A DNA stretch of 64,000 bases, from assembly GCA_010645155.1 (NCBI GenBank), contig JAAGOF010000188.1:214390-278389 (forward strand). The letters are read 5' to 3'. The stretch is from Tigriopus japonicus. Taxonomy: Eukaryota; Arthropoda; Copepoda; Harpacticoida; Harpacticidae. A program made the position numbers and the translations under genes. The notes beneath the pieces were generated by a model that saw only the letters and a program-made list of their open reading frames with translations, made no database searches and was not told the origin of the DNA. Positions 1 through 64,000 of the stretch are shown here, in pieces (position 1 is the stretch's first letter; every line of letters begins with the position of its first letter).

Positions 1-1
1 G

Positions 2-1330
2 AATTTTCCTGTGGAAAAGGTGCGGCCACCTTTTTTTGTCGTGACATGGGAAGGTAAGGAGGTTAAAGTGATCGTGTCCTGTCCTAAGGAAGAAACATGG
101 GTATGCCCAATTTGTTCGGCGAGCATGAAGGGAGTCACTAAAACCACCCACTTACGAACACATAATTTATTCCGGACCCAATGTGAAGTTTGTGGGATGG
201 CCCATTTATGCCCATATCGAATCTGGGATCATTACAAGGAAGACCATTCGGATTTGGAAGTGTGGAACGCCAAATGTGTGGTCTGTTCCGAGATGATGGA
301 TATCAAAGAGTCAAGAGATAAATTCCGAAATCATCTTGTTGGCTGTCAGAAACAATCTGGACGTGTGAGACGAAACATGTCGTATCAGCATTACCAATTA
401 GCCAGAAAGAACCCGACTATGTGCGACCTTTGTGGTAAAACATTTCAGTCTCCATTGCATATGCAAAAACATGCAGATAGAGTTCATGGTGAAAAGAGAG
501 CCAAATGGAAGTGTTATCTATGCCCTGATGAAATGAGCTCGGGGAAGAAGTCGCAGCATTTAAGGAAAGTTCATTACCATGCCAGATTCGAGTGCACGAT
601 TTGTTTCCACTTGGAAAAGACCGCCAGGGACTTCTTCAAACATGTTCAAACGAATCATCCGGGCGAGATGAAGAGCTCAAAATGTCCCCAATGCAAGAAA
701 GATATTCCTCTTGATCTTGGGTATGGCTCAACCTTTGCTGATCACCATGAGCAATGCCTCAGACTCCATTTGAAAACGCTCCTTGACAAGCGGAAGGAAA
801 GGATCTACTCCAAACCCATGAAGTTTGCTTGTCCATTGTGTCCAAAGAAGTATCCAGTGCAGTATATGTTGAACACACATGTGAGGATTCATAAGGAGGT
901 CAGTCACTATTGTGACCTCTGCCGGTATAAAACCCATTCAGCTCCCCATCTCAAGGAGCACATGAAAGAGGTCCATGGTCAAGGATCTGGAGACACCAAG
1001 TGTAGTTCATGTAGTCAAAAATTCAGATCGCATGCGTTATTGGAAGCTCATATGGAGTCGGTCCATGAATCTGCTCCCAAATACCAATGCGATATTTGCT
1101 TACATAAGGCCAAGTCTAAACTTCTGTTAAGGAAACACAAACTGGCTGACCATCCTGATGAGGATGAATCCCAATCCAGCTCTCGAGATGCTGATACAGA
1201 ACATCCTTCTCGAGGAGTGTCTTACAACTCTCTGATGGATCCGGCCATGTTGTATCAGATACACAATGCCTCGAACTTGGCTCATCAGGCGAATGTTGAT
1301 CCATCTAGTAATTTTCCTCCCAATATGTGA
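2..1330 (+). CDS. ZnF-A: C2H2 zinc-finger protein, 5' partial
   Basis: The frame is open to the left edge (codons run from base 2), so the first exon or exons and any N-terminal domain are outside the window. Over 440 residues are visible. The order is one three-finger KLWDH-type module (VTWEGK, then CPIC, later MAHLCPYRIWDH, then CSEMMDIKESRD), one classical finger (CDLC...HADRVH), a related three-finger module ending FADHHEQC, and four more C2H2 fingers. Such arrays normally bind DNA in the nucleus. Unlike its paralogues the gene reads through to a TGA with a Ser/Asn-rich, finger-free tail of about 60 residues; I see no donor for the usual last-finger exon. An AATAAA follows at 1432. The family assignment is firm; the targets are unknown. 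Confidence 0.9.
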   Translation, partial: NFPVEKVRPPFFVVTWEGKEVKVIVSCPKEETWVCPICSASMKGVTKTTHLRTHNLFRTQCEVCGMAHLCPYRIWDHYKEDHSDLEVWNAKCVVCSEMMDIKESRDKFRNHLVGCQKQSGRVRRNMSYQHYQLARKNPTMCDLCGKTFQSPLHMQKHADRVHGEKRAKWKCYLCPDEMSSGKKSQHLRKVHYHARFECTICFHLEKTARDFFKHVQTNHPGEMKSSKCPQCKKDIPLDLGYGSTFADHHEQCLRLHLKTLLDKRKERIYSKPMKFACPLCPKKYPVQYMLNTHVRIHKEVSHYCDLCRYKTHSAPHLKEHMKEVHGQGSGDTKCSSCSQKFRSHALLEAHMESVHESAPKYQCDICLHKAKSKLLLRKHKLADHPDEDESQSSSRDADTEHPSRGVSYNSLMDPAMLYQIHNASNLAHQANVDPSSNFPPNM

Positions 1331-1431
1331 AGAATTGAAAGCTTATTATTGAAAACTAAAAATCATTGCACCAACTAAGTCCACAGGAGTTCTTTTTGCC
1401 CAAGTCATCGAATTACATTGTTTATGTTTGA

Positions 1432-1437
1432 AATAAA
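1432..1437 (+). terminator. Poly(A) signal of ZnF-A
   Basis: AATAAA about 100 bases after the ZnF-A stop codon. It supports the view that the gene ends at 1330 without a further coding exon. Confidence 0.6.
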
Positions 1438-2142
1438 CTTGTCTGTTAAATTGCAATGTTGGTGTTCTCCTCAATCTCAGTTTTAAAAATGATTGCGTGA
1501 ATATTCACTTAAAAAGGAGACATTGTTCTGCGAAAAGTATTCTTATTTTATTCGGCTGCCAATATTTACAGTTGTTATGAGTGATCGCAAGACAATAAAT
1601 ATTAGGATTGGTCAGAGAAATATCTAAAACTAGACCATGAAATTGATAAGAAGACAAATATTGATCATATTTATGACAATCACTGTCTTCATAAAATTGA
1701 GAAAATGCCGGAAAAGATCAAGTACGGAAATTGGGAGCACCAGATTTAAAAGGATATCCAAAAAGGTTGAATAACGAAATCCTCCTTTGGCAGCATGCTT
1801 TTGCATGTTTTTATGCTTAGTATTACATTTTGATAAATAGCACTTTGAAACACACTTTTGTTTTGCGCCTACTTTAGCTCAGTTTTTTTGCATTGATGTA
1901 TTCCACTTCGAAATGTACAATTTTGGGTCTCCAAAACAAAAATTTAGATCAAAGATCACAGATTCATTAATCTTGATTTATTTGCGTCAAAAATATCTTT
2001 GAGAGTTATTTCCTAAGCACGGTTTGTGTACGGAAATGTTGGCTAAAACTTAAGTATTTAGCAACAAATACATTTTCTGCTTCATATAATTAAACTTTCT
2101 TTAATTAAACTTGCCTTCTTGAATTGAGAATCTTATCTGGGC

Positions 2143-2850
2143 TAGTGATGTGACTTGGGCAAGTAATGAGTCATCACAGACACCCAAAAACAAGTTGTTG
2201 ACAAGCATTACTTGGGCAATACACCAATACACTTGGCAAGCTCAAGAAACATTGGAAGATGCAGTTGCCGGCAGTTGCTCTTTGAAGAGTCAAGATACTT
2301 GCAGTGTGACTTAGAAGAAAAAAATGTCAAGTTGCATTTTCGTTGATCTTTTGACCATAATAATTTAGCAATAAATAGTGGAAGTGATACAAAAAATATT
2401 TCAATTTGGATAGCATTTGCAAAACCATGTTTTTTTTTGTTTCGGTTCTAGGCCACACATGAATGCACTTTTGAGGCTAATCAAGACCGAGATTTAGAAG
2501 TCACACTTCCAGAACAATCTCGTTTACTCAGAGTTGCCGGCATGAAAAAGTAAAATGCCAAATTTTTTTTTTAGTATTCTCGAAATCTTTTGCATTTCCC
2601 CATGTGAGAGAATTGAAGTGTGTGATTTTCTTAAAAATACATCCTTTCAAAGGTATGGGCCCTATTTAGCTGAATCAGCCTGGTTTAGTGAAATTCGAAT
2701 GGCAAGTTTATTCTTTGTTCATGGCAAATTTGGCTAACCTGTTAGCTGGGAAAAGTACTTGTACAAACACCCAAGCTATGCCAAGCTTCAGCAAGCCCAA
2801 GCACTGTGCCAGTACAGCTTGCCCAATCTCTTGTTTGCCCCCCATCACTA
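2143..2850. mobile_element. hAT-like non-autonomous element, about 0.7 kb
   Basis: The left end TAGTGATG is mirrored by CATCACTA at the right end, and a second inner block (TTGGGCAAG and its complement) is also inverted. The flanks are ATCTGGGC (2135-2142) and ATCTGGGT (2851-2858), an 8-bp target duplication with one mismatch, as made by hAT transposases. The interior has no transposase. A second copy lies at about 45280-46852, interrupted by another element. Confidence 0.65.
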
Positions 2851-3070
2851 ATCTGGGTCATGAAACTTAGCCACCTTGAACAAAGTATGATCAGCAACGC
2901 CAGGTAGGAGTTTTTGTTGCCATTTTTTTTTGCAAATTGCCAGCATAATAACTTTATGACCATGACGATTTCGATGCATCAGGGCAGGGACGAAAATTTT
3001 CGACCAAAGAAATCAAAAACAAAAACCTTCGTCCTGAGAACAGCAAAAGCGAAAAATTTTGATCACGACA

Positions 3071-3712
3071 CACGGTGTTCCGAATGGCTTTTTAGGTTTG
3101 AATCAAAATACCCAAAGACATCATGGTACTTTTTGGACCCACAATTCAATGAGAAACAACTTTACTTTTATTGTATTATATAAGTTTAGGCCCAGGAAAA
3201 AAGTTGTATATCTAAAAACCAACTAATTATAACATTTTTAGATAAGCTATTTAACCTATATTTAGAGAGCATTTATTTACCTTATGAATTCAAATTAAAT
3301 AAAAATTCATTGATCAACAGCTGAGTTATTTGACTTTGAATGGGCCATTTTTGACCGCAAAAAGCCAAAAAACGCTAGTCATATTAAAAAACAAATTCCC
3401 AAAGATTTCATATAGCTTTTCAATATCGCAAATATCAATGAAATTTTTCGAGTTTTGGAGCTTATGTCAAAATAGCTCAGAAAAATATAAAATATCACTC
3501 AAAATGCACTTAAACAAGATTTTTGAAAGGCATATTTCATAACTATTTAGAGTCCGAGTTATAATTAGTTGGTTTTTAGATATACAACTTTTTTCCTGGG
3601 CCTAAACTTATATAATACAATAAAAGTAAAGTTGTTTCTCATTGAATTGTGGGTCCAAAAAGTGCCATGATGTCTTTAGGTATTTTGATTCAAATCCATT
3701 CGGAACACCGTG
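3071..3712. mobile_element. Foldback MITE with arms of about 160 bp
   Basis: Two nearly identical arms of about 155-165 bp face each other: 3071-3231 and 3559-3712. Both outer ends read CACGGTGTTCCGAATGG inward. The arms share blocks such as TTTTTGGACCCACAATTC and TAGGCCCAGGAAAAAAG. The flanks are GACA on both sides (3067-3070 and 3713-3716), a possible 4-bp target duplication. The central 330 bases are AT-rich and encode nothing recognisable. The superfamily is undecided. Confidence 0.75.
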
Positions 3713-4187
3713 GACATGAACGAAAGTGTTTTACCTCAAAAGCGAATTGAACGGGCTTCTAAAGAAAATAATATCTCCCAGATGTGGTAGTACAATCGTA
3801 ATAAAAGATTAGTTGCAACGATGCTTCAACACTTCCAAAATTGCTATTGTCAGCTTGAAGCCAAGTGGCAACGCTGAAGGTAATCCTTTTCATAACTAGG
3901 GCAGTGCTGAGAGTTTATTTTGGCAATTTCTCAATATGTGTGATTTTGCGGTTGGATTATTCATTTGGGAATTCCAAAAATAGCTAAAGCCTCCTAATAA
4001 TTTTGGTTCTTGATGGAAAAAATAGGTTTATTGCACTAACTGACTTTTATTTGCAATTTGGGTTGTTTTGGAGAATTGTCATTAAGATTATATAGCAACA
4101 CTGCCTTTTAGTTCAGTTGTAAACAAACATCAACGAAGATTAAATTGTTTGAATCACGCCTTCGAATATTTGTGTAGCACTTAGAAA

Positions 4188-7100
4188 ATGGAACATTCAC
4201 TTCTACGAGATAATAAGTCGCAAAATCTCAACACTCTCCCTGATTCCAAAGGCCGTCATGGCAAAGGTCAAGGTTTTGTCCAACAAGTTTTCGGATCTTG
4301 GACATGGGTTACACGCAATGAATTGGATTTTTTAAGACAAGATGGTTGGCCTTTGGTATCCATGACTTTCATGTATAATAGCGACACCGGAGAGTTCATT
4401 TCTCGAGTGTTCCATCGGACATTTGAAAAGGGGAAAATCCGGGCAAGAAAAGGCCTTTTAGCTAAATGCAAAGCGTTCTTCGAAGAAAGCTATCCTTGTT
4501 TGGGCATGAATAATGTTGAGGTAGACTCTGAAGAGTTTCCATTTCATCTTGAATTCTCATCCAAATGTCAAAAGTTAGTTCATCTGAAGAAATCTCCAAC
4601 CTATTTGGAAGGACTGGTTTGTGATCATTGTAGAGAGATGCAAACTCACACTGATGCAAGATTGCCTATCCCGTTTGAGGTTGTTTCTGAAATCGATATC
4701 AAGCCGTTTCGTGAAAGCCAGATCCTTGCCAATGATCATCAAATCTGTTCTGCTCTTGATATCTTTGCTGAAGCTGAAGATCTTTTCGAAAGGTCTGAAT
4801 CAGAAGATGATTTGAACCCGACTTCTCCCTTGAATATTTCCAATAATATTTCCATTGCACCAAAAGAAGAACCAATTAACGATTTCGAAGATCCTTTGGG
4901 ATGTAATAAATACACCAGACCGAGAAAAAGAAAAGCCGAGTTGGCTTTTTATGGCGATAGTGATGCGAGTGATGATGTTTCCGATATGGAACCCGATGTT
5001 CCCGAAAAGAGGTCCAAAGGAACTGGCATGTGTGTTTATGTGAGCTCCGATGGAACGAAACATGAGGTTCCAGAAAATTCATTTGATCCTAAAAATTATT
5101 ATGTGGAATGGGAAGGGAAAACGTTGGTCATGGAAAAAGACATTGATCTAGACAAAATTTGGGCTTGCCCAATATGTCCAAACCAAGCTCCAGGACGCCA
5201 ACGATATTCTCATTTGAAGACTCATTCACTCTATCGCACTTCTTGTGGCATTTGTGGATTACCTCATCTTTGTCCTGCCAAACTTTGGGACCACTATCAA
5301 ACTTTCCACGAAGATGCCAAAGAATGGCGAACAAAATGTGGGGTTTGTCAGAAGACTTTGAACATCAAAAAGTCCCGAAAAATGTTGGGCAATCACTTGG
5401 CTTCCTGTACTGTTAAACCATTCCAAAATTTGAACCCTGCAAGAAATATTGAGCATGTTCCCTCGGAAATACTGGAGACCACAGAGCTATTTTGTCCGTC
5501 TAATATTTCTGTCGAATATCAGGGGAAACTCTTCATTTTGGAAGGCAAGGTGTCTCGTCAAGAAATGTGGACTTGTCCTTTATGTCAAATGAAAATGAAA
5601 GGACACTCTCGTCCCCGTCATTTAAAAGTTCATGGCAAATTCTGGGTCCGTTGTGAGATCTGTTTTTCGACCCAGTATTGTGCGCTTAAACTTTGGGACC
5701 ATCACAAGGAACATCATCAAGATTGTGAAATTTGGAACGGAAAATGCGGAAAGTGCTCAGTCATGATCGACTTGAAACAATCTAGAGATGCCTTGCAAAC
5801 CCATTATTTGAATTGCACGAAATCTGCTGAGGAACCCAGTAAGACGAAAGATCGATCTAAAACCATCATAGGAATGGCCCGAAAACCTTTTTTTCTACCG
5901 CCTCAATTTGAAGTCGAATGGGAGGGTAAGGATCTGACCCTTGAGGGTTTTGTCGGGTCAATTGAGTCTTGGACTTGTCCAATTTGCTCCTTGGTCATGC
6001 TTGGTAAACAACGGTTGTTGCACTTAAGAATCCATTATCTTGTCCGTATTGGCTGTGAATTTTGCCAATTGTTCCACTTGTGCCCAAGAAAACTTTGGGA
6101 CCATCATCTTGATCAACACAATGAACATGAGAAGTGGCTAGTATACTGCGTTACCTGCAACCAGAACATTGATATCAAACCCTCAAGAGATACCTTACGA
6201 GAGCATTTAATAAGATGTTCGGAAAGTCCTCTTGGAAAGAGTGTAAGGAGCCACTTAAAACCGGGCAATCGGTAAATCAAAAATTAACTGTCACTAATAG
6301 GTTTAATCTTGAAATTGTCTGGTGCTTAAATTTTCAAGAATTTCTCTAAATTGACACTATTTTTGAGGGGATCTTGAAATTGCTGAAACAGAAGTATACA
6401 ATTTAACTTTTATGCTCAGTTTCATGTTTTGGGCCAATTTTCAGGCCCCTGCCCTTTCCAAAGCTCAATTCCAAAAACTATCTGAACTCCCTTATGGGAT
6501 GTATTTGTAAGGTAACTAAAACAAAAGTGTAGCCATTTTGCCATTTGATTCAAGAGCAAGTTGACAGATAATCTGTTTTTCTGAGACGAGGTAATTCGTG
6601 TCCATTTTAAAATTTAAAACATCTAGATACTAACAAATGATAAAAAAAACCTATTTGTAACATTGACTTTTTGACTCAACCACCGATTGTCCAGAATTCA
6701 CAATCATCCTTGCCCGGTTTTTAGTTGATCGCCTTGTAAAAAGGCCTCTGAAATCAAAAAACCATCGGACAAGCTCATTTTGTCTGCTCCTCAAAAACGC
6801 TCAATGCATAAATCCTTTGAAATGGAATGGATGGGAAAAACCATCGTTGTGCCTGAAAAGGGATCCGATTCCTTATGGACGTGTCCCTTATGTGAGAATG
6901 TTGTGAAGGAACGCATTGGTCATTTGCAAAATAAACACAACTTATTCCAAGTTCCTTGTGGTATTTGTGGTGTTTGTCACGTGTGTCCCTATAAACTCTG
7001 GGATCACATGCAAGAAACCCATGTAAGTAGTGAAAACTGGCCTATCAAGTGTCCCATTTGCAATGAGATCCTGGATATCAAGGGATCAAGAGATGTCTGT

Positions 7101-8982
7101 CGCGATCATTTGATCAAGTGTGTCTTGGAACGAAGAAAGAAAAACCGGGAAAGTAAAGAAATTAAACCTCGTCCCGTTAGAGTGTGCGAAACGTGCGGAA
7201 AAATTTTCAAGAAGAGGTACAGATTGGACAACCATATCATGAAGGACCATCAGAAAGTGAAAGCCAAATGCCCAGTATGTTCCATAGAGATCAACGTCAC
7301 GAAACTCAGCAACCATATGAAATTCGCTCATCAAGCCACTCGATTCACTTGTCCCATGTGTTTCAAACATGAGAAGTTTGCCATGACGTTTTGGGAACAT
7401 CTTCGAGACAATCATCTCGATCGGGTAAAAGAATACGCTTGTCCAGTGTGTAAGAAAGATTTCCCGATCAATCAAGAGGACGGACCCAAATTTGTGACCC
7501 ACCATGAGGAGTGTTTCCGCAAAAAATTGAAGAAAACCAAAGCGGACGAGAGAAAGCGAATGAGGGCCAAACCTAAAAATTTCCCATGTCCAACTTGTCC
7601 CAAGAAGTTTCAGGTCCAATACTTGCTCAACGCTCATCTAAGAACCCATAAGGGGATTGGTAAGTGTTGCCATCTTTGCAAATATCGCACCCATTCTGCG
7701 GCATATTTAAGAGCTCATATGCATGAAGTTCATGGAGACACATCTGATGGAGTCAAGTGTGAATACTGCCAAGAAAAGTTCCTATGCCAATCCTCATTAG
7801 AGGCTCATCTGAGCTCCAATCATGACATAAAAGCCGAACACCAGTGCGATTTATGTCCTTTGAAGCTACCGGGCAAGTTGCAATTGAAAAAACACAAGAG
7901 TCGTGTTCACCCAAAATCGGAAATGACACCTGATCAAGATTCGAACAAGTTCAAAGATCTAGAAGCCATTGAGGACCATCGTGATGAGTCGGGGCGGCAT
8001 TTGTGAGTATCTTTAAGATTAAAAAATATATTTATTACGGAAACTGAGATTTCCTTTGAAATCTAATGGAACACAAATATGATCAATACCCTTTTGTGAC
8101 ATTTGATCAACCATCCATGAACCATATTTCAACATGCTTTGTCTAGATATCCATATATTTGTTTTAAATATCCAGATATTCATGACATGAGCAGGAGCGT
8201 CCTTGAAACCCAGAAGTTCTTGGAATTTGAACGCATAGAAACGAAAGTTTGATAATTCAAGTTAGATTATTCTAAGTGTTTCTAGCAAAGTCTTGACTTA
8301 AAATTTTGTTTTGGTATATTTCTGTGTTGTAATATCTTTTCTTTTTTACTTTTTTCCCTAAGCTATTTCAAACAATGTAGTTTGTTAAAGTCTCGAGGCA
8401 AAATTATATTTTTGTTGCATTTGTAATAATCAGGCTTGATTATATGATTTAAATATGTCCAATGAAACTTGTTTCGTCATTTCATAATTTTAAATTGAAA
8501 TAACAATAAAGAAACGTTGGTATTTTTCAGATTGGTATATATAAAAACAATAATATATTTATTGGTTTATGCTTGGTTAAGCGTTTCCATGCCTAAAAAA
8601 TCAAACATAAGGCCATTAACTTGTTATTTAATATAAACTAGAGCAGTGGCATTTGTGATATTTGAGCTTGCCTTTGTTCTCTTTTAGGTGTACCATTTGT
8701 GAAAAAACATTTAATCGGAGGATTGATTTGTTGTTGCACTTGAATAACCTCCATGGGTTCAACGTGCCAGTGAAACCGTCGTCAACCTCAACGCCTGAAA
8801 GTGAGCCTCAGATACAATACATTACTCTTGTTGATGATCATTCGAAAGAGAATGCATCTATTGGAACAACAAGTGCACCAACTCTTTCGAATTCGGACAT
8901 TTCCTATTCGGTTGAAGGTTTTCCCAATCAAACCATTGTTGTTACCATTGACGACCCAAATTCCTTTCAAATTTCGATGTAG
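4188..8982 (+). CDS. ZnF-B: four-module zinc-finger protein, three exons
   Basis: Predicted exons are 4188-6242, 6744-8002 and 8688-8982, joined in frame to give about 1202 residues. ATG at 4188 opens the frame. Residues about 34-150 are the family N-terminal domain (SWTWVTRNELDF, GWPLVSM, PCLG, FPFHLEFS, LEGLVCDHC). An acidic linker with PKEEP and basic RKRK patches follows, then four three-finger modules (about 5095-5415, 5512-5820, 5908-6220, 6816-7125), each with a KLWDH core, then an FWEH module and classical fingers. Exon 3 starts at the first Cys of the last finger (CTIC) and ends with an acidic hydrophobic tail. Intron 1 (501 bp, AGT/GTAAGG donor, phase 0) is absent from the close paralogue ZnF-D. 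A nuclear DNA-binding regulator is inferred. Confidence 0.85.
6243..6743 (+). other. Intron 1 of ZnF-B, paralogue-specific
   Basis: The donor is GTAAGG at 6243 after a Ser codon. The acceptor is AAAAG before 6744. Reading across gives GKS joined to ASEIKKPSDK, which lines up with an uninterrupted stretch in ZnF-D (GKSKTPSEK...). Without removal the frame meets TAA at 6273 and there are further stops. A better pyrimidine-rich acceptor at 6723-6724 would run straight into an in-frame TGA, so the downstream AG is preferred. It remains possible that this is a disrupting insertion rather than a working intron. Confidence 0.6.
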
Positions 8983-9178
8983 CCGGCTACTCAAGTGTTT
9001 TTTTTTTCTTTTCAATCAAGTGGTAAAGGTTTGAAACAAAAGGATTGATATCTCGAGCAGATTTCATCTTAGATTCATTTTTCAACTTCCTACTAAAAAC
9101 ACCATCATTGTCATCTAAAAAAATGATCCTTTTGTGGCCAATTTGTCGTCGAAAACACATTTGAAAGTCACAAACATA

Positions 9179-9196
9179 TTTATTTATCCTAATAAA
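9179..9196. terminator. Back-to-back poly(A) signals of convergent ZnF-B and ZnF-C
   Basis: AATAAA on the plus strand at 9191-9196 serves ZnF-B (stop at 8982). AATAAA on the minus strand at 9184-9179 serves ZnF-C (stop at 9315). The two signals are six bases apart, so if each is cut the usual 10-30 bases downstream the two mRNAs should overlap by tens of bases. Confidence 0.6.
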
Positions 9197-9314
9197 ATGC
9201 AAAATCTCTGGTTAAGGGTGTTTCCATCTATCAGTAAACGTTCAAATAATCCGGTTTAATTCCTTTACTTGAACGTGCTTCCCATCAAATTTACAAAAAG
9301 ACGGTTCATTCCTG

Positions 9315-12283
9315 TCAATTTGAATCGATTTTTTCTCGATCTCGAATCCTCTTAGGTCTAGATCTGGTCGCTCGTGGCATTTTTTGATGAACAAACTTGA
9401 TATGGTTATTCAAATTAGCTCCAGCCGCAGTTCTGTAGTCGCATAAATGGCACCTGAAATGGCCAAATACAGCGTTATCAATGAATCAAAATTCAAGACA
9501 AACCGCCGATGATCATCTTACTTGAAAGGCTTTTCTCCACTATGAGTGCGGGCGTGAAGCACCAAGGCAAAATTGTTTTTAAACCCTTTCCCACAAGTGG
9601 TGCACAAATGCTCCGGAGGTTTGTGGATCTTTTGGTGATTCTTAAAGCGGCTCGAATCATCCGTTTTCAATCCGCAGTCTTGACAAATATACTTGTTCAA
9701 TTGAGGATGAACACGGCGGATGTGACTACGGAAAGCCGATTCATGGAGGAATTCCTTGCCACAATGATCACACAAACAAGGTTTGGCTGGTTTGTGCGTC
9801 CTCTTATGCTTGTACAACCTATTGGAATTTGGGAATTTCCGATCGCAAACCTTACATTCCCAGGCCTTTGGATCACGTGATAGGGTAGCTTGTATTCGCT
9901 TCTTTTGTTGTTCGAGACTCTCGACATACTTTACCCGAAGACATGACTTGTATGGCTCATCACTACATGAACCTTTGGCTTCATGCTCCATTAATTGCTC
10001 AACCGTCCTAAATCCATGCCCACAAGCCATGCAAATTCGGCCGAAATACTGAACTCGTTTCTGGGCTGTTTCGACCCAACGAAACTTGAGCTTGTGGCAA
10101 GTTCCAATGTGATCCTCAAGTTCCTTCTGATCGGGTCCAAGATCAATCTCTTGCTTACAATTCGGACATTCCAACTTGGATACATCCGGATGGGCAATGA
10201 TATGTTTTGACACTTCTTTGGCCGTCTCAAATATCAATGGACAATTTGGACACACGAAATGACCCAACTGATGGCAAAACATTCTGTGATCGGGCATGAT
10301 CATAGCTGGCAGCTTCTTAAAGCAGATATGACATCCAATTTTGTTTGATTGTTGGTTCATTGATTCAACTGGAAATGGTGATTTGATTGGGACTTCATAC
10401 TTGTTTGAGATTTCGTCTTCGTCTCCGTCTTTGGAAGCGGATTCGGTGGTTTCGTCCAATTCTTCCAATCCGATGTCAACCGAATTCTTAAGAAAGTCGT
10501 CCATGTTGAGCAAAAGACATGGAGTTATATTCTTGGACGATGCAGGTTTGACATTAGCATTCATTTGCTTACCGTCACATCCATTTTCAAGATGAGTCAA
10601 GAGATCGCCTTTGGTTTTGTGTAATTTATGACAGTGGCCACACTGATAGAGGGTCGAGGACAGGTTAGATTCTTGAGAAACTTTCGCAACCTCAACACTT
10701 TTTGCCTCTGGTAACTTTTCGAGGTTTGTGCAATCCTGACTTTTGTGACGTAACAAATCGTTATAATTCAAAAAAGTTCCTCCACAATATGTGCAAACCG
10801 TGCCAGAAAAGAGAACACGTTGACCTTTACTATTTGTCATGAAAATGATTGTGTGACAAGCAGTCATGTGGTCATTCAGATGTTGAATACTAAAACTTTG
10901 ATCACAATTGGGACAAACCAAGAATTTCACGTCTTGGTGAGTCTCAGTAATATGATCTGTTAGTTCTTTGGCAGTGTCAAAACTCATTGGACAGGCGTTT
11001 GATTTAAAATCACCAATACCGTGGTTAAACATCAGATGAGTACTCCAAGCCTGAGGACTTACTTTCTTGAAACATTTAGGACAAGCGTCTGTCGTTAAAT
11101 TGGCCAAATTATGCTTGCGTGTTTTGAAACAATTCTTTTTTACAGTCCTGTCAGGGCTTTTGATGGGCGGACTTGGCGCCACATGATTTTTTTCATCCAA
11201 TGACTCATCTGTCTCAGTCATTGGAGGAGATTCATCATTTCGAAGGTCTGTTTCTGAGATCGGAGAATCTGCCATTTGATTCGAATGTTCTAATGAAGGA
11301 AAAAATAAGTTGGTTGGGGTTTCCAAGGTAGGATCATACTCGTCAGATGTGTCCAAGATTTTCAAAGGATCTTCCAAAGGATCTTCTTCAATTGATTTTT
11401 GCGAAGATGGAATCTCGCGAGAACAAATTGTCATGTGGCTTAACAATCTTAATTCGCAAGTAAATGGTTTACAACAATGCGGGCACACATTGAGTTTACG
11501 GGCGTGTTCTTCACTTTCCAACACTTGAATTTTGTTCGTCAAGCACTTGCGAAAATGATTCGACAATGACTCAAGTTCACCACTTAACTGAATACTCATT
11601 GGACACACTGGGCAAAACACCTCATTAACCTCAGGATGTTCTTGTAAGGTATGAAAGCATAAATCTTTTGCATCTACAAATCGATCCGAGCAATGGAAGC
11701 AATAAAATTGACTGAAGAAATGAGATTTTTCCAGGTGATTTCTCATCTCAGTCGATGGAACATGTTCTGGGCACATTGGACACCACCAGCTTCCTTCATT
11801 CCTTTGTTTCAATGTCTTGAGAGTTTTGCAACCCTTATCAAAGATAATATCAATTGCCACATCCTGAATATCCTGCCAAAATTGGACAGGATTCTCAGCG
11901 GATTCTACGCAAGCTTGACAAATCTTGGATTGGTCAGATTTAGGAATCATGACTGAGCAGTTCTTAGAAAATTGGCAAGACAATGGAAATTGAGCATCAA
12001 GGGGTTTCATGCCCAAACAAGGTGTTCCACTATTGAACAACTCGTGGCATTTCCGGAGAAACTCGGGGAAGCTGTTGACTCGTCCGGATTCAACGAGTCT
12101 ACCTAGAACTCTCCAGATATATTCGTGAGTTTGGGAATGATACATCATGGTTAAGGACACGAAAGGTTTGTTATCGATTTGAATATCAGGCTCTTGAAGC
12201 ATGAATAATTGCCATTGGCCTAAAGACACCTTGGCGAGATTGACCCGATTGAGAGGAATTATAATCCGATTCTTCATGTCCAT
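9315..12283 (-). CDS. ZnF-C: diverged cluster zinc-finger protein, two exons
   Basis: Exons on the minus strand are 12283-9522 and 9453-9315, joined phase 2 (AA/G before the first Cys), giving about 966 residues. Residues about 17-130 are a diverged copy of the family N-terminal domain (GQWQLFM, FVSLTMMYHSQTHEYIWRVLGR, PCLG, FPLSCQFS, CQAC). Three degenerate three-finger modules follow, each ending in a CPxC...H...C finger; the middle one reads SNACPMSFDTA, so a metal-binding Cys has probably been lost. The C-terminal fingers are classical, with a SGEKPF linker split by the intron. The last exon adds CHLCDYRTAA...HIKFVH and a basic Arg-rich tail. No KLWDH core is present. It is the only cluster member on the minus strand and converges on ZnF-B. 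Confidence 0.87.
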
Positions 12284-14428
12284 CGTGACAAAATAGACCC
12301 TTGTAAGTGAACTTAGAGGGTTTGTCTCTTGGTTTGGACTTCTTGATGGGAAAGAAGCATTGTTATGTTCGAATATTGTAGAGTCTCCATAGCGCGTGAG
12401 AAGAAAAGCGCCAAAATTTAGACAAAAAGCGCAAGAAAAAACGCACAGATTGGCAAGATTATGTCAAAAAGGCGCAAGAAGTATAAATGATCAATTTATT
12501 CACAATTTGAACAAAAGAAATGGCTGTGAAATTGTAATTTATCTCAAATGATAGTTAAGGCAAACGTTCAGTTGTTGTCCTAAATCAAAAAGATATTTTT
12601 CAAAGCCGAAAAAAGACATGCACCATAAAGAATAGATGGAATCAAAAGACAAAAACGAGGAGTTTTTAGTCCAAAGACCTCTGAAACATATGTCTTCCGA
12701 CTTAAAAAGAAAAAAACGATTAGCCAACATCGAACACATGAGCAATATTAATTTCTAAAATGAATATTGTTTTTTTTTTTTATAGTCAGTTGCTTTTGGT
12801 TTCGTTTTCAAGTAACCAAACCTCTTTCGGCTGAAACTTTAGGTTTCGGTAAAGACCCCTACCGGTCCATCAAGATTGATTATTCCATTTGATCTTTTTT
12901 CGTTTTGAAACTGAAACAAACTTAGTTGTCCTTGAAATAAGGAGAAAAAGGTCTTCTTGTTGAGCATAAGTGGCTGCATGCATGCTATGTTACCACCATG
13001 ATATTCAGAAAGCAAGCAAAAGAAAGAAGGCGTTCATGCTTTCTGGCACGAACATGAAGTCCTCCTGTCACATGATAAATGACAAACCTGATGAAAAGTG
13101 TATGAATATAATAGGTATCAGTATAATTGTGATGCTTGAACTTTAAATTGCTAATCTTTCAAAAGCTTCAACTTTGAGAAAGTGCAAGATTTTTAATCAA
13201 AAAGCGCAAAGCGCCAAATCAAAATTTTGAGAGCGAGGAAGGGGCAAAAAGCGCAAAATTGGCGCTAAAGCGCAATATATGGAGACTCTGAAACTAAATG
13301 AAAACAAACGTTTAAAGCAGGGTGGCCAATATTTTGTAGAGAAATAGAGTGGATGGAACTTCTGAAGATCTAGCATCAATTCAGACCTGTGTCAAACACT
13401 TTCTCGATTTTATTGGATGAACTGATCCTTTTACACATCCAAGAGAAAAGTTTACTTCCAAAAAGAATCAAATACAATGATTTCGGTTTGAAAAGTAACA
13501 ATTACATTGGTTTAAAAAACATGACTTATGATTACCCCGGTTTCAAAAGTAATTAAGTGCCATTAATTCGGTCTTAAAAGCAATCTTCTTTGGTTTCAAA
13601 AGCAAGTGATTACAATAACTTTTTCACTTTCAAAAGTAATTTATATTCAAAAGGTCTCAAATTATAGTGGAAACCCATTTAATTCTACAGAATGCAAATA
13701 TTAATGCTAGCCGGTCATTGGCTTGCTTGGGTCGTAAGATTTTTTGTAGTAGGGTGAAAATGCGACTATTTTAATGAACTTTCATTTTTATTTTCTCATT
13801 TGTGCACAAATGTTGACGATAAAGTTGTATAATTTTCAATCACTTCGAAATGTTTTGCAGCCACGTAAATCTATTTTCTTTCACAAGCTTGGATTACTTA
13901 GTCTCATATATTAGTAATAGCGGCTTGTCCTCCTAAAGAGTTGTTTGTCCATTGTTGTTAGAGGCCAGAAATAACCAAAGGTTCAAACATGTGAAAAATA
14001 TTTGGATTATTGGAAATGGAGAATTTTCAAAATTCAAGCAAATCGATCAAAATCTGCAACAAACTTAGGCTGAGTCCTAATATGTAACGGATGATGCATA
14101 TAAATTTATTGACGTCCTCGCGGGGTCAAATTTGTAAATTGATCTTTTTCAAAGATTTAAACTCATGACTTTAAAATGAGCATTCTCAAAAGCCATAAAA
14201 GCGAAAGGGCGGATCTTGTCTAAATCTCTAGATTTGCAATATTTAATGTGTTCCAACAAAATGAATGATGAAAACTGAATTTTTAATCTCGAGGGGAATG
14301 ATTATTCTCCATGTATAATTTCTTTGGTCACCCTACTCCTACTTTCCCCTTTTCAATAAAAGAGTGAAATAGTCAAGTCAAACAAGTCCTAAAACAAATT
14401 CCCATCTTACCACTTAACATTAGTCGTG
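12284..14428. other. Region between divergent ZnF-C and ZnF-D
   Basis: No gene seen. The region serves as the 5' flank of both ZnF-C (leftward) and ZnF-D (rightward). An inverted-repeat element occupies 12380-13289. The remaining 1.1 kb is AT-rich, with several short GGTTT(C/T)AAAAG-like repeats at about 13480-13660 and nothing else recognised. Confidence 0.5.
12380..13289. mobile_element. Inverted-repeat element with AGAGTCTCCATA ends
   Basis: AGAGTCTCCATA at 12380-12391 is mirrored by TATGGAGACTCT at 13278-13289. Just inside both ends are clusters of AAAAAGCGC and GGCGC motifs (12400-12480 and 13198-13275), in inverted arrangement. No coding capacity and no clear target duplication. It is probably a non-autonomous DNA transposon of about 0.9 kb lying in the ZnF-C promoter flank. 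Confidence 0.55.
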
Positions 14429-17400
14429 ATGGATTGTTCGGCTTCCAGTAATCAAAACTCTCAGACTCTCAACGCCCTCTCAAGTACCAAATGCTGTAAC
14501 GACAAAAGCCCAGGATTGGTCCAACTTGTTTTCGGTTCTTGGACATGGATTACACGAAATGGTTTAGATGTTCTGAAACAAGATGGTTGGCCTTTGGTAT
14601 CCATGACTTTCATGTATAATAACGACACCGGAGAGTTCATATCTCGAGTATTACATCGCAAATATGAAGTAGGGAAAATCGAGGGAAGAAAAGAACTTTT
14701 AGCTAAATGTGAAACCTTCTTTGAAGGAAACTATCCTTGCTTGGGCATGAATAATGTAGAGATAGAATCTGAAGAGTTTCCATTCCATCTTAAGTTCTCT
14801 TCCAAATGTGATAAGTTAGTTCATTCGAAGAAAAATCCAACCTATTTGGAAGGAATGGTTTGTGATCATTGTAGAGAGATGCAGGCTCCAAGATTGTCCA
14901 TGCAATGTGAAAGTGTTTCTGAAACTCAATCTCAGCATTTGATGAAAGGACATTATGAAATCGAATCTACGCTTGAAATCATCGCTCAACCAGAAGATTT
15001 CTTTGAAATACCTAAAACTGAAGAATGTCAAACTCCTTCCATGAAGATTACCAAAATGATTGCCCCAAAAGAAGAACCTATTGAAAATGAAAACGTTCTC
15101 GAAAATTTGGGAAGGTTTTCAGGATTAAGAAAATCTTCTAGACCGAGAAAAAGAGCCGTTGATGCAAGTTTTTTTAAAGATGAAGAAACAAGTGACAACA
15201 ATTCTGATTTGGAGACCAAGCCTCCCAAAAAGATTATTGGAAGAACTCGCCGTATTAAAAACGATAACCGCAATAAATTGAAACACGTGGAAAGCAAATT
15301 TGATCCCAACAACTACTACGTTGAATGGGAAGAAAAAACTCTGGTCTTGGATATGAACATTGCTAAAGATATGATGTGGGCATGCCCCATTTGCCGTGCC
15401 CGAGTAAAAGGACATTCCAAGTTTTCCCATTTGAAGACACACTTACTTTTCCGAACTCCATGTGGCATCTGTGGACTACCTTTTCTTTGTCCCGGAAAAC
15501 TTTGGGACCACTTCCAAAAGCTCCACGTAGAATCTGACGAATGGTGGGCAAAATGTGGGATTTGCCAGAAAACTTTAAACATAAAGGAATCCAGAGACTC
15601 ACTTGGTGATCATTTGGCTGCTTGTAGTCTCAAGCAAATCCAAGATGGAAGTCACAAGAACACTTCTCAAGGAGCTCATCTGGAAGTGATTCGTCCATCA
15701 AATTATCTCGTTGAATATCAGACGAAGCTTTTCACTCTAGAAGGCAAGATTCCTCCTCAAGAAATGTGGTCTTGTCCCATTTGTCCAGAGAAAGTCAAAG
15801 GGTTTGCCCGACCAAGTCATTTGAGTTCACATGGGAAATTCTGGGTCCGTTGTGAGATTTGTCTTTTGACCCACTTTTGTGCCCTTAAACTTTGGGACCA
15901 TTACACAGTGTATCATCAAGATGCCAAGACTTGGAAAGGAAAATGTGGGCAATGCTCAACCATGGTCGACATGAAAAAATCCAGGGATACCTTGCAAAAT
16001 CATTACTTGGATTGCCTGAAATCTGTCAAGACCAATGATTCATCGAAGGAGCTTTGTCTGCCATCTCAATTTGTTGTGGAATGGGATGGCAAAGACACAA
16101 TCATGGAAGGTCATGTCGAACCCTTTGAACAATGGACATGTCCAATTTGTTCTTTGGTCATGCTTGGAAAGCAAAGAATGTTACATTTAAGAATCCATTT
16201 CCTTCTCTGTATTTGTTGTGGATTCTGCCAAACGTTCCACTTGTGTCCCAGAAAACTTTGGGACCATCACCAAGATCAGCACATTGAGCATAAGAAGTGG
16301 CTAGTTAATTGTGTTACCTGCAAACAGAAGATTGATATCAAACCCTCAAGAGATACCTTTAGAGAACATTTGATGAAATGCTTGGAAAGTCCTCGTGGAA
16401 AGAGCAAAACACCTTCCGAAAAGATCATGTACATCAGCAAGTCATTGAACAAGCAAATTCTGTCAGCTCCTCAGAAGCTTTCATTTGCCAAATCCTTTGA
16501 AGTGGAATGGATGGGAAAGACCATTACCATACCTGAAAAGGACCCTGATTCTTCTTGGATGTGTCCCTTGTGCGAGAAGGATGTTAAGGAGCGCATAACT
16601 CACCTAAAGAATAAGCATAACTTGTACCAAGTTCCTTGTGGCATCTGTGGTATTTATCTCATGTGTCCTTATAAGCTTTGGGATCATATGCAAGAAAGTC
16701 ATGCTAAAAGTGAAAACTGGCCATTCCAGTGTCCCATTTGCAATGATATCCTGGATATCAAGGGATCAAGAGATGTCTGTCGAGATCATTTGATCAAGTG
16801 TGTCTTAGAACGAAGAAAAGGAATGCTTAGGAAAAGAGATACAACGAAATATCCAATCAGAGTTTGTGAAACATGTGGAAAGACCTTTAAGAAGAGGTAT
16901 AACCTGCTCAATCATATCAAAGAGGAGCACCAGAATATGAAGCCAAAATGTCCGGTGTGTTCAGTTGAAGTAAGCTTTGCCAAACTCAACCATCACATGA
17001 AAGTCGCTCATCACGCTACTAAATTCACTTGTCCCATGTGTTTCAAGAATGAAAAGTTTGCTTTGACGTTTTGGGAACATCTTCGAGACAATCATCTCGA
17101 TCGGATAAAGGAATACACTTGTCCAGTTTGCAAGAAAGATTTCCCAATCAATCCAGAGGATGGACCTAAATTTGTGACCCACCATGAAGAGTGTTTTGGC
17201 CAATATTTGAACAAACTCAAAGAAGGTGAAAAGAAGCGAATGAAGGCCAGACCTAAAAAGTTCCCATGTCCAACTTGTCCCAAGAGTTTCCAGGCCCAAT
17301 ACTTGCTCAATGCCCATATGAGAACCCATAAGGGGATTGGTCAGTGTTGTCATTTATGTAAATATCGCACCCATTCCGCGGCATATTTAAGAGCTCATAT

Positions 17401-17671
17401 GCATGAAGTTCATGGTGACACGTCCGATGGAGTCAAGTGCGAATACTGTCTTGTCAATTTTATGACCCATGCCTCATTGGAGGCTCATCTAGACTCTTCT
17501 CATGGCATCAAGGCCGAACACCAGTGCGACCTTTGTCCTTTGAAGCTACCGAGCAAGTTGCACCTAAAGAACCACAAAAGAGATATTCACCCAGAGTCTG
17601 TAATCGGGTTCGATGGTCGCTCAAACCAACTTCTTGAAAGCCGTCGTGACGAATCGGAGCATTTTCTGTAA
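14429..17671 (+). CDS. ZnF-D: four-module zinc-finger protein, main exon
   Basis: ATG at 14429 (the frame is open a codon earlier at a GTG) opens about 1080 codons. The layout matches ZnF-B: N-terminal domain (SWTWITRNGLDV, GWPLVSM, PCLG, FPFHLKFS, LEGMVCDHC), acidic linker with APKEEP, four KLWDH modules (about 15313-15620, 15706-16015, 16075-16385, 16501-16805), an FWEH module, and classical fingers (CPTCPKSF, CHLCKYRTH, CEYCLVNF, CDLCPLKL). Here all four modules lie in one uninterrupted exon. A GTAAGA donor at 17668, at the family's conserved phase-2 position, overlaps the TAA stop. The expected last exon is damaged (19116-19218), so the working protein may end at 17671 or gain a scrambled tail. 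ZnF-B is its closest relative in the window. Confidence 0.9.
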   Translation: MDCSASSNQNSQTLNALSSTKCCNDKSPGLVQLVFGSWTWITRNGLDVLKQDGWPLVSMTFMYNNDTGEFISRVLHRKYEVGKIEGRKELLAKCETFFEGNYPCLGMNNVEIESEEFPFHLKFSSKCDKLVHSKKNPTYLEGMVCDHCREMQAPRLSMQCESVSETQSQHLMKGHYEIESTLEIIAQPEDFFEIPKTEECQTPSMKITKMIAPKEEPIENENVLENLGRFSGLRKSSRPRKRAVDASFFKDEETSDNNSDLETKPPKKIIGRTRRIKNDNRNKLKHVESKFDPNNYYVEWEEKTLVLDMNIAKDMMWACPICRARVKGHSKFSHLKTHLLFRTPCGICGLPFLCPGKLWDHFQKLHVESDEWWAKCGICQKTLNIKESRDSLGDHLAACSLKQIQDGSHKNTSQGAHLEVIRPSNYLVEYQTKLFTLEGKIPPQEMWSCPICPEKVKGFARPSHLSSHGKFWVRCEICLLTHFCALKLWDHYTVYHQDAKTWKGKCGQCSTMVDMKKSRDTLQNHYLDCLKSVKTNDSSKELCLPSQFVVEWDGKDTIMEGHVEPFEQWTCPICSLVMLGKQRMLHLRIHFLLCICCGFCQTFHLCPRKLWDHHQDQHIEHKKWLVNCVTCKQKIDIKPSRDTFREHLMKCLESPRGKSKTPSEKIMYISKSLNKQILSAPQKLSFAKSFEVEWMGKTITIPEKDPDSSWMCPLCEKDVKERITHLKNKHNLYQVPCGICGIYLMCPYKLWDHMQESHAKSENWPFQCPICNDILDIKGSRDVCRDHLIKCVLERRKGMLRKRDTTKYPIRVCETCGKTFKKRYNLLNHIKEEHQNMKPKCPVCSVEVSFAKLNHHMKVAHHATKFTCPMCFKNEKFALTFWEHLRDNHLDRIKEYTCPVCKKDFPINPEDGPKFVTHHEECFGQYLNKLKEGEKKRMKARPKKFPCPTCPKSFQAQYLLNAHMRTHKGIGQCCHLCKYRTHSAAYLRAHMHEVHGDTSDGVKCEYCLVNFMTHASLEAHLDSSHGIKAEHQCDLCPLKLPSKLHLKNHKRDIHPESVIGFDGRSNQLLESRRDESEHFL

Positions 17672-17860
17672 GAATTTTGGCATTGGTTTGTAATGCCCTC
17701 TGAATATTCAATCCTGATGTTTTAATTAAATTTCAAAATACTTGTAGGAGGTAAAAGGTTCATAAGCATCACCGTGCATTATTTTTATTACGAAGATTGC
17801 TAAAAGAAATGAGAAATGAAATGATAAACCCCTTTATTAAGATGCTTGCTTAGCACGGCG

Positions 17861-18180
17861 TTTCTTTAAGGTGAAGTTATTTTTAAATGCCAGAAACTTT
17901 TGAGACAAGTTTCGAGGTGTGAATGCAATACTGCATAAGAATTTGAATTCGTTTAGATGGGTCACGGGCAAAAACTCTATAATGTTACTTAAAACATGCT
18001 TAAAAACAAATATTTGAAAATTAACCTTGACGAAAGTCTTAGATAAACTGAGAGCAGTGCTGTGCTACAATAATGCGGAAATCAATTTCGAGGATCTATT
18101 GTCAACGGCCTTTTTGTTCGTCATTCTCGAAGGACCAAACTGGAAAACCGTTGCATCAATCTAGACAAACGTCGATTTCG
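17861..18180 (+). repeat. Dispersed repeat, copy 1
   Basis: This stretch in the ZnF-D intron or 3' flank is clearly similar to the reverse complement of about 57180-57475. Shared blocks include ATGCCAGAAACTTTT / TACCAGAAACTTTT, AAAACATG(C/T)TTAAA and CAACGGCCTTTTTG(T/C)TC. Immediately downstream comes LINE coding sequence, so it may be part of a larger retroelement. Confidence 0.5.
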
Positions 18181-18214
18181 ACAATATTTTACCTAGACAC
18201 ATCCATAAGAATAC

Positions 18215-18850
18215 TTGAGCAGAAAAAATGCTCAACAAAATATGTTTAAGCATGTTCTAAGTGACCTTATATCGTTTTTTTTTGCCCTTGACCTAATTCG
18301 CAGAATTCAAATTCAAATCACAGGAATGAGAGAGCTCTCGTATTGGGAGAGGCTCCAGAAGTTAGGGTTGTACAGTACTCAGAGAAGGTATGAAAGATAT
18401 CTGATACTGTATGTCTTCAAGAGCATTCATGGGCTCTGTCCTAACCTAGGATTTGAGATCAGTTTTTACGTGCGTTCTGAGAGCACCTCCAAATCCTAAG
18501 GAATCAAGGCTAGTTCGAACAATGAAGTCCTCCTCTCCTCTTTATCGGGCTCCTTCATTGTTCAATTTGTTGCCTATTTGCCTACGTCGGGAATATGTAG
18601 GAGCTGATCCTCTAACAGCATTTAAGGCAGGATTGGACAAATTTTTGAATAGTATTCCACTATTCTTAACCAACCCACTTCCCACTTTTCAAGGGTTGTA
18701 CAGATCTGCCTACAGTAACTCATTGGTAGATCAAATTTCATAGAAACGGTAATTTTATAAACTATGTTAATAATTAACTCTCTTTACGGGAAATCCCATT
18801 CCTTGTAGCGGTATTAAAAAATCCACCCCCCCCCCCAAAAAAAAAAACTG
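18215..18850 (+). mobile_element. LINE (non-LTR) 3' end, decayed, copy 1
   Basis: Two overlapping frames (about 18260-18499 and 18453-18743) together resemble the C-terminal part of a non-LTR reverse transcriptase polyprotein: a LSYWERLQKLGLYS block followed by a YRAPSLFNLLP block and a final FKAGLDKFLNSIP...SNSLVDQ block. At least one frameshift separates them. After the stop there is a short 3' UTR, then a C-run and an A-run (about 18826-18847). The reverse-transcriptase core is missing. It lies between ZnF-D exon 1 and its decayed last exon. Confidence 0.75.
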
Positions 18851-19115
18851 GTATTGGAATCACACCTTAAAAACTGGTTTCAAATATTTTTGGAATTTGA
18901 AAATGGCTCAAAGAAACACCGTGTTAATCTAAAAAATAAAAATCCGAAATATCGCTTGTCAGTGCACGACCTAATGGAATATTTTCGGGCTCATCAAGGA
19001 GATTGTTTCTTTCTTTCTTTGCCACCGGATTAAGAAACTAATCTTTAATAATTGTAAAGACATATCCCATTCAAAAAATTGCAAGTGAAACAGTTATTGT
19101 TTTGGTCTTTTTTAG

Positions 19116-19218
19116 GTGTCCTGTTTGCCAAGATACGTACATTCGTTCAAAGAGAGGATTTATTGCTACACTTGAACACACTTCATGGTCATTGAATTTT
19201 TCCATCCTCTGGCCCTAA
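19116..19218 (+). pseudogene. Decayed last-finger exon of ZnF-D
   Basis: A TTTTTTAG acceptor precedes 19116, at the phase (G before TGT) used by all sister genes. The frame starts CPVCQDTY, as expected for the final finger, but then departs. In another frame the same bases read REDLLLHLNTLHGH, matching the RIDLLLHLNNLHGF of ZnF-B. A small insertion has therefore shifted the frame between the Cys pair and the His pair. The exon would now end at TAA 19216-19218 with the finger destroyed, and the acidic tail present in B, E and F is gone. Confidence 0.7.
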
Positions 19219-20183
19219 AAATGAGCATGGAACCAAAAACATTAGGGTTTATGTTATGTGATTGAGTTACGGTTTATGTGATTGGATGCTTCAAGTAAAC
19301 CTCATCAAATGACTCATACTTTTCATGACTTTTTAACGTTGCCAGGCTTCAAAATTGAATGATGATTGTTACCTAATCCATGGAACATCAAAATGTCACT
19401 GTATTAGTAACCTAACTGTCTTAAGGTCATATGTTTTGTATTTAGAGATCATGCTTGATGAATGGGAGCGATTACCGTATTACATTACAGACCTGCTGCC
19501 GTTAGCAATCTAGGCTTGCCAAAAAAGTCTCAGTTTTTAAGGGTCAGATGTTCGAAAAATGTTGCATTTAAGAGCAATGGCATGGTTAATTTATGTTGAG
19601 AAGTATGGCAAATTAATTTATAAGAATTTGGAAGACTTCAATTAAACAAACTGTTTGCTGTTAGGTTTCGTTACCCCAGAAACCGAATTCCTTTGGCCAT
19701 CTTGTCATGTCGGGCATTCCAGATTCAAAAGTTCGGAAGAGCCCCTTCAATTTATGAAGCAAAATTTTAGATAAAAACAACAAAACATACTTTTTTCCAA
19801 AAAAAAGTCAAGAATTGCTATTCCAATTTCAAGTTGTGCAGATGAGAAAGGAATTGTTGCAATGACCAGGCCTAAATCTTCGTTTTAGACACCTTTCATG
19901 CTCATCAGAAACACATGTCTTCCGAACTTTTTTTCCCGTCAAAAATGATGACATCACTAGTGATTCCCGCCTTCTTCAACTACTTCATCACTACTACTTC
20001 CCTTCAGTTCTACTTCATCAACTGACTGCCATCATTTTTGAGTCTTTATAACGTTTTCAGGCTTCTGAAATGATACCATATCAATGTCAGTTTCTACACA
20101 TTGGATGTTTAAACCAAAATTTGGTTAGAAATGCTCTTCAGCTTTGGTGCAGACAAAACATATGAGCTTTAAAATACGTTGTC

Positions 20184-20326
20184 TAGATCTGCCAACAGTA
20201 ACTCGGTGGTAGATCAAATTTCGTATAAATATTAATTGTATAAATTATGTCAACGATTATTTTTCTTTTGCAGGGAATCCCATTCCTTGTAACGGTAATG
20301 GAAAATCCGCACCCAACCAAAAAAAA
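20184..20326 (+). mobile_element. LINE 3' end fragment, copy 2
   Basis: About 140 bases match the very end of copy 1: AGATCTGCC(A/T)ACAGTAACT, GTAGATCAAATTTC, GGGAATCCCATTCCTTGTA, then an AATCCGCACCC tail and A-run. It encodes only the last few residues of the element. Confidence 0.65.
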
Positions 20327-20644
20327 TAGTTGGAGAATGCTCAATCCCTACGCTACGACTGCTTGCCTAATCGTTAAGGATATTGATGCCTGAAAAGTGT
20401 AATGGTTACTTTCCCATTTTTCATGAGAGCTCTTCATTTTTGCCTGTTTTGCTTCAAAGCTAATCAAACTTAAATTTTCAAAAAACATTAATACCAAAAA
20501 ACAAATGAAATCATAATGCTAATATTCTCGTTTACTTTTTCCTCAAGGGAAAACAAAAAAAAATGTGAATGGAAATTGCATCCAAGCAAGGGCTCTGATA
20601 TAAAGTCCTTGATCCAAGATATTTTGATAATTTTCTCTTTGCCT

Positions 20645-20927
20645 TTATATGCAAAATCCACACGTGAATGCACAATTGGTCCTCATATATTCCACATAAC
20701 TCTCTTGACAGAATCCTTGTCCTCTCCAGTAATTGCAATTGGCAAAACTATTCAGGTCGAAACACCAATTACGACATTGATCATTGCCTAATCGGCTGAC
20801 AGCGATCCGAACGCTCATAATTGTGCTGCGGACATCATCCACAACTGTCCCAATCGCCTCGCCTGTTGAGTAGCCGAATGCTGAAGTGGAGTAGTAGGGA
20901 ATAAGTTTCCACCCAGGGGGTGCGTAT
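20645..20927 (-). CDS. Metalloprotease exon 4 (ShKT tail)
   Basis: Begins YAPPGWKLIPYYST and ends with a ShKT-type motif: Cys residues spaced as in C...NCNYWRGQGFC...NC..TCGFC, then Ile and TAA. ShKT domains are common C-terminal modules of invertebrate secreted peptidases. The acceptor is TTTGCAG just above 20927. No clear AATAAA was found downstream. Confidence 0.82.
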
Positions 20928-23900
20928 CTGCAAACGGTAGAAACACCCAATTAAACTTGATGTGATATGATTAAGCAAAATTAAGCAAAAAATTAGACCC
21001 ACGCCATGACTGTGGCAGTACTGTAGCGGCGAATCAGGTAACCATAAGCTGTTCGTGGGCAATTGAATCCACAACCCAATTGTTCACGATTATGTTCTCC
21101 GCCCAAAAGATGGCCAAGCTCGTGAGCAAAAATGTATCTGATGGAAGAAACACAAACCATTAGTTTGGACAGGAAGCACTGAAGTTCATTGAGTGGGAGG
21201 CTAGTGAGAAGAATTACGATTTCCGATTAAGGTTCCTAACGTCCATAGAATGGGAACATATTTTAAATTACAAGCAAAGAGCGATTCAAGACTTTATTTT
21301 GTAATTCAAGCTTTTGTGAGTGTGCTATAGATGCCAAATGGTCACTTTAGCACATTCAGAAGAAGAAATAGTCATTACGGCACTGAAATTTAAAGCCTTA
21401 AAAGTAACACATTTTCAACATTTTGGCTTAAAAAGTTTAAACGTTTGTATTGTTTAGGTGTGACGACATTCGTGCACAAAAAAATTACAACTGACAGACA
21501 AGAGTCTACAATTTGGCTATAACAATGAGTCTTTTTTCTCCAGCATTGATGTCGTATCTACAATCGATAAAAGTTGATGTTCCTACAATTGGAACGTTTG
21601 GACCTTTAGGTATCAAAAATTACCTACAAACGATCTTGACGTTTAGTACTGGGACCTTGATGTCATTTTCGAAACATGCCCCATGAGGTGTATTGGCCTC
21701 AGTGCAAAACCTTGTTTCAAAAAAGACATCGTTGCACGTCAAACATGGGCAAAAACGAGCCAAAATACTGTTTGGTTATAAGTTATAACCAAACATAACT
21801 TATATATACTTATATAACTTATAACAATAGAAAAGACAGTTTTGATGGAAACGAAAATATAGGCAGAACGAAATTTGGAACCTACGTTGACGTAATATTT
21901 ATAATGGATTTCGCCACTTTCAATCGATTTTTTTTTTTTGGGGGGGGGGGGAGCCTTTTTAAGACCGCTACAAGGAATGGAATTCCCTGTAAAGAGAGTT
22001 AATTATTAATATAGTTTATATAATTACCGTTTTTATGAAATTTGATCTACCAATGTGTTACTGATGGCAGATCTGTACAACCCTTGAATAGTGGGTTGGT
22101 CAGGAATAGTATTTAAAAATTTGTCCAATCCTGCCTTAAATGCTGTTAGAGGATTAGCTCCTACATATTCCCGACAAAGACTAATGGGTAACAAATTGAA
22201 CAATGAAGGAGCCCGATAAAGATTTTAGAGTATATTTTTTTAGAAAGGTGTGTTAAAAGTCTGGCTATTTCGGTACCGGAAGGTCCTAACGTTCCCAGAG
22301 CGGGAACATTATATTTGAGTACCTAAAAACATTAGAATCTTAAATTTAACGATTCATTTACGTTAGTTGAAGTTCAAACAGTACCTCTGATAATAATGAG
22401 ATCAAAAGACCAACCCCGTCACGTCACCGTAATTAAAGGGTTAAATCGGATCTATAACGTTGTTCTCCAAATGAGACCTTTCTTGTGATGAGTAGACTTT
22501 TTATTTCAGATCAATCGAATTTTAGAGTTGTTAGTTATGCTCTCTCAAAGCTCAGTGCAAATACTACATGGAATGAATAAGATAGCTCTCTTCTGATAAT
22601 TGGTATTCCACCAAAGGGTGAGCTTATTCTTTCTACTTAAGCTCTCTTCAGTTTGGGAAGGCACAATTTTGCACTCCATGATTTGATTGAGCTGGAAATT
22701 GAAATTGAAGTACGTGGGGTACCCAATCCAAGCAAGGCCTCATTCCCAGAAGAAAGCAATAGATTTGATTCTAATTATCATCGATATCCTCCTTCAAGTA
22801 CGCCTCCTTAAAGATTCTTTAGCTTCCAACGGAAACTTAACGTGTTTGGTTTGAACTTCGGTTCCGTTTTTGCATACGCCATTCCAATTCAATAACAAGC
22901 ATACGACGTATATTGTAGTGGCTTGAATTTTGAAGAGATTTTCATTTGACTATTAACTAAATTATTCAAAATAGATATTCTTGTCAACCACTCATGGTTT
23001 CATTAAGTTATAACTAAATTTCAGTATTGGTGAAGAGCTCTAAATTCATCTCTACTTCGTTGCTTTGATGTGCCAGAAATTTGCGACCTTGAGCATGCAT
23101 CTAGTTTTTTGGCTAAACTTCGGAAAACTGTCAAGAAATAATTTTTGGTGTTTAGTTTGCTGACAAAAAATAGCCAAAGAGCAAGAACAGTTCACTGGTT
23201 TCTTGTCTTTAGAAGTTGGGATCAAATCAATTTTTCTTTAGGTTTTAATGATGGTGATAGGTTGAACCGAAACCGGAATCGAACACTGTCGACTGCTAAA
23301 TGAGAGCACAGTATTAATCGCAAACGAAGAAAAATCACAATCTTTTACATTTCGTTGTTTATGATTTCCTATAAAAATATTTCAAAACACTTCAAGGGCT
23401 TCTAATGTTAATATTAAGGAATTATAAGGCCCAAGTTTTCTCCCTGGACTATACACGTACATTGCAACCTTGCTAATCCTCTTAAAAACTTTAACCTTCT
23501 AAGTAAACAAGCTCAACCAAGGCTCAATTGTTTCAAAAGATCTGAAAAAGAATTGCTCCTTACGAAGGTGCGCCTAACATTGGTACCCATGCAAAACGGA
23601 TTGGTTGGCCACCAATTGGGTTGATGACATTGATTGTAGATGCCCATCCACAAGCATCAGGTGCGCAATTGAACGTCAGCAGTATGGCTATATCAGCGCC
23701 ATCGTAAAGCCTGTCAAATGTGCTGAAGTATCGTTCTCCCCTCTTAAGAAACTGATAACCCGTTCCACCTTCCCTCACATTCATCAATTCAGAGCAAAGG
23801 GCTCGAAGAGTGATGGGAATGTTCGATTTCTGCATCACTAAGTTCGTTTCTATGATTTGCCTTTCCATGAAGGCTCTCAAGTTGGGAGTGTTGGCAGATA

Positions 23901-26900
23901 AGGCTGGGGTGTAATACAATTTGATTGTAATTTCCACTTGTTCATTAGACTGACGAGACTCTTCCAAGAGCTCAGCTATAGCAGGATCAAGTGTCCGATC
24001 AAGACTGGTTCGATTTAAACCGGGAAGAGAGAAATCCAAATGATAGGAGAAAGTTGCATTGATGGTCCGCCACAAGTAGCAATCTGGCCCGCAATTGACG
24101 AGGTCAAATTTTCTTCCATAAGCCGTGTCTATGCTCAAGATGACATCGTTGTCAGTGGTGATCGTAATTAGACCCAAACTAAGGTGTTTTCCTATTCCCT
24201 AAAAAGTAGAAATGATTCGCAATAAAAGCACTCTAAAAGTAAATGGTTTCTGTTATGAGCTCTTTTGGCTCGTTTGTATAATATAATGCAAGGACATGTA
24301 TAATGGGACGATATACAGGGTGTCCTGTATTGTCTTATACACTTTTTAAAACGTTTAAAAATGCAATTTAAAGTGCCCAAATCGAAATATTAAAGATTGA
24401 TCGATGTTCAGTGGGTCGCCAGCTTTAATTTACGGTGCTTACGACAGCTGTACCTTGAAAACAGTGGTCGCTACGTCCAAAAATGTCGGACCGCCGCTTT
24501 GACGTCACCAGGGCCACCGTCTACAACGCGAAGAAGCCGTTCAACGCCACCTACCGCCAGCGCCACCGCAATATTTAATGCGATGGTGGACGGTGTGCGC
24601 GTGGATCGAGGCCTACCTGGGCTGAGATGCTTGGAGAAGCCCTCGGTGGAGTTGAACAGCTTTTACACGTTGTAGACGGTGGTCCTGGTGACGTCGAAGC
24701 GGCGGGCGATGTCGGCGTGCCTTTCGCCGGCGTCGATCCGCGCGTGGATCCTTTCTCGAAGTTCCGACATTTTTGGAAGTAGCGGCCACTGTTTTCAAGG
24801 AGCAGCTGTCGTAAGCACCGCAAATTAAAGCTGGCGACCCACTGAACCTCTATCAATCTTTAATTTTTCGATTTGGGCACTTTATATCGCATTTTTTAAC
24901 GTTTTAAAAAGTGTATAAGACAATGCGGGACACCCTGTAAGTGGTGTATTTCAAGTTGTAAAGTGGAATATGGCAAAGTGTTGCCATTGTGATCCTTATT
25001 TAGGCTTTCGGGTCAAAAATCGCACTACAACCAGACTCTTTGGAAGGCCAATGACTTAAACTCAAAGTAAAAATGGCAGCACTGACACCTTGAAACATAC
25101 TTCAAAAGAGCGGGAAAATAAAGTTGTTTGGAGCGTAAAAAGTACTTTTTTGTGTGGTCAAGATGGCGTTTATGTGATAAGGAGTTGGAAATATGTGGTT
25201 TATAAACAGCTAAATACTACGTTACATGTTACATTTCAAGGATTTTACTACCATAAATCCCTTTTTGATCATAAACAGATCTAATTGAACAGATTTAGCA
25301 TAAAAAATCAATCACGTAAGGACTGATAGCATTCTCAAACAACTGTCAATTTTGCAATCTTTTGATATTTTTAAATTTTATGAGTGGTATGTGAAATTAG
25401 CTAACTAATAAACACAAGCAGAACTCACAAATTGTGTAAAAAGTTAGATTTATAATGAAAATAGGCTTGGTAAAAAAACAAAGTGTATGTTGCTTTGCAA
25501 TTAAATGATTTATTGAAGGTGAAACAAGTAACAGTTCCTGACCCTGGTAGCGAGAAGACCATCCCATAATTGATCAATTCAAATTTTAGGTTTCATTATT
25601 TGATCCAGAACACTACATAACGACTAACCTCGTTGAAATTGACAAACAGATTTTATAAAAAGAGGCCGCTTTTCCAAATTTTGCCAACATTGTGACTCTG
25701 CCAGGCATAGAATCTAAAAAAAGTAGTTATTCTGCACTCAATTATGGTTTGAAACACCAACTTTGTCAAATCATGTTTAATCTGATTTTTTTCGTCAAAT
25801 TATCAATCATTTGGAGATAAACAACTCCAAAAAGACCTAAATATGTGGGTTTTACTCAAAAATGATGAAATGCTTCTTCTCCCAAAATGTGAAAAAAAAA
25901 CTTATTTAATTTATTCACATAAGTTCCCGCCCTTTAAATTTTAGATAATATATTTTAGACATTCTCGATAATATACGTGGAAACTGGCGCAACAATTGAA
26001 GAATCTTTAGCAACGCTGCTCAGGATTTGAAATTTAATTACAGCGAAACCTATTGTTTAATTGCGAATTTTCAATTTCAGCTGGAAAGGATCAGTTTCAC
26101 CAATTTACTTCTTATCATCAGCATATTAAGAAATCATAATCTAGTACCAATGTAAGCCAGACAATTCTAAACACGGGTGGAACTCCCTCTTAACACCACA
26201 CTTGAAATCGTGTTTGAGTTTATCTCTCTCTTATGAGCTTTTTTGTATTCTTGTCAATGAATTGCTTTAGGACAACATTTTTAATTGTAAAAAATGCTAT
26301 GAATGTCAATAATTGATGCCTTGGCCTAACCATTTGCTTTGTTTCCCTCATGCGTTTCATCCAGTGATGAATCATACTCTAGATCCAAACTCTTAGTTTT
26401 TTTAAGCAAAGGCTCCTGATCCACCTTGCCAAATATCTACAAACATAATTATGACTTCCAAGCTCGGCTTGCTCTATTTACCCAGCCAGGAACGGCTATG
26501 CCAACTAACTTAGGGCCGCAAAGAAGCTCAAGATCCAAGATATTATTTATGTGACCGTGTTGCTGAAATCTGTGTTCAGCAGAAGTAATTATCAGGGCCA
26601 CTAGATAGTTGTAAATTGCATTTTGTTATGTAATTACCAAAATCTTCCATTTTTGTCCAAAATTACAAAAATGGGGTAAATCTTACAAAAAAATTGAAAA
26701 ATTGCTTGTTCTACTGAAAATTTTCTGAAAAGAGCTTGCTTGGTCCATCAGTCAAAATCAAACTCAAAATCAAAATATGAGCATCAAATGGCCAAAAACT
26801 AATTTTCCTGCCTTAGGTATCAATAATTCTTGCAATATTTTTGTCAGTATTCAGAGTGACAGGAAGGGCTTGATTCTATAATTGTGTACCTCGTCTTCAA

Positions 26901-27510
26901 GACACTTCTTCTGCCTCTTTGGGATTGTTTTACCAAAAAAAAGTTGATCGGTCAGAAACAAGGCTGTAAATGTTTTAATGTCAATTTTGAACTCCCTCTT
27001 TGTTTTAGGTGTCTGTTGCCCTGTATCACAATCTTGCCTTATCCATCTCGAACAAAAACTTGCCACTTTATTAAGGTGAAACTTTTCATTAAGAAGCTTA
27101 TTTTGGGGTTGTGGCGATGACAGAGGTAGAATGACGCAGATGGCTCTTGAAAAGAGTTTGAAAAGTTCCTTGAACACTGATTTAAACTTTATATTGCACT
27201 TTCTATCATTCCATTATCAGAACAAATATATTACCTTCAATTGGATAACTTTGGTGCCTGTGTCTTCCACTGAGGTTCGAGTCTTCCTCATTGTGATGTT
27301 CGGTGGAAAATTCAGAGGATTGTTGTTGATGATGGCGTCAATATTCACTTTGGCCTTTTGACAAGCTAGGACGTCTTTGTTTTGGCAAGGACGATACCTA
27401 CTTACGTCCCCATCCATGAGGGTTATGACGGATGTCCCCAAAACTAACGGGACACTAAAGGCCATCAAGAGTAAGAAGCACTTCATACTGCTAATGGATG
27501 TAGAACTCAT
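20645..27510 (-). CDS. Secreted metzincin metalloprotease with ShKT domain, four exons
   Basis: Minus-strand exons 27510-27235, 24198-23564, 21137-21003 and 20927-20645 join in frame to about 442 residues. The start is ATG 27510 or the in-frame ATG at 27486, which begins a hydrophobic signal peptide (MKCFLLLMAFSVPLVLG). Exon 2 is a cysteine-poor domain with several N-glycosylation sites and ILLTFNCAPDACGWAS, the strand pattern before the active site in reprolysin-like enzymes. Exon 3 carries HELGHLLGGEHN, a complete HExxHxxGxxH zinc site. Exons 3 and 4 together give TVMAY, the Met-turn. Exon 4 ends with a six-cysteine ShKT domain. These features predict an active secreted peptidase of the M12 type; the substrate is unknown. 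It lies inside the zinc-finger cluster in opposite orientation and is probably unrelated to it. Confidence 0.82.
21003..21137 (-). CDS. Metalloprotease exon 3 (zinc site)
   Basis: A short exon of 135 bases. It reads AHELGHLLGGEHN, giving three zinc-binding His and the catalytic Glu, then a Cys pair and ATVM. The donor GTGGGT at 21002 is chosen over a GT three bases downstream because only this phase continues into YAPPGW of exon 4 and completes the Met-turn. Confidence 0.85.
21770..21794. repeat. Perfect 12-bp inverted repeat
   Basis: GTTTGGTTATAA, a single G, then TTATAACCAAAC. It lies in intron 2 of the metalloprotease gene, followed by a run of TTATA motifs. It could form a tight hairpin. 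No function is evident. Confidence 0.7.
21928..22222 (-). mobile_element. LINE 3' end fragment, copy 3
   Basis: Read on the minus strand this matches copy 1 from the YRAPSLFNLLP region through the stop, 3' UTR, C-run and A-run (T-run then G-run on the plus strand at about 21928-21951). It lies in intron 2 of the metalloprotease gene, in the same orientation as that gene. Confidence 0.75.
24199..27234 (-). other. Metalloprotease intron 1
   Basis: A 3-kb intron, phase 0, with donor GTAATA and a pyrimidine-rich TTTTTAG acceptor. Apart from the mariner-derived element at 24316-24937 it holds AT-rich sequence with no supportable gene. Confidence 0.7.
24316..24937. mobile_element. Mariner-derived palindromic MITE
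   Basis: The ends CAGGGTGTCC and GGACACCCTG are flanked by TA on both sides (24314-24315, 24938-24939), as for mariner/Tc1 insertions. The inverted arms are about 180 bp and strongly similar. The GC-rich centre (about 24485-24780) contrasts with its surroundings. On the minus strand it reads MSELRERIHARIDAGERHAD, then IARRFDVTRTTVYNV and a stop: the N-terminal helix-turn-helix of a transposase. On the plus strand a second, shortened copy reads RRFDVTRATVYNAKK. The element is thus two transposase 5' ends facing each other with no catalytic part. Confidence 0.85.
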
Positions 27511-27540
27511 CTCGAAGTGCTTTTTCCATCACAATTTCGA

Positions 27541-27550
27541 GTTTAAATAG
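27541..27550 (-). promoter_or_regulatory. TATA-like box of the metalloprotease gene
   Basis: CTATTTAAAC on the minus strand, about 31-40 bases above the upstream ATG (27510). The spacing suits a short 5' UTR and suggests that a downstream start, perhaps ATG 27486, is used. Confidence 0.4.
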
Positions 27551-28398
27551 GGCTCTTAATCAAGGGGAAAACGGACCTCTACCTATGGCACATTGAAGCT
27601 CAAAAACATCTTTTCGATTGTAACATTGTCATCATTTCTCAAATTGAAGACATTAAGATGAATGTTGTCATAATTGATTTTTCAATGGAAACACATCGCC
27701 CTTTTCTCGGTAATACATGGCTCGTAGTGATTGCTTTCTTGTTATTTTACCATCAATCTATCACAGGGGCTTTTCTAAGAAAGGGTATTGTGCAGAATCA
27801 TAATGTTTGAATTGTACAGACCGGATTTGAAATAGATCATGTTTTATGTTTTGTCCAAACGTTTCAAAATAATCAGAACATATGGAAAATTCATCCACTC
27901 CATTCTCTCTTTTGCGTTAAAAGCACTATGAAAGGTTTTTTTTTTCAAATTCTAATCGGACATCAGTTATTTCATTGGATAGATATTTGGATATATTTGG
28001 ATAGATACGAGATACTGAGTTTTTTGTCGGACAATTGCTGAAAAATGGTTGCGTGAATCAGGCCAAATCTTCCAAGGAACATTGATGTACCATGCACGTT
28101 TGGTTCAAGAACGTGTCGTGTTTTTTAATTTGCTGCCATACGTTTGTTGTACAGAAAACACATGGTTTTGAATTAAGGATTTTGAATTTTTGAAATATGT
28201 GAATAACAATGAATTAATTTAGTTAGGTGGGTGGTTCATAAAATATTTTGTTGCCTCAAGGACTTATTGTTAATGTCTTCAATGGTTAATTGTAAAGCTT
28301 CCTTGCATTTAATGAGCCATAATCTAGTTTGATATATCTTCAATAGCTAAATAATATGACTGTATAATGACTGTATATGACTAATATGAATAAATGAC

Positions 28399-28431
28399 AA
28401 ATGACTGAATAGCTCAGCTATTCAGTCATTT
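28399..28431. repeat. Perfect 16-bp inverted repeat
   Basis: AAATGACTGAATAGCT, one C, then AGCTATTCAGTCATTT. It is preceded by looser copies of TAAATGAC and GACTGTATA, so it may have arisen by template switching within a small tandem array. Confidence 0.75.
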
Positions 28432-30239
28432 AGGTATTAAACACTAATACTAATTATCAAAAACAGTAAAAGTCCCTTACCTATTTAAGTCAATTAACTC
28501 TTCAAATGTACTCCTTTCCTCAATCTTAACATCACCACATTTAGTTAGAAAAAAAATTGAATTAAAAAATTCGCAAAAAAACTGAAATTTCTGAAACAAA
28601 AAGCTTCAGATACTTTCTTGTTATCTGCTTCATATTTTTCAATCTTGAAGAGGAAAATTTAGATATTGCAGTAGTATTAATCAATACTATGCTTGCCTGC
28701 GCTTGAAGTCGTTAATTCAGATTTAGTTTTCAAATTTGCAAAAAATCATCCAAAAGTAAACATTTTTAAAGAAGAAATAGCAAACTCTCAACAATTTGTT
28801 AATTTTAGGCCGAATTTGTTAAAAATCGTGCAAATAAGGGCGAAAAGTGCGAAAAGGCAAATAAATGGGTTTATGTTACCAAAAATCTTTTTACACTTTT
28901 TGCCCGTCCCTACTTATTACAATCCAAACAGAGTTCACTATCTTTACTGCCTCATTGCCATTACATGATGAGCACATTGAGGTGTCTCATTAGTTTCATT
29001 CCTTTTAAAGGATACAGTCTTCCGAAATGTTGATGTAAATTAATGCTTCCAAATTTTCATGGTGTGATTTGAGAAGTTTCTGTAAGTTTTGGCCAAATAT
29101 TTGGTAAGAAAAATACTCTGTTTTGGGCATAAGTCTTGTTTTGGCAAGTGCAAGGTCTTTTTGAACAACGAGATTTGAAAAATCAAATCTGAAGCCCTGA
29201 CCTTGGACTGGTTTGGGGCTGAGTTAGCCAGATCCATTGACCTTGGGAGTTAAAAAGTTTGAATGACTTCAAACTTTTAATTTTAATATCAATGAAGTAG
29301 TTATTCTTGTGGAAAGATCTTTCGAAGAGTGTCGATGAGAGCGCTATTAAAATTCTCGAACCATTCATCGTCCTTTCCCTCGCCTAATCGTCCGCTTCAA
29401 TACTAAGTTGGGTAATTCTTTTCACCACCTTCATCGAAGGTATGTCATGTTCCAAATGGAGGATTTCTACGGAAATCTGGAAGTTACTTTTCTCCTAATG
29501 TCATCGTTGGGGAGCTCAATCTTGTCGTTGATCCTCTTGGGGTTTGCCCCATGTTGTAATTAGTGAATGATAAGTTTTTCATTGGATCGTGTATTTAAAG
29601 AAAGGCCAAAATTTCCCAGTTGCAATGAAAACGAGAGTGTAAGAATACCTTCCGTTGTCAATTCCAGACTATGGGCGGTCTCTCAATTCTGACACTATCA
29701 TGTGTCTATTTTGGTTCATTATGGATAAAAACCACAAAGATTGTTGAAAAATAATGATTTAATACTGAAATGAATTAGTATAGTATGTTATTTTTCACAT
29801 ATTGTAAAATAATATTCACTTCATTCACAAGATTTCCCAGGACGCTATCAGTATTACTGATTATTATTATTCGAACATATTGGAAATGGGATTAAAAATC
29901 AACTTTCCAAGGAATAGAGAATGTCGCCGAAAAGGTTGACAATTTAGATCTGTTGCACTTTTAGCCATTTTAAACACTTTTAGTTTCACTTTCTCTCAGT
30001 TTTTATGCACTTCTTACGAGTATTACTGATCACTGATTTAAGTAGATCTATACTCGAGATCAGGAATCTTAAGCCTATTTTGAAGCTATTTGTATAGAAT
30101 CAGATTACAAAAATAGAAAGCATCAATCTATTTGTTCACTTTACAATCATAATATATAAAACATAATACATAAAAATAAAAAAAGAGTCCAGCTACTCTC
30201 CACCTCATGAATCATTCACTGGCTACTGGCGAGTTCTAC

Positions 30240-31029
30240 GACAATTTACAAGTGGAAAAAGTAACTCCCATGTTGAAAGGTGGAGGTGTTGCATATATAT
30301 GCAAAACTATCGCCCTGTGGCTTTACTCCCGTTTTATCGAAGGTGCTGGAAAAAGTGGCACAGACACAAATACGTGATTGTCTGGAAGGAGGTGGGATCT
30401 TTCCTTGCGATCAGCATGGCTTCACATTTACTTTTCTTGAGAGGGTCATTGATGAAGCCATCACGGGAAAGTCGGGCTTCTACAGTTCGACCTATCGACA
30501 GCTTTTGATACCCTAAATTGGGACGCTCTGATCAAAAAGTTGAAGACTTACAGGTTGGACTGGAAAGCACTAAAATGGGTGCGATCATATCTAGTCGGAA
30601 GAAAACAGTGCGTTGAAGTGAATGGAAAAAGGTCGATGATTACTGAGGTCTCATGTGGCTCCCCTCAGGGAGCAGTGCTGTCCCCTTTACTGTTCCTCAT
30701 TGTTGGATTGGCGAGTGTTGGTAAATGACTAAATGTTTATTGACTCGGATACACGGGTATGTATACATAAATGTAAATGACTAGAACGAGCATGATACAT
30801 TGACTAGAGTAAAAGCGGGAATAATACAACACTGATCTATGTGGCTGACCTGCCTCTGTGGATATCTGTATTGGACTCTTTGAAAATGTTCAGCTTTGCT
30901 AATGATACCACCGTTATAGTTCATGCTAAATCACGTGATGAGTTCAGGACCAAATTGGAGAAAACATCCGAGGATGTGATGCAAGTAGAGAAACCGGGAA
31001 GTTCGGAAAGGGACGATCTCTATTACTAG
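30240..31029 (+). mobile_element. LINE reverse-transcriptase fragment, decayed
   Basis: Frames at about 30290-30516, 30540-30700 and 30841-31029 together show reverse-transcriptase blocks: NYRPVALLP, VLSKVLEKVAQTQIRDCLEG, DQHGF, CGSPQGAVLSPLLFLI and FANDTTVIVHA. The last corresponds to the FADD catalytic block, with the first Asp changed to Asn. Several frameshifts and an insertion of about 130 bp (30701-30833) break it. It may come from the same family as the 3' ends at 18.2-22.2 kb. Confidence 0.75.
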
Positions 31030-32130
31030 ATTAATGACTCCAAGATGTTTCACTATGGAACCCCCTCCCACCCTCTATTCGCTCCATCCAAACCATCGGA
31101 AAATTCATAATTTGATAAAAATAGTTCCTCTGCAACAATTTTATTCCAGAGACCCCCGACTTTTGCACTCTATAATGCTTTAGATTTGCCTTTTCTTAAT
31201 GACGTGTGATTGGTGCCAAACTGAACTGAGTGAAAATGCAGATTTGACAAAAAATGAATTAGCACTTAATAAGAAATAAACAAACAAATGAGCAAAAATT
31301 GTTAAAACAATGAAAATCTGGAACAAAATATAAAACATGGTAAAAGAGATAGCTCAGCCCAAGATTTTTCGGTTCCGGGTCAGGATTAGTTCAGCAACAT
31401 TTCGAATGGGATTGGTTCGCTTCCGAACCGAAATATGTCATTTGCAAAATAAACCCCATACTGCCATATTCTACAACACTTTCAAGAAAATTTTGACATT
31501 TTTCTGCGTTGCATATTTTAGCTATCGTCGAAAATTTTCCTTCTCGTTTCTTTAGGTCGAAAATTTTCGCCATACTGCCACTTTTTTCTTTTTCACTGCC
31601 ATCGAGTTTTCTATGCTGCCACCTGGCATCACTGAGTGAAACTATCGTAGCTGATGGCAAGGTGCCTTAAAATAATGAGTTTTTTTACTTAAATTTTGGA
31701 AGATAGAATACAAACTAGAATCGGGTAAACTTTGATGAGACATATCATTTTCTATCGAAAAATTAGGGTGAAGTTTCTTTTTCAAAAATTATATCTTTTC
31801 AGTAGAAAAAGACCAGCGCAGTACGTAAATCAAAAAGCACCCTGAAAGGAAAGATTCATGGAACAAAGACCATCCAGACGTTTCATAATCTGTTCCTTTT
31901 CATTTCTATAGTGCTGAGTAGTATGAAATATCTCTAACACATTAATATGTAGATAAAAAGAATGCGTAAAAACAATTGCTGTAACCTAGATGGAAGATAA
32001 AGGATACGTGTAAAAATAAAATCTCTTAGTGTGAAACAATCATTCATTTCATTTTTTCCATTCTACGCTCACATACGAATGTCAACAAGAGTCAAAAAAA
32101 AAAAAAACGAGAAAATATTTTAACTCAATA

Positions 32131-35100
32131 ATGGCCAAGGCTTCAAAGAGCCGCAAAATCCACCTTTCAACTCAATCGTGTTCCAAAATCGAGCTAGATT
32201 TTATTCCAGATCCCGTCGTGGTGGCCGAATCCGGCCTTGTGTCCCTAGATTTCGGCTCCTGGACATTAGTAACTCGAAGCAACCTTGATTTTGTAAAAGA
32301 AGGAGGATGGCCTTTGACGTCGATGAACTTCTTGTACAACAACAAAACTGGCGAATACATATCCAGGGTATTCAATCGAACCGTCGAGTCCGGGCAAATA
32401 CCTCAAGGACAAGTTCTGTTGTCTAAGTGTCGAGACTTTTTCCTCAACAACTTTCCTTGCTTGGGCATTAATTATTACGAATCAGAAGAATTTCCATTTC
32501 ATTTGAGCTTTGCTCTGGATTGCCAAAAGCTTGTCCACTTAAAACAGGCTCCTAATACTCTTGAAGGCTTAATCTGTGCTCATTGCAATTTAAATCAACC
32601 CAAAAATGAGGACCTGGCGTCATTTTCTTTGGATAATTCGACAGACGTCAAAATTGAACCTGAAGATGTGGCTAATCATGATATTTTGGCGGATGCTGAA
32701 GACATCTTTAAGGCAGAATCTATCATTAAAAATCCAACAAGGTCCAAAAAGAAAAAGTCTTTGAAAGTGTCGAAAGTGAAAGATGAACAATTTATTTCTA
32801 AAAATGATTTATCAAGGTCAGTGCCATTGAGAAAATCCACGAGATGCCGGAAACGTCGCCGACTTTGGTCCAATTCGGACTCGGATATTCAAGGAGACAA
32901 TGCGTGTGATGAATCTGGCTCCGATTTTGAACCGGATATTGAGACAAGACGTTCAAAAAGAGTCGCATCGACGCGAACTCGAAAGAGTCGAATCTTATTG
33001 TCTGATCCTGATTTTTATAAAGTAGATTGGCAAGGCCATGAAATAACTGTGGTATGTAATGTCGATGAGGAACAGATGTGGAATTGCCCCGTGTGTAGTG
33101 CAAGTATTCAAGGCCAACATCGGACAACCCATTTGAACACTCATTTGTTGTTTCGCACTCTTTGTGAGCTTTGTGAAAAGCCTCAAATTTGCGCCAAAAA
33201 GCTGTGGGATCATTATGAAGCAGAACACAGCAAATCAGAAGTTTGGCAGGTCGTGTGTGCCATATGTTCCGAAAAAGTGGATATCAAACAGTCCCGACAA
33301 ACTCTTTGGAATCATTGGAAATCATGCTATGCCAAAGATCATGAAGATAACGTGAACAATTCTAGCTTAATCAAAACTCGTCGAAGTGTTCCTTTGGACC
33401 TTTATGCACCCTCAAGTTATTTGGTTGAACATGAAGGTCAAACCTTCACTTTTGACGGTAAAGTACCACGGAATCAAATGTGGACTTGCCCGTTGTGTTC
33501 ATTTGAAGTCAAAGGTGCCGATAAAGCAAAACACTTGAAATATCATGGAAAATTCCGAATCAGTTGCCAAGTCTGTAGCTTGGCCCATTACTGCCCTCTG
33601 AAGCTTTGGGATCATTGGCATGATCTTCACCCTGAGCAAAAGGTTTGGAGTGGTAAATGTTCAGTTTGCTCAGAAGTGTTTGACATTAAAGACTCTCGAA
33701 ATAAGCTTCAAGATCACTTTGTGTCTTGCTTCCAAACATCACAAGAGATGGGGAAAGAAAAGCCAAAACCAGCGCCCAAAATCGAACCCAATTCTGATGC
33801 TGCAAGACCAAGCAGATTGATAAGAAGACCTCAAACATTTAGGGGAACCACACCAAAACACCTGTTTAATCCCCCAACATTTGTTGTTGAATGGGAGGGC
33901 AAGGATCTGGTTTTACCTGGTTATGTGGGACCAGAAGAAACATGGATCTGTCCCATGTGCTCCACTGAAATGCTTGGAAAGCAAAGGATGACCCATTTAA
34001 GGATACATTTCTTCTTCAGAATGGGATGCGAGATATGTCGGCTATTCCATTTGTGTCCCAGGAAACTTTGGGATCATTATCAAGAAAAGCATGGCAGCGA
34101 AAAAGTGTGGCAGGCGTTGTGTTTGGTTTGTGCCGAACTCATTGATATTCAAGATTCAAGAGATGCCTTCAGAGATCATCTTTTGGACTGCATGAGAGCT
34201 CCTGTCATGGCCAAAAAAGGGTTGGGTAATGTCATAAGTAGTCCGAACACAGATATGAAAGTCTTGTCTCGCGTACCTCAACATTTATTTGTACCCACCA
34301 CCTTTGAAGTAGAGTGGTTGGGCAAGACTGTGACGATCCCTGGCAAACTCTCAGGTAAAGGCAAATGGACTTGTCCCTTGTGCCATGAGGTCATTCAAAC
34401 CTCGAGAAATTGTCACTTAAGAAAGCACAACTTGATTCGAATTGCATGCGGGATATGTGGTTTGTTCCACATGTGTTCCTATAAACTCTGGGATCATTAC
34501 AACACCCTTCATCAAGCGAACGAAAAATGGCCTTGCAAATGTCCCGTTTGTTCCAAAGTTTTGGATATCAAAGAGTCTCGAAACAAATGTCGAGACCACG
34601 TGGTCAATTGTTTTGTGAGGACTAAAAGAGAAAAATACAAAGCTAACAACTTGACCAATAAACCGGGAACAGTCATTGTGTGTGAAACGTGTGGAAAGAT
34701 CTTCAAGAACAAACGTGTTATGGAACGTCATGTTCTTAAAGTCCATCAAGACAAGAAATTGACCTCAAAATGTGAGGTTTGTGCGATTGAATTAAGTGAT
34801 AGCAAGCTTCGAAGACACATGAGAAATGTCCATTTAGCCGCCCGATTCGAGTGTCCCATGTGTTTCAAGGTTGAGAAATTTGCCCGAATCTTTTGGGAAC
34901 ATTTGAGAGACAACCATTTGGACCGGGTCAAAGAGTTCCCTTGTCCGTGTTGTAAGCAAGTGTTTCCAATAAACCTAAAAGATGGACCAAACTTCCCAAT
35001 TCATCAAGAAGAGTGTCTTCGCCAACATCTCAATCAATTAAAAGAAGCGGAAAAACAAAGGTTATTGGCCAAACCCTTAAATTATCCTTGTCCAATCTGC

Positions 35101-35887
35101 CCTAAAAGGTTCCAGACTCAATACATGGCTAATTCGCACATGAGAGGACACAAAGAAGCCGGTCAGTTCTGCAATCTTTGTCGGTACAAAACCCATTCTC
35201 CGGCTCATTTACGAGCTCATGTCAACCGTGTTCATGGCCAAAATTCCAATGGGATCAAATGTGAGTTTTGTGGCGAGAAATTTAAGACTCAGCCTTCTTT
35301 GGAGTACCATTTAAGCTCAACTCATGGAGTCAAATCGGAGTACGCTTGTGAACAATGTCCTCTCAAATTGTCAACAAAAGTTCAATTAAGAAAACATCAG
35401 AAGAGTGCTCATGGGGGCGCTCAATTCAAGTGTAATGTTTGTCAGAGCTCTTTCTCAGATCAAGTGTCATGTGATACCCATACAATTGCCAATCATTGCC
35501 AAGCCCATTTACGATTCCAGTAAGTACATTTCACTTGTTTAAACACAAGAGTTAGGGAATATAAACTATTATGGTCTACTTTTCAGGTGTACCGTATGTC
35601 AAGAGGTGTTCAATGCGAAGAACGAACTTGCTCATCATATGAATGCACTTCATGGATATCAGCTTCCCGTTGAAAGCCAATCCTCGGTCTCACAAATTTT
35701 CAACGAATCTCAACCAGAATTGGTTGACTTGGTTGAGGATTCAAGAAATCATAAACCGGCAGCCTTTTCTACGAATGCTGATCCGAATCTGGCCTTTTCA
35801 ATTCAGAGCCTTCCGGGAGCCTTGAGCGGGCAAACCATCGTCGTCAATATGGATGACCCAACTAATTCTTTTCATATCAATGTTTAA
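32131..35887 (+). CDS. ZnF-E: four-module zinc-finger protein, two exons
   Basis: Exons 32131-35519 and 35587-35887 give about 1229 residues, the longest intact member. Residues about 41-155 are the N-terminal domain (SWTLVTRSNLDF, GWPLTSMNFLYN, TGEYISRV, PCLG, FPFHLSFA, LEGLICAHC). The linker has VKIEPED, a consensus PsiKxE site, and basic KKKK and RKRR patches. Four KLWDH modules follow (about 33013-33330, 33418-33735, 33886-34195, 34306-34615), then a classical finger, the FWEH module and at least five C2H2 fingers. The 67-bp intron splits a Gln codon (CA/G) immediately before the last finger CTVC. The tail contains LVDLVED and a QTIVVNMDDP motif. AATAAA lies 18 bases after the stop. No damage is seen; this is the best reference member. 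Confidence 0.92.
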
Positions 35888-35904
35888 ATGTGGAAAGTCG
35901 AGTG

Positions 35905-35910
35905 AATAAA
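35905..35910 (+). terminator. Poly(A) signal of ZnF-E
   Basis: AATAAA 18 bases downstream of the ZnF-E stop, implying a very short 3' UTR. ZnF-F begins about 490 bases further on. Confidence 0.6.
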
Positions 35911-36401
35911 TTGTAGCTGTTACCTCCAAAACTTATATCAAGAAGCTCTCGGTATAGAAGCTTCTTTAAATGTGGGTAAGAAGGTTTAACATTTTGCTTT
36001 CGTACAACAACAATTTACTTATAAATAGACATTTTCTTGAGTTTTCCGATGGGCATTGAATCATTTCAAGACCACACAAAATAAAAGATAAACTTGAATT
36101 TTTGCTAACTTTCCCCAAATTTAAAGGTCTCGGTAAACTCGTCAACTCCCTCGGTAATAAAGTTTTTCAAGGTGATGTCATACCATTAAATTTCCAAGTT
36201 GTAAGAATAACAAAAAATATGAATAAAACCATCGTTTATTTCGATTTTCAAACTAGAGGAAAATTTGCAGTTTCAAGCGTCAGATGTAAAAGTCGCCATC
36301 TAGCGTCGTGTTAAAGAAACGAGAATCCAAACATTCAATGTTGTGATTGGTGTTCTTGTATTTTTATTTTCGAATTCTTCAAGTTATCTACGTTCAAGAG
36401 C

Positions 36402-39400
36402 ATGTCTATGGTTCTCGAGAAACGGTCAAAATCCCAGGTGGATTACGGTCCAGATCCAAAAACATTAGCCAAATGTGGATTGGTCAAAATGGAGTTTTTC
36501 TCTTGGGTTTGGATAACCCGAGATACTTTGGATTTCGTGACAAATCTAGGTTGGCCTTTGCCATCCTTAACCTTCTTATTAAACGGTGAAACTGGGGAAT
36601 TTATCTGTCGAGTTTTAAATAAAACTTATCGAACGGGTCGTTTTCGCAATGAGCAAGAAATGCTCCAAGAATGCGTCAACTTCTTCCACATGAACTTTCC
36701 GTGTTTAGGAATTGATTACCAAGAATCCGATGATTTTCCATTTCAATTACAATTTTCTCCAACATGCTCAAAAATCGTGCATTTATCCCGAGCTCCAGAC
36801 ATTTTGGAAGGCTTGATGTGTTCCAATTGCCGGGAATGGAACAAAACGTCATCAAATGAGCTCACATTAGAACCCAACGTCATTGACGATGCACTGTTAG
36901 AGGCTAATATTCTACCTGAGGCAAAAGATCTGTTTCCTGGAGATGAAGATGATGATTATGCCATAACCGTGCTAATGAGCAAAGAGGATCAAGACTCCAA
37001 TGTCTTATGTGAATCTCAACATCCCTTGGGAACTGTGATTTCTTCTAAAGATGAACCAGAACCAGAGATCTTCCCAGAGCTTTTGACAACACCGCGGGAA
37101 CGTCGTTTACCTCAGGTTTTAAAAGACTATGCCTTAACCACGTCTCCAAACACTGAAGCCAATTTGCCAATGCTTCAAAGGCCAAAAACTGGCCAATGTG
37201 AACGTGTTTTAGAGAGCTATGTCGTGGAATGGAAAGGCCAAGATCAGATTCTGCATCTGCGGCACGACAAAGACCAGGATTGGACATGCCCTTTCTGTTC
37301 CAAAACACTCACTCCAAAACAAAGGTTAGTAACTTGAACACTGAATTGATTTTGATTTTTGATTTGTACAAATGAAAATTGGTTGACCTCGAATTTTCTC
37401 ACAAAATTCTTTTTTTTGTGGAAAATTTACTGATATTTAGGGCACATCGGGCCTTGGCAAAAATAAACAAATTTTGAGCTTTTAGTGTTTGGTTAGCGAT
37501 TGAACTTCTGAAAAAAATACGTTTTTAAACCGAAAAAACACCTTTTTCATAAGATTCATATTTGACCAAAGTTATAATACGTTTTTGTTGTGGAGGGGAC
37601 GGATTTGCTTAAATTTGACTTTTCTTGATAAAAAATACCTTTTTTTAATAATTTTTGATTTGAATTCGAGCTCTACTGATCTTTCTTTTTTCTTTGAAAA
37701 TAGTGTGCGTGGGCATCTAAGAGGCCATTTTATGATCTACGTTCAATGTGGAATCTGCCAACTGCCTCATTATTGTCCTCTAAAACTTTGGGATCACTTT
37801 GAAGAACGCCACCAATTAGACGAAGAATGGAAGGTCAAATGTAGTGGGTGCTATGAAGTTCACGATATCAAGCCCTCACGATATACCTTCCGAAACCATC
37901 TGATGAATTGCAAACGAAAATTATCCCGAAGTCAAAGCTCAAAACCCAAAAAGCCATGGGCCAGAAGCCCCAAAATGTGCGATCTCTGTGGACGCACACT
38001 TCAAACTGAATATCATTTGAGGTCCCACAAAAGTCGAGTTCACGAAAACAAGGTGATCACGTGGCAATGTCACATTTGTGATCTTGAAATGAACCAAAAT
38101 AAGAAATATGGCCATTTGAGAAAGATTCACTTACACTCACGATTCAATTGTTCGATATGCAATCTTCGTCTTCGGACGGGCAGATCGTTTTTGGATCACG
38201 TTTTGGAGAACCATCCGGAAGATATGAAAAGCTTTCAGTGTCCGGAATGTAAAGAAAATATCCCGATTCAACCTGAAGAAGGACCAAACTTTGCCGATCA
38301 TCACGAAGACTGCCTTAGACAACATATTAAAAGGTTGAAAGAGGGTGTCAAAGAAAGAATCTCAGCCAAACCGTTGAGATTTCCGTGTCCAATTTGTTCC
38401 AAGAGATTTCCAACTCAGTGGCTCTTGAATACGCATGTCAGAGGTCATAAAGATAGTGGGCATTTCTGCAGCCAATGTCGATATCGCACCCATTCGGCCG
38501 CTCACTTGAGAGCCCATGTGACCCGAGTTCATGGGAAAAATGAGGACGGTATTAAATGTGAGTTCTGCGACGAAAGATTCCAAACTCAACAATCTATCCA
38601 AGATCATTGGAGTGATGTGCATGGCATTGATTCGGAATATCAATGCCAACTTTGTCCCTTGAAAACTGCCGACAAGATCCAAATGCGGAAACACATGAAA
38701 CAATGCCATTCCAACTATGGACCTGAGTTCAAATGTGATGAGTGCCACTTGATCTTCCAAGATCAATCATCTCTAAATATGCATGTCCTTGGTACTCATC
38801 CGAATAGAAACATACGTTTTCAGTAAGTACAAGAGGGATTGGACAAAGTTGCACCTACACCTTGCAATCAAAATTAAGTTTTTTTACGGTTTGGTCAAAT
38901 TTTGCAATTTCATCAATTGCATGCAAAAAATTGCATCTTTTGTATGTATATTTTCTAGCCTTTGCCATTTAAATGTAGTAGTACCTTGTTCAAAATTTAA
39001 AATTTTCAAGCTTCAAGCAACGCAGTACCAAATCCAGAAATGAATAAGATCGATCAGCTTGCTTGAAACATTGAGTGAGACATATAAAATACTAGAGAGA
39101 GTGTATCCGTAAAAATGTGTCACTAATTGTCAACTGTTGAGCGGACAAAAGTGTAAACAACATTTGAAGTGTGTGACCAGGCAAATGTAAACCTTGACAG
39201 CAATCAATTTTGCTCAAACACTTACTAATGCAGAGTTACATATAAGAATTCAGGGTGTGAGTATTCTAATCCAGGACATTATAACTCTCTGTTCATTTTT
39301 AAGGTTTTAAAATTTGGGTCACTTTTTACCTTCTTTAATGGTCATTTCCTTGCCAAAAAGGAAGGTTTCACAGGGTGAGGATGACTTCGATTTGATATGA

Positions 39401-42400
39401 AAATGAAAGAACGTTATTGAAAACATTTTGAATGGAGTGAACTTGCAAGTATATGCCAATCACTGTTGGTTTTTTGGTTATCTTCAGGGTTGGTCAGGGG
39501 GGGGAGACAACTTTTTTTATTTATCCCCTTTGTCCATAAACGGGATTTACGGGATAAACGGAATTAATGGGGGGATAAACGGGATAAATCAGGGGAAAAA
39601 CGAAAAAGCCAATTTGGATGTGTTTTAATAATTTTTGATATCCCTGAAAAATAGCTGATCAAAACCAATACCATAATAAGACAATATGGCTAAAATAGCT
39701 CATAAATCTCCCATGGTTCTTGGGAACTGACAACTTAAGGGTTTATGCAGTCTTAAGTATCATCAATGATGAATATGTCTGGCACCAGTTTAAGCACACA
39801 GTACTGAAAAGTATGTTTTGATTTTTTTTGTATACAAAGCTTTTTGTTGAGCTTCAGAAATTTGCATTAAGTTGGTACTTGTGCATTCTAATTTGTCTTT
39901 TTGCTGAGCCCTGAAAATTTTGGGTCTAAAAACTATATATGTAACTCTTAACAGCATCTGTTGAACTGTCCTCAAACTCATGTGAAACCCTCAAGTACTG
40001 TTGCTAAGAGAATTTCTCAATAAAGCTAAACAGGAACAAGATCTAATTTTCAGTGAAAACAAGCATTCATCCACCTATACTCACTTTTAGTTTCCCAAAA
40101 ATGCATGTTCCATGTAATGAAATTTGGTTGTTTTGATTAATTCAACAAGAAATCATGAAGTAAAATTTGATCTCTAAAGGAAAAGCAATCACACCCTTAA
40201 GTGATGACAAGAACATCACATGAGGCAAGCAAGGCATGATTTCACTTGAGACATGTCAAAACTGAAGAAATTTTCGTCCTTGAAGATTATGTGGATCAGA
40301 AAAGTTCATGCACAATGGATATAACAAATTGACGAAAAAGACGAACTTATTTATGAACATAACGATATCAGGCTTGAAAAAGTAGAAAAATCCCGTTTAT
40401 CCCGCTTATCCCGTTTGTCCCCTTTATCCCTTGGAGGAAAATCCCATTTATCCCGTTGTCCCCTTTATCCCTTGGAGGAAAATCCCGTTTATCCCGCTTA
40501 TCCCGTTTGTCCCCTTTATCCCTTGGAGGAAAATCCCGTTTATCCCGCTTATCCCGTTTGTCCCCTTTATCCAGGGTTGGTCAGGGGGATTATCCCCTCC
40601 AAAAAGAGTCCCGTTTATCCCCCTTGGGATAAACGGGATTTTCCTTCAAGCAGTAAAAGGGATAAACGGGATAAACGGGATTTTCCTACTTTTCAAGCTT
40701 TTTTCCTACTTTTCACGCTTTTTTCCTACTTTTCAAGCATTTTTTCTTACTCTTCAAGCATTTTTTCCGACCTTAAAAGCATTTTTTTCTTGCTCTTCAA
40801 GCATTCTTACCTTAAAAGCAATTTTCTCTTACTCTTCCAGCATTTTTTCCTACCTTAAAAGCATTTTTTCTGTCTTCAAGCATTTTATCCTATCTTAAAA
40901 GCAATTTTCCTACGTTTCAAGCGTTTCTTCCTCATTTCTATAATTATTCACAAATTTCTGTAACAGTATGTTACCCACAAAATCTCACTTTTTTCAATTA
41001 AGTCCCACACAAAAAATGATTTCCATTAATACAATGAAAACTCCTAGGTTTTTAGCTTTTATTTGTTTGTGTTTCCGAAGTCAGAACGCAGCTTTGCAGC
41101 TGCAATCTGATATAGGCTGTCTGCTCTGTAGGAATATTGCAGGGTTAGTTGGGGGATTTTCTCATCCATAAAGCGTCCCGTTTATTGGGATTAACGGGAT
41201 TTTCCTCCAGGGAATAACGGGGATAAAGGGGATTTCCCTCCTTTATCAAACAAATTCCCCTTATTTCTAGAAATTACTTCATTTTTGTGTCTCTGTATTA
41301 CATTCACTGAGCATGAAGTTTTCTTACCTCAATATCTTCAACTGTGGAAGACTTCAATTTCATCACCACTCGACAAGTATTGTCAATTGTAACATGTTTT
41401 TTGAGTTTGATAATATATAACAATTATTTCTGTTATATATCTGTTAAATATTGTAAATATATTTTATTGATATTTATATTAAGCCTTTAGTGTTTGATCG
41501 GCCATTTTCAGGGATGCCAAAAAGTATTCAAACATGTCAAAATCGGAACAAAATTTGCTTTATTTCGTTTATCCACCGGTTCATCCCGTTTATCCTCCCA
41601 TTTATCCCGTTTATCCCCCCATTTATCCCGTTTATCCCCCAATTTATCCCGTTTATCCCCGGGTAAAGGGGATAAATCGAAAAAGTTGATCCCCCGACCA
41701 ACCCTGCCTTTATCCCTTGGAGGAAAATCCCGTTTATTCCGCTTATCCCGTTTGTCCCCTTTATCCCTTGGAGGAAAATCCCGTTTCGGATGGGATTATC
41801 CCCCCGACCAACCCTAGTTATCTTAGGGAAATATGAAGATATGAGTCTTTTAGAACCCCACCCAAAACAAGAACTTTTGAGACCTTACCAATGCAAGTTT
41901 GGCTACTTTGACTGTCTGCTGAAGAGCACCGAGAGCGACATTTTCATAGGGGCAAAATTCAAGGATAGCTTTGCCTCCTATTACAGAAGCTTATGGGCAA
42001 GAAGCGTCATCAGAACACTAGCGACAATGGCTTTGACCTGAAGTTTCATAAAAGCCAAGCAATTTCCTGTGAATGGCAACCTTTGGTCAGCTATTTGTGA
42101 AAATTGTCCTCGCACTGCACTATATGTACCAGCCTGCCAGGGCTGTCTGGGCTTTATCAGATGATCTTAAAGCCAAATTTGAAAATAGGACTAGAAGTTA
42201 AAGGCTTGAAGTTGACTTGAAAATGACAATAGTGTTGCAATTATATTGTGCCAAGAACGTTTGTCTTTATTATCCCGTACAATTCTTTGAGCCCTTAAAA
42301 TCGTCGGTGGTTCCCCCTATACGTACAGCTGAAATCCATGGAACTTTTTTAGCCACATTGAGCTGATTCAAAGATTGCTCAAACCAGGATTGCTCAAAAA

Positions 42401-44645
42401 ACACCTTGGGTCCAATCAGTAGGGGTGCAGATTTCAGGCAAATAAGTTTTTATGCCCAAAAACATGTTTATTTGCTTTTTGTTAGCTTTTAAAGTTTTTT
42501 TGCCATTTTTGGGCAAATAAATAAAAAATCGTCGTGTTTTGCGCAAATCAATGCAAAAGTTGTCTTTCTTGTTCAAAAATAGGGAAAATATTGCCCGAAA
42601 TGTTTTGTTTAAAGGATATATTGATTATTCAACGGAATAAAAATATTTTCTCTTACATGTTCATACACTTGCATTCCATTTTGTTGTTGGTGAAACATAA
42701 TGCTCGTTTTCCAAATGTGGTGACCAGTTTTGCTATATTTTGGTAAATTTTCGTGTCTATTTGCCATTTCTTTGTTGGGGCCTAAAAGGCATGTTTTATT
42801 TGCCAGAAATCTGCACCCCTACCAATCAGTACTATAAAATTCAATGGACCTAGAGCACTATATTCAAAGAGTACGAGCATGCGACTTTTGGGTCCCAAGA
42901 TATCGATTCTATTGTTCTAGGCACTATTTACTACCACCACGTCACGTACCACGACTACAACGTCAATATTATTGACTTAGATGATCTCAGCTTACCTTTA
43001 ACAGAATAATGTTTGACCTCGTTAGCCTTTGAAGGCCACGGCTGGTCAATAATCATGGGTGTCAGAAGATAATCTCACCCTCTTGCTAAAACGTTAACTC
43101 TTGTTCAAGGGCAGACAGTTCATTGGTGCTGTAGATTGACTCTGTAATGCCAACTTTTGACCACTCATGAAGCAAATTTAACTGAGTTTATGTCATCAAA
43201 AATCGATTATTTCAAATACACAAGTAATTGGCAAGTATTGAAAACGTCAAGTGGAGCCATTTGAGCAGCATGTTTGTGCAATGAAAATTACTTTCAATTA
43301 AGCAATTGTGTGGCAGCCTTGGCAATATGCACATTCATGACAGTCGACAAGTTGGAAGCTCTACAAACTGTTATGCCTAATGCCTAAATTAAACTAGTTA
43401 CATACTGAAAATGTAAAAAAATGATGGAAGGATTTCAAAAAATGACAAAATGGGTGCTAACTTCAAGAATTGTTCATACAGATCTAAGAGTATAAAAATC
43501 ACCTTTTTCTTTTAGCCTTAGGTAAGATGTAGTCGTAGATGTAAATGTAGTCATTGTCAACCTGACAAGTGCCATGAATGCGCATATTAACGGGGCTACC
43601 ACGCAATTGCTCAAAAGAAAATCATTTCAAACGCACGCAGATAAAATTCAAATGGCTTCAATTGGCATTTCAAATACTTGACAATTTATTGTGTATTTGA
43701 AATAATGATATTTCATGAAAAATACACTCAAAACAATTTCGCCTCTAGACTGGTCAAAAACTGGCATTACTGAGTCAGTCTACAGCATCACTGCGCAGTC
43801 TGCACTTGAACAAGAGTTGAGGTTCTAGCAAGAGGGTGAGATTATCTTCCGACACCCATGATTATTGACCAGCTGTGGCCTTCAAAGGCTAGCAAGGTCA
43901 AAAATGATTGTATTAAGGGTAAACTGAGAGCATTGACGTCAATTTGATAGTAAATAGTGCATATGTAAAGTTACCTCAAACAGGTCGAACTCAATGACCA
44001 CATGACAATAGAATCGATGTCTTGGGACCAAAAAGTCGCATGCGCGTACTCTTTTATTATAATGCTCTAAATGGAACAATGTATTTCTTGCAAAAAAACT
44101 CACATTTTAGAACAAAGATTGGACCCGAGGTATATTTTTGAACTTTGTCCTGAAGTAGTGGTTCCTGACCAATTCCAAGAGTTTCTTGGAAATGAATTCA
44201 AAGTGTTTCACAATTTTAACTTTTCCCTAAAGCACAGCAAAAAGTCCAACATATTAGAGGAAAATTCAAAATTTAACAAATCTGCCATTTTGTTTGAAAA
44301 TATTGTTACGATTGAGTTACAAACTACATGACGCCTGTGATCTCAGTTCAATTGACTTCTGTTAATCTTCCATCTAGGTGCAATCATTGTCAACAAATCT
44401 TCCTGTCGAAAGAAGATTTATTTGCCCATATGGCAGATATCCATGGACTCCGTCCACCCATTGACGAAATGGAACAATTGCAAGTTCAAAGGATTCAGCC
44501 TGGGATTGTGGATCTCACCGAGCCAATCACTGAAATGAACACATCAACCACTGTTGATCCTAATTTGCTATTTCCGAGGCCAAACTTGAGCAATCAAACT
44601 TCAATGTTAATCACCCTGACTTCGTCACAAATTCACTTCTCTTGA
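36402..44645 (+). CDS. ZnF-F: one-module zinc-finger protein, three exons
   Basis: Exons 36402-37324, 37704-38822 and 44378-44645 give about 769 residues. The N-terminal domain spans residues about 28-145 (SWVWITRDTLDF, GWPLPSL, TGEFICRV, PCLG, FPFQLQFS, LEGLMCSNC). An acidic linker with SSKDEPEPE follows. There is a single KLWDH module, split by a 379-bp phase-2 intron between CPFC and its first His. Then come a classical finger, a three-finger module ending FADHHEDC, and C2H2 fingers. The last exon lies 5.5 kb downstream past three transposons. The join (CA/G, then TGC) follows the family rule and I see no competing last exon. It encodes CNHC...HMADIH and a tail with GIVDLTEP. Exons 1 and 2 are secure; the distant exon is inferred from phase and homology. 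Confidence 0.8.
40391..40680. repeat. GATAAACGGGAT minisatellite
   Basis: A unit of about 50 bases (ATCCCGTTTATCCCGCTTAT, TCCCGTTTGTCCCCTTTATC, CCTTGGAGGAAA) is repeated in tandem about four times, one copy shortened, then inverted (GGGATAAACGGGAT) from about 40624. A similar array runs at about 41566-41660. Open frames rich in Pro, Tyr and Ile here are by-products of the repeat. Confidence 0.8.
40681..40925. repeat. TTTTTTCCTACTTTTCAAGC tandem array
   Basis: About eleven degenerate copies of a 20- to 22-base unit (TTTTCCTAC then TTTTCAAGCA), within the 39485-41816 element. They drift gradually to TTTTCCTACCTTAAAAGCA along the array. Confidence 0.75.
42420..42821. mobile_element. hAT MITE, 0.4 kb, AGGGGTGCA ends
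   Basis: Both ends read TAGGGGTGCAGATTTC then (A/T)GGCAAATAA inward, about 26 bp with one mismatch. CCAATCAG is duplicated exactly on both sides (42412-42419 and 42822-42829), the 8-bp signature of hAT. The interior is AT-rich with repeated TTTGCC/TATTTGC motifs and no protein. Confidence 0.85.
42851..44069. mobile_element. 1.2-kb element with long imperfect inverted repeats
   Basis: The arms at about 42851-43130 and 43800-44069 are inverted and similar over some 250 bp. Shared blocks include AGAGTACG(A/C)GCATGCGACTT, ATCGATTCTATTG, TCTCACCCTCTTGCTA and GGTGTC(A/G)GAAGATAATC. The outermost bases read TAGAGCA on both sides, consistent with a TA target duplication around GAGCA...TGCTC. No transposase frame remains. 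Confidence 0.75.
44378..44645 (+). CDS. ZnF-F last-finger exon
   Basis: CATCTAG acceptor, then G and TGC at the family's conserved phase. One C2H2 finger (CNHCQQIF...DLFAHMADIH) is followed by a tail holding GIVDLTEP at 44505-44522, a textbook-looking SUMO-interaction motif, and an NQTSMLITL stretch that aligns loosely with QTIVV of B and E. The stop is TGA 44643-44645. A possible AATAAA is at 44876. Confidence 0.75.
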
Positions 44646-45279
44646 ATCTAACTTCTTGATAAAATGAAAGGGAAGGTCGTGATTGAGGGACAACTTTAAA
44701 ACTGATGTGGAAATTCATCTAGAAATTAGATACCTTACTTGAAATATTTGAATGTAGGAAATTTGGAACACTTCTAAGTAGACATCGGAGAAGAAAATCA
44801 CTTATTCACTGATGTAAAAGAAAGCTTGGAGAGTAGATGTTTTTTTATTATTCAACAATGGTGCAAGTGGTTTCCAATAAATCAAATGTAAAAACGCAAT
44901 TTGCTACATAAAGTGCCTTTATTCGCGCAAACCAGACCCCAAAAACCGCAATTCTACCACAAGACATGTTTTTTTGAGCGGAAGCAGACACCAAAAAATC
45001 TAGGAATAGCGCGATAGCAGGGCTGCCAGATGGTGGTTTTGGGCGCCAGATTTTCGTGTATCTGGCGATTTGAGGCCTCATTTGGCAGCGATATTTTGTT
45101 TTGGTGGGACAGAAAAGCTGGCGGAGGGAATTTTTAGTTTGGCAGGCAAGAACATTTTGACAGGTTTCTGGCGGGTTTTACATGAAAACCGTGAAATTTG
45201 GCGTATTTAAATTGGAGTTTTAGGATTAGTTGAAACACAATTTGTCACGCTGATTCTAGCAGGATTCAGCGCCATTTGG

Positions 45280-46852
45280 TGACTTGGGCAAGTAATGAGT
45301 CATCACAGGGGTGCACTTTTCATGCAAATGCATTTTTTACCCGTTTGGCCGGTTTTTTGCTTTATTTGCACCTTTTGCCGTTTTTCCACGTTTTTGCACT
45401 TTCCGTGATTTTTTGCTGATATCTTTTGTATTTTGGCCAGAAATTTCAAAAAAATGAACATTTTTTCCCAAATTCCGTGTAAAAAAAAAACTTTCCGTCA
45501 AAAAACCCCATCATGGCTGAAAAATTAATATATTGTTGATTGTTCCAACCATTGGAATTGGCTTCACTTGTTGGGGTAAATAGTTTACCTTATGGGCTGG
45601 TAATTTAAATCATGTTGATGAACACTAAGATTTCTCACTGAAAATTCAATTTATTTGACATGAATAACAATTCTGCTCAACAAAACCAATCATGGGATAG
45701 AAAGAAACGTTTAATAAACATGGAAAATAATAGTAATCAACCTACCCACTTAAATCAAAACAAAAAAGACCAAAAGTACTTAAAAAAACTTGACCAAGTA
45801 TGGTTCTTGTGTTAAGTAAAAAACTCTTTTGGCTTGAGTGTACTCTCAGATGATCAATTATCTTTTTTTTTAACAACACCTCTGTTGAGAGTGTACTAAA
45901 AGACCACCATTTTGACGTAATTTTGGTATACTGTAAAATCTGACTTATGTATGTTGACATGTGACCCAATATTGGGAGGAATGCAATTCTGATCTTTTTT
46001 GACTTAAATACCATTTTTGGAACAACCAAGGGGCTTAGAAATTTTCGTGTTTTCCCAAATGAACCAGATCAATCAACCAATTTCTTTGTATTTCACAAAA
46101 AAATGTTTGCACTTTTTTGCACTTTTATTTGCACTTTAATCTGCATTTTTTGGTCTTTTTATTTGCACGAAAAGTGCACCCCTGTCATCACAGACACCCA
46201 AGAACAAGTTGTTGACAAGCATTACTTGGGCAACACACCAATACACTTGGCAAGCTCAAGGAGCATTGGAAGATGCAGTTGCTGGCAGTTGCTCTTTGAA
46301 GAGTTATGATACTTGCAGTGTGACTTGGAAGAAAAAAATGTCAAGTTGCTTTTTCGATGATCTTTTGACCTTAATAATTTAACAATAAATAGTGGAAGTG
46401 ATACAAAAAATATTTCAATTTGGATAGCATTTGCAAAACCATGGTTTTTTTTTGTTTCGGTTCTAGGCCACCCATGAATGCACTTTTGAGGCTAATCAAG
46501 ACCGAGATTTAGAAGTCACACTTCCAAAACAATCTCGTTTACTCAGAGTTGCCGGCATGAAAAAGTAAAATGCCAAATCTTTTTTAGTATTCTCGAAATC
46601 TTTTGCATTTCCTCATGTGAGAGAATTGAAGTGTGTAATTTTCTTAAAAATACATCCTTTCAAAGGTATGGGCCCTATTTAGCTGAATCAGCCTGGTTTA
46701 GTGAAATTCGGATGGCAAGTTTATTCTTCGTTCATAGCAAATTTGGCAAACCTGTTTGCTGGGAAAAGTACTTGTACAGACACCCAAGCTATGCCAAGCT
46801 TCAGCAAGCCCAAGCACTGTGCCAGTACAGCTTGCCCAATCTCTTGTTTGCT
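45280..46852. mobile_element. Second copy of the 2143-2850 element, interrupted
   Basis: From GTGACTTGGGCAAGTAATGA to CCAATCTCTTGTTTGC this matches the 2143-2850 element nearly base for base, once the insertion at 45307-46183 and its duplicated 8 bases are removed. The outer ends (TAGTGATG and its mate) are missing, so this copy is truncated or recombined at both sides. Confidence 0.8.
45307..46183. mobile_element. hAT MITE, 0.9 kb, nested
   Basis: Ends AGGGGTGCACTTTTC on both sides (inward), continuing with (A/G)TGCAAAT. GTCATCAC is duplicated exactly at 45299-45306 and 46184-46191, and occurs once at the matching place in the uninterrupted copy near 2170. The ends resemble those of the element at 42420-42821. 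No transposase is encoded. Confidence 0.9.
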
Positions 46853-46887
46853 TCTTGGACAATCTAAGCTAGTCAAGGCAATTGGGA

Positions 46888-47180
46888 GGAGACGTGGTGT
46901 AGTGGATAGCGCAGTATCCTTAAGGTGAGAAAGGTCAAAGGTACGCTTCTCCTCCCCGACCTTTGTCATGGAAATTTATAGACGCTAATTCATTCCCACA
47001 GATGGAGCCCCATTCCTATACCGGACATGAGAATGCCTATCGGAAAAATGGACGATGTGTTTGCCGGCTTCGCTGGCCGGGCAAGGTTCAACCCTCCAAC
47101 CCTGAAGAAGCTCATGGGAAAGAAGCGTCAACTTGACCCTAGCGACAAGCAGCATTAACGTGAAGCTTCAAAAAAGCCCA
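46888..47180 (+). mobile_element. tRNA-derived SINE, partial
   Basis: GGGAGGAGA and TCTCCTCCC, about 65 bases apart, pair as an acceptor stem around GTGGTGTAGTGGATAGCGC, a near-consensus A box. The B-box region (AGGTCAAAGGTAC) is degenerate. The downstream body has a block, TCATGGGAAAGAAGCGTC through TTCAAAAAAGCCCAACAA, that recurs with changes at about 41990-42062 and partly inverted at about 47425-47460. Confidence 0.5.
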
Positions 47181-48133
47181 ACAAATAAAGAAGTTCAAGA
47201 GAAAAAATGCAGCCCGAGGAGCCTTTAAACCAAAGAATATTAAAGCAATAGCTTGAACACTACTTTTTTATGCAATATGATACCTGAATCGATTGTTATT
47301 GGCATGATTTACTTCGCAAATGATCGTAAAATCGAATTTTCTTTTAACTCGAACCTTCTGGGTTGATGATGGTAACAACAATGGTAAACATTGGAAGCTT
47401 CAAAAAGACCAAATACTTGAGGTAGTTGACGCTTCTTTCCCATGAGCTTCTTTATCCGACCCTAGCACCCAACAATCCAATCCAATCCAAAAATTGCCAT
47501 GAAAAGAAGAGGAAAAAAATAATGAAAGTCCTTGATTTTTCGAAACAATATTCTATATCTATCAAGTATAAATCCAATTTCAATGTTCAGAATGATCTAT
47601 GGATTTTGATTTTACGTGCCATGCTGGGCTTGTTTGAGCTAGATTACTTTTCAGTAGTCAGGTTTCCATGCCAATTTGAAAGGGATTTTACCAATAATTT
47701 CAGCCAAAAACCACCACAGGTTCATCAACAACACTCAGTCAACATTTGAGGCACTTTAGTTTGTTCCAAACTGATAGTTGACCATTGCAATCTTAAAACA
47801 TATGTGTATCATGGGAACTGCGAGCTGTTGCCGCATGAAATCTACTAGGTGGCGCACTTTATGACCGTACTCTGTTATTAAAGTGCTCTAGTTTGAGCCA
47901 TATTCTACAGAATTTGGAGAAATATTGGTTCACTTCTTCCTAAGGGGGTTTTCAACACAGACCAGATCCAGACTTCTCAGTTCTAGCTATGCAGGCAGAC
48001 CGCCGCAACACTATGAAGAACCGTGACCTCTAGATGACGCAAGTTGTATTTTCTGGATTGCCTCTGAGTTCTGAAACTTCAAGGAAGATATTTGCCTTCC
48101 AAACAGGGTGACGTTCCTTATAAGGCTCGGAGA

Positions 48134-48262
48134 CATATTCAGTTTTTCTGTGGAGCAGAAATTCCAGACGTTCCAAGGAGTAGGGTCAGCTGACGATCAG
48201 CTAACAGCAAACACTATGTTGTGAAACGTCTGGGATTCTGCTCCGCAGCAAAACTGAATATT
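48134..48262. repeat. Imperfect inverted repeat, 37-base arms
   Basis: ATTCAGTTTTTCTGTGGAGC, AGAAATTCCAGACGTT is mirrored by AACGTCTGGGATTCTGCTCC, GCAGCAAAACTGAAT with a few mismatches, spaced by about 50 bases. It is probably a small foldback element. Confidence 0.6.
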
Positions 48263-49075
48263 TTATCCGAACCTTACTTATGAGTCATAAGTAAGGCTAG
48301 TAAAAATAAAATCTTTGGAAAGGGGAAAAAGTGCCCTTAAAGTAGTTGCTTTTTGTCAAAAAATTATGAAAAAGTTCAAATCAGAAACTTTGTGATCTTT
48401 TTTTCCATGATTATTTTACGTGGGCTAAATAGCTATGTGTAGAGTAAAGTATGTTTTAAGTTGGCACTGTTGCCATTATTTACTCAGACTTTAATATCTA
48501 TTGCCTTTCAAAGGATCTGAATGTGCTTTCTGTCTTATAACATAACTGTTTTGACGTCTAGCTTATAAAAACACCCCCTTATGTGAAGCGTAAACTCCCG
48601 TTTTTTTAAGCTAGAGTTTTGACGGCATTATTTCCTTCAGATGTCTGTAGTCTTCTCAAGTCCTCCGCGCATCTAGTCCCATTTCTCACACATTTCGTTG
48701 ACTTTTTTGCCCTAATTTCAACATTTTTTTGCTCTTTTTGCTCAAAATTTCAACATTTTTTTGCCCTTTTTGCCCTATATTTCAAAATTTTTTGCCCTTT
48801 TTCCTGGCATTTTAATGACATTTTTTGGACGTATTTTCAACATTTTTTCCCGGTCTCTACTTATGACGTTCCTTATGAAACCATCCTTTTTAGGAATGTT
48901 GTTAGGTAATCTCTCGTAGAGGGCGTTTTTGGTGACGTCAGAAATGAGATATCACTGATTTATTTATCTATGGTTTTCAAGTAAACGTAACAACGCAACT
49001 CTTGTTACGAAGCAGAGCGCCCGTAAACTTCAAGGTGCTTTAAATAGGGCTCTAAAATCGAGTTTCGACAAACGA

Positions 49076-49408
49076 ATGACAACCTATTCCTTACCGCTAC
49101 ATAAAAGTGCGCAAGTTCTTCGACTTGCAGATAATTTACGATTGGCCCAAGCTATGGTCATTTCCAATGCTCGTCAGCAAAGATGCTCCAAGTCCATTTA
49201 TGAGTTGATAAGTGTTAAAGAGTGTTGTTCTACTCGTTCTAACAATCAGATTATGAGCTTGATACGACCAAGTGTTATGCACGATGCTTGCCTGAGCTTC
49301 AACAAAAACCCAAACGAAACAAAGGACATGATTTTAAGCACATATAAAATATCCTGCTACATCCTAAACTGTAAGGTTTGCCAATTCAATCAAACGATCA
49401 TAAAGTAA
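49076..49408 (+). CDS. Unrecognised open reading frame, 110 codons
   Basis: The frame runs from ATG 49076 and reads LHKSAQVLRLADNLRLAQAM, later KSIYELISVKECC and CKVCQFNQTIIK. It has six Cys residues, no signal peptide, no membrane segment and no domain I know. It is not low-complexity and the composition looks protein-like. It could be a small gene, an exon, or transposon debris; there is no convincing splice, promoter or poly(A) support. Confidence 0.2.
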   Translation: MTTYSLPLHKSAQVLRLADNLRLAQAMVISNARQQRCSKSIYELISVKECCSTRSNNQIMSLIRPSVMHDACLSFNKNPNETKDMILSTYKISCYILNCKVCQFNQTIIK

Positions 49409-50208
49409 ACGACTTAAACTAAGTAGTTTACTGCCCCTGTCTCTGCATCCCCTCCCGCCCCTCCCCCCCTCTTTTTTTCTCTTTTTCGGTGACCAAATTT
49501 TGGCATGATATTGCACATACTTTACATAGGCTTGCTTGGTTAAATTCCCCAGATGGTTAACCCAAGATTTGATTCAACTTTGATTGTCAGAAAAGCAATT
49601 GCACTTCCAGAGTTTTAAAAACTTTAAGTATTTTCGTTACAGCTCCATTTAAAAAACGGGAGTCTAGGAATTCAGGTACATTTTCATTTCAATTTAAAAA
49701 GCCATATTGATCAAGAAACTCGAAATAAATTCATTAATAAACAAAGTTAAACTTCTTCACGTGCTGACAACAAAAAATGATTTAAATTTTTCCCCTTTAC
49801 ACCCTCAAAATACTTTTTTAGTAGGCGTTACTCGAAACCTTCAACTTACTCATACAAAAATTATTTGGGTACCGTTTGAACCGCCTAATCAAATTAAGTC
49901 CAAAAATAGTACCTACTAAGCCAATAGATACCCGCATCCGGATATAGGTGAGACTCGGGGTTACGACAGCTGACTCTTAGCCAAGTAAGAGGGAAGCATC
50001 ATGAAGTACCTTGGCAAGCAGCAGCATGTTTACGAACATTTAACCTAACCTCGTTTAGGATCCGGTCCTAAAAATAGTGTACTTAGAAACGGTCATACTT
50101 CGTGTAGACCGGGGATGCGGCTTGTTTTGAAATTTCAAGCCCTTTCGAGCCTGCCCAACTTCAACTTAGAGAAGCTTCTTCAATGTGTCCATCGAAGTTT
50201 GAGTCACT

Positions 50209-52487
50209 ATGGTGTCTGGAAATAGTTGTTGTGTTCCAAACTGCATCAATTCGGCTCGTTCTTGCAACTTGAGCTTCTTCCGGTGTCCCAAAGATGCTGA
50301 CCGAGCCGCTAAATGGTTCCAAAATGCCCGATTGGCCGTAGATGTTCACTCAACAGCCTACAAACCGCAAGGTTACCGATTCTGTAGCGATCATTTTGAC
50401 CGTTCCGCTTTTATGAACGATTCCAGAAAAAGTTTGACTCCCTTTGCTTGCCCAACTATCTTTAATATTCCTAATCCCCCCGATCAAGTTAAAGAAAAGC
50501 AAGGTCTCAAGGAACAATTATCAAAACCATCCATGCCTACAGCAGTTGAAGTGGCTATAAAACCGGAGGTGAAATCGGAAAATTTTGATGATCCCGATGA
50601 ATTTTCAGGTGACAACTTGATCAAATTGGAATTCAGATCTTGGCTGATGATTACCAGAGATAGCCTTGATTTTCTATCGCCAGAAGGTTGGCCCATTATC
50701 TCTATGATGGTGATGGCCAACTTGGAAACTGGTCAATATATTGCTCGAGTTCTGAATCAAACTTACAAAAGTGGACAGTTCCATGATGAAAAGGAACTTG
50801 AAAACATTTGCCTGGAGTTTTTCAATGGGAACTATCCTTGTATGGGTCAGAATTCGAAAAATGTGGACCTCCAATTCCCAATGAATCTGCTATTTTCGCC
50901 CCTTTGTCAAAAACTGTGCTTTAAAGGCCTCAAACCAAAGACTTTAGAGGGTTTGATATGTGACAAATGCTCATTGAATGACATTCATAATCATGAGGAT
51001 TTGATGTCAGTTAAAGAATGTGATGAACCTTTTTGGCCTTCCAACGAAGTAAAACATGATCAGGACCAGGAAAAAATTGATGATAATCCTTTTGTGGAAA
51101 GAGTTCAAGAATCTGACGAACCTTTTTGGCCTTCCAACGAAGTAAAACATGAGCAGGACCAGGAAAAACTCGATGATAATCCTATTGTGGAAAGAGTTCT
51201 GCGACCAAAAATGGGAAAACGTCGACAAAAAGAAGGCGAAACTGCGCTTCCCAAAACATTCCCCATAGAATGGGATGGCAAAGAAATGATCCTGGATCTT
51301 CAAGTGAACAAAATAAAAAAATGGAGCTGCCCCATTTGTTCCAGTAAAATAAAAAAAAGTCCTCGAAACCACCTGAAACTTCATTTGTTATACAATATCA
51401 AATGTGGCTTTTGTCGCAAACTTCATCTTTGTCCCTTCAAACTTTGGGATCATCTTCAAGATAATCACAAAAACGCCGATAAATGGGAAGTCAAGTGTGT
51501 TCTTTGCTCCGAAATCCTGGACATCAGAGAGTCGAGAAACAAATATCCGGATCACTTGATGGTGTGTAAGAGGAAACAAAACTACATGAAGTTCCAACAG
51601 ATTCCCAAAAGGATGAAAAGAAGAGATCTGAAGGTGTGTGATCTTTGCGGGAAAACGTTCGATTTCCCAGGTTTGCTGAGGAAACACATCAAAGCTGTTC
51701 ACGAGAACAAAATCGTGACATGGAAGTGTCACTTATGCTCAGCCGAGATCAATGCCAAAAGGAAACCTGATCATTTGCGTCACAGGCATCTCTTCTCTCG
51801 ATTCCAATGTCCGGTTTGCTATCAAAGACATCGATTAGCCCGAGATTTTTCAGCTCATGTAGAGGAAAATCATCCTGGACAAGTTGAAATGTATTCCTGT
51901 CCAGAATGTAAAAACAATTATCCCATGAACCCTGGAGAGGGTCCTAGTTTTGTGGATCATCATGAGAAATGTCTTTCTGATCATCTGAAGCAAATGAAAC
52001 GGAAAGAAAAGGAGCGAAGTCTGGCCAAACCATTGAAATTTGAGTGCCCACATTGTCCTAAAAAGTACCAGTCGCAAACTTTGCTCAATGCCCATGTGAG
52101 AGACCATAAAGAGTCCGGCCATTTTTGTACCCAATGTACTTATCGCACTCACAGAGCAGATTTACTGAAGGGTCATATAATTCGGGTTCACGGTCCAAAA
52201 TCAGAGGCTATTCAAGAACAAGTAGAACCATCAAAGACTACTGAAGGAGGTCTCCAATGCTCGGTTTGTGATAGTTTTTTCCATAGCTCAAGTGATCTGG
52301 AACATCACAAGCAAACCAATCATGTGAACCAAAGCCTTGGATTTCAGTAAGTTAGTTTGTTTGAGGATTTGATTTATGTTTTTCAAGTGATTACCTTTCT
52401 TTTTTCAGATGCCGGGAATGCTTCCAGATATTCAAGTTGGAAAAGAACTTGGAGTCCCACAAGAGTTTGGTTCACAATGAGATCTAA
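50209..52487 (+). CDS. ZnF-G: THAP plus zinc-finger fusion, two exons
   Basis: Exons 50209-52346 and 52409-52487 give about 738 residues. Residues 7-83 form a THAP domain: C7/C12, W36, C59 and H62 of FCSDHF, and a final CPTIF where THAP domains have AVPTIF. THAP is a C2CH DNA-binding domain. The cluster's own N-terminal domain follows (about 140-255: SWLMITRDSLDF, GWPIISM, PCMG, LEGLICDKC), preceded by IKPEVKSE, two overlapping PsiKxE sites. The linker carries a 31-residue direct repeat starting DEPFWPSNEVKH. Then come one KLWDH module, one classical finger, a three-finger module ending FVDHHEKC, and C2H2 fingers. The last exon (CREC...HKSLVH, then NEI and stop) has no acidic tail. No other member shows a THAP domain; A's start is outside the window. 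Confidence 0.9.
51022..51207 (+). repeat. 93-bp in-frame tandem duplication in ZnF-G
   Basis: Two adjacent 93-base copies (51022-51114 and 51115-51207), nearly identical, encode DEPFWPSNEVKH then a (D/E)QDQEK(I/L)DDNP stretch. The period of 31 codons keeps the frame. The low divergence points to a recent slippage or unequal exchange. Confidence 0.9.
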
Positions 52488-53481
52488 TAATCAATTATCA
52501 GCAATACATTTAATATTCCATATTTGGGACCTTCAAATCAATGCTGATAGGGGAATTGTTTTTCTTATCTACATTCAAAAATGAATGAGTTCGTTGGTGT
52601 TGTGTCTTGGCAATCAGAACGATATGTTGATGTGATTAATGATAATATTGGTGCTATTGATTTTTTTCCTTTTTTCTTTTTTTGTACTTATTTCTTTACC
52701 TTGAATTTCATATAAGGTGCTTTGACCTTCGTGGTCAGAAAGGTCAAGACAAGCAAATAAGAAATAAGCAAAATAATAGAAACAGGCTATTTCAGAATGA
52801 AGAACACCAGCTACTTTTTGCCCATTGAGATTGATTATGTTCCAACGGCAAGAAACAAAAAAAAAAAAAAAATTGTGATGAGGTTGGGAGAGTGTGCCTG
52901 AACGATAAAATGCGCAATAAGAAAATAGTGTCTCCGATTTATAAGAACACACCATAACTTAGTGCAGCCTGAAAACCAGATTGTTTATTGATAGGTTTCA
53001 GTTTTCTTTAACTTCTCGCGAATTAGAACGTTCAAAAACTTTTTTTCTGCATAAAGGATCACTTGGATTGAGTTTGAACCAATCAACTGTTTGTTAGTTT
53101 TCATCAATTTGAATCTTCACAAAGTATATTTGATGTCTTTGTTTCAAAGTAATCAAATTATGAATAGAGCTCCACTATAAGGACTATGCAAGTGATCAAT
53201 AATATTGTTTTTAAATCGAGGGTTAAATTGAATTTATTTACAAACATCTCATATTCTTATTTTTACTTACAAAATTTGTTTCCACGTGGTAAAATTGGTT
53301 TCATAGTTGACGTTTTACATTAGGTTCCCATCAATGACACCTGAACTTTCTTTTTTTTAACCATAGGAAAAATATCCTATTAGAGTGCTTTTTTGAAATC
53401 CCTAATACGGAGACACTGCTCTGATTATTGTTCTCTAGTTGTGTTTAACTTTCAGTGTTTCAAAAACATCAAACTCTTAAA
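52488..53481. other. Intergenic region between ZnF-G and ZnF-H
   Basis: About 1 kb, AT-rich, including T-rich and A-rich runs at about 52660-52690 and 52855-52870. It holds the 3' end of ZnF-G, for which no clear AATAAA was seen, and the 5' flank of ZnF-H. No gene or repeat recognised. Confidence 0.5.
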
Positions 53482-55602
53482 ATGAGTCAAGATGTGCATA
53501 AAATGCCCCTTGAAGTTCACATTAAACAAGAATCGCCCTCAAAATCATTTGTCCATTGGGAATCCTTGAGAAATCTAAAGCTCATCCATCTTCAAGTGGG
53601 TCAATGGAAGTGGATCATCCGTGATCATCCTGATCTTCTTCTAGGCAATAATGAGCCTCATTATACTCTAATCATTCTCTTCCATGAACAAACTCAACAA
53701 TATTTATGTCGAGTTTTGGGACGAACTTGGAAAAGAGGGATTTGCTCGGATTTCAGGGATTTATATCAACTATGCGAAGAGTTCTTCTCTCAACGCTCTT
53801 GTGAGGGACATGTTCCCATCACTGAGGACACGTTTCCATTGGGATGCCAATTTTCTGATCAATGTGAGGTCTTGATTCCTGGAACTTCAGAGGATCATCC
53901 TAAAAATTGGATATGTCGCGCTTGTTCTAAAGAGATTGATGATGCTCCTGAGAATGATTTTGAAACATCTGTCAAAGATGAAGTTTCGTCGGATTCTGAT
54001 GAGAAATTTATAGCCGAGTCTTTGAATGAGAATGATACCAATGATGTTTGGAAAGATGAAGGTTGGGATGAGGAGGATGAGGCTCCTTTGAGGAGAACTC
54101 GATTACAGCCAAAACAAGTGAATAGATTTTTCACATTAGAGAACACATCAAGAGATTGGACTTGCATAATCTGTGAAGAGGTGTTGATCACTTCCAAACG
54201 GCATCTTCATTTGAAAACCAAGCATTTTGTGGGACATTTCAGTTGCTCCCAATGTGAAATGGTTTTTGACATGGCCAAAAACCTGACGGATCATGTAAAT
54301 TCCAGACACGGACAAGATACTTTGGTAAGGTGTCCAACTTGTGATAAAAGTTTTCCGGCCAATCCATCGGAATCTGGATTGGAATCTCATTACCGCGTGT
54401 GTATTTTTGAGAAGAGGGAGAAACCCAAATCTGACCTGTTTCGTTGTGAGGAATGTGGTAAAAATTTCAAGCACAGATCTGCTTTTAAACATCACTTGAA
54501 TGTTCATATGCCTCGACGATACAAGTGCCAATTGTGCGATTATGGTGCCAAAACCAAGGGCAATCTGAAGCTTCACCAAAGAGTTCATCAAACCGGTCTC
54601 GAATGTACGTGTCCACTTTGCGGAAAGTCTTATAAGCATAAGGTGTCTTTGCAACAACATATGAACTTTATGCATAGTGACACTACGACTCAATTACCGT
54701 GTGAAAAGTGCGGCCGACAGTTCTCGTGCAAAAGTAGCTTGCAAAAACACATCTTTCGAGCTCATAGCGATCTGTATAAATGTCCTTTGTGTCCGTATCG
54801 TGGTGGAGGGAAACATGATCTGGGTGTGCATGTCCGAACTCACGAGGAACCCAGTATTGTCTGCCAAACTTGCGGATTGAAGGTCAAGACCAAAAGGATT
54901 CTGCTCAAGCATTTGCGGGTTCACACCGGAGAAACACCTTTCAAGTAAGATGAACGGGCAAGGACTACAAATCTGACAGTCCAATACCCTGTTAAAAAGG
55001 GATTTACTATGGTTAAAAAGGGATTTACAACGATTAAAAGGGAGTTAGAGTGATTAAAAATGGATTGAGAATGATCTTCATCGCTTTACAAGGTTTTATG
55101 ATGATTTAAAATGGACTGTTAATCTTTTCGTCCGCTTATGATGTTCAGTTAATGTTATAGCTTAAGCTGTTGCTTTTTCATCCACAAATAGCCCTAAAGT
55201 TTCTGAACAAATGTTCAGAAAGTAATTGAAATCAAAGGCTGTCAAATTCGCCATCCATATAATGGCCTGAATTTATGGGATTCTGAAACTTCAGAGCAAC
55301 CTGAAAGGCCAAGATTCTCCAAAATATCAAGATCTTAGGGTTGATTACAGTTATTTTATGGTTGGTGCCGAACTATTGCACTTTGATTTAAGTACTTATT
55401 GTAAAATCCGTGCCAGTTTCTATAGTTGATAAAATTTAATTAACCTATTTTGCTCTTTTCCAGATGTCATATATGTGGCAAAGCTTTTAAATCCAGTTCC
55501 CCGTTCTATTATCACATGAAGCATGTCCACCACACAGTAGGAAAAATCATGGATTCTAAAAGTGTCGATGTTGGAGAGGACGTCAATGTTGAAGTGCCAT
55601 AA
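53482..55602 (+). CDS. ZnF-H: compact cluster zinc-finger protein, two exons
   Basis: Exons 53482-54944 and 55464-55602 give about 533 residues. The start is ATG 53482 (the frame is open nine codons further). HIKQESP near the start is a PsiKxE site. Residues about 36-150 are a diverged N-terminal domain (GQWKWIIRDHPDLL, TLIILFHEQTQQYLCRVLGR, FPLGCQFS, CRAC), closest to that of ZnF-C. An acidic linker follows (VKDEVSSDSDE and an EDEE patch), then one three-finger module lacking the KLWDH core and six or so classical C2H2 fingers with a TGETPF linker. The phase-2 intron splits Lys just before the last finger, CHICGKAF...HMKHVHH. The tail is short and acidic. AATAAA lies at 55628. Confidence 0.9.
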
Positions 55603-55627
55603 CAGAAGAACAACAATAATAACTTTC

Positions 55628-55672
55628 AATAAATACTCAATGTCAAGCCATATTTTTTCTCGTCTTTTTATT
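55628..55672. terminator. Facing poly(A) signals of ZnF-H and the SCUBE-like gene
   Basis: AATAAA on the plus strand at 55628-55633 follows the ZnF-H stop by 26 bases. AATAAA on the minus strand at 55672-55667 is about 200 bases past the SCUBE-like stop (55871). Cleavage of each would place the two 3' ends almost on top of one another. Confidence 0.5.
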
Positions 55673-55870
55673 TGATGAAAACAGTCACTGTTCACTAAAG
55701 AAGGCTCTAAAACGACAGAGACTAGGTCATAGAAAAGAAAAGAACGCGTGAATGGTCAAAGTAGCAAGTAATAGTAATACTGTCAAAATTTCAACAATAC
55801 ATATGCCTCTTTTCAGACATTGGAAAAAATCGCGGGGGGCTAGTTCGAAAAATAGGTTATTGCGCGGTGT

Positions 55871-56206
55871 CTATTCCTCCAACTCGATGTGAGAGTCCTC
55901 TTCGTTATTGAAACTACTGGGATTGGAATCCTCCGAAACCACATTGATAATGGGCTTCTTTTTCCTCGAGGGACGTCTGTTTCTTCCTGGTGATGCCGTG
56001 TAGTTTGGGTTCAGAATGAGCAGCAAACGCGAAAGCAAGTGCTTGTCCTAGAAAAGAGTTCAATTTGAACGTTTAGCGACTTCAAAGGGATCATGGTCTT
56101 ACTCTTAAGGCTCCACCAACCTCCAGACTCATGTCTCCGGGTCTTTTGTCGAAAGTGTCGATTTTGTCGTCATTCACGATGGCGTCCACCAAATATCCCA
56201 ATTCAT
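55871..56206 (-). CDS. SCUBE-like exons: C-terminal tail
   Basis: Exons 56206-56103 and 56047-55871. The donor GTAAGA after ALR (56103) is preferred to a weaker in-phase GTTGGT at 56120; both preserve the frame. The tail is helical, then strongly basic (GRNRRPSRKKKP), then acidic to the stop. The helical part corresponds to the conserved post-CUB segment of SCUBE proteins; the basic stretch could bind heparan sulphate or be cleaved. Confidence 0.7.
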
Positions 56207-59200
56207 CTAAAAGCAAAATAAATCATAGTTAACTGGTGTAATGGATTATTAATCACGTGTCCTAGAAATGGTTTATAATAATCATGACTGATGTGGTGTG
56301 TAAGGTTGTTTATTCATGATATTGCAATTTCACTCTAATTTATGGCTTGTACAGTTATTTATTTCAAGTCATTTACCTAACCGTACATTTCAACGACCCA
56401 GTCCATTTTTAATGTGCTTTCAAGGAATATTTTGGTTCAAGGAGTTTTCAGAAACATTAGAAAAGGATTGTCTAGATTAAATTGCTTTCTATTCCTTGTT
56501 CGAAATTGTTTGAATTTTAAAGACTTTTTTTTGTTTTTCAGCACACATTGATCTCTTTTTTGATGAACGAAATCTTGGGACCCAAAGAAAATTAATCTCT
56601 TGGGTTGAAAACTTAACCTTTTGGTGTCTACTGATCAAAAATATTCTCCACCTTGTTATTTTTGTTGCTATTTGGAAAGCAAATATGAAACATACACTGT
56701 GGTATTGTGTTTTTTAAGAAGCAGCGCACCAAACTGCTATTTTTACGGTGCTTTTAAGCTGGGAAGTTATTTTCAAATTCCAAAAACTTTGCGGGCCAAT
56801 TTTTTTTTTTTTAAATTTCAATTTCAATTTCATTTCAGTGGCGTATTATTTCGTTAATTAGTTCACAGGAACAAAAAACATGAAATGACACTTAAAGTAT
56901 ATGTAATAGCATATACTTGAACATATTCTTGACCTTGATTTTATGCTGCACTAAGGTCGGCGCCATTCAATCAAACCCACGGTTTTTCTTTGACCTGAAG
57001 AAGTCATTTTAAATGCCAAAAACTTTTGAGACCCTTCCTGAGGTGTGAATGCAATGCCTCATATGTTTTGGAATAAGATCACTTAAAACATGCCTAAAGA
57101 CATTTTTTAAATATTTTCTTCAACTCAATTCTCAAGAAGTCTTATGAGCGTGTCTAACTAAAATACTATCGAAATATAATCCCCCGTTCGTCTAAATTGG
57201 TGTAAAGGTTCTCCAGTTTGATCCTTCGAGAATGCTGAGCAAAAAGGCCGTTGGAAATAGATTCCGAAATATCTTCGATCAACATTGCTCTTAGTACATC
57301 TAAGACCAAAGTCAAAGTAAATTTTCAAAGATTTGTTTTTTTAAACATGTTTTAGGTAACATTACAGAGCTTTTGCTCAAATATAATCAACCGAATTCAA
57401 AAAAGTACTTTGCATTGCATTTAAGTCTGAAAAGTTTCTGGTATTTAAAATTGACTTCTCCACCTTAAAAAAAAACATTGTGAACCATCAGCATTCTCGA
57501 AAGACGTAGTGTTTCCTTACATGGAATCAGACCACGAGCTGAGGAAATTTTGACAGGATATGAAGTCAAACCACTTTGCAATGTTTGATATTTGAGCTAA
57601 TAAAAATGTTCAAATATTTGAATTGAAGTACATTACTTTTATGTAAGTACATTGCATCGCTTTTTGCCGGTGAACTCTTAGATAAAATTCATATAAATTT
57701 GCGGCAATACTTTTCGACTTCAAGACTGGTCTCAAAAGTCTTTAAAATTAGAAAATGACCTCTCCAAATAAAATAAAAACATGTTCTATTTCTAATACTT
57801 GACCACTTGGATCTATGTAAGCTCAAATGCAAGCCATGGTAGCTGAACAATTTTTTGGCTTGAAACGTCAATTAAAGCATATTCAAATTACAGAACTCTG
57901 CAAGTCAAATCACTTCAATTTCATGGCATTGTATGCAGTTTTTTAATGCTAAAGCACAAATAACACACAAAAGGTAATGCTGAAGGTTGCTCCAAGCATA
58001 GATATCTTGACAACTGGATGTCTTACGACCGACCCCTTGGTTGGTAAATTAGTACATTGAACAGTCTCCTGGGAATTAATCACAAACCGGTTTATTGTAC
58101 TGTTTTTCCAACCAACCAAACGGTCGTCCGCCATCCAGTGTCAAGAAATCTATGCTTCAAGTGAGCGTTTTAAATCTTCCCGCTAGTGGCAAACAGGGCC
58201 GTTGGCTGTGCTGAGTTAACCATCCCATTTTGGCGAAACCAAGTTTTTTCATGTAAGTGCTAGGACATTGGGAGCAATTTTAATCATCGATATTTCACGT
58301 GAAAATGCCTAGGCTGGAATTGGGTCAATAATACGCACAATCTATTTGCTAGAAAATGAAAAATATCAATAAAATGTTACCTAAAAGAAACAGTAAAAAC
58401 TATTTCATTTCTCTCCATGGGCAACATTTTGAAATATTTATTTGATTCTTTGGAATCCACTGAACAAACTAGCATCTTGAATTTTTGTTTGGATCAATGT
58501 TAAGTCCTCTTTTTGCAATAACACAAGGCTTGCTTAATTGCTTTTAATTCAATCACCCTAAAAATAAAATTTTGCATATTATTGACCCAAATCCAGCCTA
58601 AGCATCTTTATGTGAAATATCGATCGCCTCCAGGGACCTAGAATCATCAAATGGACGCTTTAATGGGAAAAGCTTGGATTCGCCAAAATGGGCTGGGCAA
58701 CTAAGCATAGCCAACGGCCCTGTTTTGCCGCCAGCGGGAAAATTTAAAACGCTCACTTCAAGCAACCTGCAAGGGTGCAAAACTTTCATATCATATTGTA
58801 GCCTGGGATCAAGTTCTTAGCGCAATTGCAATAACAATTACTATGCAATGAATAATTATAATAACGTCCCAGCTTAGACTAATAATTTTATTACCGTCAA
58901 TCGTGAGGAACGAGATTTGAAAACCTCTTCCCGAAGAATTTCCAGCTGCGTGAAAATCCACCCAAAGGTTCCTGGAATGTCCCGTGAAGATCACTGGTTC
59001 CTCATGGGATTGGCAGGTCTCAAAAACCACGCCGGTTTTGGGTCGGTCTGCAAAGTGTGAAGAAAAAAAACACTAAAACTAACTCCAAGTGAAGAAGGGT
59101 TTATTCAGGTACTGTAGGTGTGAAGTCATTCAAAATGACAGTCTTGAAATATTGGTTTGCTCTCCCTCGTTCCACTTTTTGAGAGTGGAGCAATGTGCGC

Positions 59201-60688
59201 AAGAGAAAGGGGAAAGTTTTTGGTCAAATGGAAAATATGCTATCAAAATACCCAAGAAAATGGGACACTCTCTCAAGTGACGGAAAAGAATCCAATTCGC
59301 AATCTTGCCTCAGCCATCCAAGAACTTGACATCATGCTTGGCACAAATGGAACCAGTCCCTGTCCCTCTACCTCATTGTCTGTCTAGAGCCTTGTTACAA
59401 TCAAAAGGTGAGGCGGTTTTTTTTCTTCATGGGAATGCTCTCACCTGTTTTTCGGATTGTCAATAGATCCGAGCATTCTTCATCTAGTTGGATATTGGAT
59501 ATGATGACGAGAACGCGTTTGTTTCTGCCTGGTCGGACTCTCCAGTGACATTCCACTGATGAGGGGTACTCTCCGGGAAAATTGGGTGATTCCAGAATTC
59601 CGAGTCCATCCTTGGTGTAGAATGGACATTTGCGGCCTGAAATAACAAATCCCCCCCAAAGAGAAGCTTGAAGAATGCAGGCGTGCTAAATTGAGCCCCA
59701 AGGGCAAATAATTCCATCGCCCGGGGGACCAGGTGAATGAACCACTTGTGGAATGTGTGTCCCCAAAACCCAGATGCTCGGATTAATCAAAGCTGGAATT
59801 TCACATTCTCCAACCTCCCTTAGTCTTTAATTCAAGCGAAGAGGAGATCCATGGAGATGATGAACTCCGCTAATATTACAATTGTGCCCTCCATCCTTTT
59901 ACAATCTGACAGGAAAGTTCTGAGCGTTTCGAACTAAATTCCATTCATTTTTCTACATCAACAAACATCGAAATTTGTGATGACTTGGCATTTTCTTCAG
60001 TTCTTATTCATTTTTTAGCTTTCTATTGCTTTCATCTTCTTAAAATTTTTGTTCATGGGCCTTAATTCTTTAAATGGTCTACTTAGCATATTCTTTTGGT
60101 CAATGCATCCCAAATATAGTCTACAATCAATAATTTCATTTCAAAAGCGTTAGCAAACTTTTGCGACACCTTCAAAAACAAGACATAACTTTTTTGTGTT
60201 TTACCATAAGCTTGATCATAGAAGTTGGATTTAACAACCAAACAATTTTCTTACGACAAGGCACACTTCCATATGTTAAGGAAGAGCAGAAAACATGAAT
60301 GGGCTAAAACTTTCTTATCACACTGCACTTTGCTAAACGCGGCTTACGTTTGCAATCGGTTGGTTGCGTGGATCCTTCCTCATCTGTTGTGGTATTAAAT
60401 GGACAGGGCCAACAACTCGTTTGACCCCATTGAGGTTGATAAAAGCCCAATGGACATGGAGCACATTCGCCAATATCGCACTTCCAATAGTGTCCGGACT
60501 CGCATGGAACTAGAACAGAATGTCACTCAAGGAAAATTGTCGCTGTTAGAGTATTGAATTCAATTCCCATTTACCCTTGACAAGACACGAGGTTGTGTAG
60601 GCGTAACCACTGGTGCCACTAGCTTCTCCGTTGGCAGGTATCCGATTCTCGTAGAAGCTCGCCGGATCGGTATTGTGATATAACATAA
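55871..60688 (-). CDS. SCUBE-like CUB protein, C-terminal exons
   Basis: Six minus-strand exons join in frame: 60688-60575, 60509-60348, 59636-59445, 59047-58895, 56206-56103 and 56047-55871, about 299 residues to TAG. In order they encode a spacer with SCLVK, a cysteine-rich repeat (PCESGHYWKCDIGECAPCPL, then SCWPCPFNTTTDEEGS) of the ephrin-receptor-like GCC2/GCC3 type, a CUB domain (GILESPNFPGEYPSSVECHW to GRGFQISFLTID), and a tail with ELGYLVDAIVNDD and LLSRLLLIL, which matches the arrangement after CUB in SCUBE proteins. SCUBE proteins are secreted or membrane-tethered glycoproteins with a signal peptide and EGF repeats; those 5' exons were not found and may lie beyond 60.7 kb. The order and phases strongly support one gene. 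Confidence 0.78.
57180..57475 (-). repeat. Dispersed repeat, copy 2
   Basis: The reverse complement matches 17861-18180, including the CAACGGCCTTTTTG and CATTCTCGAAGGA blocks. A third, partial plus-strand copy (TTTTAAATGCCAAAAACTTTTG... GAGGTGTGAATGCAATG) lies at about 57008-57130, so the two form an inverted pair. Confidence 0.55.
58154..58763. mobile_element. Inverted-repeat element in SCUBE-like intron
   Basis: The arms of about 175 bp (58154-58330 and 58580-58763) are inverted copies with scattered mismatches: GCTT(C/G)AAGTGAGCG at the ends, CAGGGCCGTTGGCT inside, CATTTTGGCGAA further in, and GATATTTCAC near the centre. No protein and no clear target duplication. Confidence 0.75.
58895..59636 (-). 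CDS. SCUBE-like exons: CUB domain
   Basis: Two exons, 59636-59445 and 59047-58895, split the CUB domain after LLTIRKT. The first half has the SPNFPGEYP and C-x-W landmarks; the second has the C...E and LWVDFHAAGNSS strand, ending GFQISFLTID. Four Cys residues are placed as in canonical CUB domains. Confidence 0.83.
60348..60509 (-). CDS. SCUBE-like exon: cysteine-rich repeat
   Basis: A 162-base exon, phase 1 at both ends, so it can be added or skipped without changing frame. The Cys spacing C-P-x-G-F-Y-Q...GQ-T-S-C-W-P-C-P and TTTDEEGS follow the ephrin-receptor-like repeat found N-terminal to CUB in SCUBE proteins. Confidence 0.8.
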
Positions 60689-61312
60689 CTAGAAGAGGCA
60701 TAAAAACAACGTGCTGTTAGAATAGGACTATGCTTTTGTCTAAACTGTCATGGGAGAATCGATTTTGATGTGACTGACATGACACGTGTAGCGTTCAATC
60801 AACAGGAACAAACATGTTCCATTTTCAAGGGAAGAAGCTGGAGTTCCTTGAGAACTTGTAGCTTATTTGTCTTCTGAACTCTTGGCGAAGTGTGCGAAAC
60901 TTTTTTGAAGAGGCCATTGGACAGATGTCACCCATTTGGAAGAGTTGCTGAAAATGTTCCCCTCTCTCTTGCCCTTCCCATTGAAACAGGATAATTGAAG
61001 GCGACTTGGAGCAGAAAATGGCCCTTTCACGGCTTTCAGATTGACAGGCAGAGACAGACAGGACACTCGAAAAACAGTCACGTGGATGAGAATGCCGGGG
61101 AAAATTGCTTCACGAAGAGCCTATTCACCTTAGATCAAAAATTATTCATGCATCCGGGTACACAATTTCTCCCTAGAGCTTTTCTATTGGCCGCTTGAGG
61201 CAACTACCAGTTAATAGGAAAAAGAAGCACATTTTTTATTTAAATGATATGCGGATGATTTTCGCCGCTTCAAGGAATTAAATCCACTGTATGAAAGACA
61301 GAAACATAGTTA

Positions 61313-61385
61313 CTCTCCGACAACGGGATTCGAACCTAAGTCGCCTGACATATTGTAGGTTGGATCGCGAGGCTATTTTGGCTCT
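61313..61385 (-). repeat. tRNA-like fragment with perfect B box
   Basis: On the minus strand it reads GGTTCGAATCCCG, a perfect RNA polymerase III B box, about 50 bases after a weak A-box-like TAGCCTCGCGATCC. The T-stem pairs poorly and no acceptor stem forms, so it is not a working tRNA. It is probably a SINE head or a tRNA relic. Confidence 0.4.
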
Positions 61386-61786
61386 TTAGAATTGTGACTA
61401 TGTTTACACCAAGATTCTCCTTTTGAAGGATAGATTCTAGGTATACGTCGAATTCATAGATATTAAGAGAGAGCAATACTTTTTTTCAAAATTAGATGGC
61501 GCCATAGGTTCCATCAGTTGACTTTTTTTCTTCATTCTTTTTATAGAAACTTTTCAGAGGAGTGTATCAATACTGAGATTGAGGAACTCCATCTATCAAT
61601 GAAGATGTGTTTTACTGCCAAAGCGTTCTCAATAGACGAGCGAAAGAGTAGGTAAATGGTTCATAAACATCTTATGTGCTCTATTGGCAGTCTCGGGGAA
61701 TCTTGCCCTGGTTGGAAAAAAGTGGGACAAAGAAGGGGATAAATTGCCCGATTTATTGCCGTAATCGGACGACAACAGGATGGAAC

Positions 61787-61816
61787 ACCACCACCACCAC
61801 CACCACCACCACCACA
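61787..61816. repeat. (CCA)n microsatellite
   Basis: About ten CAC/CCA units with one interruption (CACAACCAC). Confidence 0.9.
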
Positions 61817-64000
61817 ACCACTTGCTAAATAGTGGTCTCCAGAAGGAATGAAAGACGAACATGGTGGTTGGAACTGGTTCCACTTGGCTAACTCGAAACT
61901 ATGAAAAAGAGGAGGAAGAGGATGTAACTGGATGTTGTATCCAACAATTTCGACTCTCCCCCTTCAATCCCATTTTGTTCGAACTTTTTTCACCGGGTTC
62001 CAACATCTTCCAACCTCTAACAACCAACGGGTTCGACAAGCACAGTGTATTTGGACCCTGAGATCAATTTAGGTCCCCTCGCTCTCCACTTTGTGTGTAC
62101 AGGGACCACTTCTGTTTATTGTAGATGAAATCATAATGGTCGTTCGTGGATGAGCACATTATGAAAACTTACCAAAATTGTTCCATCCAAGAAAATCCCA
62201 AAGACCCATTTACTATCAACGCTAAAGAAATTTGTAAACCGCCACAAATCTAGGGTTGGCGGTTGAATAAACAAAAAATCCACGCCAAGAGATAAATAAT
62301 CTAATAAAAGTGTTCCCATTTTCATGTCTTGAAAGACATGACAAATAGCTTTTTATCGCTAGATAATGTTAATTTGTCAAAACTGTCATTGCCCAAGAGC
62401 AGTGTTGCCGTTTTATGAACACAGTCCATTCAAATCCTCGAATTGGCGATTGTTCTGAGCTTTTCGCTTTTGCTTCGAGTGGAATGAAAGAAATTTGGAG
62501 CACTGAATGGAAATCGGAATCATGGCTACAACACGGCCTAATTAGGCTGGCTCGCTAGATGGCATCCCACGATTTGTTATTGGCTTGTTTAAAGCACTTG
62601 CTTCTTCTCTTACATTAGCGTGTTGGAGACAACGCTAGGCCTTGAACAGGGTGCTCAAAAAAGAGCTTCCAATGCGGGCACCAATTTTCAGTATTTTTTC
62701 CGTACCTGGTGTTTGTTTGGTGGATCAAATTTCATGTTTGGTTGTAATTTTGGATGGTCGAGGCAAATTAAGTTTAGCACGCAAATTAAAGTTAAAACAC
62801 CTACTTTATATTTTCGATAGACAACTGGAATGAAGATGTTATGTAATTGGCATTTTTAGAGGTATTCCACAGATTATTGAACTTGCTAGGATGATAATAA
62901 CCCATAGAATGTTTGTTAATGAACCAGATTGTTCGCAAACTTCCGAAAAAATGCGACTTAATTGTCCCCATTCCCTTTTTGCCACCCGGTAATTTTCTCT
63001 CACTCTCTCGACTACCATAATGGGCAAAAAATTCTCTTTGCAAAAAGAGCACATGAACAGCAACAAAGGAGAGACAAGAAATGCTTCTCAAAACTATTGT
63101 CACTTGATGTTGTCGCCATAGAACTTTGCTAGCCGACTATTTCGTAATGGTTTCAATGCAGAAGCACTGCAAAAAGGAAAGACCAAAGACAAGTCCTTCT
63201 TCGCAAACTCTTCAGGCCTTTAAACTCAAAATATATTGTTGAATCCTTTCGGTTCAAAAAAGAGTCACCCTCATAGAAACGATTCCAGGGATCTTCTTGT
63301 TCACACTTGTTTGAGATTCCATTCGCGTGTTGTTGGCTCATTCGGCACTCTCATTAATTTCCGGCTTGGCTCACACCAGGTGACACCGTGTAATTTACCT
63401 CTCATTGAGGAAGGACCCACTTGGATCATATCAGAGCACTGAGCACACAAGTTCAAAAAAGGATCCAGCCCGAAGAAAATCACTTCCAAGGTGCCAGCCG
63501 TTGTCCTACGACCATGGATTGGTAATTATAATCCTTAATAATCTATAAATAATCGCCACAAGAAGGCCGGATTACCAGGAACGTTGCTAGCCTTGAGCCA
63601 ATCAATTGCGGAGTGCGTAAGTCTTGACGAAGGTATGCATGTGAGTGAATTCGAGGTCGATGGGAGCAAGTTTGCGTGGTGGCCTTTTTTCATACCTTAG
63701 GGGGTAAGACGGGTAATTGATTTCCACGTGGAAGGCCAATGAATCAGGGGCCTTCGTTCAAAGAACATGACTTGCAATACTTTCAACCTGTGCATAGGAT
63801 TTGTGAATACGTCTAGTTCTTTAGACGAGTTAAGAATTGGCACGAACCGGAATCAAGTGATTTATAATGAAATCAAGCTTCTGCAACCTCTTTAAGCTTT
63901 TGGCAAATCCTATTGGAAGTTTTGAACATTTGAAGCTCTTGAAGTCTTAAAAAAATCTTGATGTTGACGTTGGAGGAATTGTTCTTTTCAGGGTCACCAA

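What the first reader, a model, noticed from the sequence alone, without database searches (positions are those of the whole stretch)
4287..4638. Unrecognised N-terminal domain shared by every complete zinc-finger gene
Seven genes begin with the same domain of about 110 residues: SWxWxTRxxLDF, GWPLxSMxFxYN, TGEFISRV, a basic/hydrophobic helix, PCLG, FPFxLxFS, then LEGLxCxxC. Locations: B 4287-4638, C 12235-11893, D 14525-14878, E 32251-32595, F 36480-36840, G 50623-50968, H 53590-53935. It occupies the place of KRAB, SCAN or ZAD in other zinc-finger families. It lacks the CxxC...CxxC layout of ZAD and does not resemble the others. It may be a lineage-specific oligomerisation or cofactor-binding domain and the founding feature of this expansion.
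Basis: partly seen in the sequence, partly recalled or inferred. Interest (0 to 1): 0.9.

Follow-up and report, generated by a model that had tools for sequence, protein, structure and literature searches.

The report
Copepod zinc-finger genes' new N-terminal domain
All seven complete zinc-finger genes in this stretch of what is likely copepod DNA start with the same roughly 125-residue domain, which is found at 97 places in the genome, has no convincing match in the protein-family libraries searched, and is predicted to be a zinc-held module that likely plays the part the ZAD domain plays in insects.

Summary
Seven window genes, and an eighth cut by the window edge, begin with one shared domain of about 125 residues. 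It lies at 97 places in the 195 Mb source genome, 93 in ten clusters; C2H2-like fingers follow it in 51 of 53 loci read. All named relatives found are Tigriopus californicus, so the window is inferred to be from a Tigriopus copepod. Pfam, NCBIfam and PDB sequences give no convincing match. With 23 sequences AlphaFold2 gives a confident model (pLDDT 88, pTM 0.80): five strands, a helix, then a cysteine-bearing tail. The same genome has one detectable ZAD. In six species pairs the domain (74% identical) is less conserved than the fingers (93%), which fits a homotypic or co-evolving surface better than one fixed cofactor. In a few recent pairs, including window genes B and D, silent sites are more alike in the domain than in the fingers, as if the domain were copied between genes; older pairs do not show this. 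Oligomerisation is untested, and absence outside Tigriopus only weakly tested. Best filed as a new N-terminal C2H2-associated domain, analogous to ZAD and FiNZ.

The parts
4263..4640 (+). N-terminal domain, gene B
   Evidence: genome hit C54:218661 E 1e-45
11891..12256 (-). N-terminal domain, gene C (groups with C7-cluster copies)
   Evidence: tree
14504..14881 (+). N-terminal domain, gene D
   Evidence: E 7e-44
32221..32607 (+). N-terminal domain, gene E (the copy modelled)
   Evidence: AlphaFold2 pLDDT 88.0, pTM 0.80
36465..36839 (+). N-terminal domain, gene F
   Evidence: E 4e-41
50602..50979 (+). N-terminal domain, gene G (behind a THAP domain)
   Evidence: E 4e-31
53560..53934 (+). N-terminal domain, gene H
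   Evidence: T. californicus relative P0005 E 3e-61
32458..32586 (+). Span of the four invariant cysteines in copy E (codons at 32458, 32521, 32575, 32584), predicted zinc ligands
   Evidence: invariant in 23 of 23 rows and in 55 of 55 own-genome copies examined
4185..6275 (+). Gene B reading frame, domain plus finger modules; likely continues in the frame at 6729-8006
9518..12463 (-). Gene C reading frame, domain plus fingers
14393..17671 (+). Gene D reading frame, domain plus fingers
32035..35523 (+). Gene E reading frame, domain plus fingers
36315..38826 (+). Gene F: first frame 36315-37337 with the domain, likely finger frame 37504-38826
50203..52350 (+). Gene G reading frame: THAP, new domain, fingers
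50227..50463 (+). THAP domain of gene G
   Evidence: PF05485 E 2e-13, residues 9-87
53449..54948 (+). Gene H reading frame, domain plus fingers

Best explanation
This is an N-terminal domain of a large Tigriopus family of C2H2 zinc-finger proteins, without a convincing match in the family libraries searched, predicted to fold as five strands and a helix with a cysteine tail that likely binds one zinc ion, and likely to work as a homotypic protein-contact (dimer- or oligomer-forming) module that would bring together DNA sites chosen by the fingers behind it. Shown: the domain, its copy number, its fusion to finger arrays, its four invariant cysteines, and dN below dS in the paralogue pairs where both could be computed. 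Predicted: the fold. Inferred: zinc binding, oligomerisation, and a role like that of insect ZAD. Recent duplicates keep the domain while their fingers diverge; between species the fingers are kept and the domain drifts more, so the family looks more like a set of stable, sequence-specific regulators than an arms-race family.
For: Seven copies in the window; 97 genomic places, 93 in ten clusters; C2H2-like fingers behind the domain in 51 of 53 loci read (loose pattern) and in 10 of 10 chosen members by Pfam; W, P and four Cys invariant in 55 of 55 copies examined; confident model; ZAD found once in the same genome. Six reciprocal-best species pairs: domain 690/934 identical, fingers 1054/1134, DNA-contact positions 193/208; the domain is the less conserved part in 6 of 6. 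Eleven non-overlapping paralogue pairs: contacts 111/244 identical against 495/890 at other finger positions, lower in 7 of 11. ZAD, the nearest functional analogue, has four cysteines holding zinc, and several ZADs dimerise (passages of PMC5081699; of PMC5509000).
Confidence: 0.5

Rival explanations
1. It is a recruiting domain: all copies likely bind one common co-regulator, as KRAB binds its co-repressor (recalled), and the fingers only choose the site.
For: N-terminal place in front of the fingers; most genes in tandem clusters; FiNZ proteins are a precedent for a lineage-specific N-terminal domain in a repressive C2H2 family (passages of PMC10547256). One species pair has a highly conserved domain.
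Against: A surface fixed by one shared partner should be the most conserved part. Between species the domain is the less conserved part in 6 of 6 pairs (690/934 against 1054/1134), and 781 of the paralogue pairs compared share only 20-30% of the domain.
Confidence: 0.22
2. It is a very divergent ZAD: a ZAD-like Cys4 knuckle with strands and a helix added in front.
For: Four invariant cysteines, the last two as CxxC, N-terminal to C2H2 arrays in an arthropod; only one ZAD is detected in this genome, as if replaced.
Against: No zf-AD match in 23 members at E up to 1; profile comparison with this genome's own ZAD aligns 8 columns at probability 0.65%; the first two cysteines are about 20 or more residues apart, not CxxC.
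Confidence: 0.12
3. It is an arms-race family: the fingers chase mobile elements and the domain silences them.
For: Large, tandem family; FiNZ precedent and KRAB (recalled); one member carries THAP, a domain also found in transposases (recalled); among paralogues contacts diverge more than other finger positions in 7 of 11 pairs.
Against: In six species pairs the DNA-contact residues (193/208) are as conserved as the rest of the fingers (705/770).
Confidence: 0.12

Closest known systems
ZAD (zf-AD, PF07776) C2H2 proteins of insects
   Same: N-terminal, four cysteines with a zinc site (predicted here), large arthropod expansion in clusters, finger array behind.
   Different: No sequence match; only the last cysteine pair is CxxC; five predicted strands and a helix precede the cysteine tail; about 125 residues against 75 positions in the Pfam model.
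FiNZ C2H2 proteins of cyprinid fish
   Same: Lineage-specific N-terminal domain of no known family that marks a C2H2 expansion (passages of PMC10547256).
   Different: FiNZ is 28 residues and glutamate-rich; this is a predicted folded domain of about 125 residues with four invariant cysteines; its fingers are conserved between two species.
KRAB and SCAN C2H2 proteins of vertebrates
   Same: N-terminal place in C2H2 proteins (passage of PMC5509000).
   Different: No KRAB or SCAN match; rich in strands by prediction.
TTK-type BTB proteins of arthropods
   Same: Arthropod-specific oligomerisation domain of transcription factors, expanded in a lineage (passages of PMC11426971).
   Different: No BTB match.

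Membership tests
ZAD (zf-AD) | match to the Pfam zf-AD model | tested here: not met
   0 of 23 members at E up to 1; the same model does find one ZAD in this genome
ZAD (zf-AD) | CxxC ... CxxC cysteine layout | tested here: not met
   four invariant Cys in 55 of 55, but only the last two are CxxC
ZAD (zf-AD) | four cysteines holding one zinc ion | tested here: inconclusive
   four invariant cysteines; zinc itself not testable with these tools
ZAD (zf-AD) | ZAD fold (Grauzone, 1PZW) | tested here: inconclusive
   not among the rows shown by Foldseek or VIA-align, which excludes nothing
ZAD (zf-AD) | homodimer | not testable with these tools
   single-chain prediction only
ZAD (zf-AD) | N-terminal to a C2H2 array | tested here: met
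   51 of 53 loci by a loose finger pattern, 10 of 10 chosen members by Pfam
KRAB | Pfam KRAB match | tested here: not met
   no such match
SCAN | Pfam SCAN match | tested here: not met
   no such match
BTB/POZ | Pfam BTB match | tested here: not met
   no such match
FiNZ | 28-residue glutamate-rich sequence | tested here: not met
   domain is about 125 residues with invariant W, P and four C; FiNZ features; no FiNZ profile was run
THAP | Pfam THAP match within the domain | tested here: not met
   none in 23 members; THAP is a separate domain in front of it, in gene G only among the seven

The most novel reading that the evidence does not exclude
A new zinc-binding N-terminal fold arose in the copepod line, took over the role of ZAD as the self-assembly module of C2H2 regulators, spread to about a hundred genes, and is spread further by gene conversion that copies the domain between neighbours while their fingers go on diverging.
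Probability: 0.3. Interest if true: 0.82.

Novelty: new variant of a known kind. Interest (0 to 1): 0.68.

Why it matters
Several animal groups have their own N-terminal module on an expanded C2H2 family (KRAB and SCAN in vertebrates, FiNZ in cyprinids, ZAD in insects). A crustacean case with its own predicted folded, cysteine-bearing module, in a genome with one detectable ZAD, makes it possible to ask which property these modules share. The four cysteines and the species pairs give ready targets for mutation and binding tests. It would also give a name to a family of proteins now labelled 'C2H2-type domain-containing' or after unrelated human zinc-finger proteins (names).

Tried and rejected

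Codon bias as the cause of the silent-site likeness was rejected: in distant pairs the domain's silent identity is not higher than the rest (0.40 against 0.44). That gene conversion is general was also rejected: when pairs are ranked by the rest of the protein the domain is higher in only 9 of 20 (Wilcoxon p 0.70) or, ranked by its silent identity, 8 of 22 (p 0.35), and one pair (E with the edge gene) goes the other way at p 0.045. It stands for a few recent sets only.

The species comparison was first made on five hand-picked pairs; a systematic reciprocal-best check added L068/P0011, whose domain is 93% identical, and the six-pair sums are used. A seventh reciprocal pair (L072/P0012, fingers 68%) was left out as doubtful; five of the 12 T. 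californicus proteins had no reciprocal partner among the copies read.

Literature: the listings show no title or abstract opening on this domain (one search listed 15 of 47 papers, 14 of 15, 10 of 11). I opened four papers and saw passages, not whole texts.

Full report
What is in the sequence. Seven reading frames in the window begin with the same domain of about 125 residues: B, C, D, E, F, G and H of the finding. The stated coordinates are right to within a few residues. An eighth finger gene, cut by the left edge of the window (1-1330), has the domain just outside at C54:213533. In most copies the domain and fingers share one uninterrupted frame, so the fusion does not depend on a gene model; in F the fingers lie in the next frame.

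Source. The nearest named proteins are from Tigriopus californicus: P0002, a relative of E, with 69% identity over the searched part, and P0005, a relative of H, with 65%. Unnamed sources hold near-identical copies (P0001 99%, P0004 97%). I infer a Tigriopus species other than T. californicus. The whole genome is 194.85 Mb in 158 contigs.

Copy number. Searches with copies E and H (E up to 0.1) and with one copy each of three other subfamilies (E up to 0.001) give 90, 75, 46, 34 and 53 matches. Merging matches closer than 700 bases gives 97 places, 93 of them in ten clusters. The largest clusters are 29 on C4, 25 on C7, 10 on C54 (the window's) and 8 on C4. Three of the 97 have stop codons inside the match. 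By the tool's own statement such counts are lower bounds. The tree of 55 own copies and 17 database proteins groups copies largely by cluster, and puts 6 of the 12 T. californicus proteins in it beside, or in one small clade with, an own-genome copy. So at least six lines of the family are older than the species split. Window gene C groups with the C7 copies.

Architecture. Of 53 loci read, 51 have 3-16 finger-like motifs behind the domain; the two without are F's first frame and L049, a short frame (the pattern is loose and some loci are cut by their ends). Pfam finds C2H2 fingers in 10 of 10 members chosen from different clusters. Gene G alone of the seven has a THAP domain in front.

Is it known? 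Pfam gives nothing for the seven at E up to 10 except two models with best E 0.033 and 0.27, and for 23 members at E up to 1 only four models, each matched by one or two members (best E 0.002, Integrin_B_tail). NCBIfam gives single members at E 0.045 or worse. No PDB sequence is better than E 0.015 for the 7-row profile or 0.024 for the 23-row profile. The ZAD model, run on this genome, finds one place (E 7e-4); I read it, and it looks to have ZAD's cysteine pattern (pattern recalled). Profile comparison of the new domain with that ZAD gives probability 0.65% over 8 columns.

Structure. With 23 sequences AlphaFold2 gives mean pLDDT 88.0 and pTM 0.80, the five models at 82.6-88.0. The order is five strands (6-11, 14-19, 35-40, 45-50, 53-59), a helix (64-74), a short strand (77-79), then a mostly irregular cysteine-bearing tail ending in a short helix (120-124). 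No coordinates were at hand, so strand pairing was not seen. No solved structure matches well. In the viral library nothing reaches E 0.001, though short phage proteins of unknown function score probability up to 1.00. VIA-align's rows covered mainly residues 1-80, so the tail is barely tested, and a new fold is not shown.

Cysteines. In 55 of 55 own-genome copies aligned, one tryptophan, one proline and four cysteines are invariant. These 55 were taken by a profile match over at least 80 positions, and are 55 of the 97 places; a copy without the tail could have been dropped. The same four are invariant in the 23-row alignment with T. californicus members. In 781 of the pairs compared, domain identity is only 20-30%. 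A structural zinc site made of C, C and CxxC is the simplest reading, and an inference.

How it evolves. Of 12 T. californicus proteins, seven have a reciprocal-best own-genome partner by the finger part; six of these have fingers at least 80% identical. In those six the domain is 690/934 identical (64-93%), the fingers 1054/1134, the four DNA-contact positions per finger 193/208, and other finger positions 705/770; the domain is the less conserved part in 6 of 6, though only slightly in L068/P0011 (contact numbering recalled from Zif268). Among 11 non-overlapping paralogue pairs the contact positions are 111/244 identical and other finger positions 495/890; contacts are lower in 7 of 11. Domain dN is below dS in every listed pair where dS could be computed. 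So duplicates tend to change their targets, and orthologues keep them. A domain held by one universal partner should be the conserved part between species; it is the less conserved part. This is why I prefer homotypic contact to common-cofactor recruitment. It is an argument, not a test.

A mosaic in recent duplicates. In three sets of recent paralogues (seven pairs: L027/L030/L054, the C11 trio, L034/L045) dS in the domain is 0.08-0.41, lower than in every later segment computed (0.28-2.46) but one, a segment of L027/L030 with dS 0. DNA identity rises at the start of the domain, from about 0.4-0.8 just upstream, and in most of the ten pairs drawn falls again near 360 bases (also window genes B and D); L027/L030 stays high further, with a dip. 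A count of identical codons at conserved residues gives, for 11 non-overlapping pairs, the domain higher in 9, with p under 0.05 in 5 and under 0.0045 in 3, B/D among them (81/96 against 175/268, p 4e-4); Wilcoxon p 0.054. Because those pairs were picked by domain identity, I also ranked by the rest of the protein: the domain is then higher in 9 of 20 (p 0.70) or 8 of 22 (p 0.35), but the recent sets L027/L030, C11 and B/D still show it, and one pair shows the reverse. Distant pairs show no codon bias in the domain. My reading is occasional domain-limited gene conversion between neighbours. Transfer of the domain onto other finger arrays would look alike.

Limits. Taxonomic range rests on a word-based protein search. 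The 12-row profile returned 16 proteins of 4223 candidates, ten T. californicus and six unnamed; one unnamed hit, P0021, is a truncated near-copy of the own-genome gene L071. It missed P0004 and P0005, close relatives of one of its rows, so absence elsewhere is weakly supported. No expression, binding or oligomer data were available.

Comparison. ZAD proteins are the nearest analogue: four cysteines holding one zinc ion, dimers shown for several, and a role in nuclear localisation for Zw5, Pita and Grauzone (passages of PMC5081699). A review gives 98 in D. melanogaster and 4 in Daphnia pulex, and says that the ZADs of the insulator proteins it discusses form only homodimers (passages of PMC5509000). 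FiNZ in cyprinid fish is the nearest precedent for a lineage-specific new N-terminal domain (passages of PMC10547256). TTK-type BTB domains are another arthropod-specific case (passages of PMC11426971). The sequence features of each that could be tested were not met, apart from the place in front of C2H2 fingers; the likeness is one of role.

Noticed in passing
window 5090-6230, 14393-17671, 32035-35523: Genes B, D and E carry repeats of a roughly 115-residue unit (VEW.GK ... CP.C ... HL..H ... C..C ... KLWDH ... C..C ... DIK.SR) with unusual fingers; Pfam finds no C2H2 match in B's first frame.
   Followed up: no
window 50227-50463 and 51009-51199: Gene G joins a THAP domain to the new domain and has a 93-base tandem repeat (2.1 copies) behind it.
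   Followed up: no
window 6275-6729: Gene B's frame stops and resumes after about 450 bases, where its neighbour D is continuous; an intron or a break.
   Followed up: no
P0003 (T. californicus TCAL_02219): The public gene model has the head of the E relative joined to a tail that resembles the second frame of window gene F, probably a model that runs together two neighbouring genes.
   Followed up: no
window 2481-2870 and 46496-46867: What looks like the same dispersed repeat occurs twice (alike in translation).
   Followed up: no
window 40387-40932 and 41559-41767: Minisatellite arrays with a 9-base ATCCCGTTT core and a 21/40-base unit.
   Followed up: no
window 23560-24198 (-): A 212-residue frame unlike the zinc-finger genes around it.
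   Followed up: no
L074 380-604 (C8:5653479-5653703): The only ZAD detected in this genome; the match lies in an open frame of 132 residues.
   Followed up: partly
L049 1432-1896 (-): A copy with an intact domain in a frame that ends before any finger, though DNA similarity to L056 runs on behind it; a pseudogene or a split gene.
   Followed up: partly
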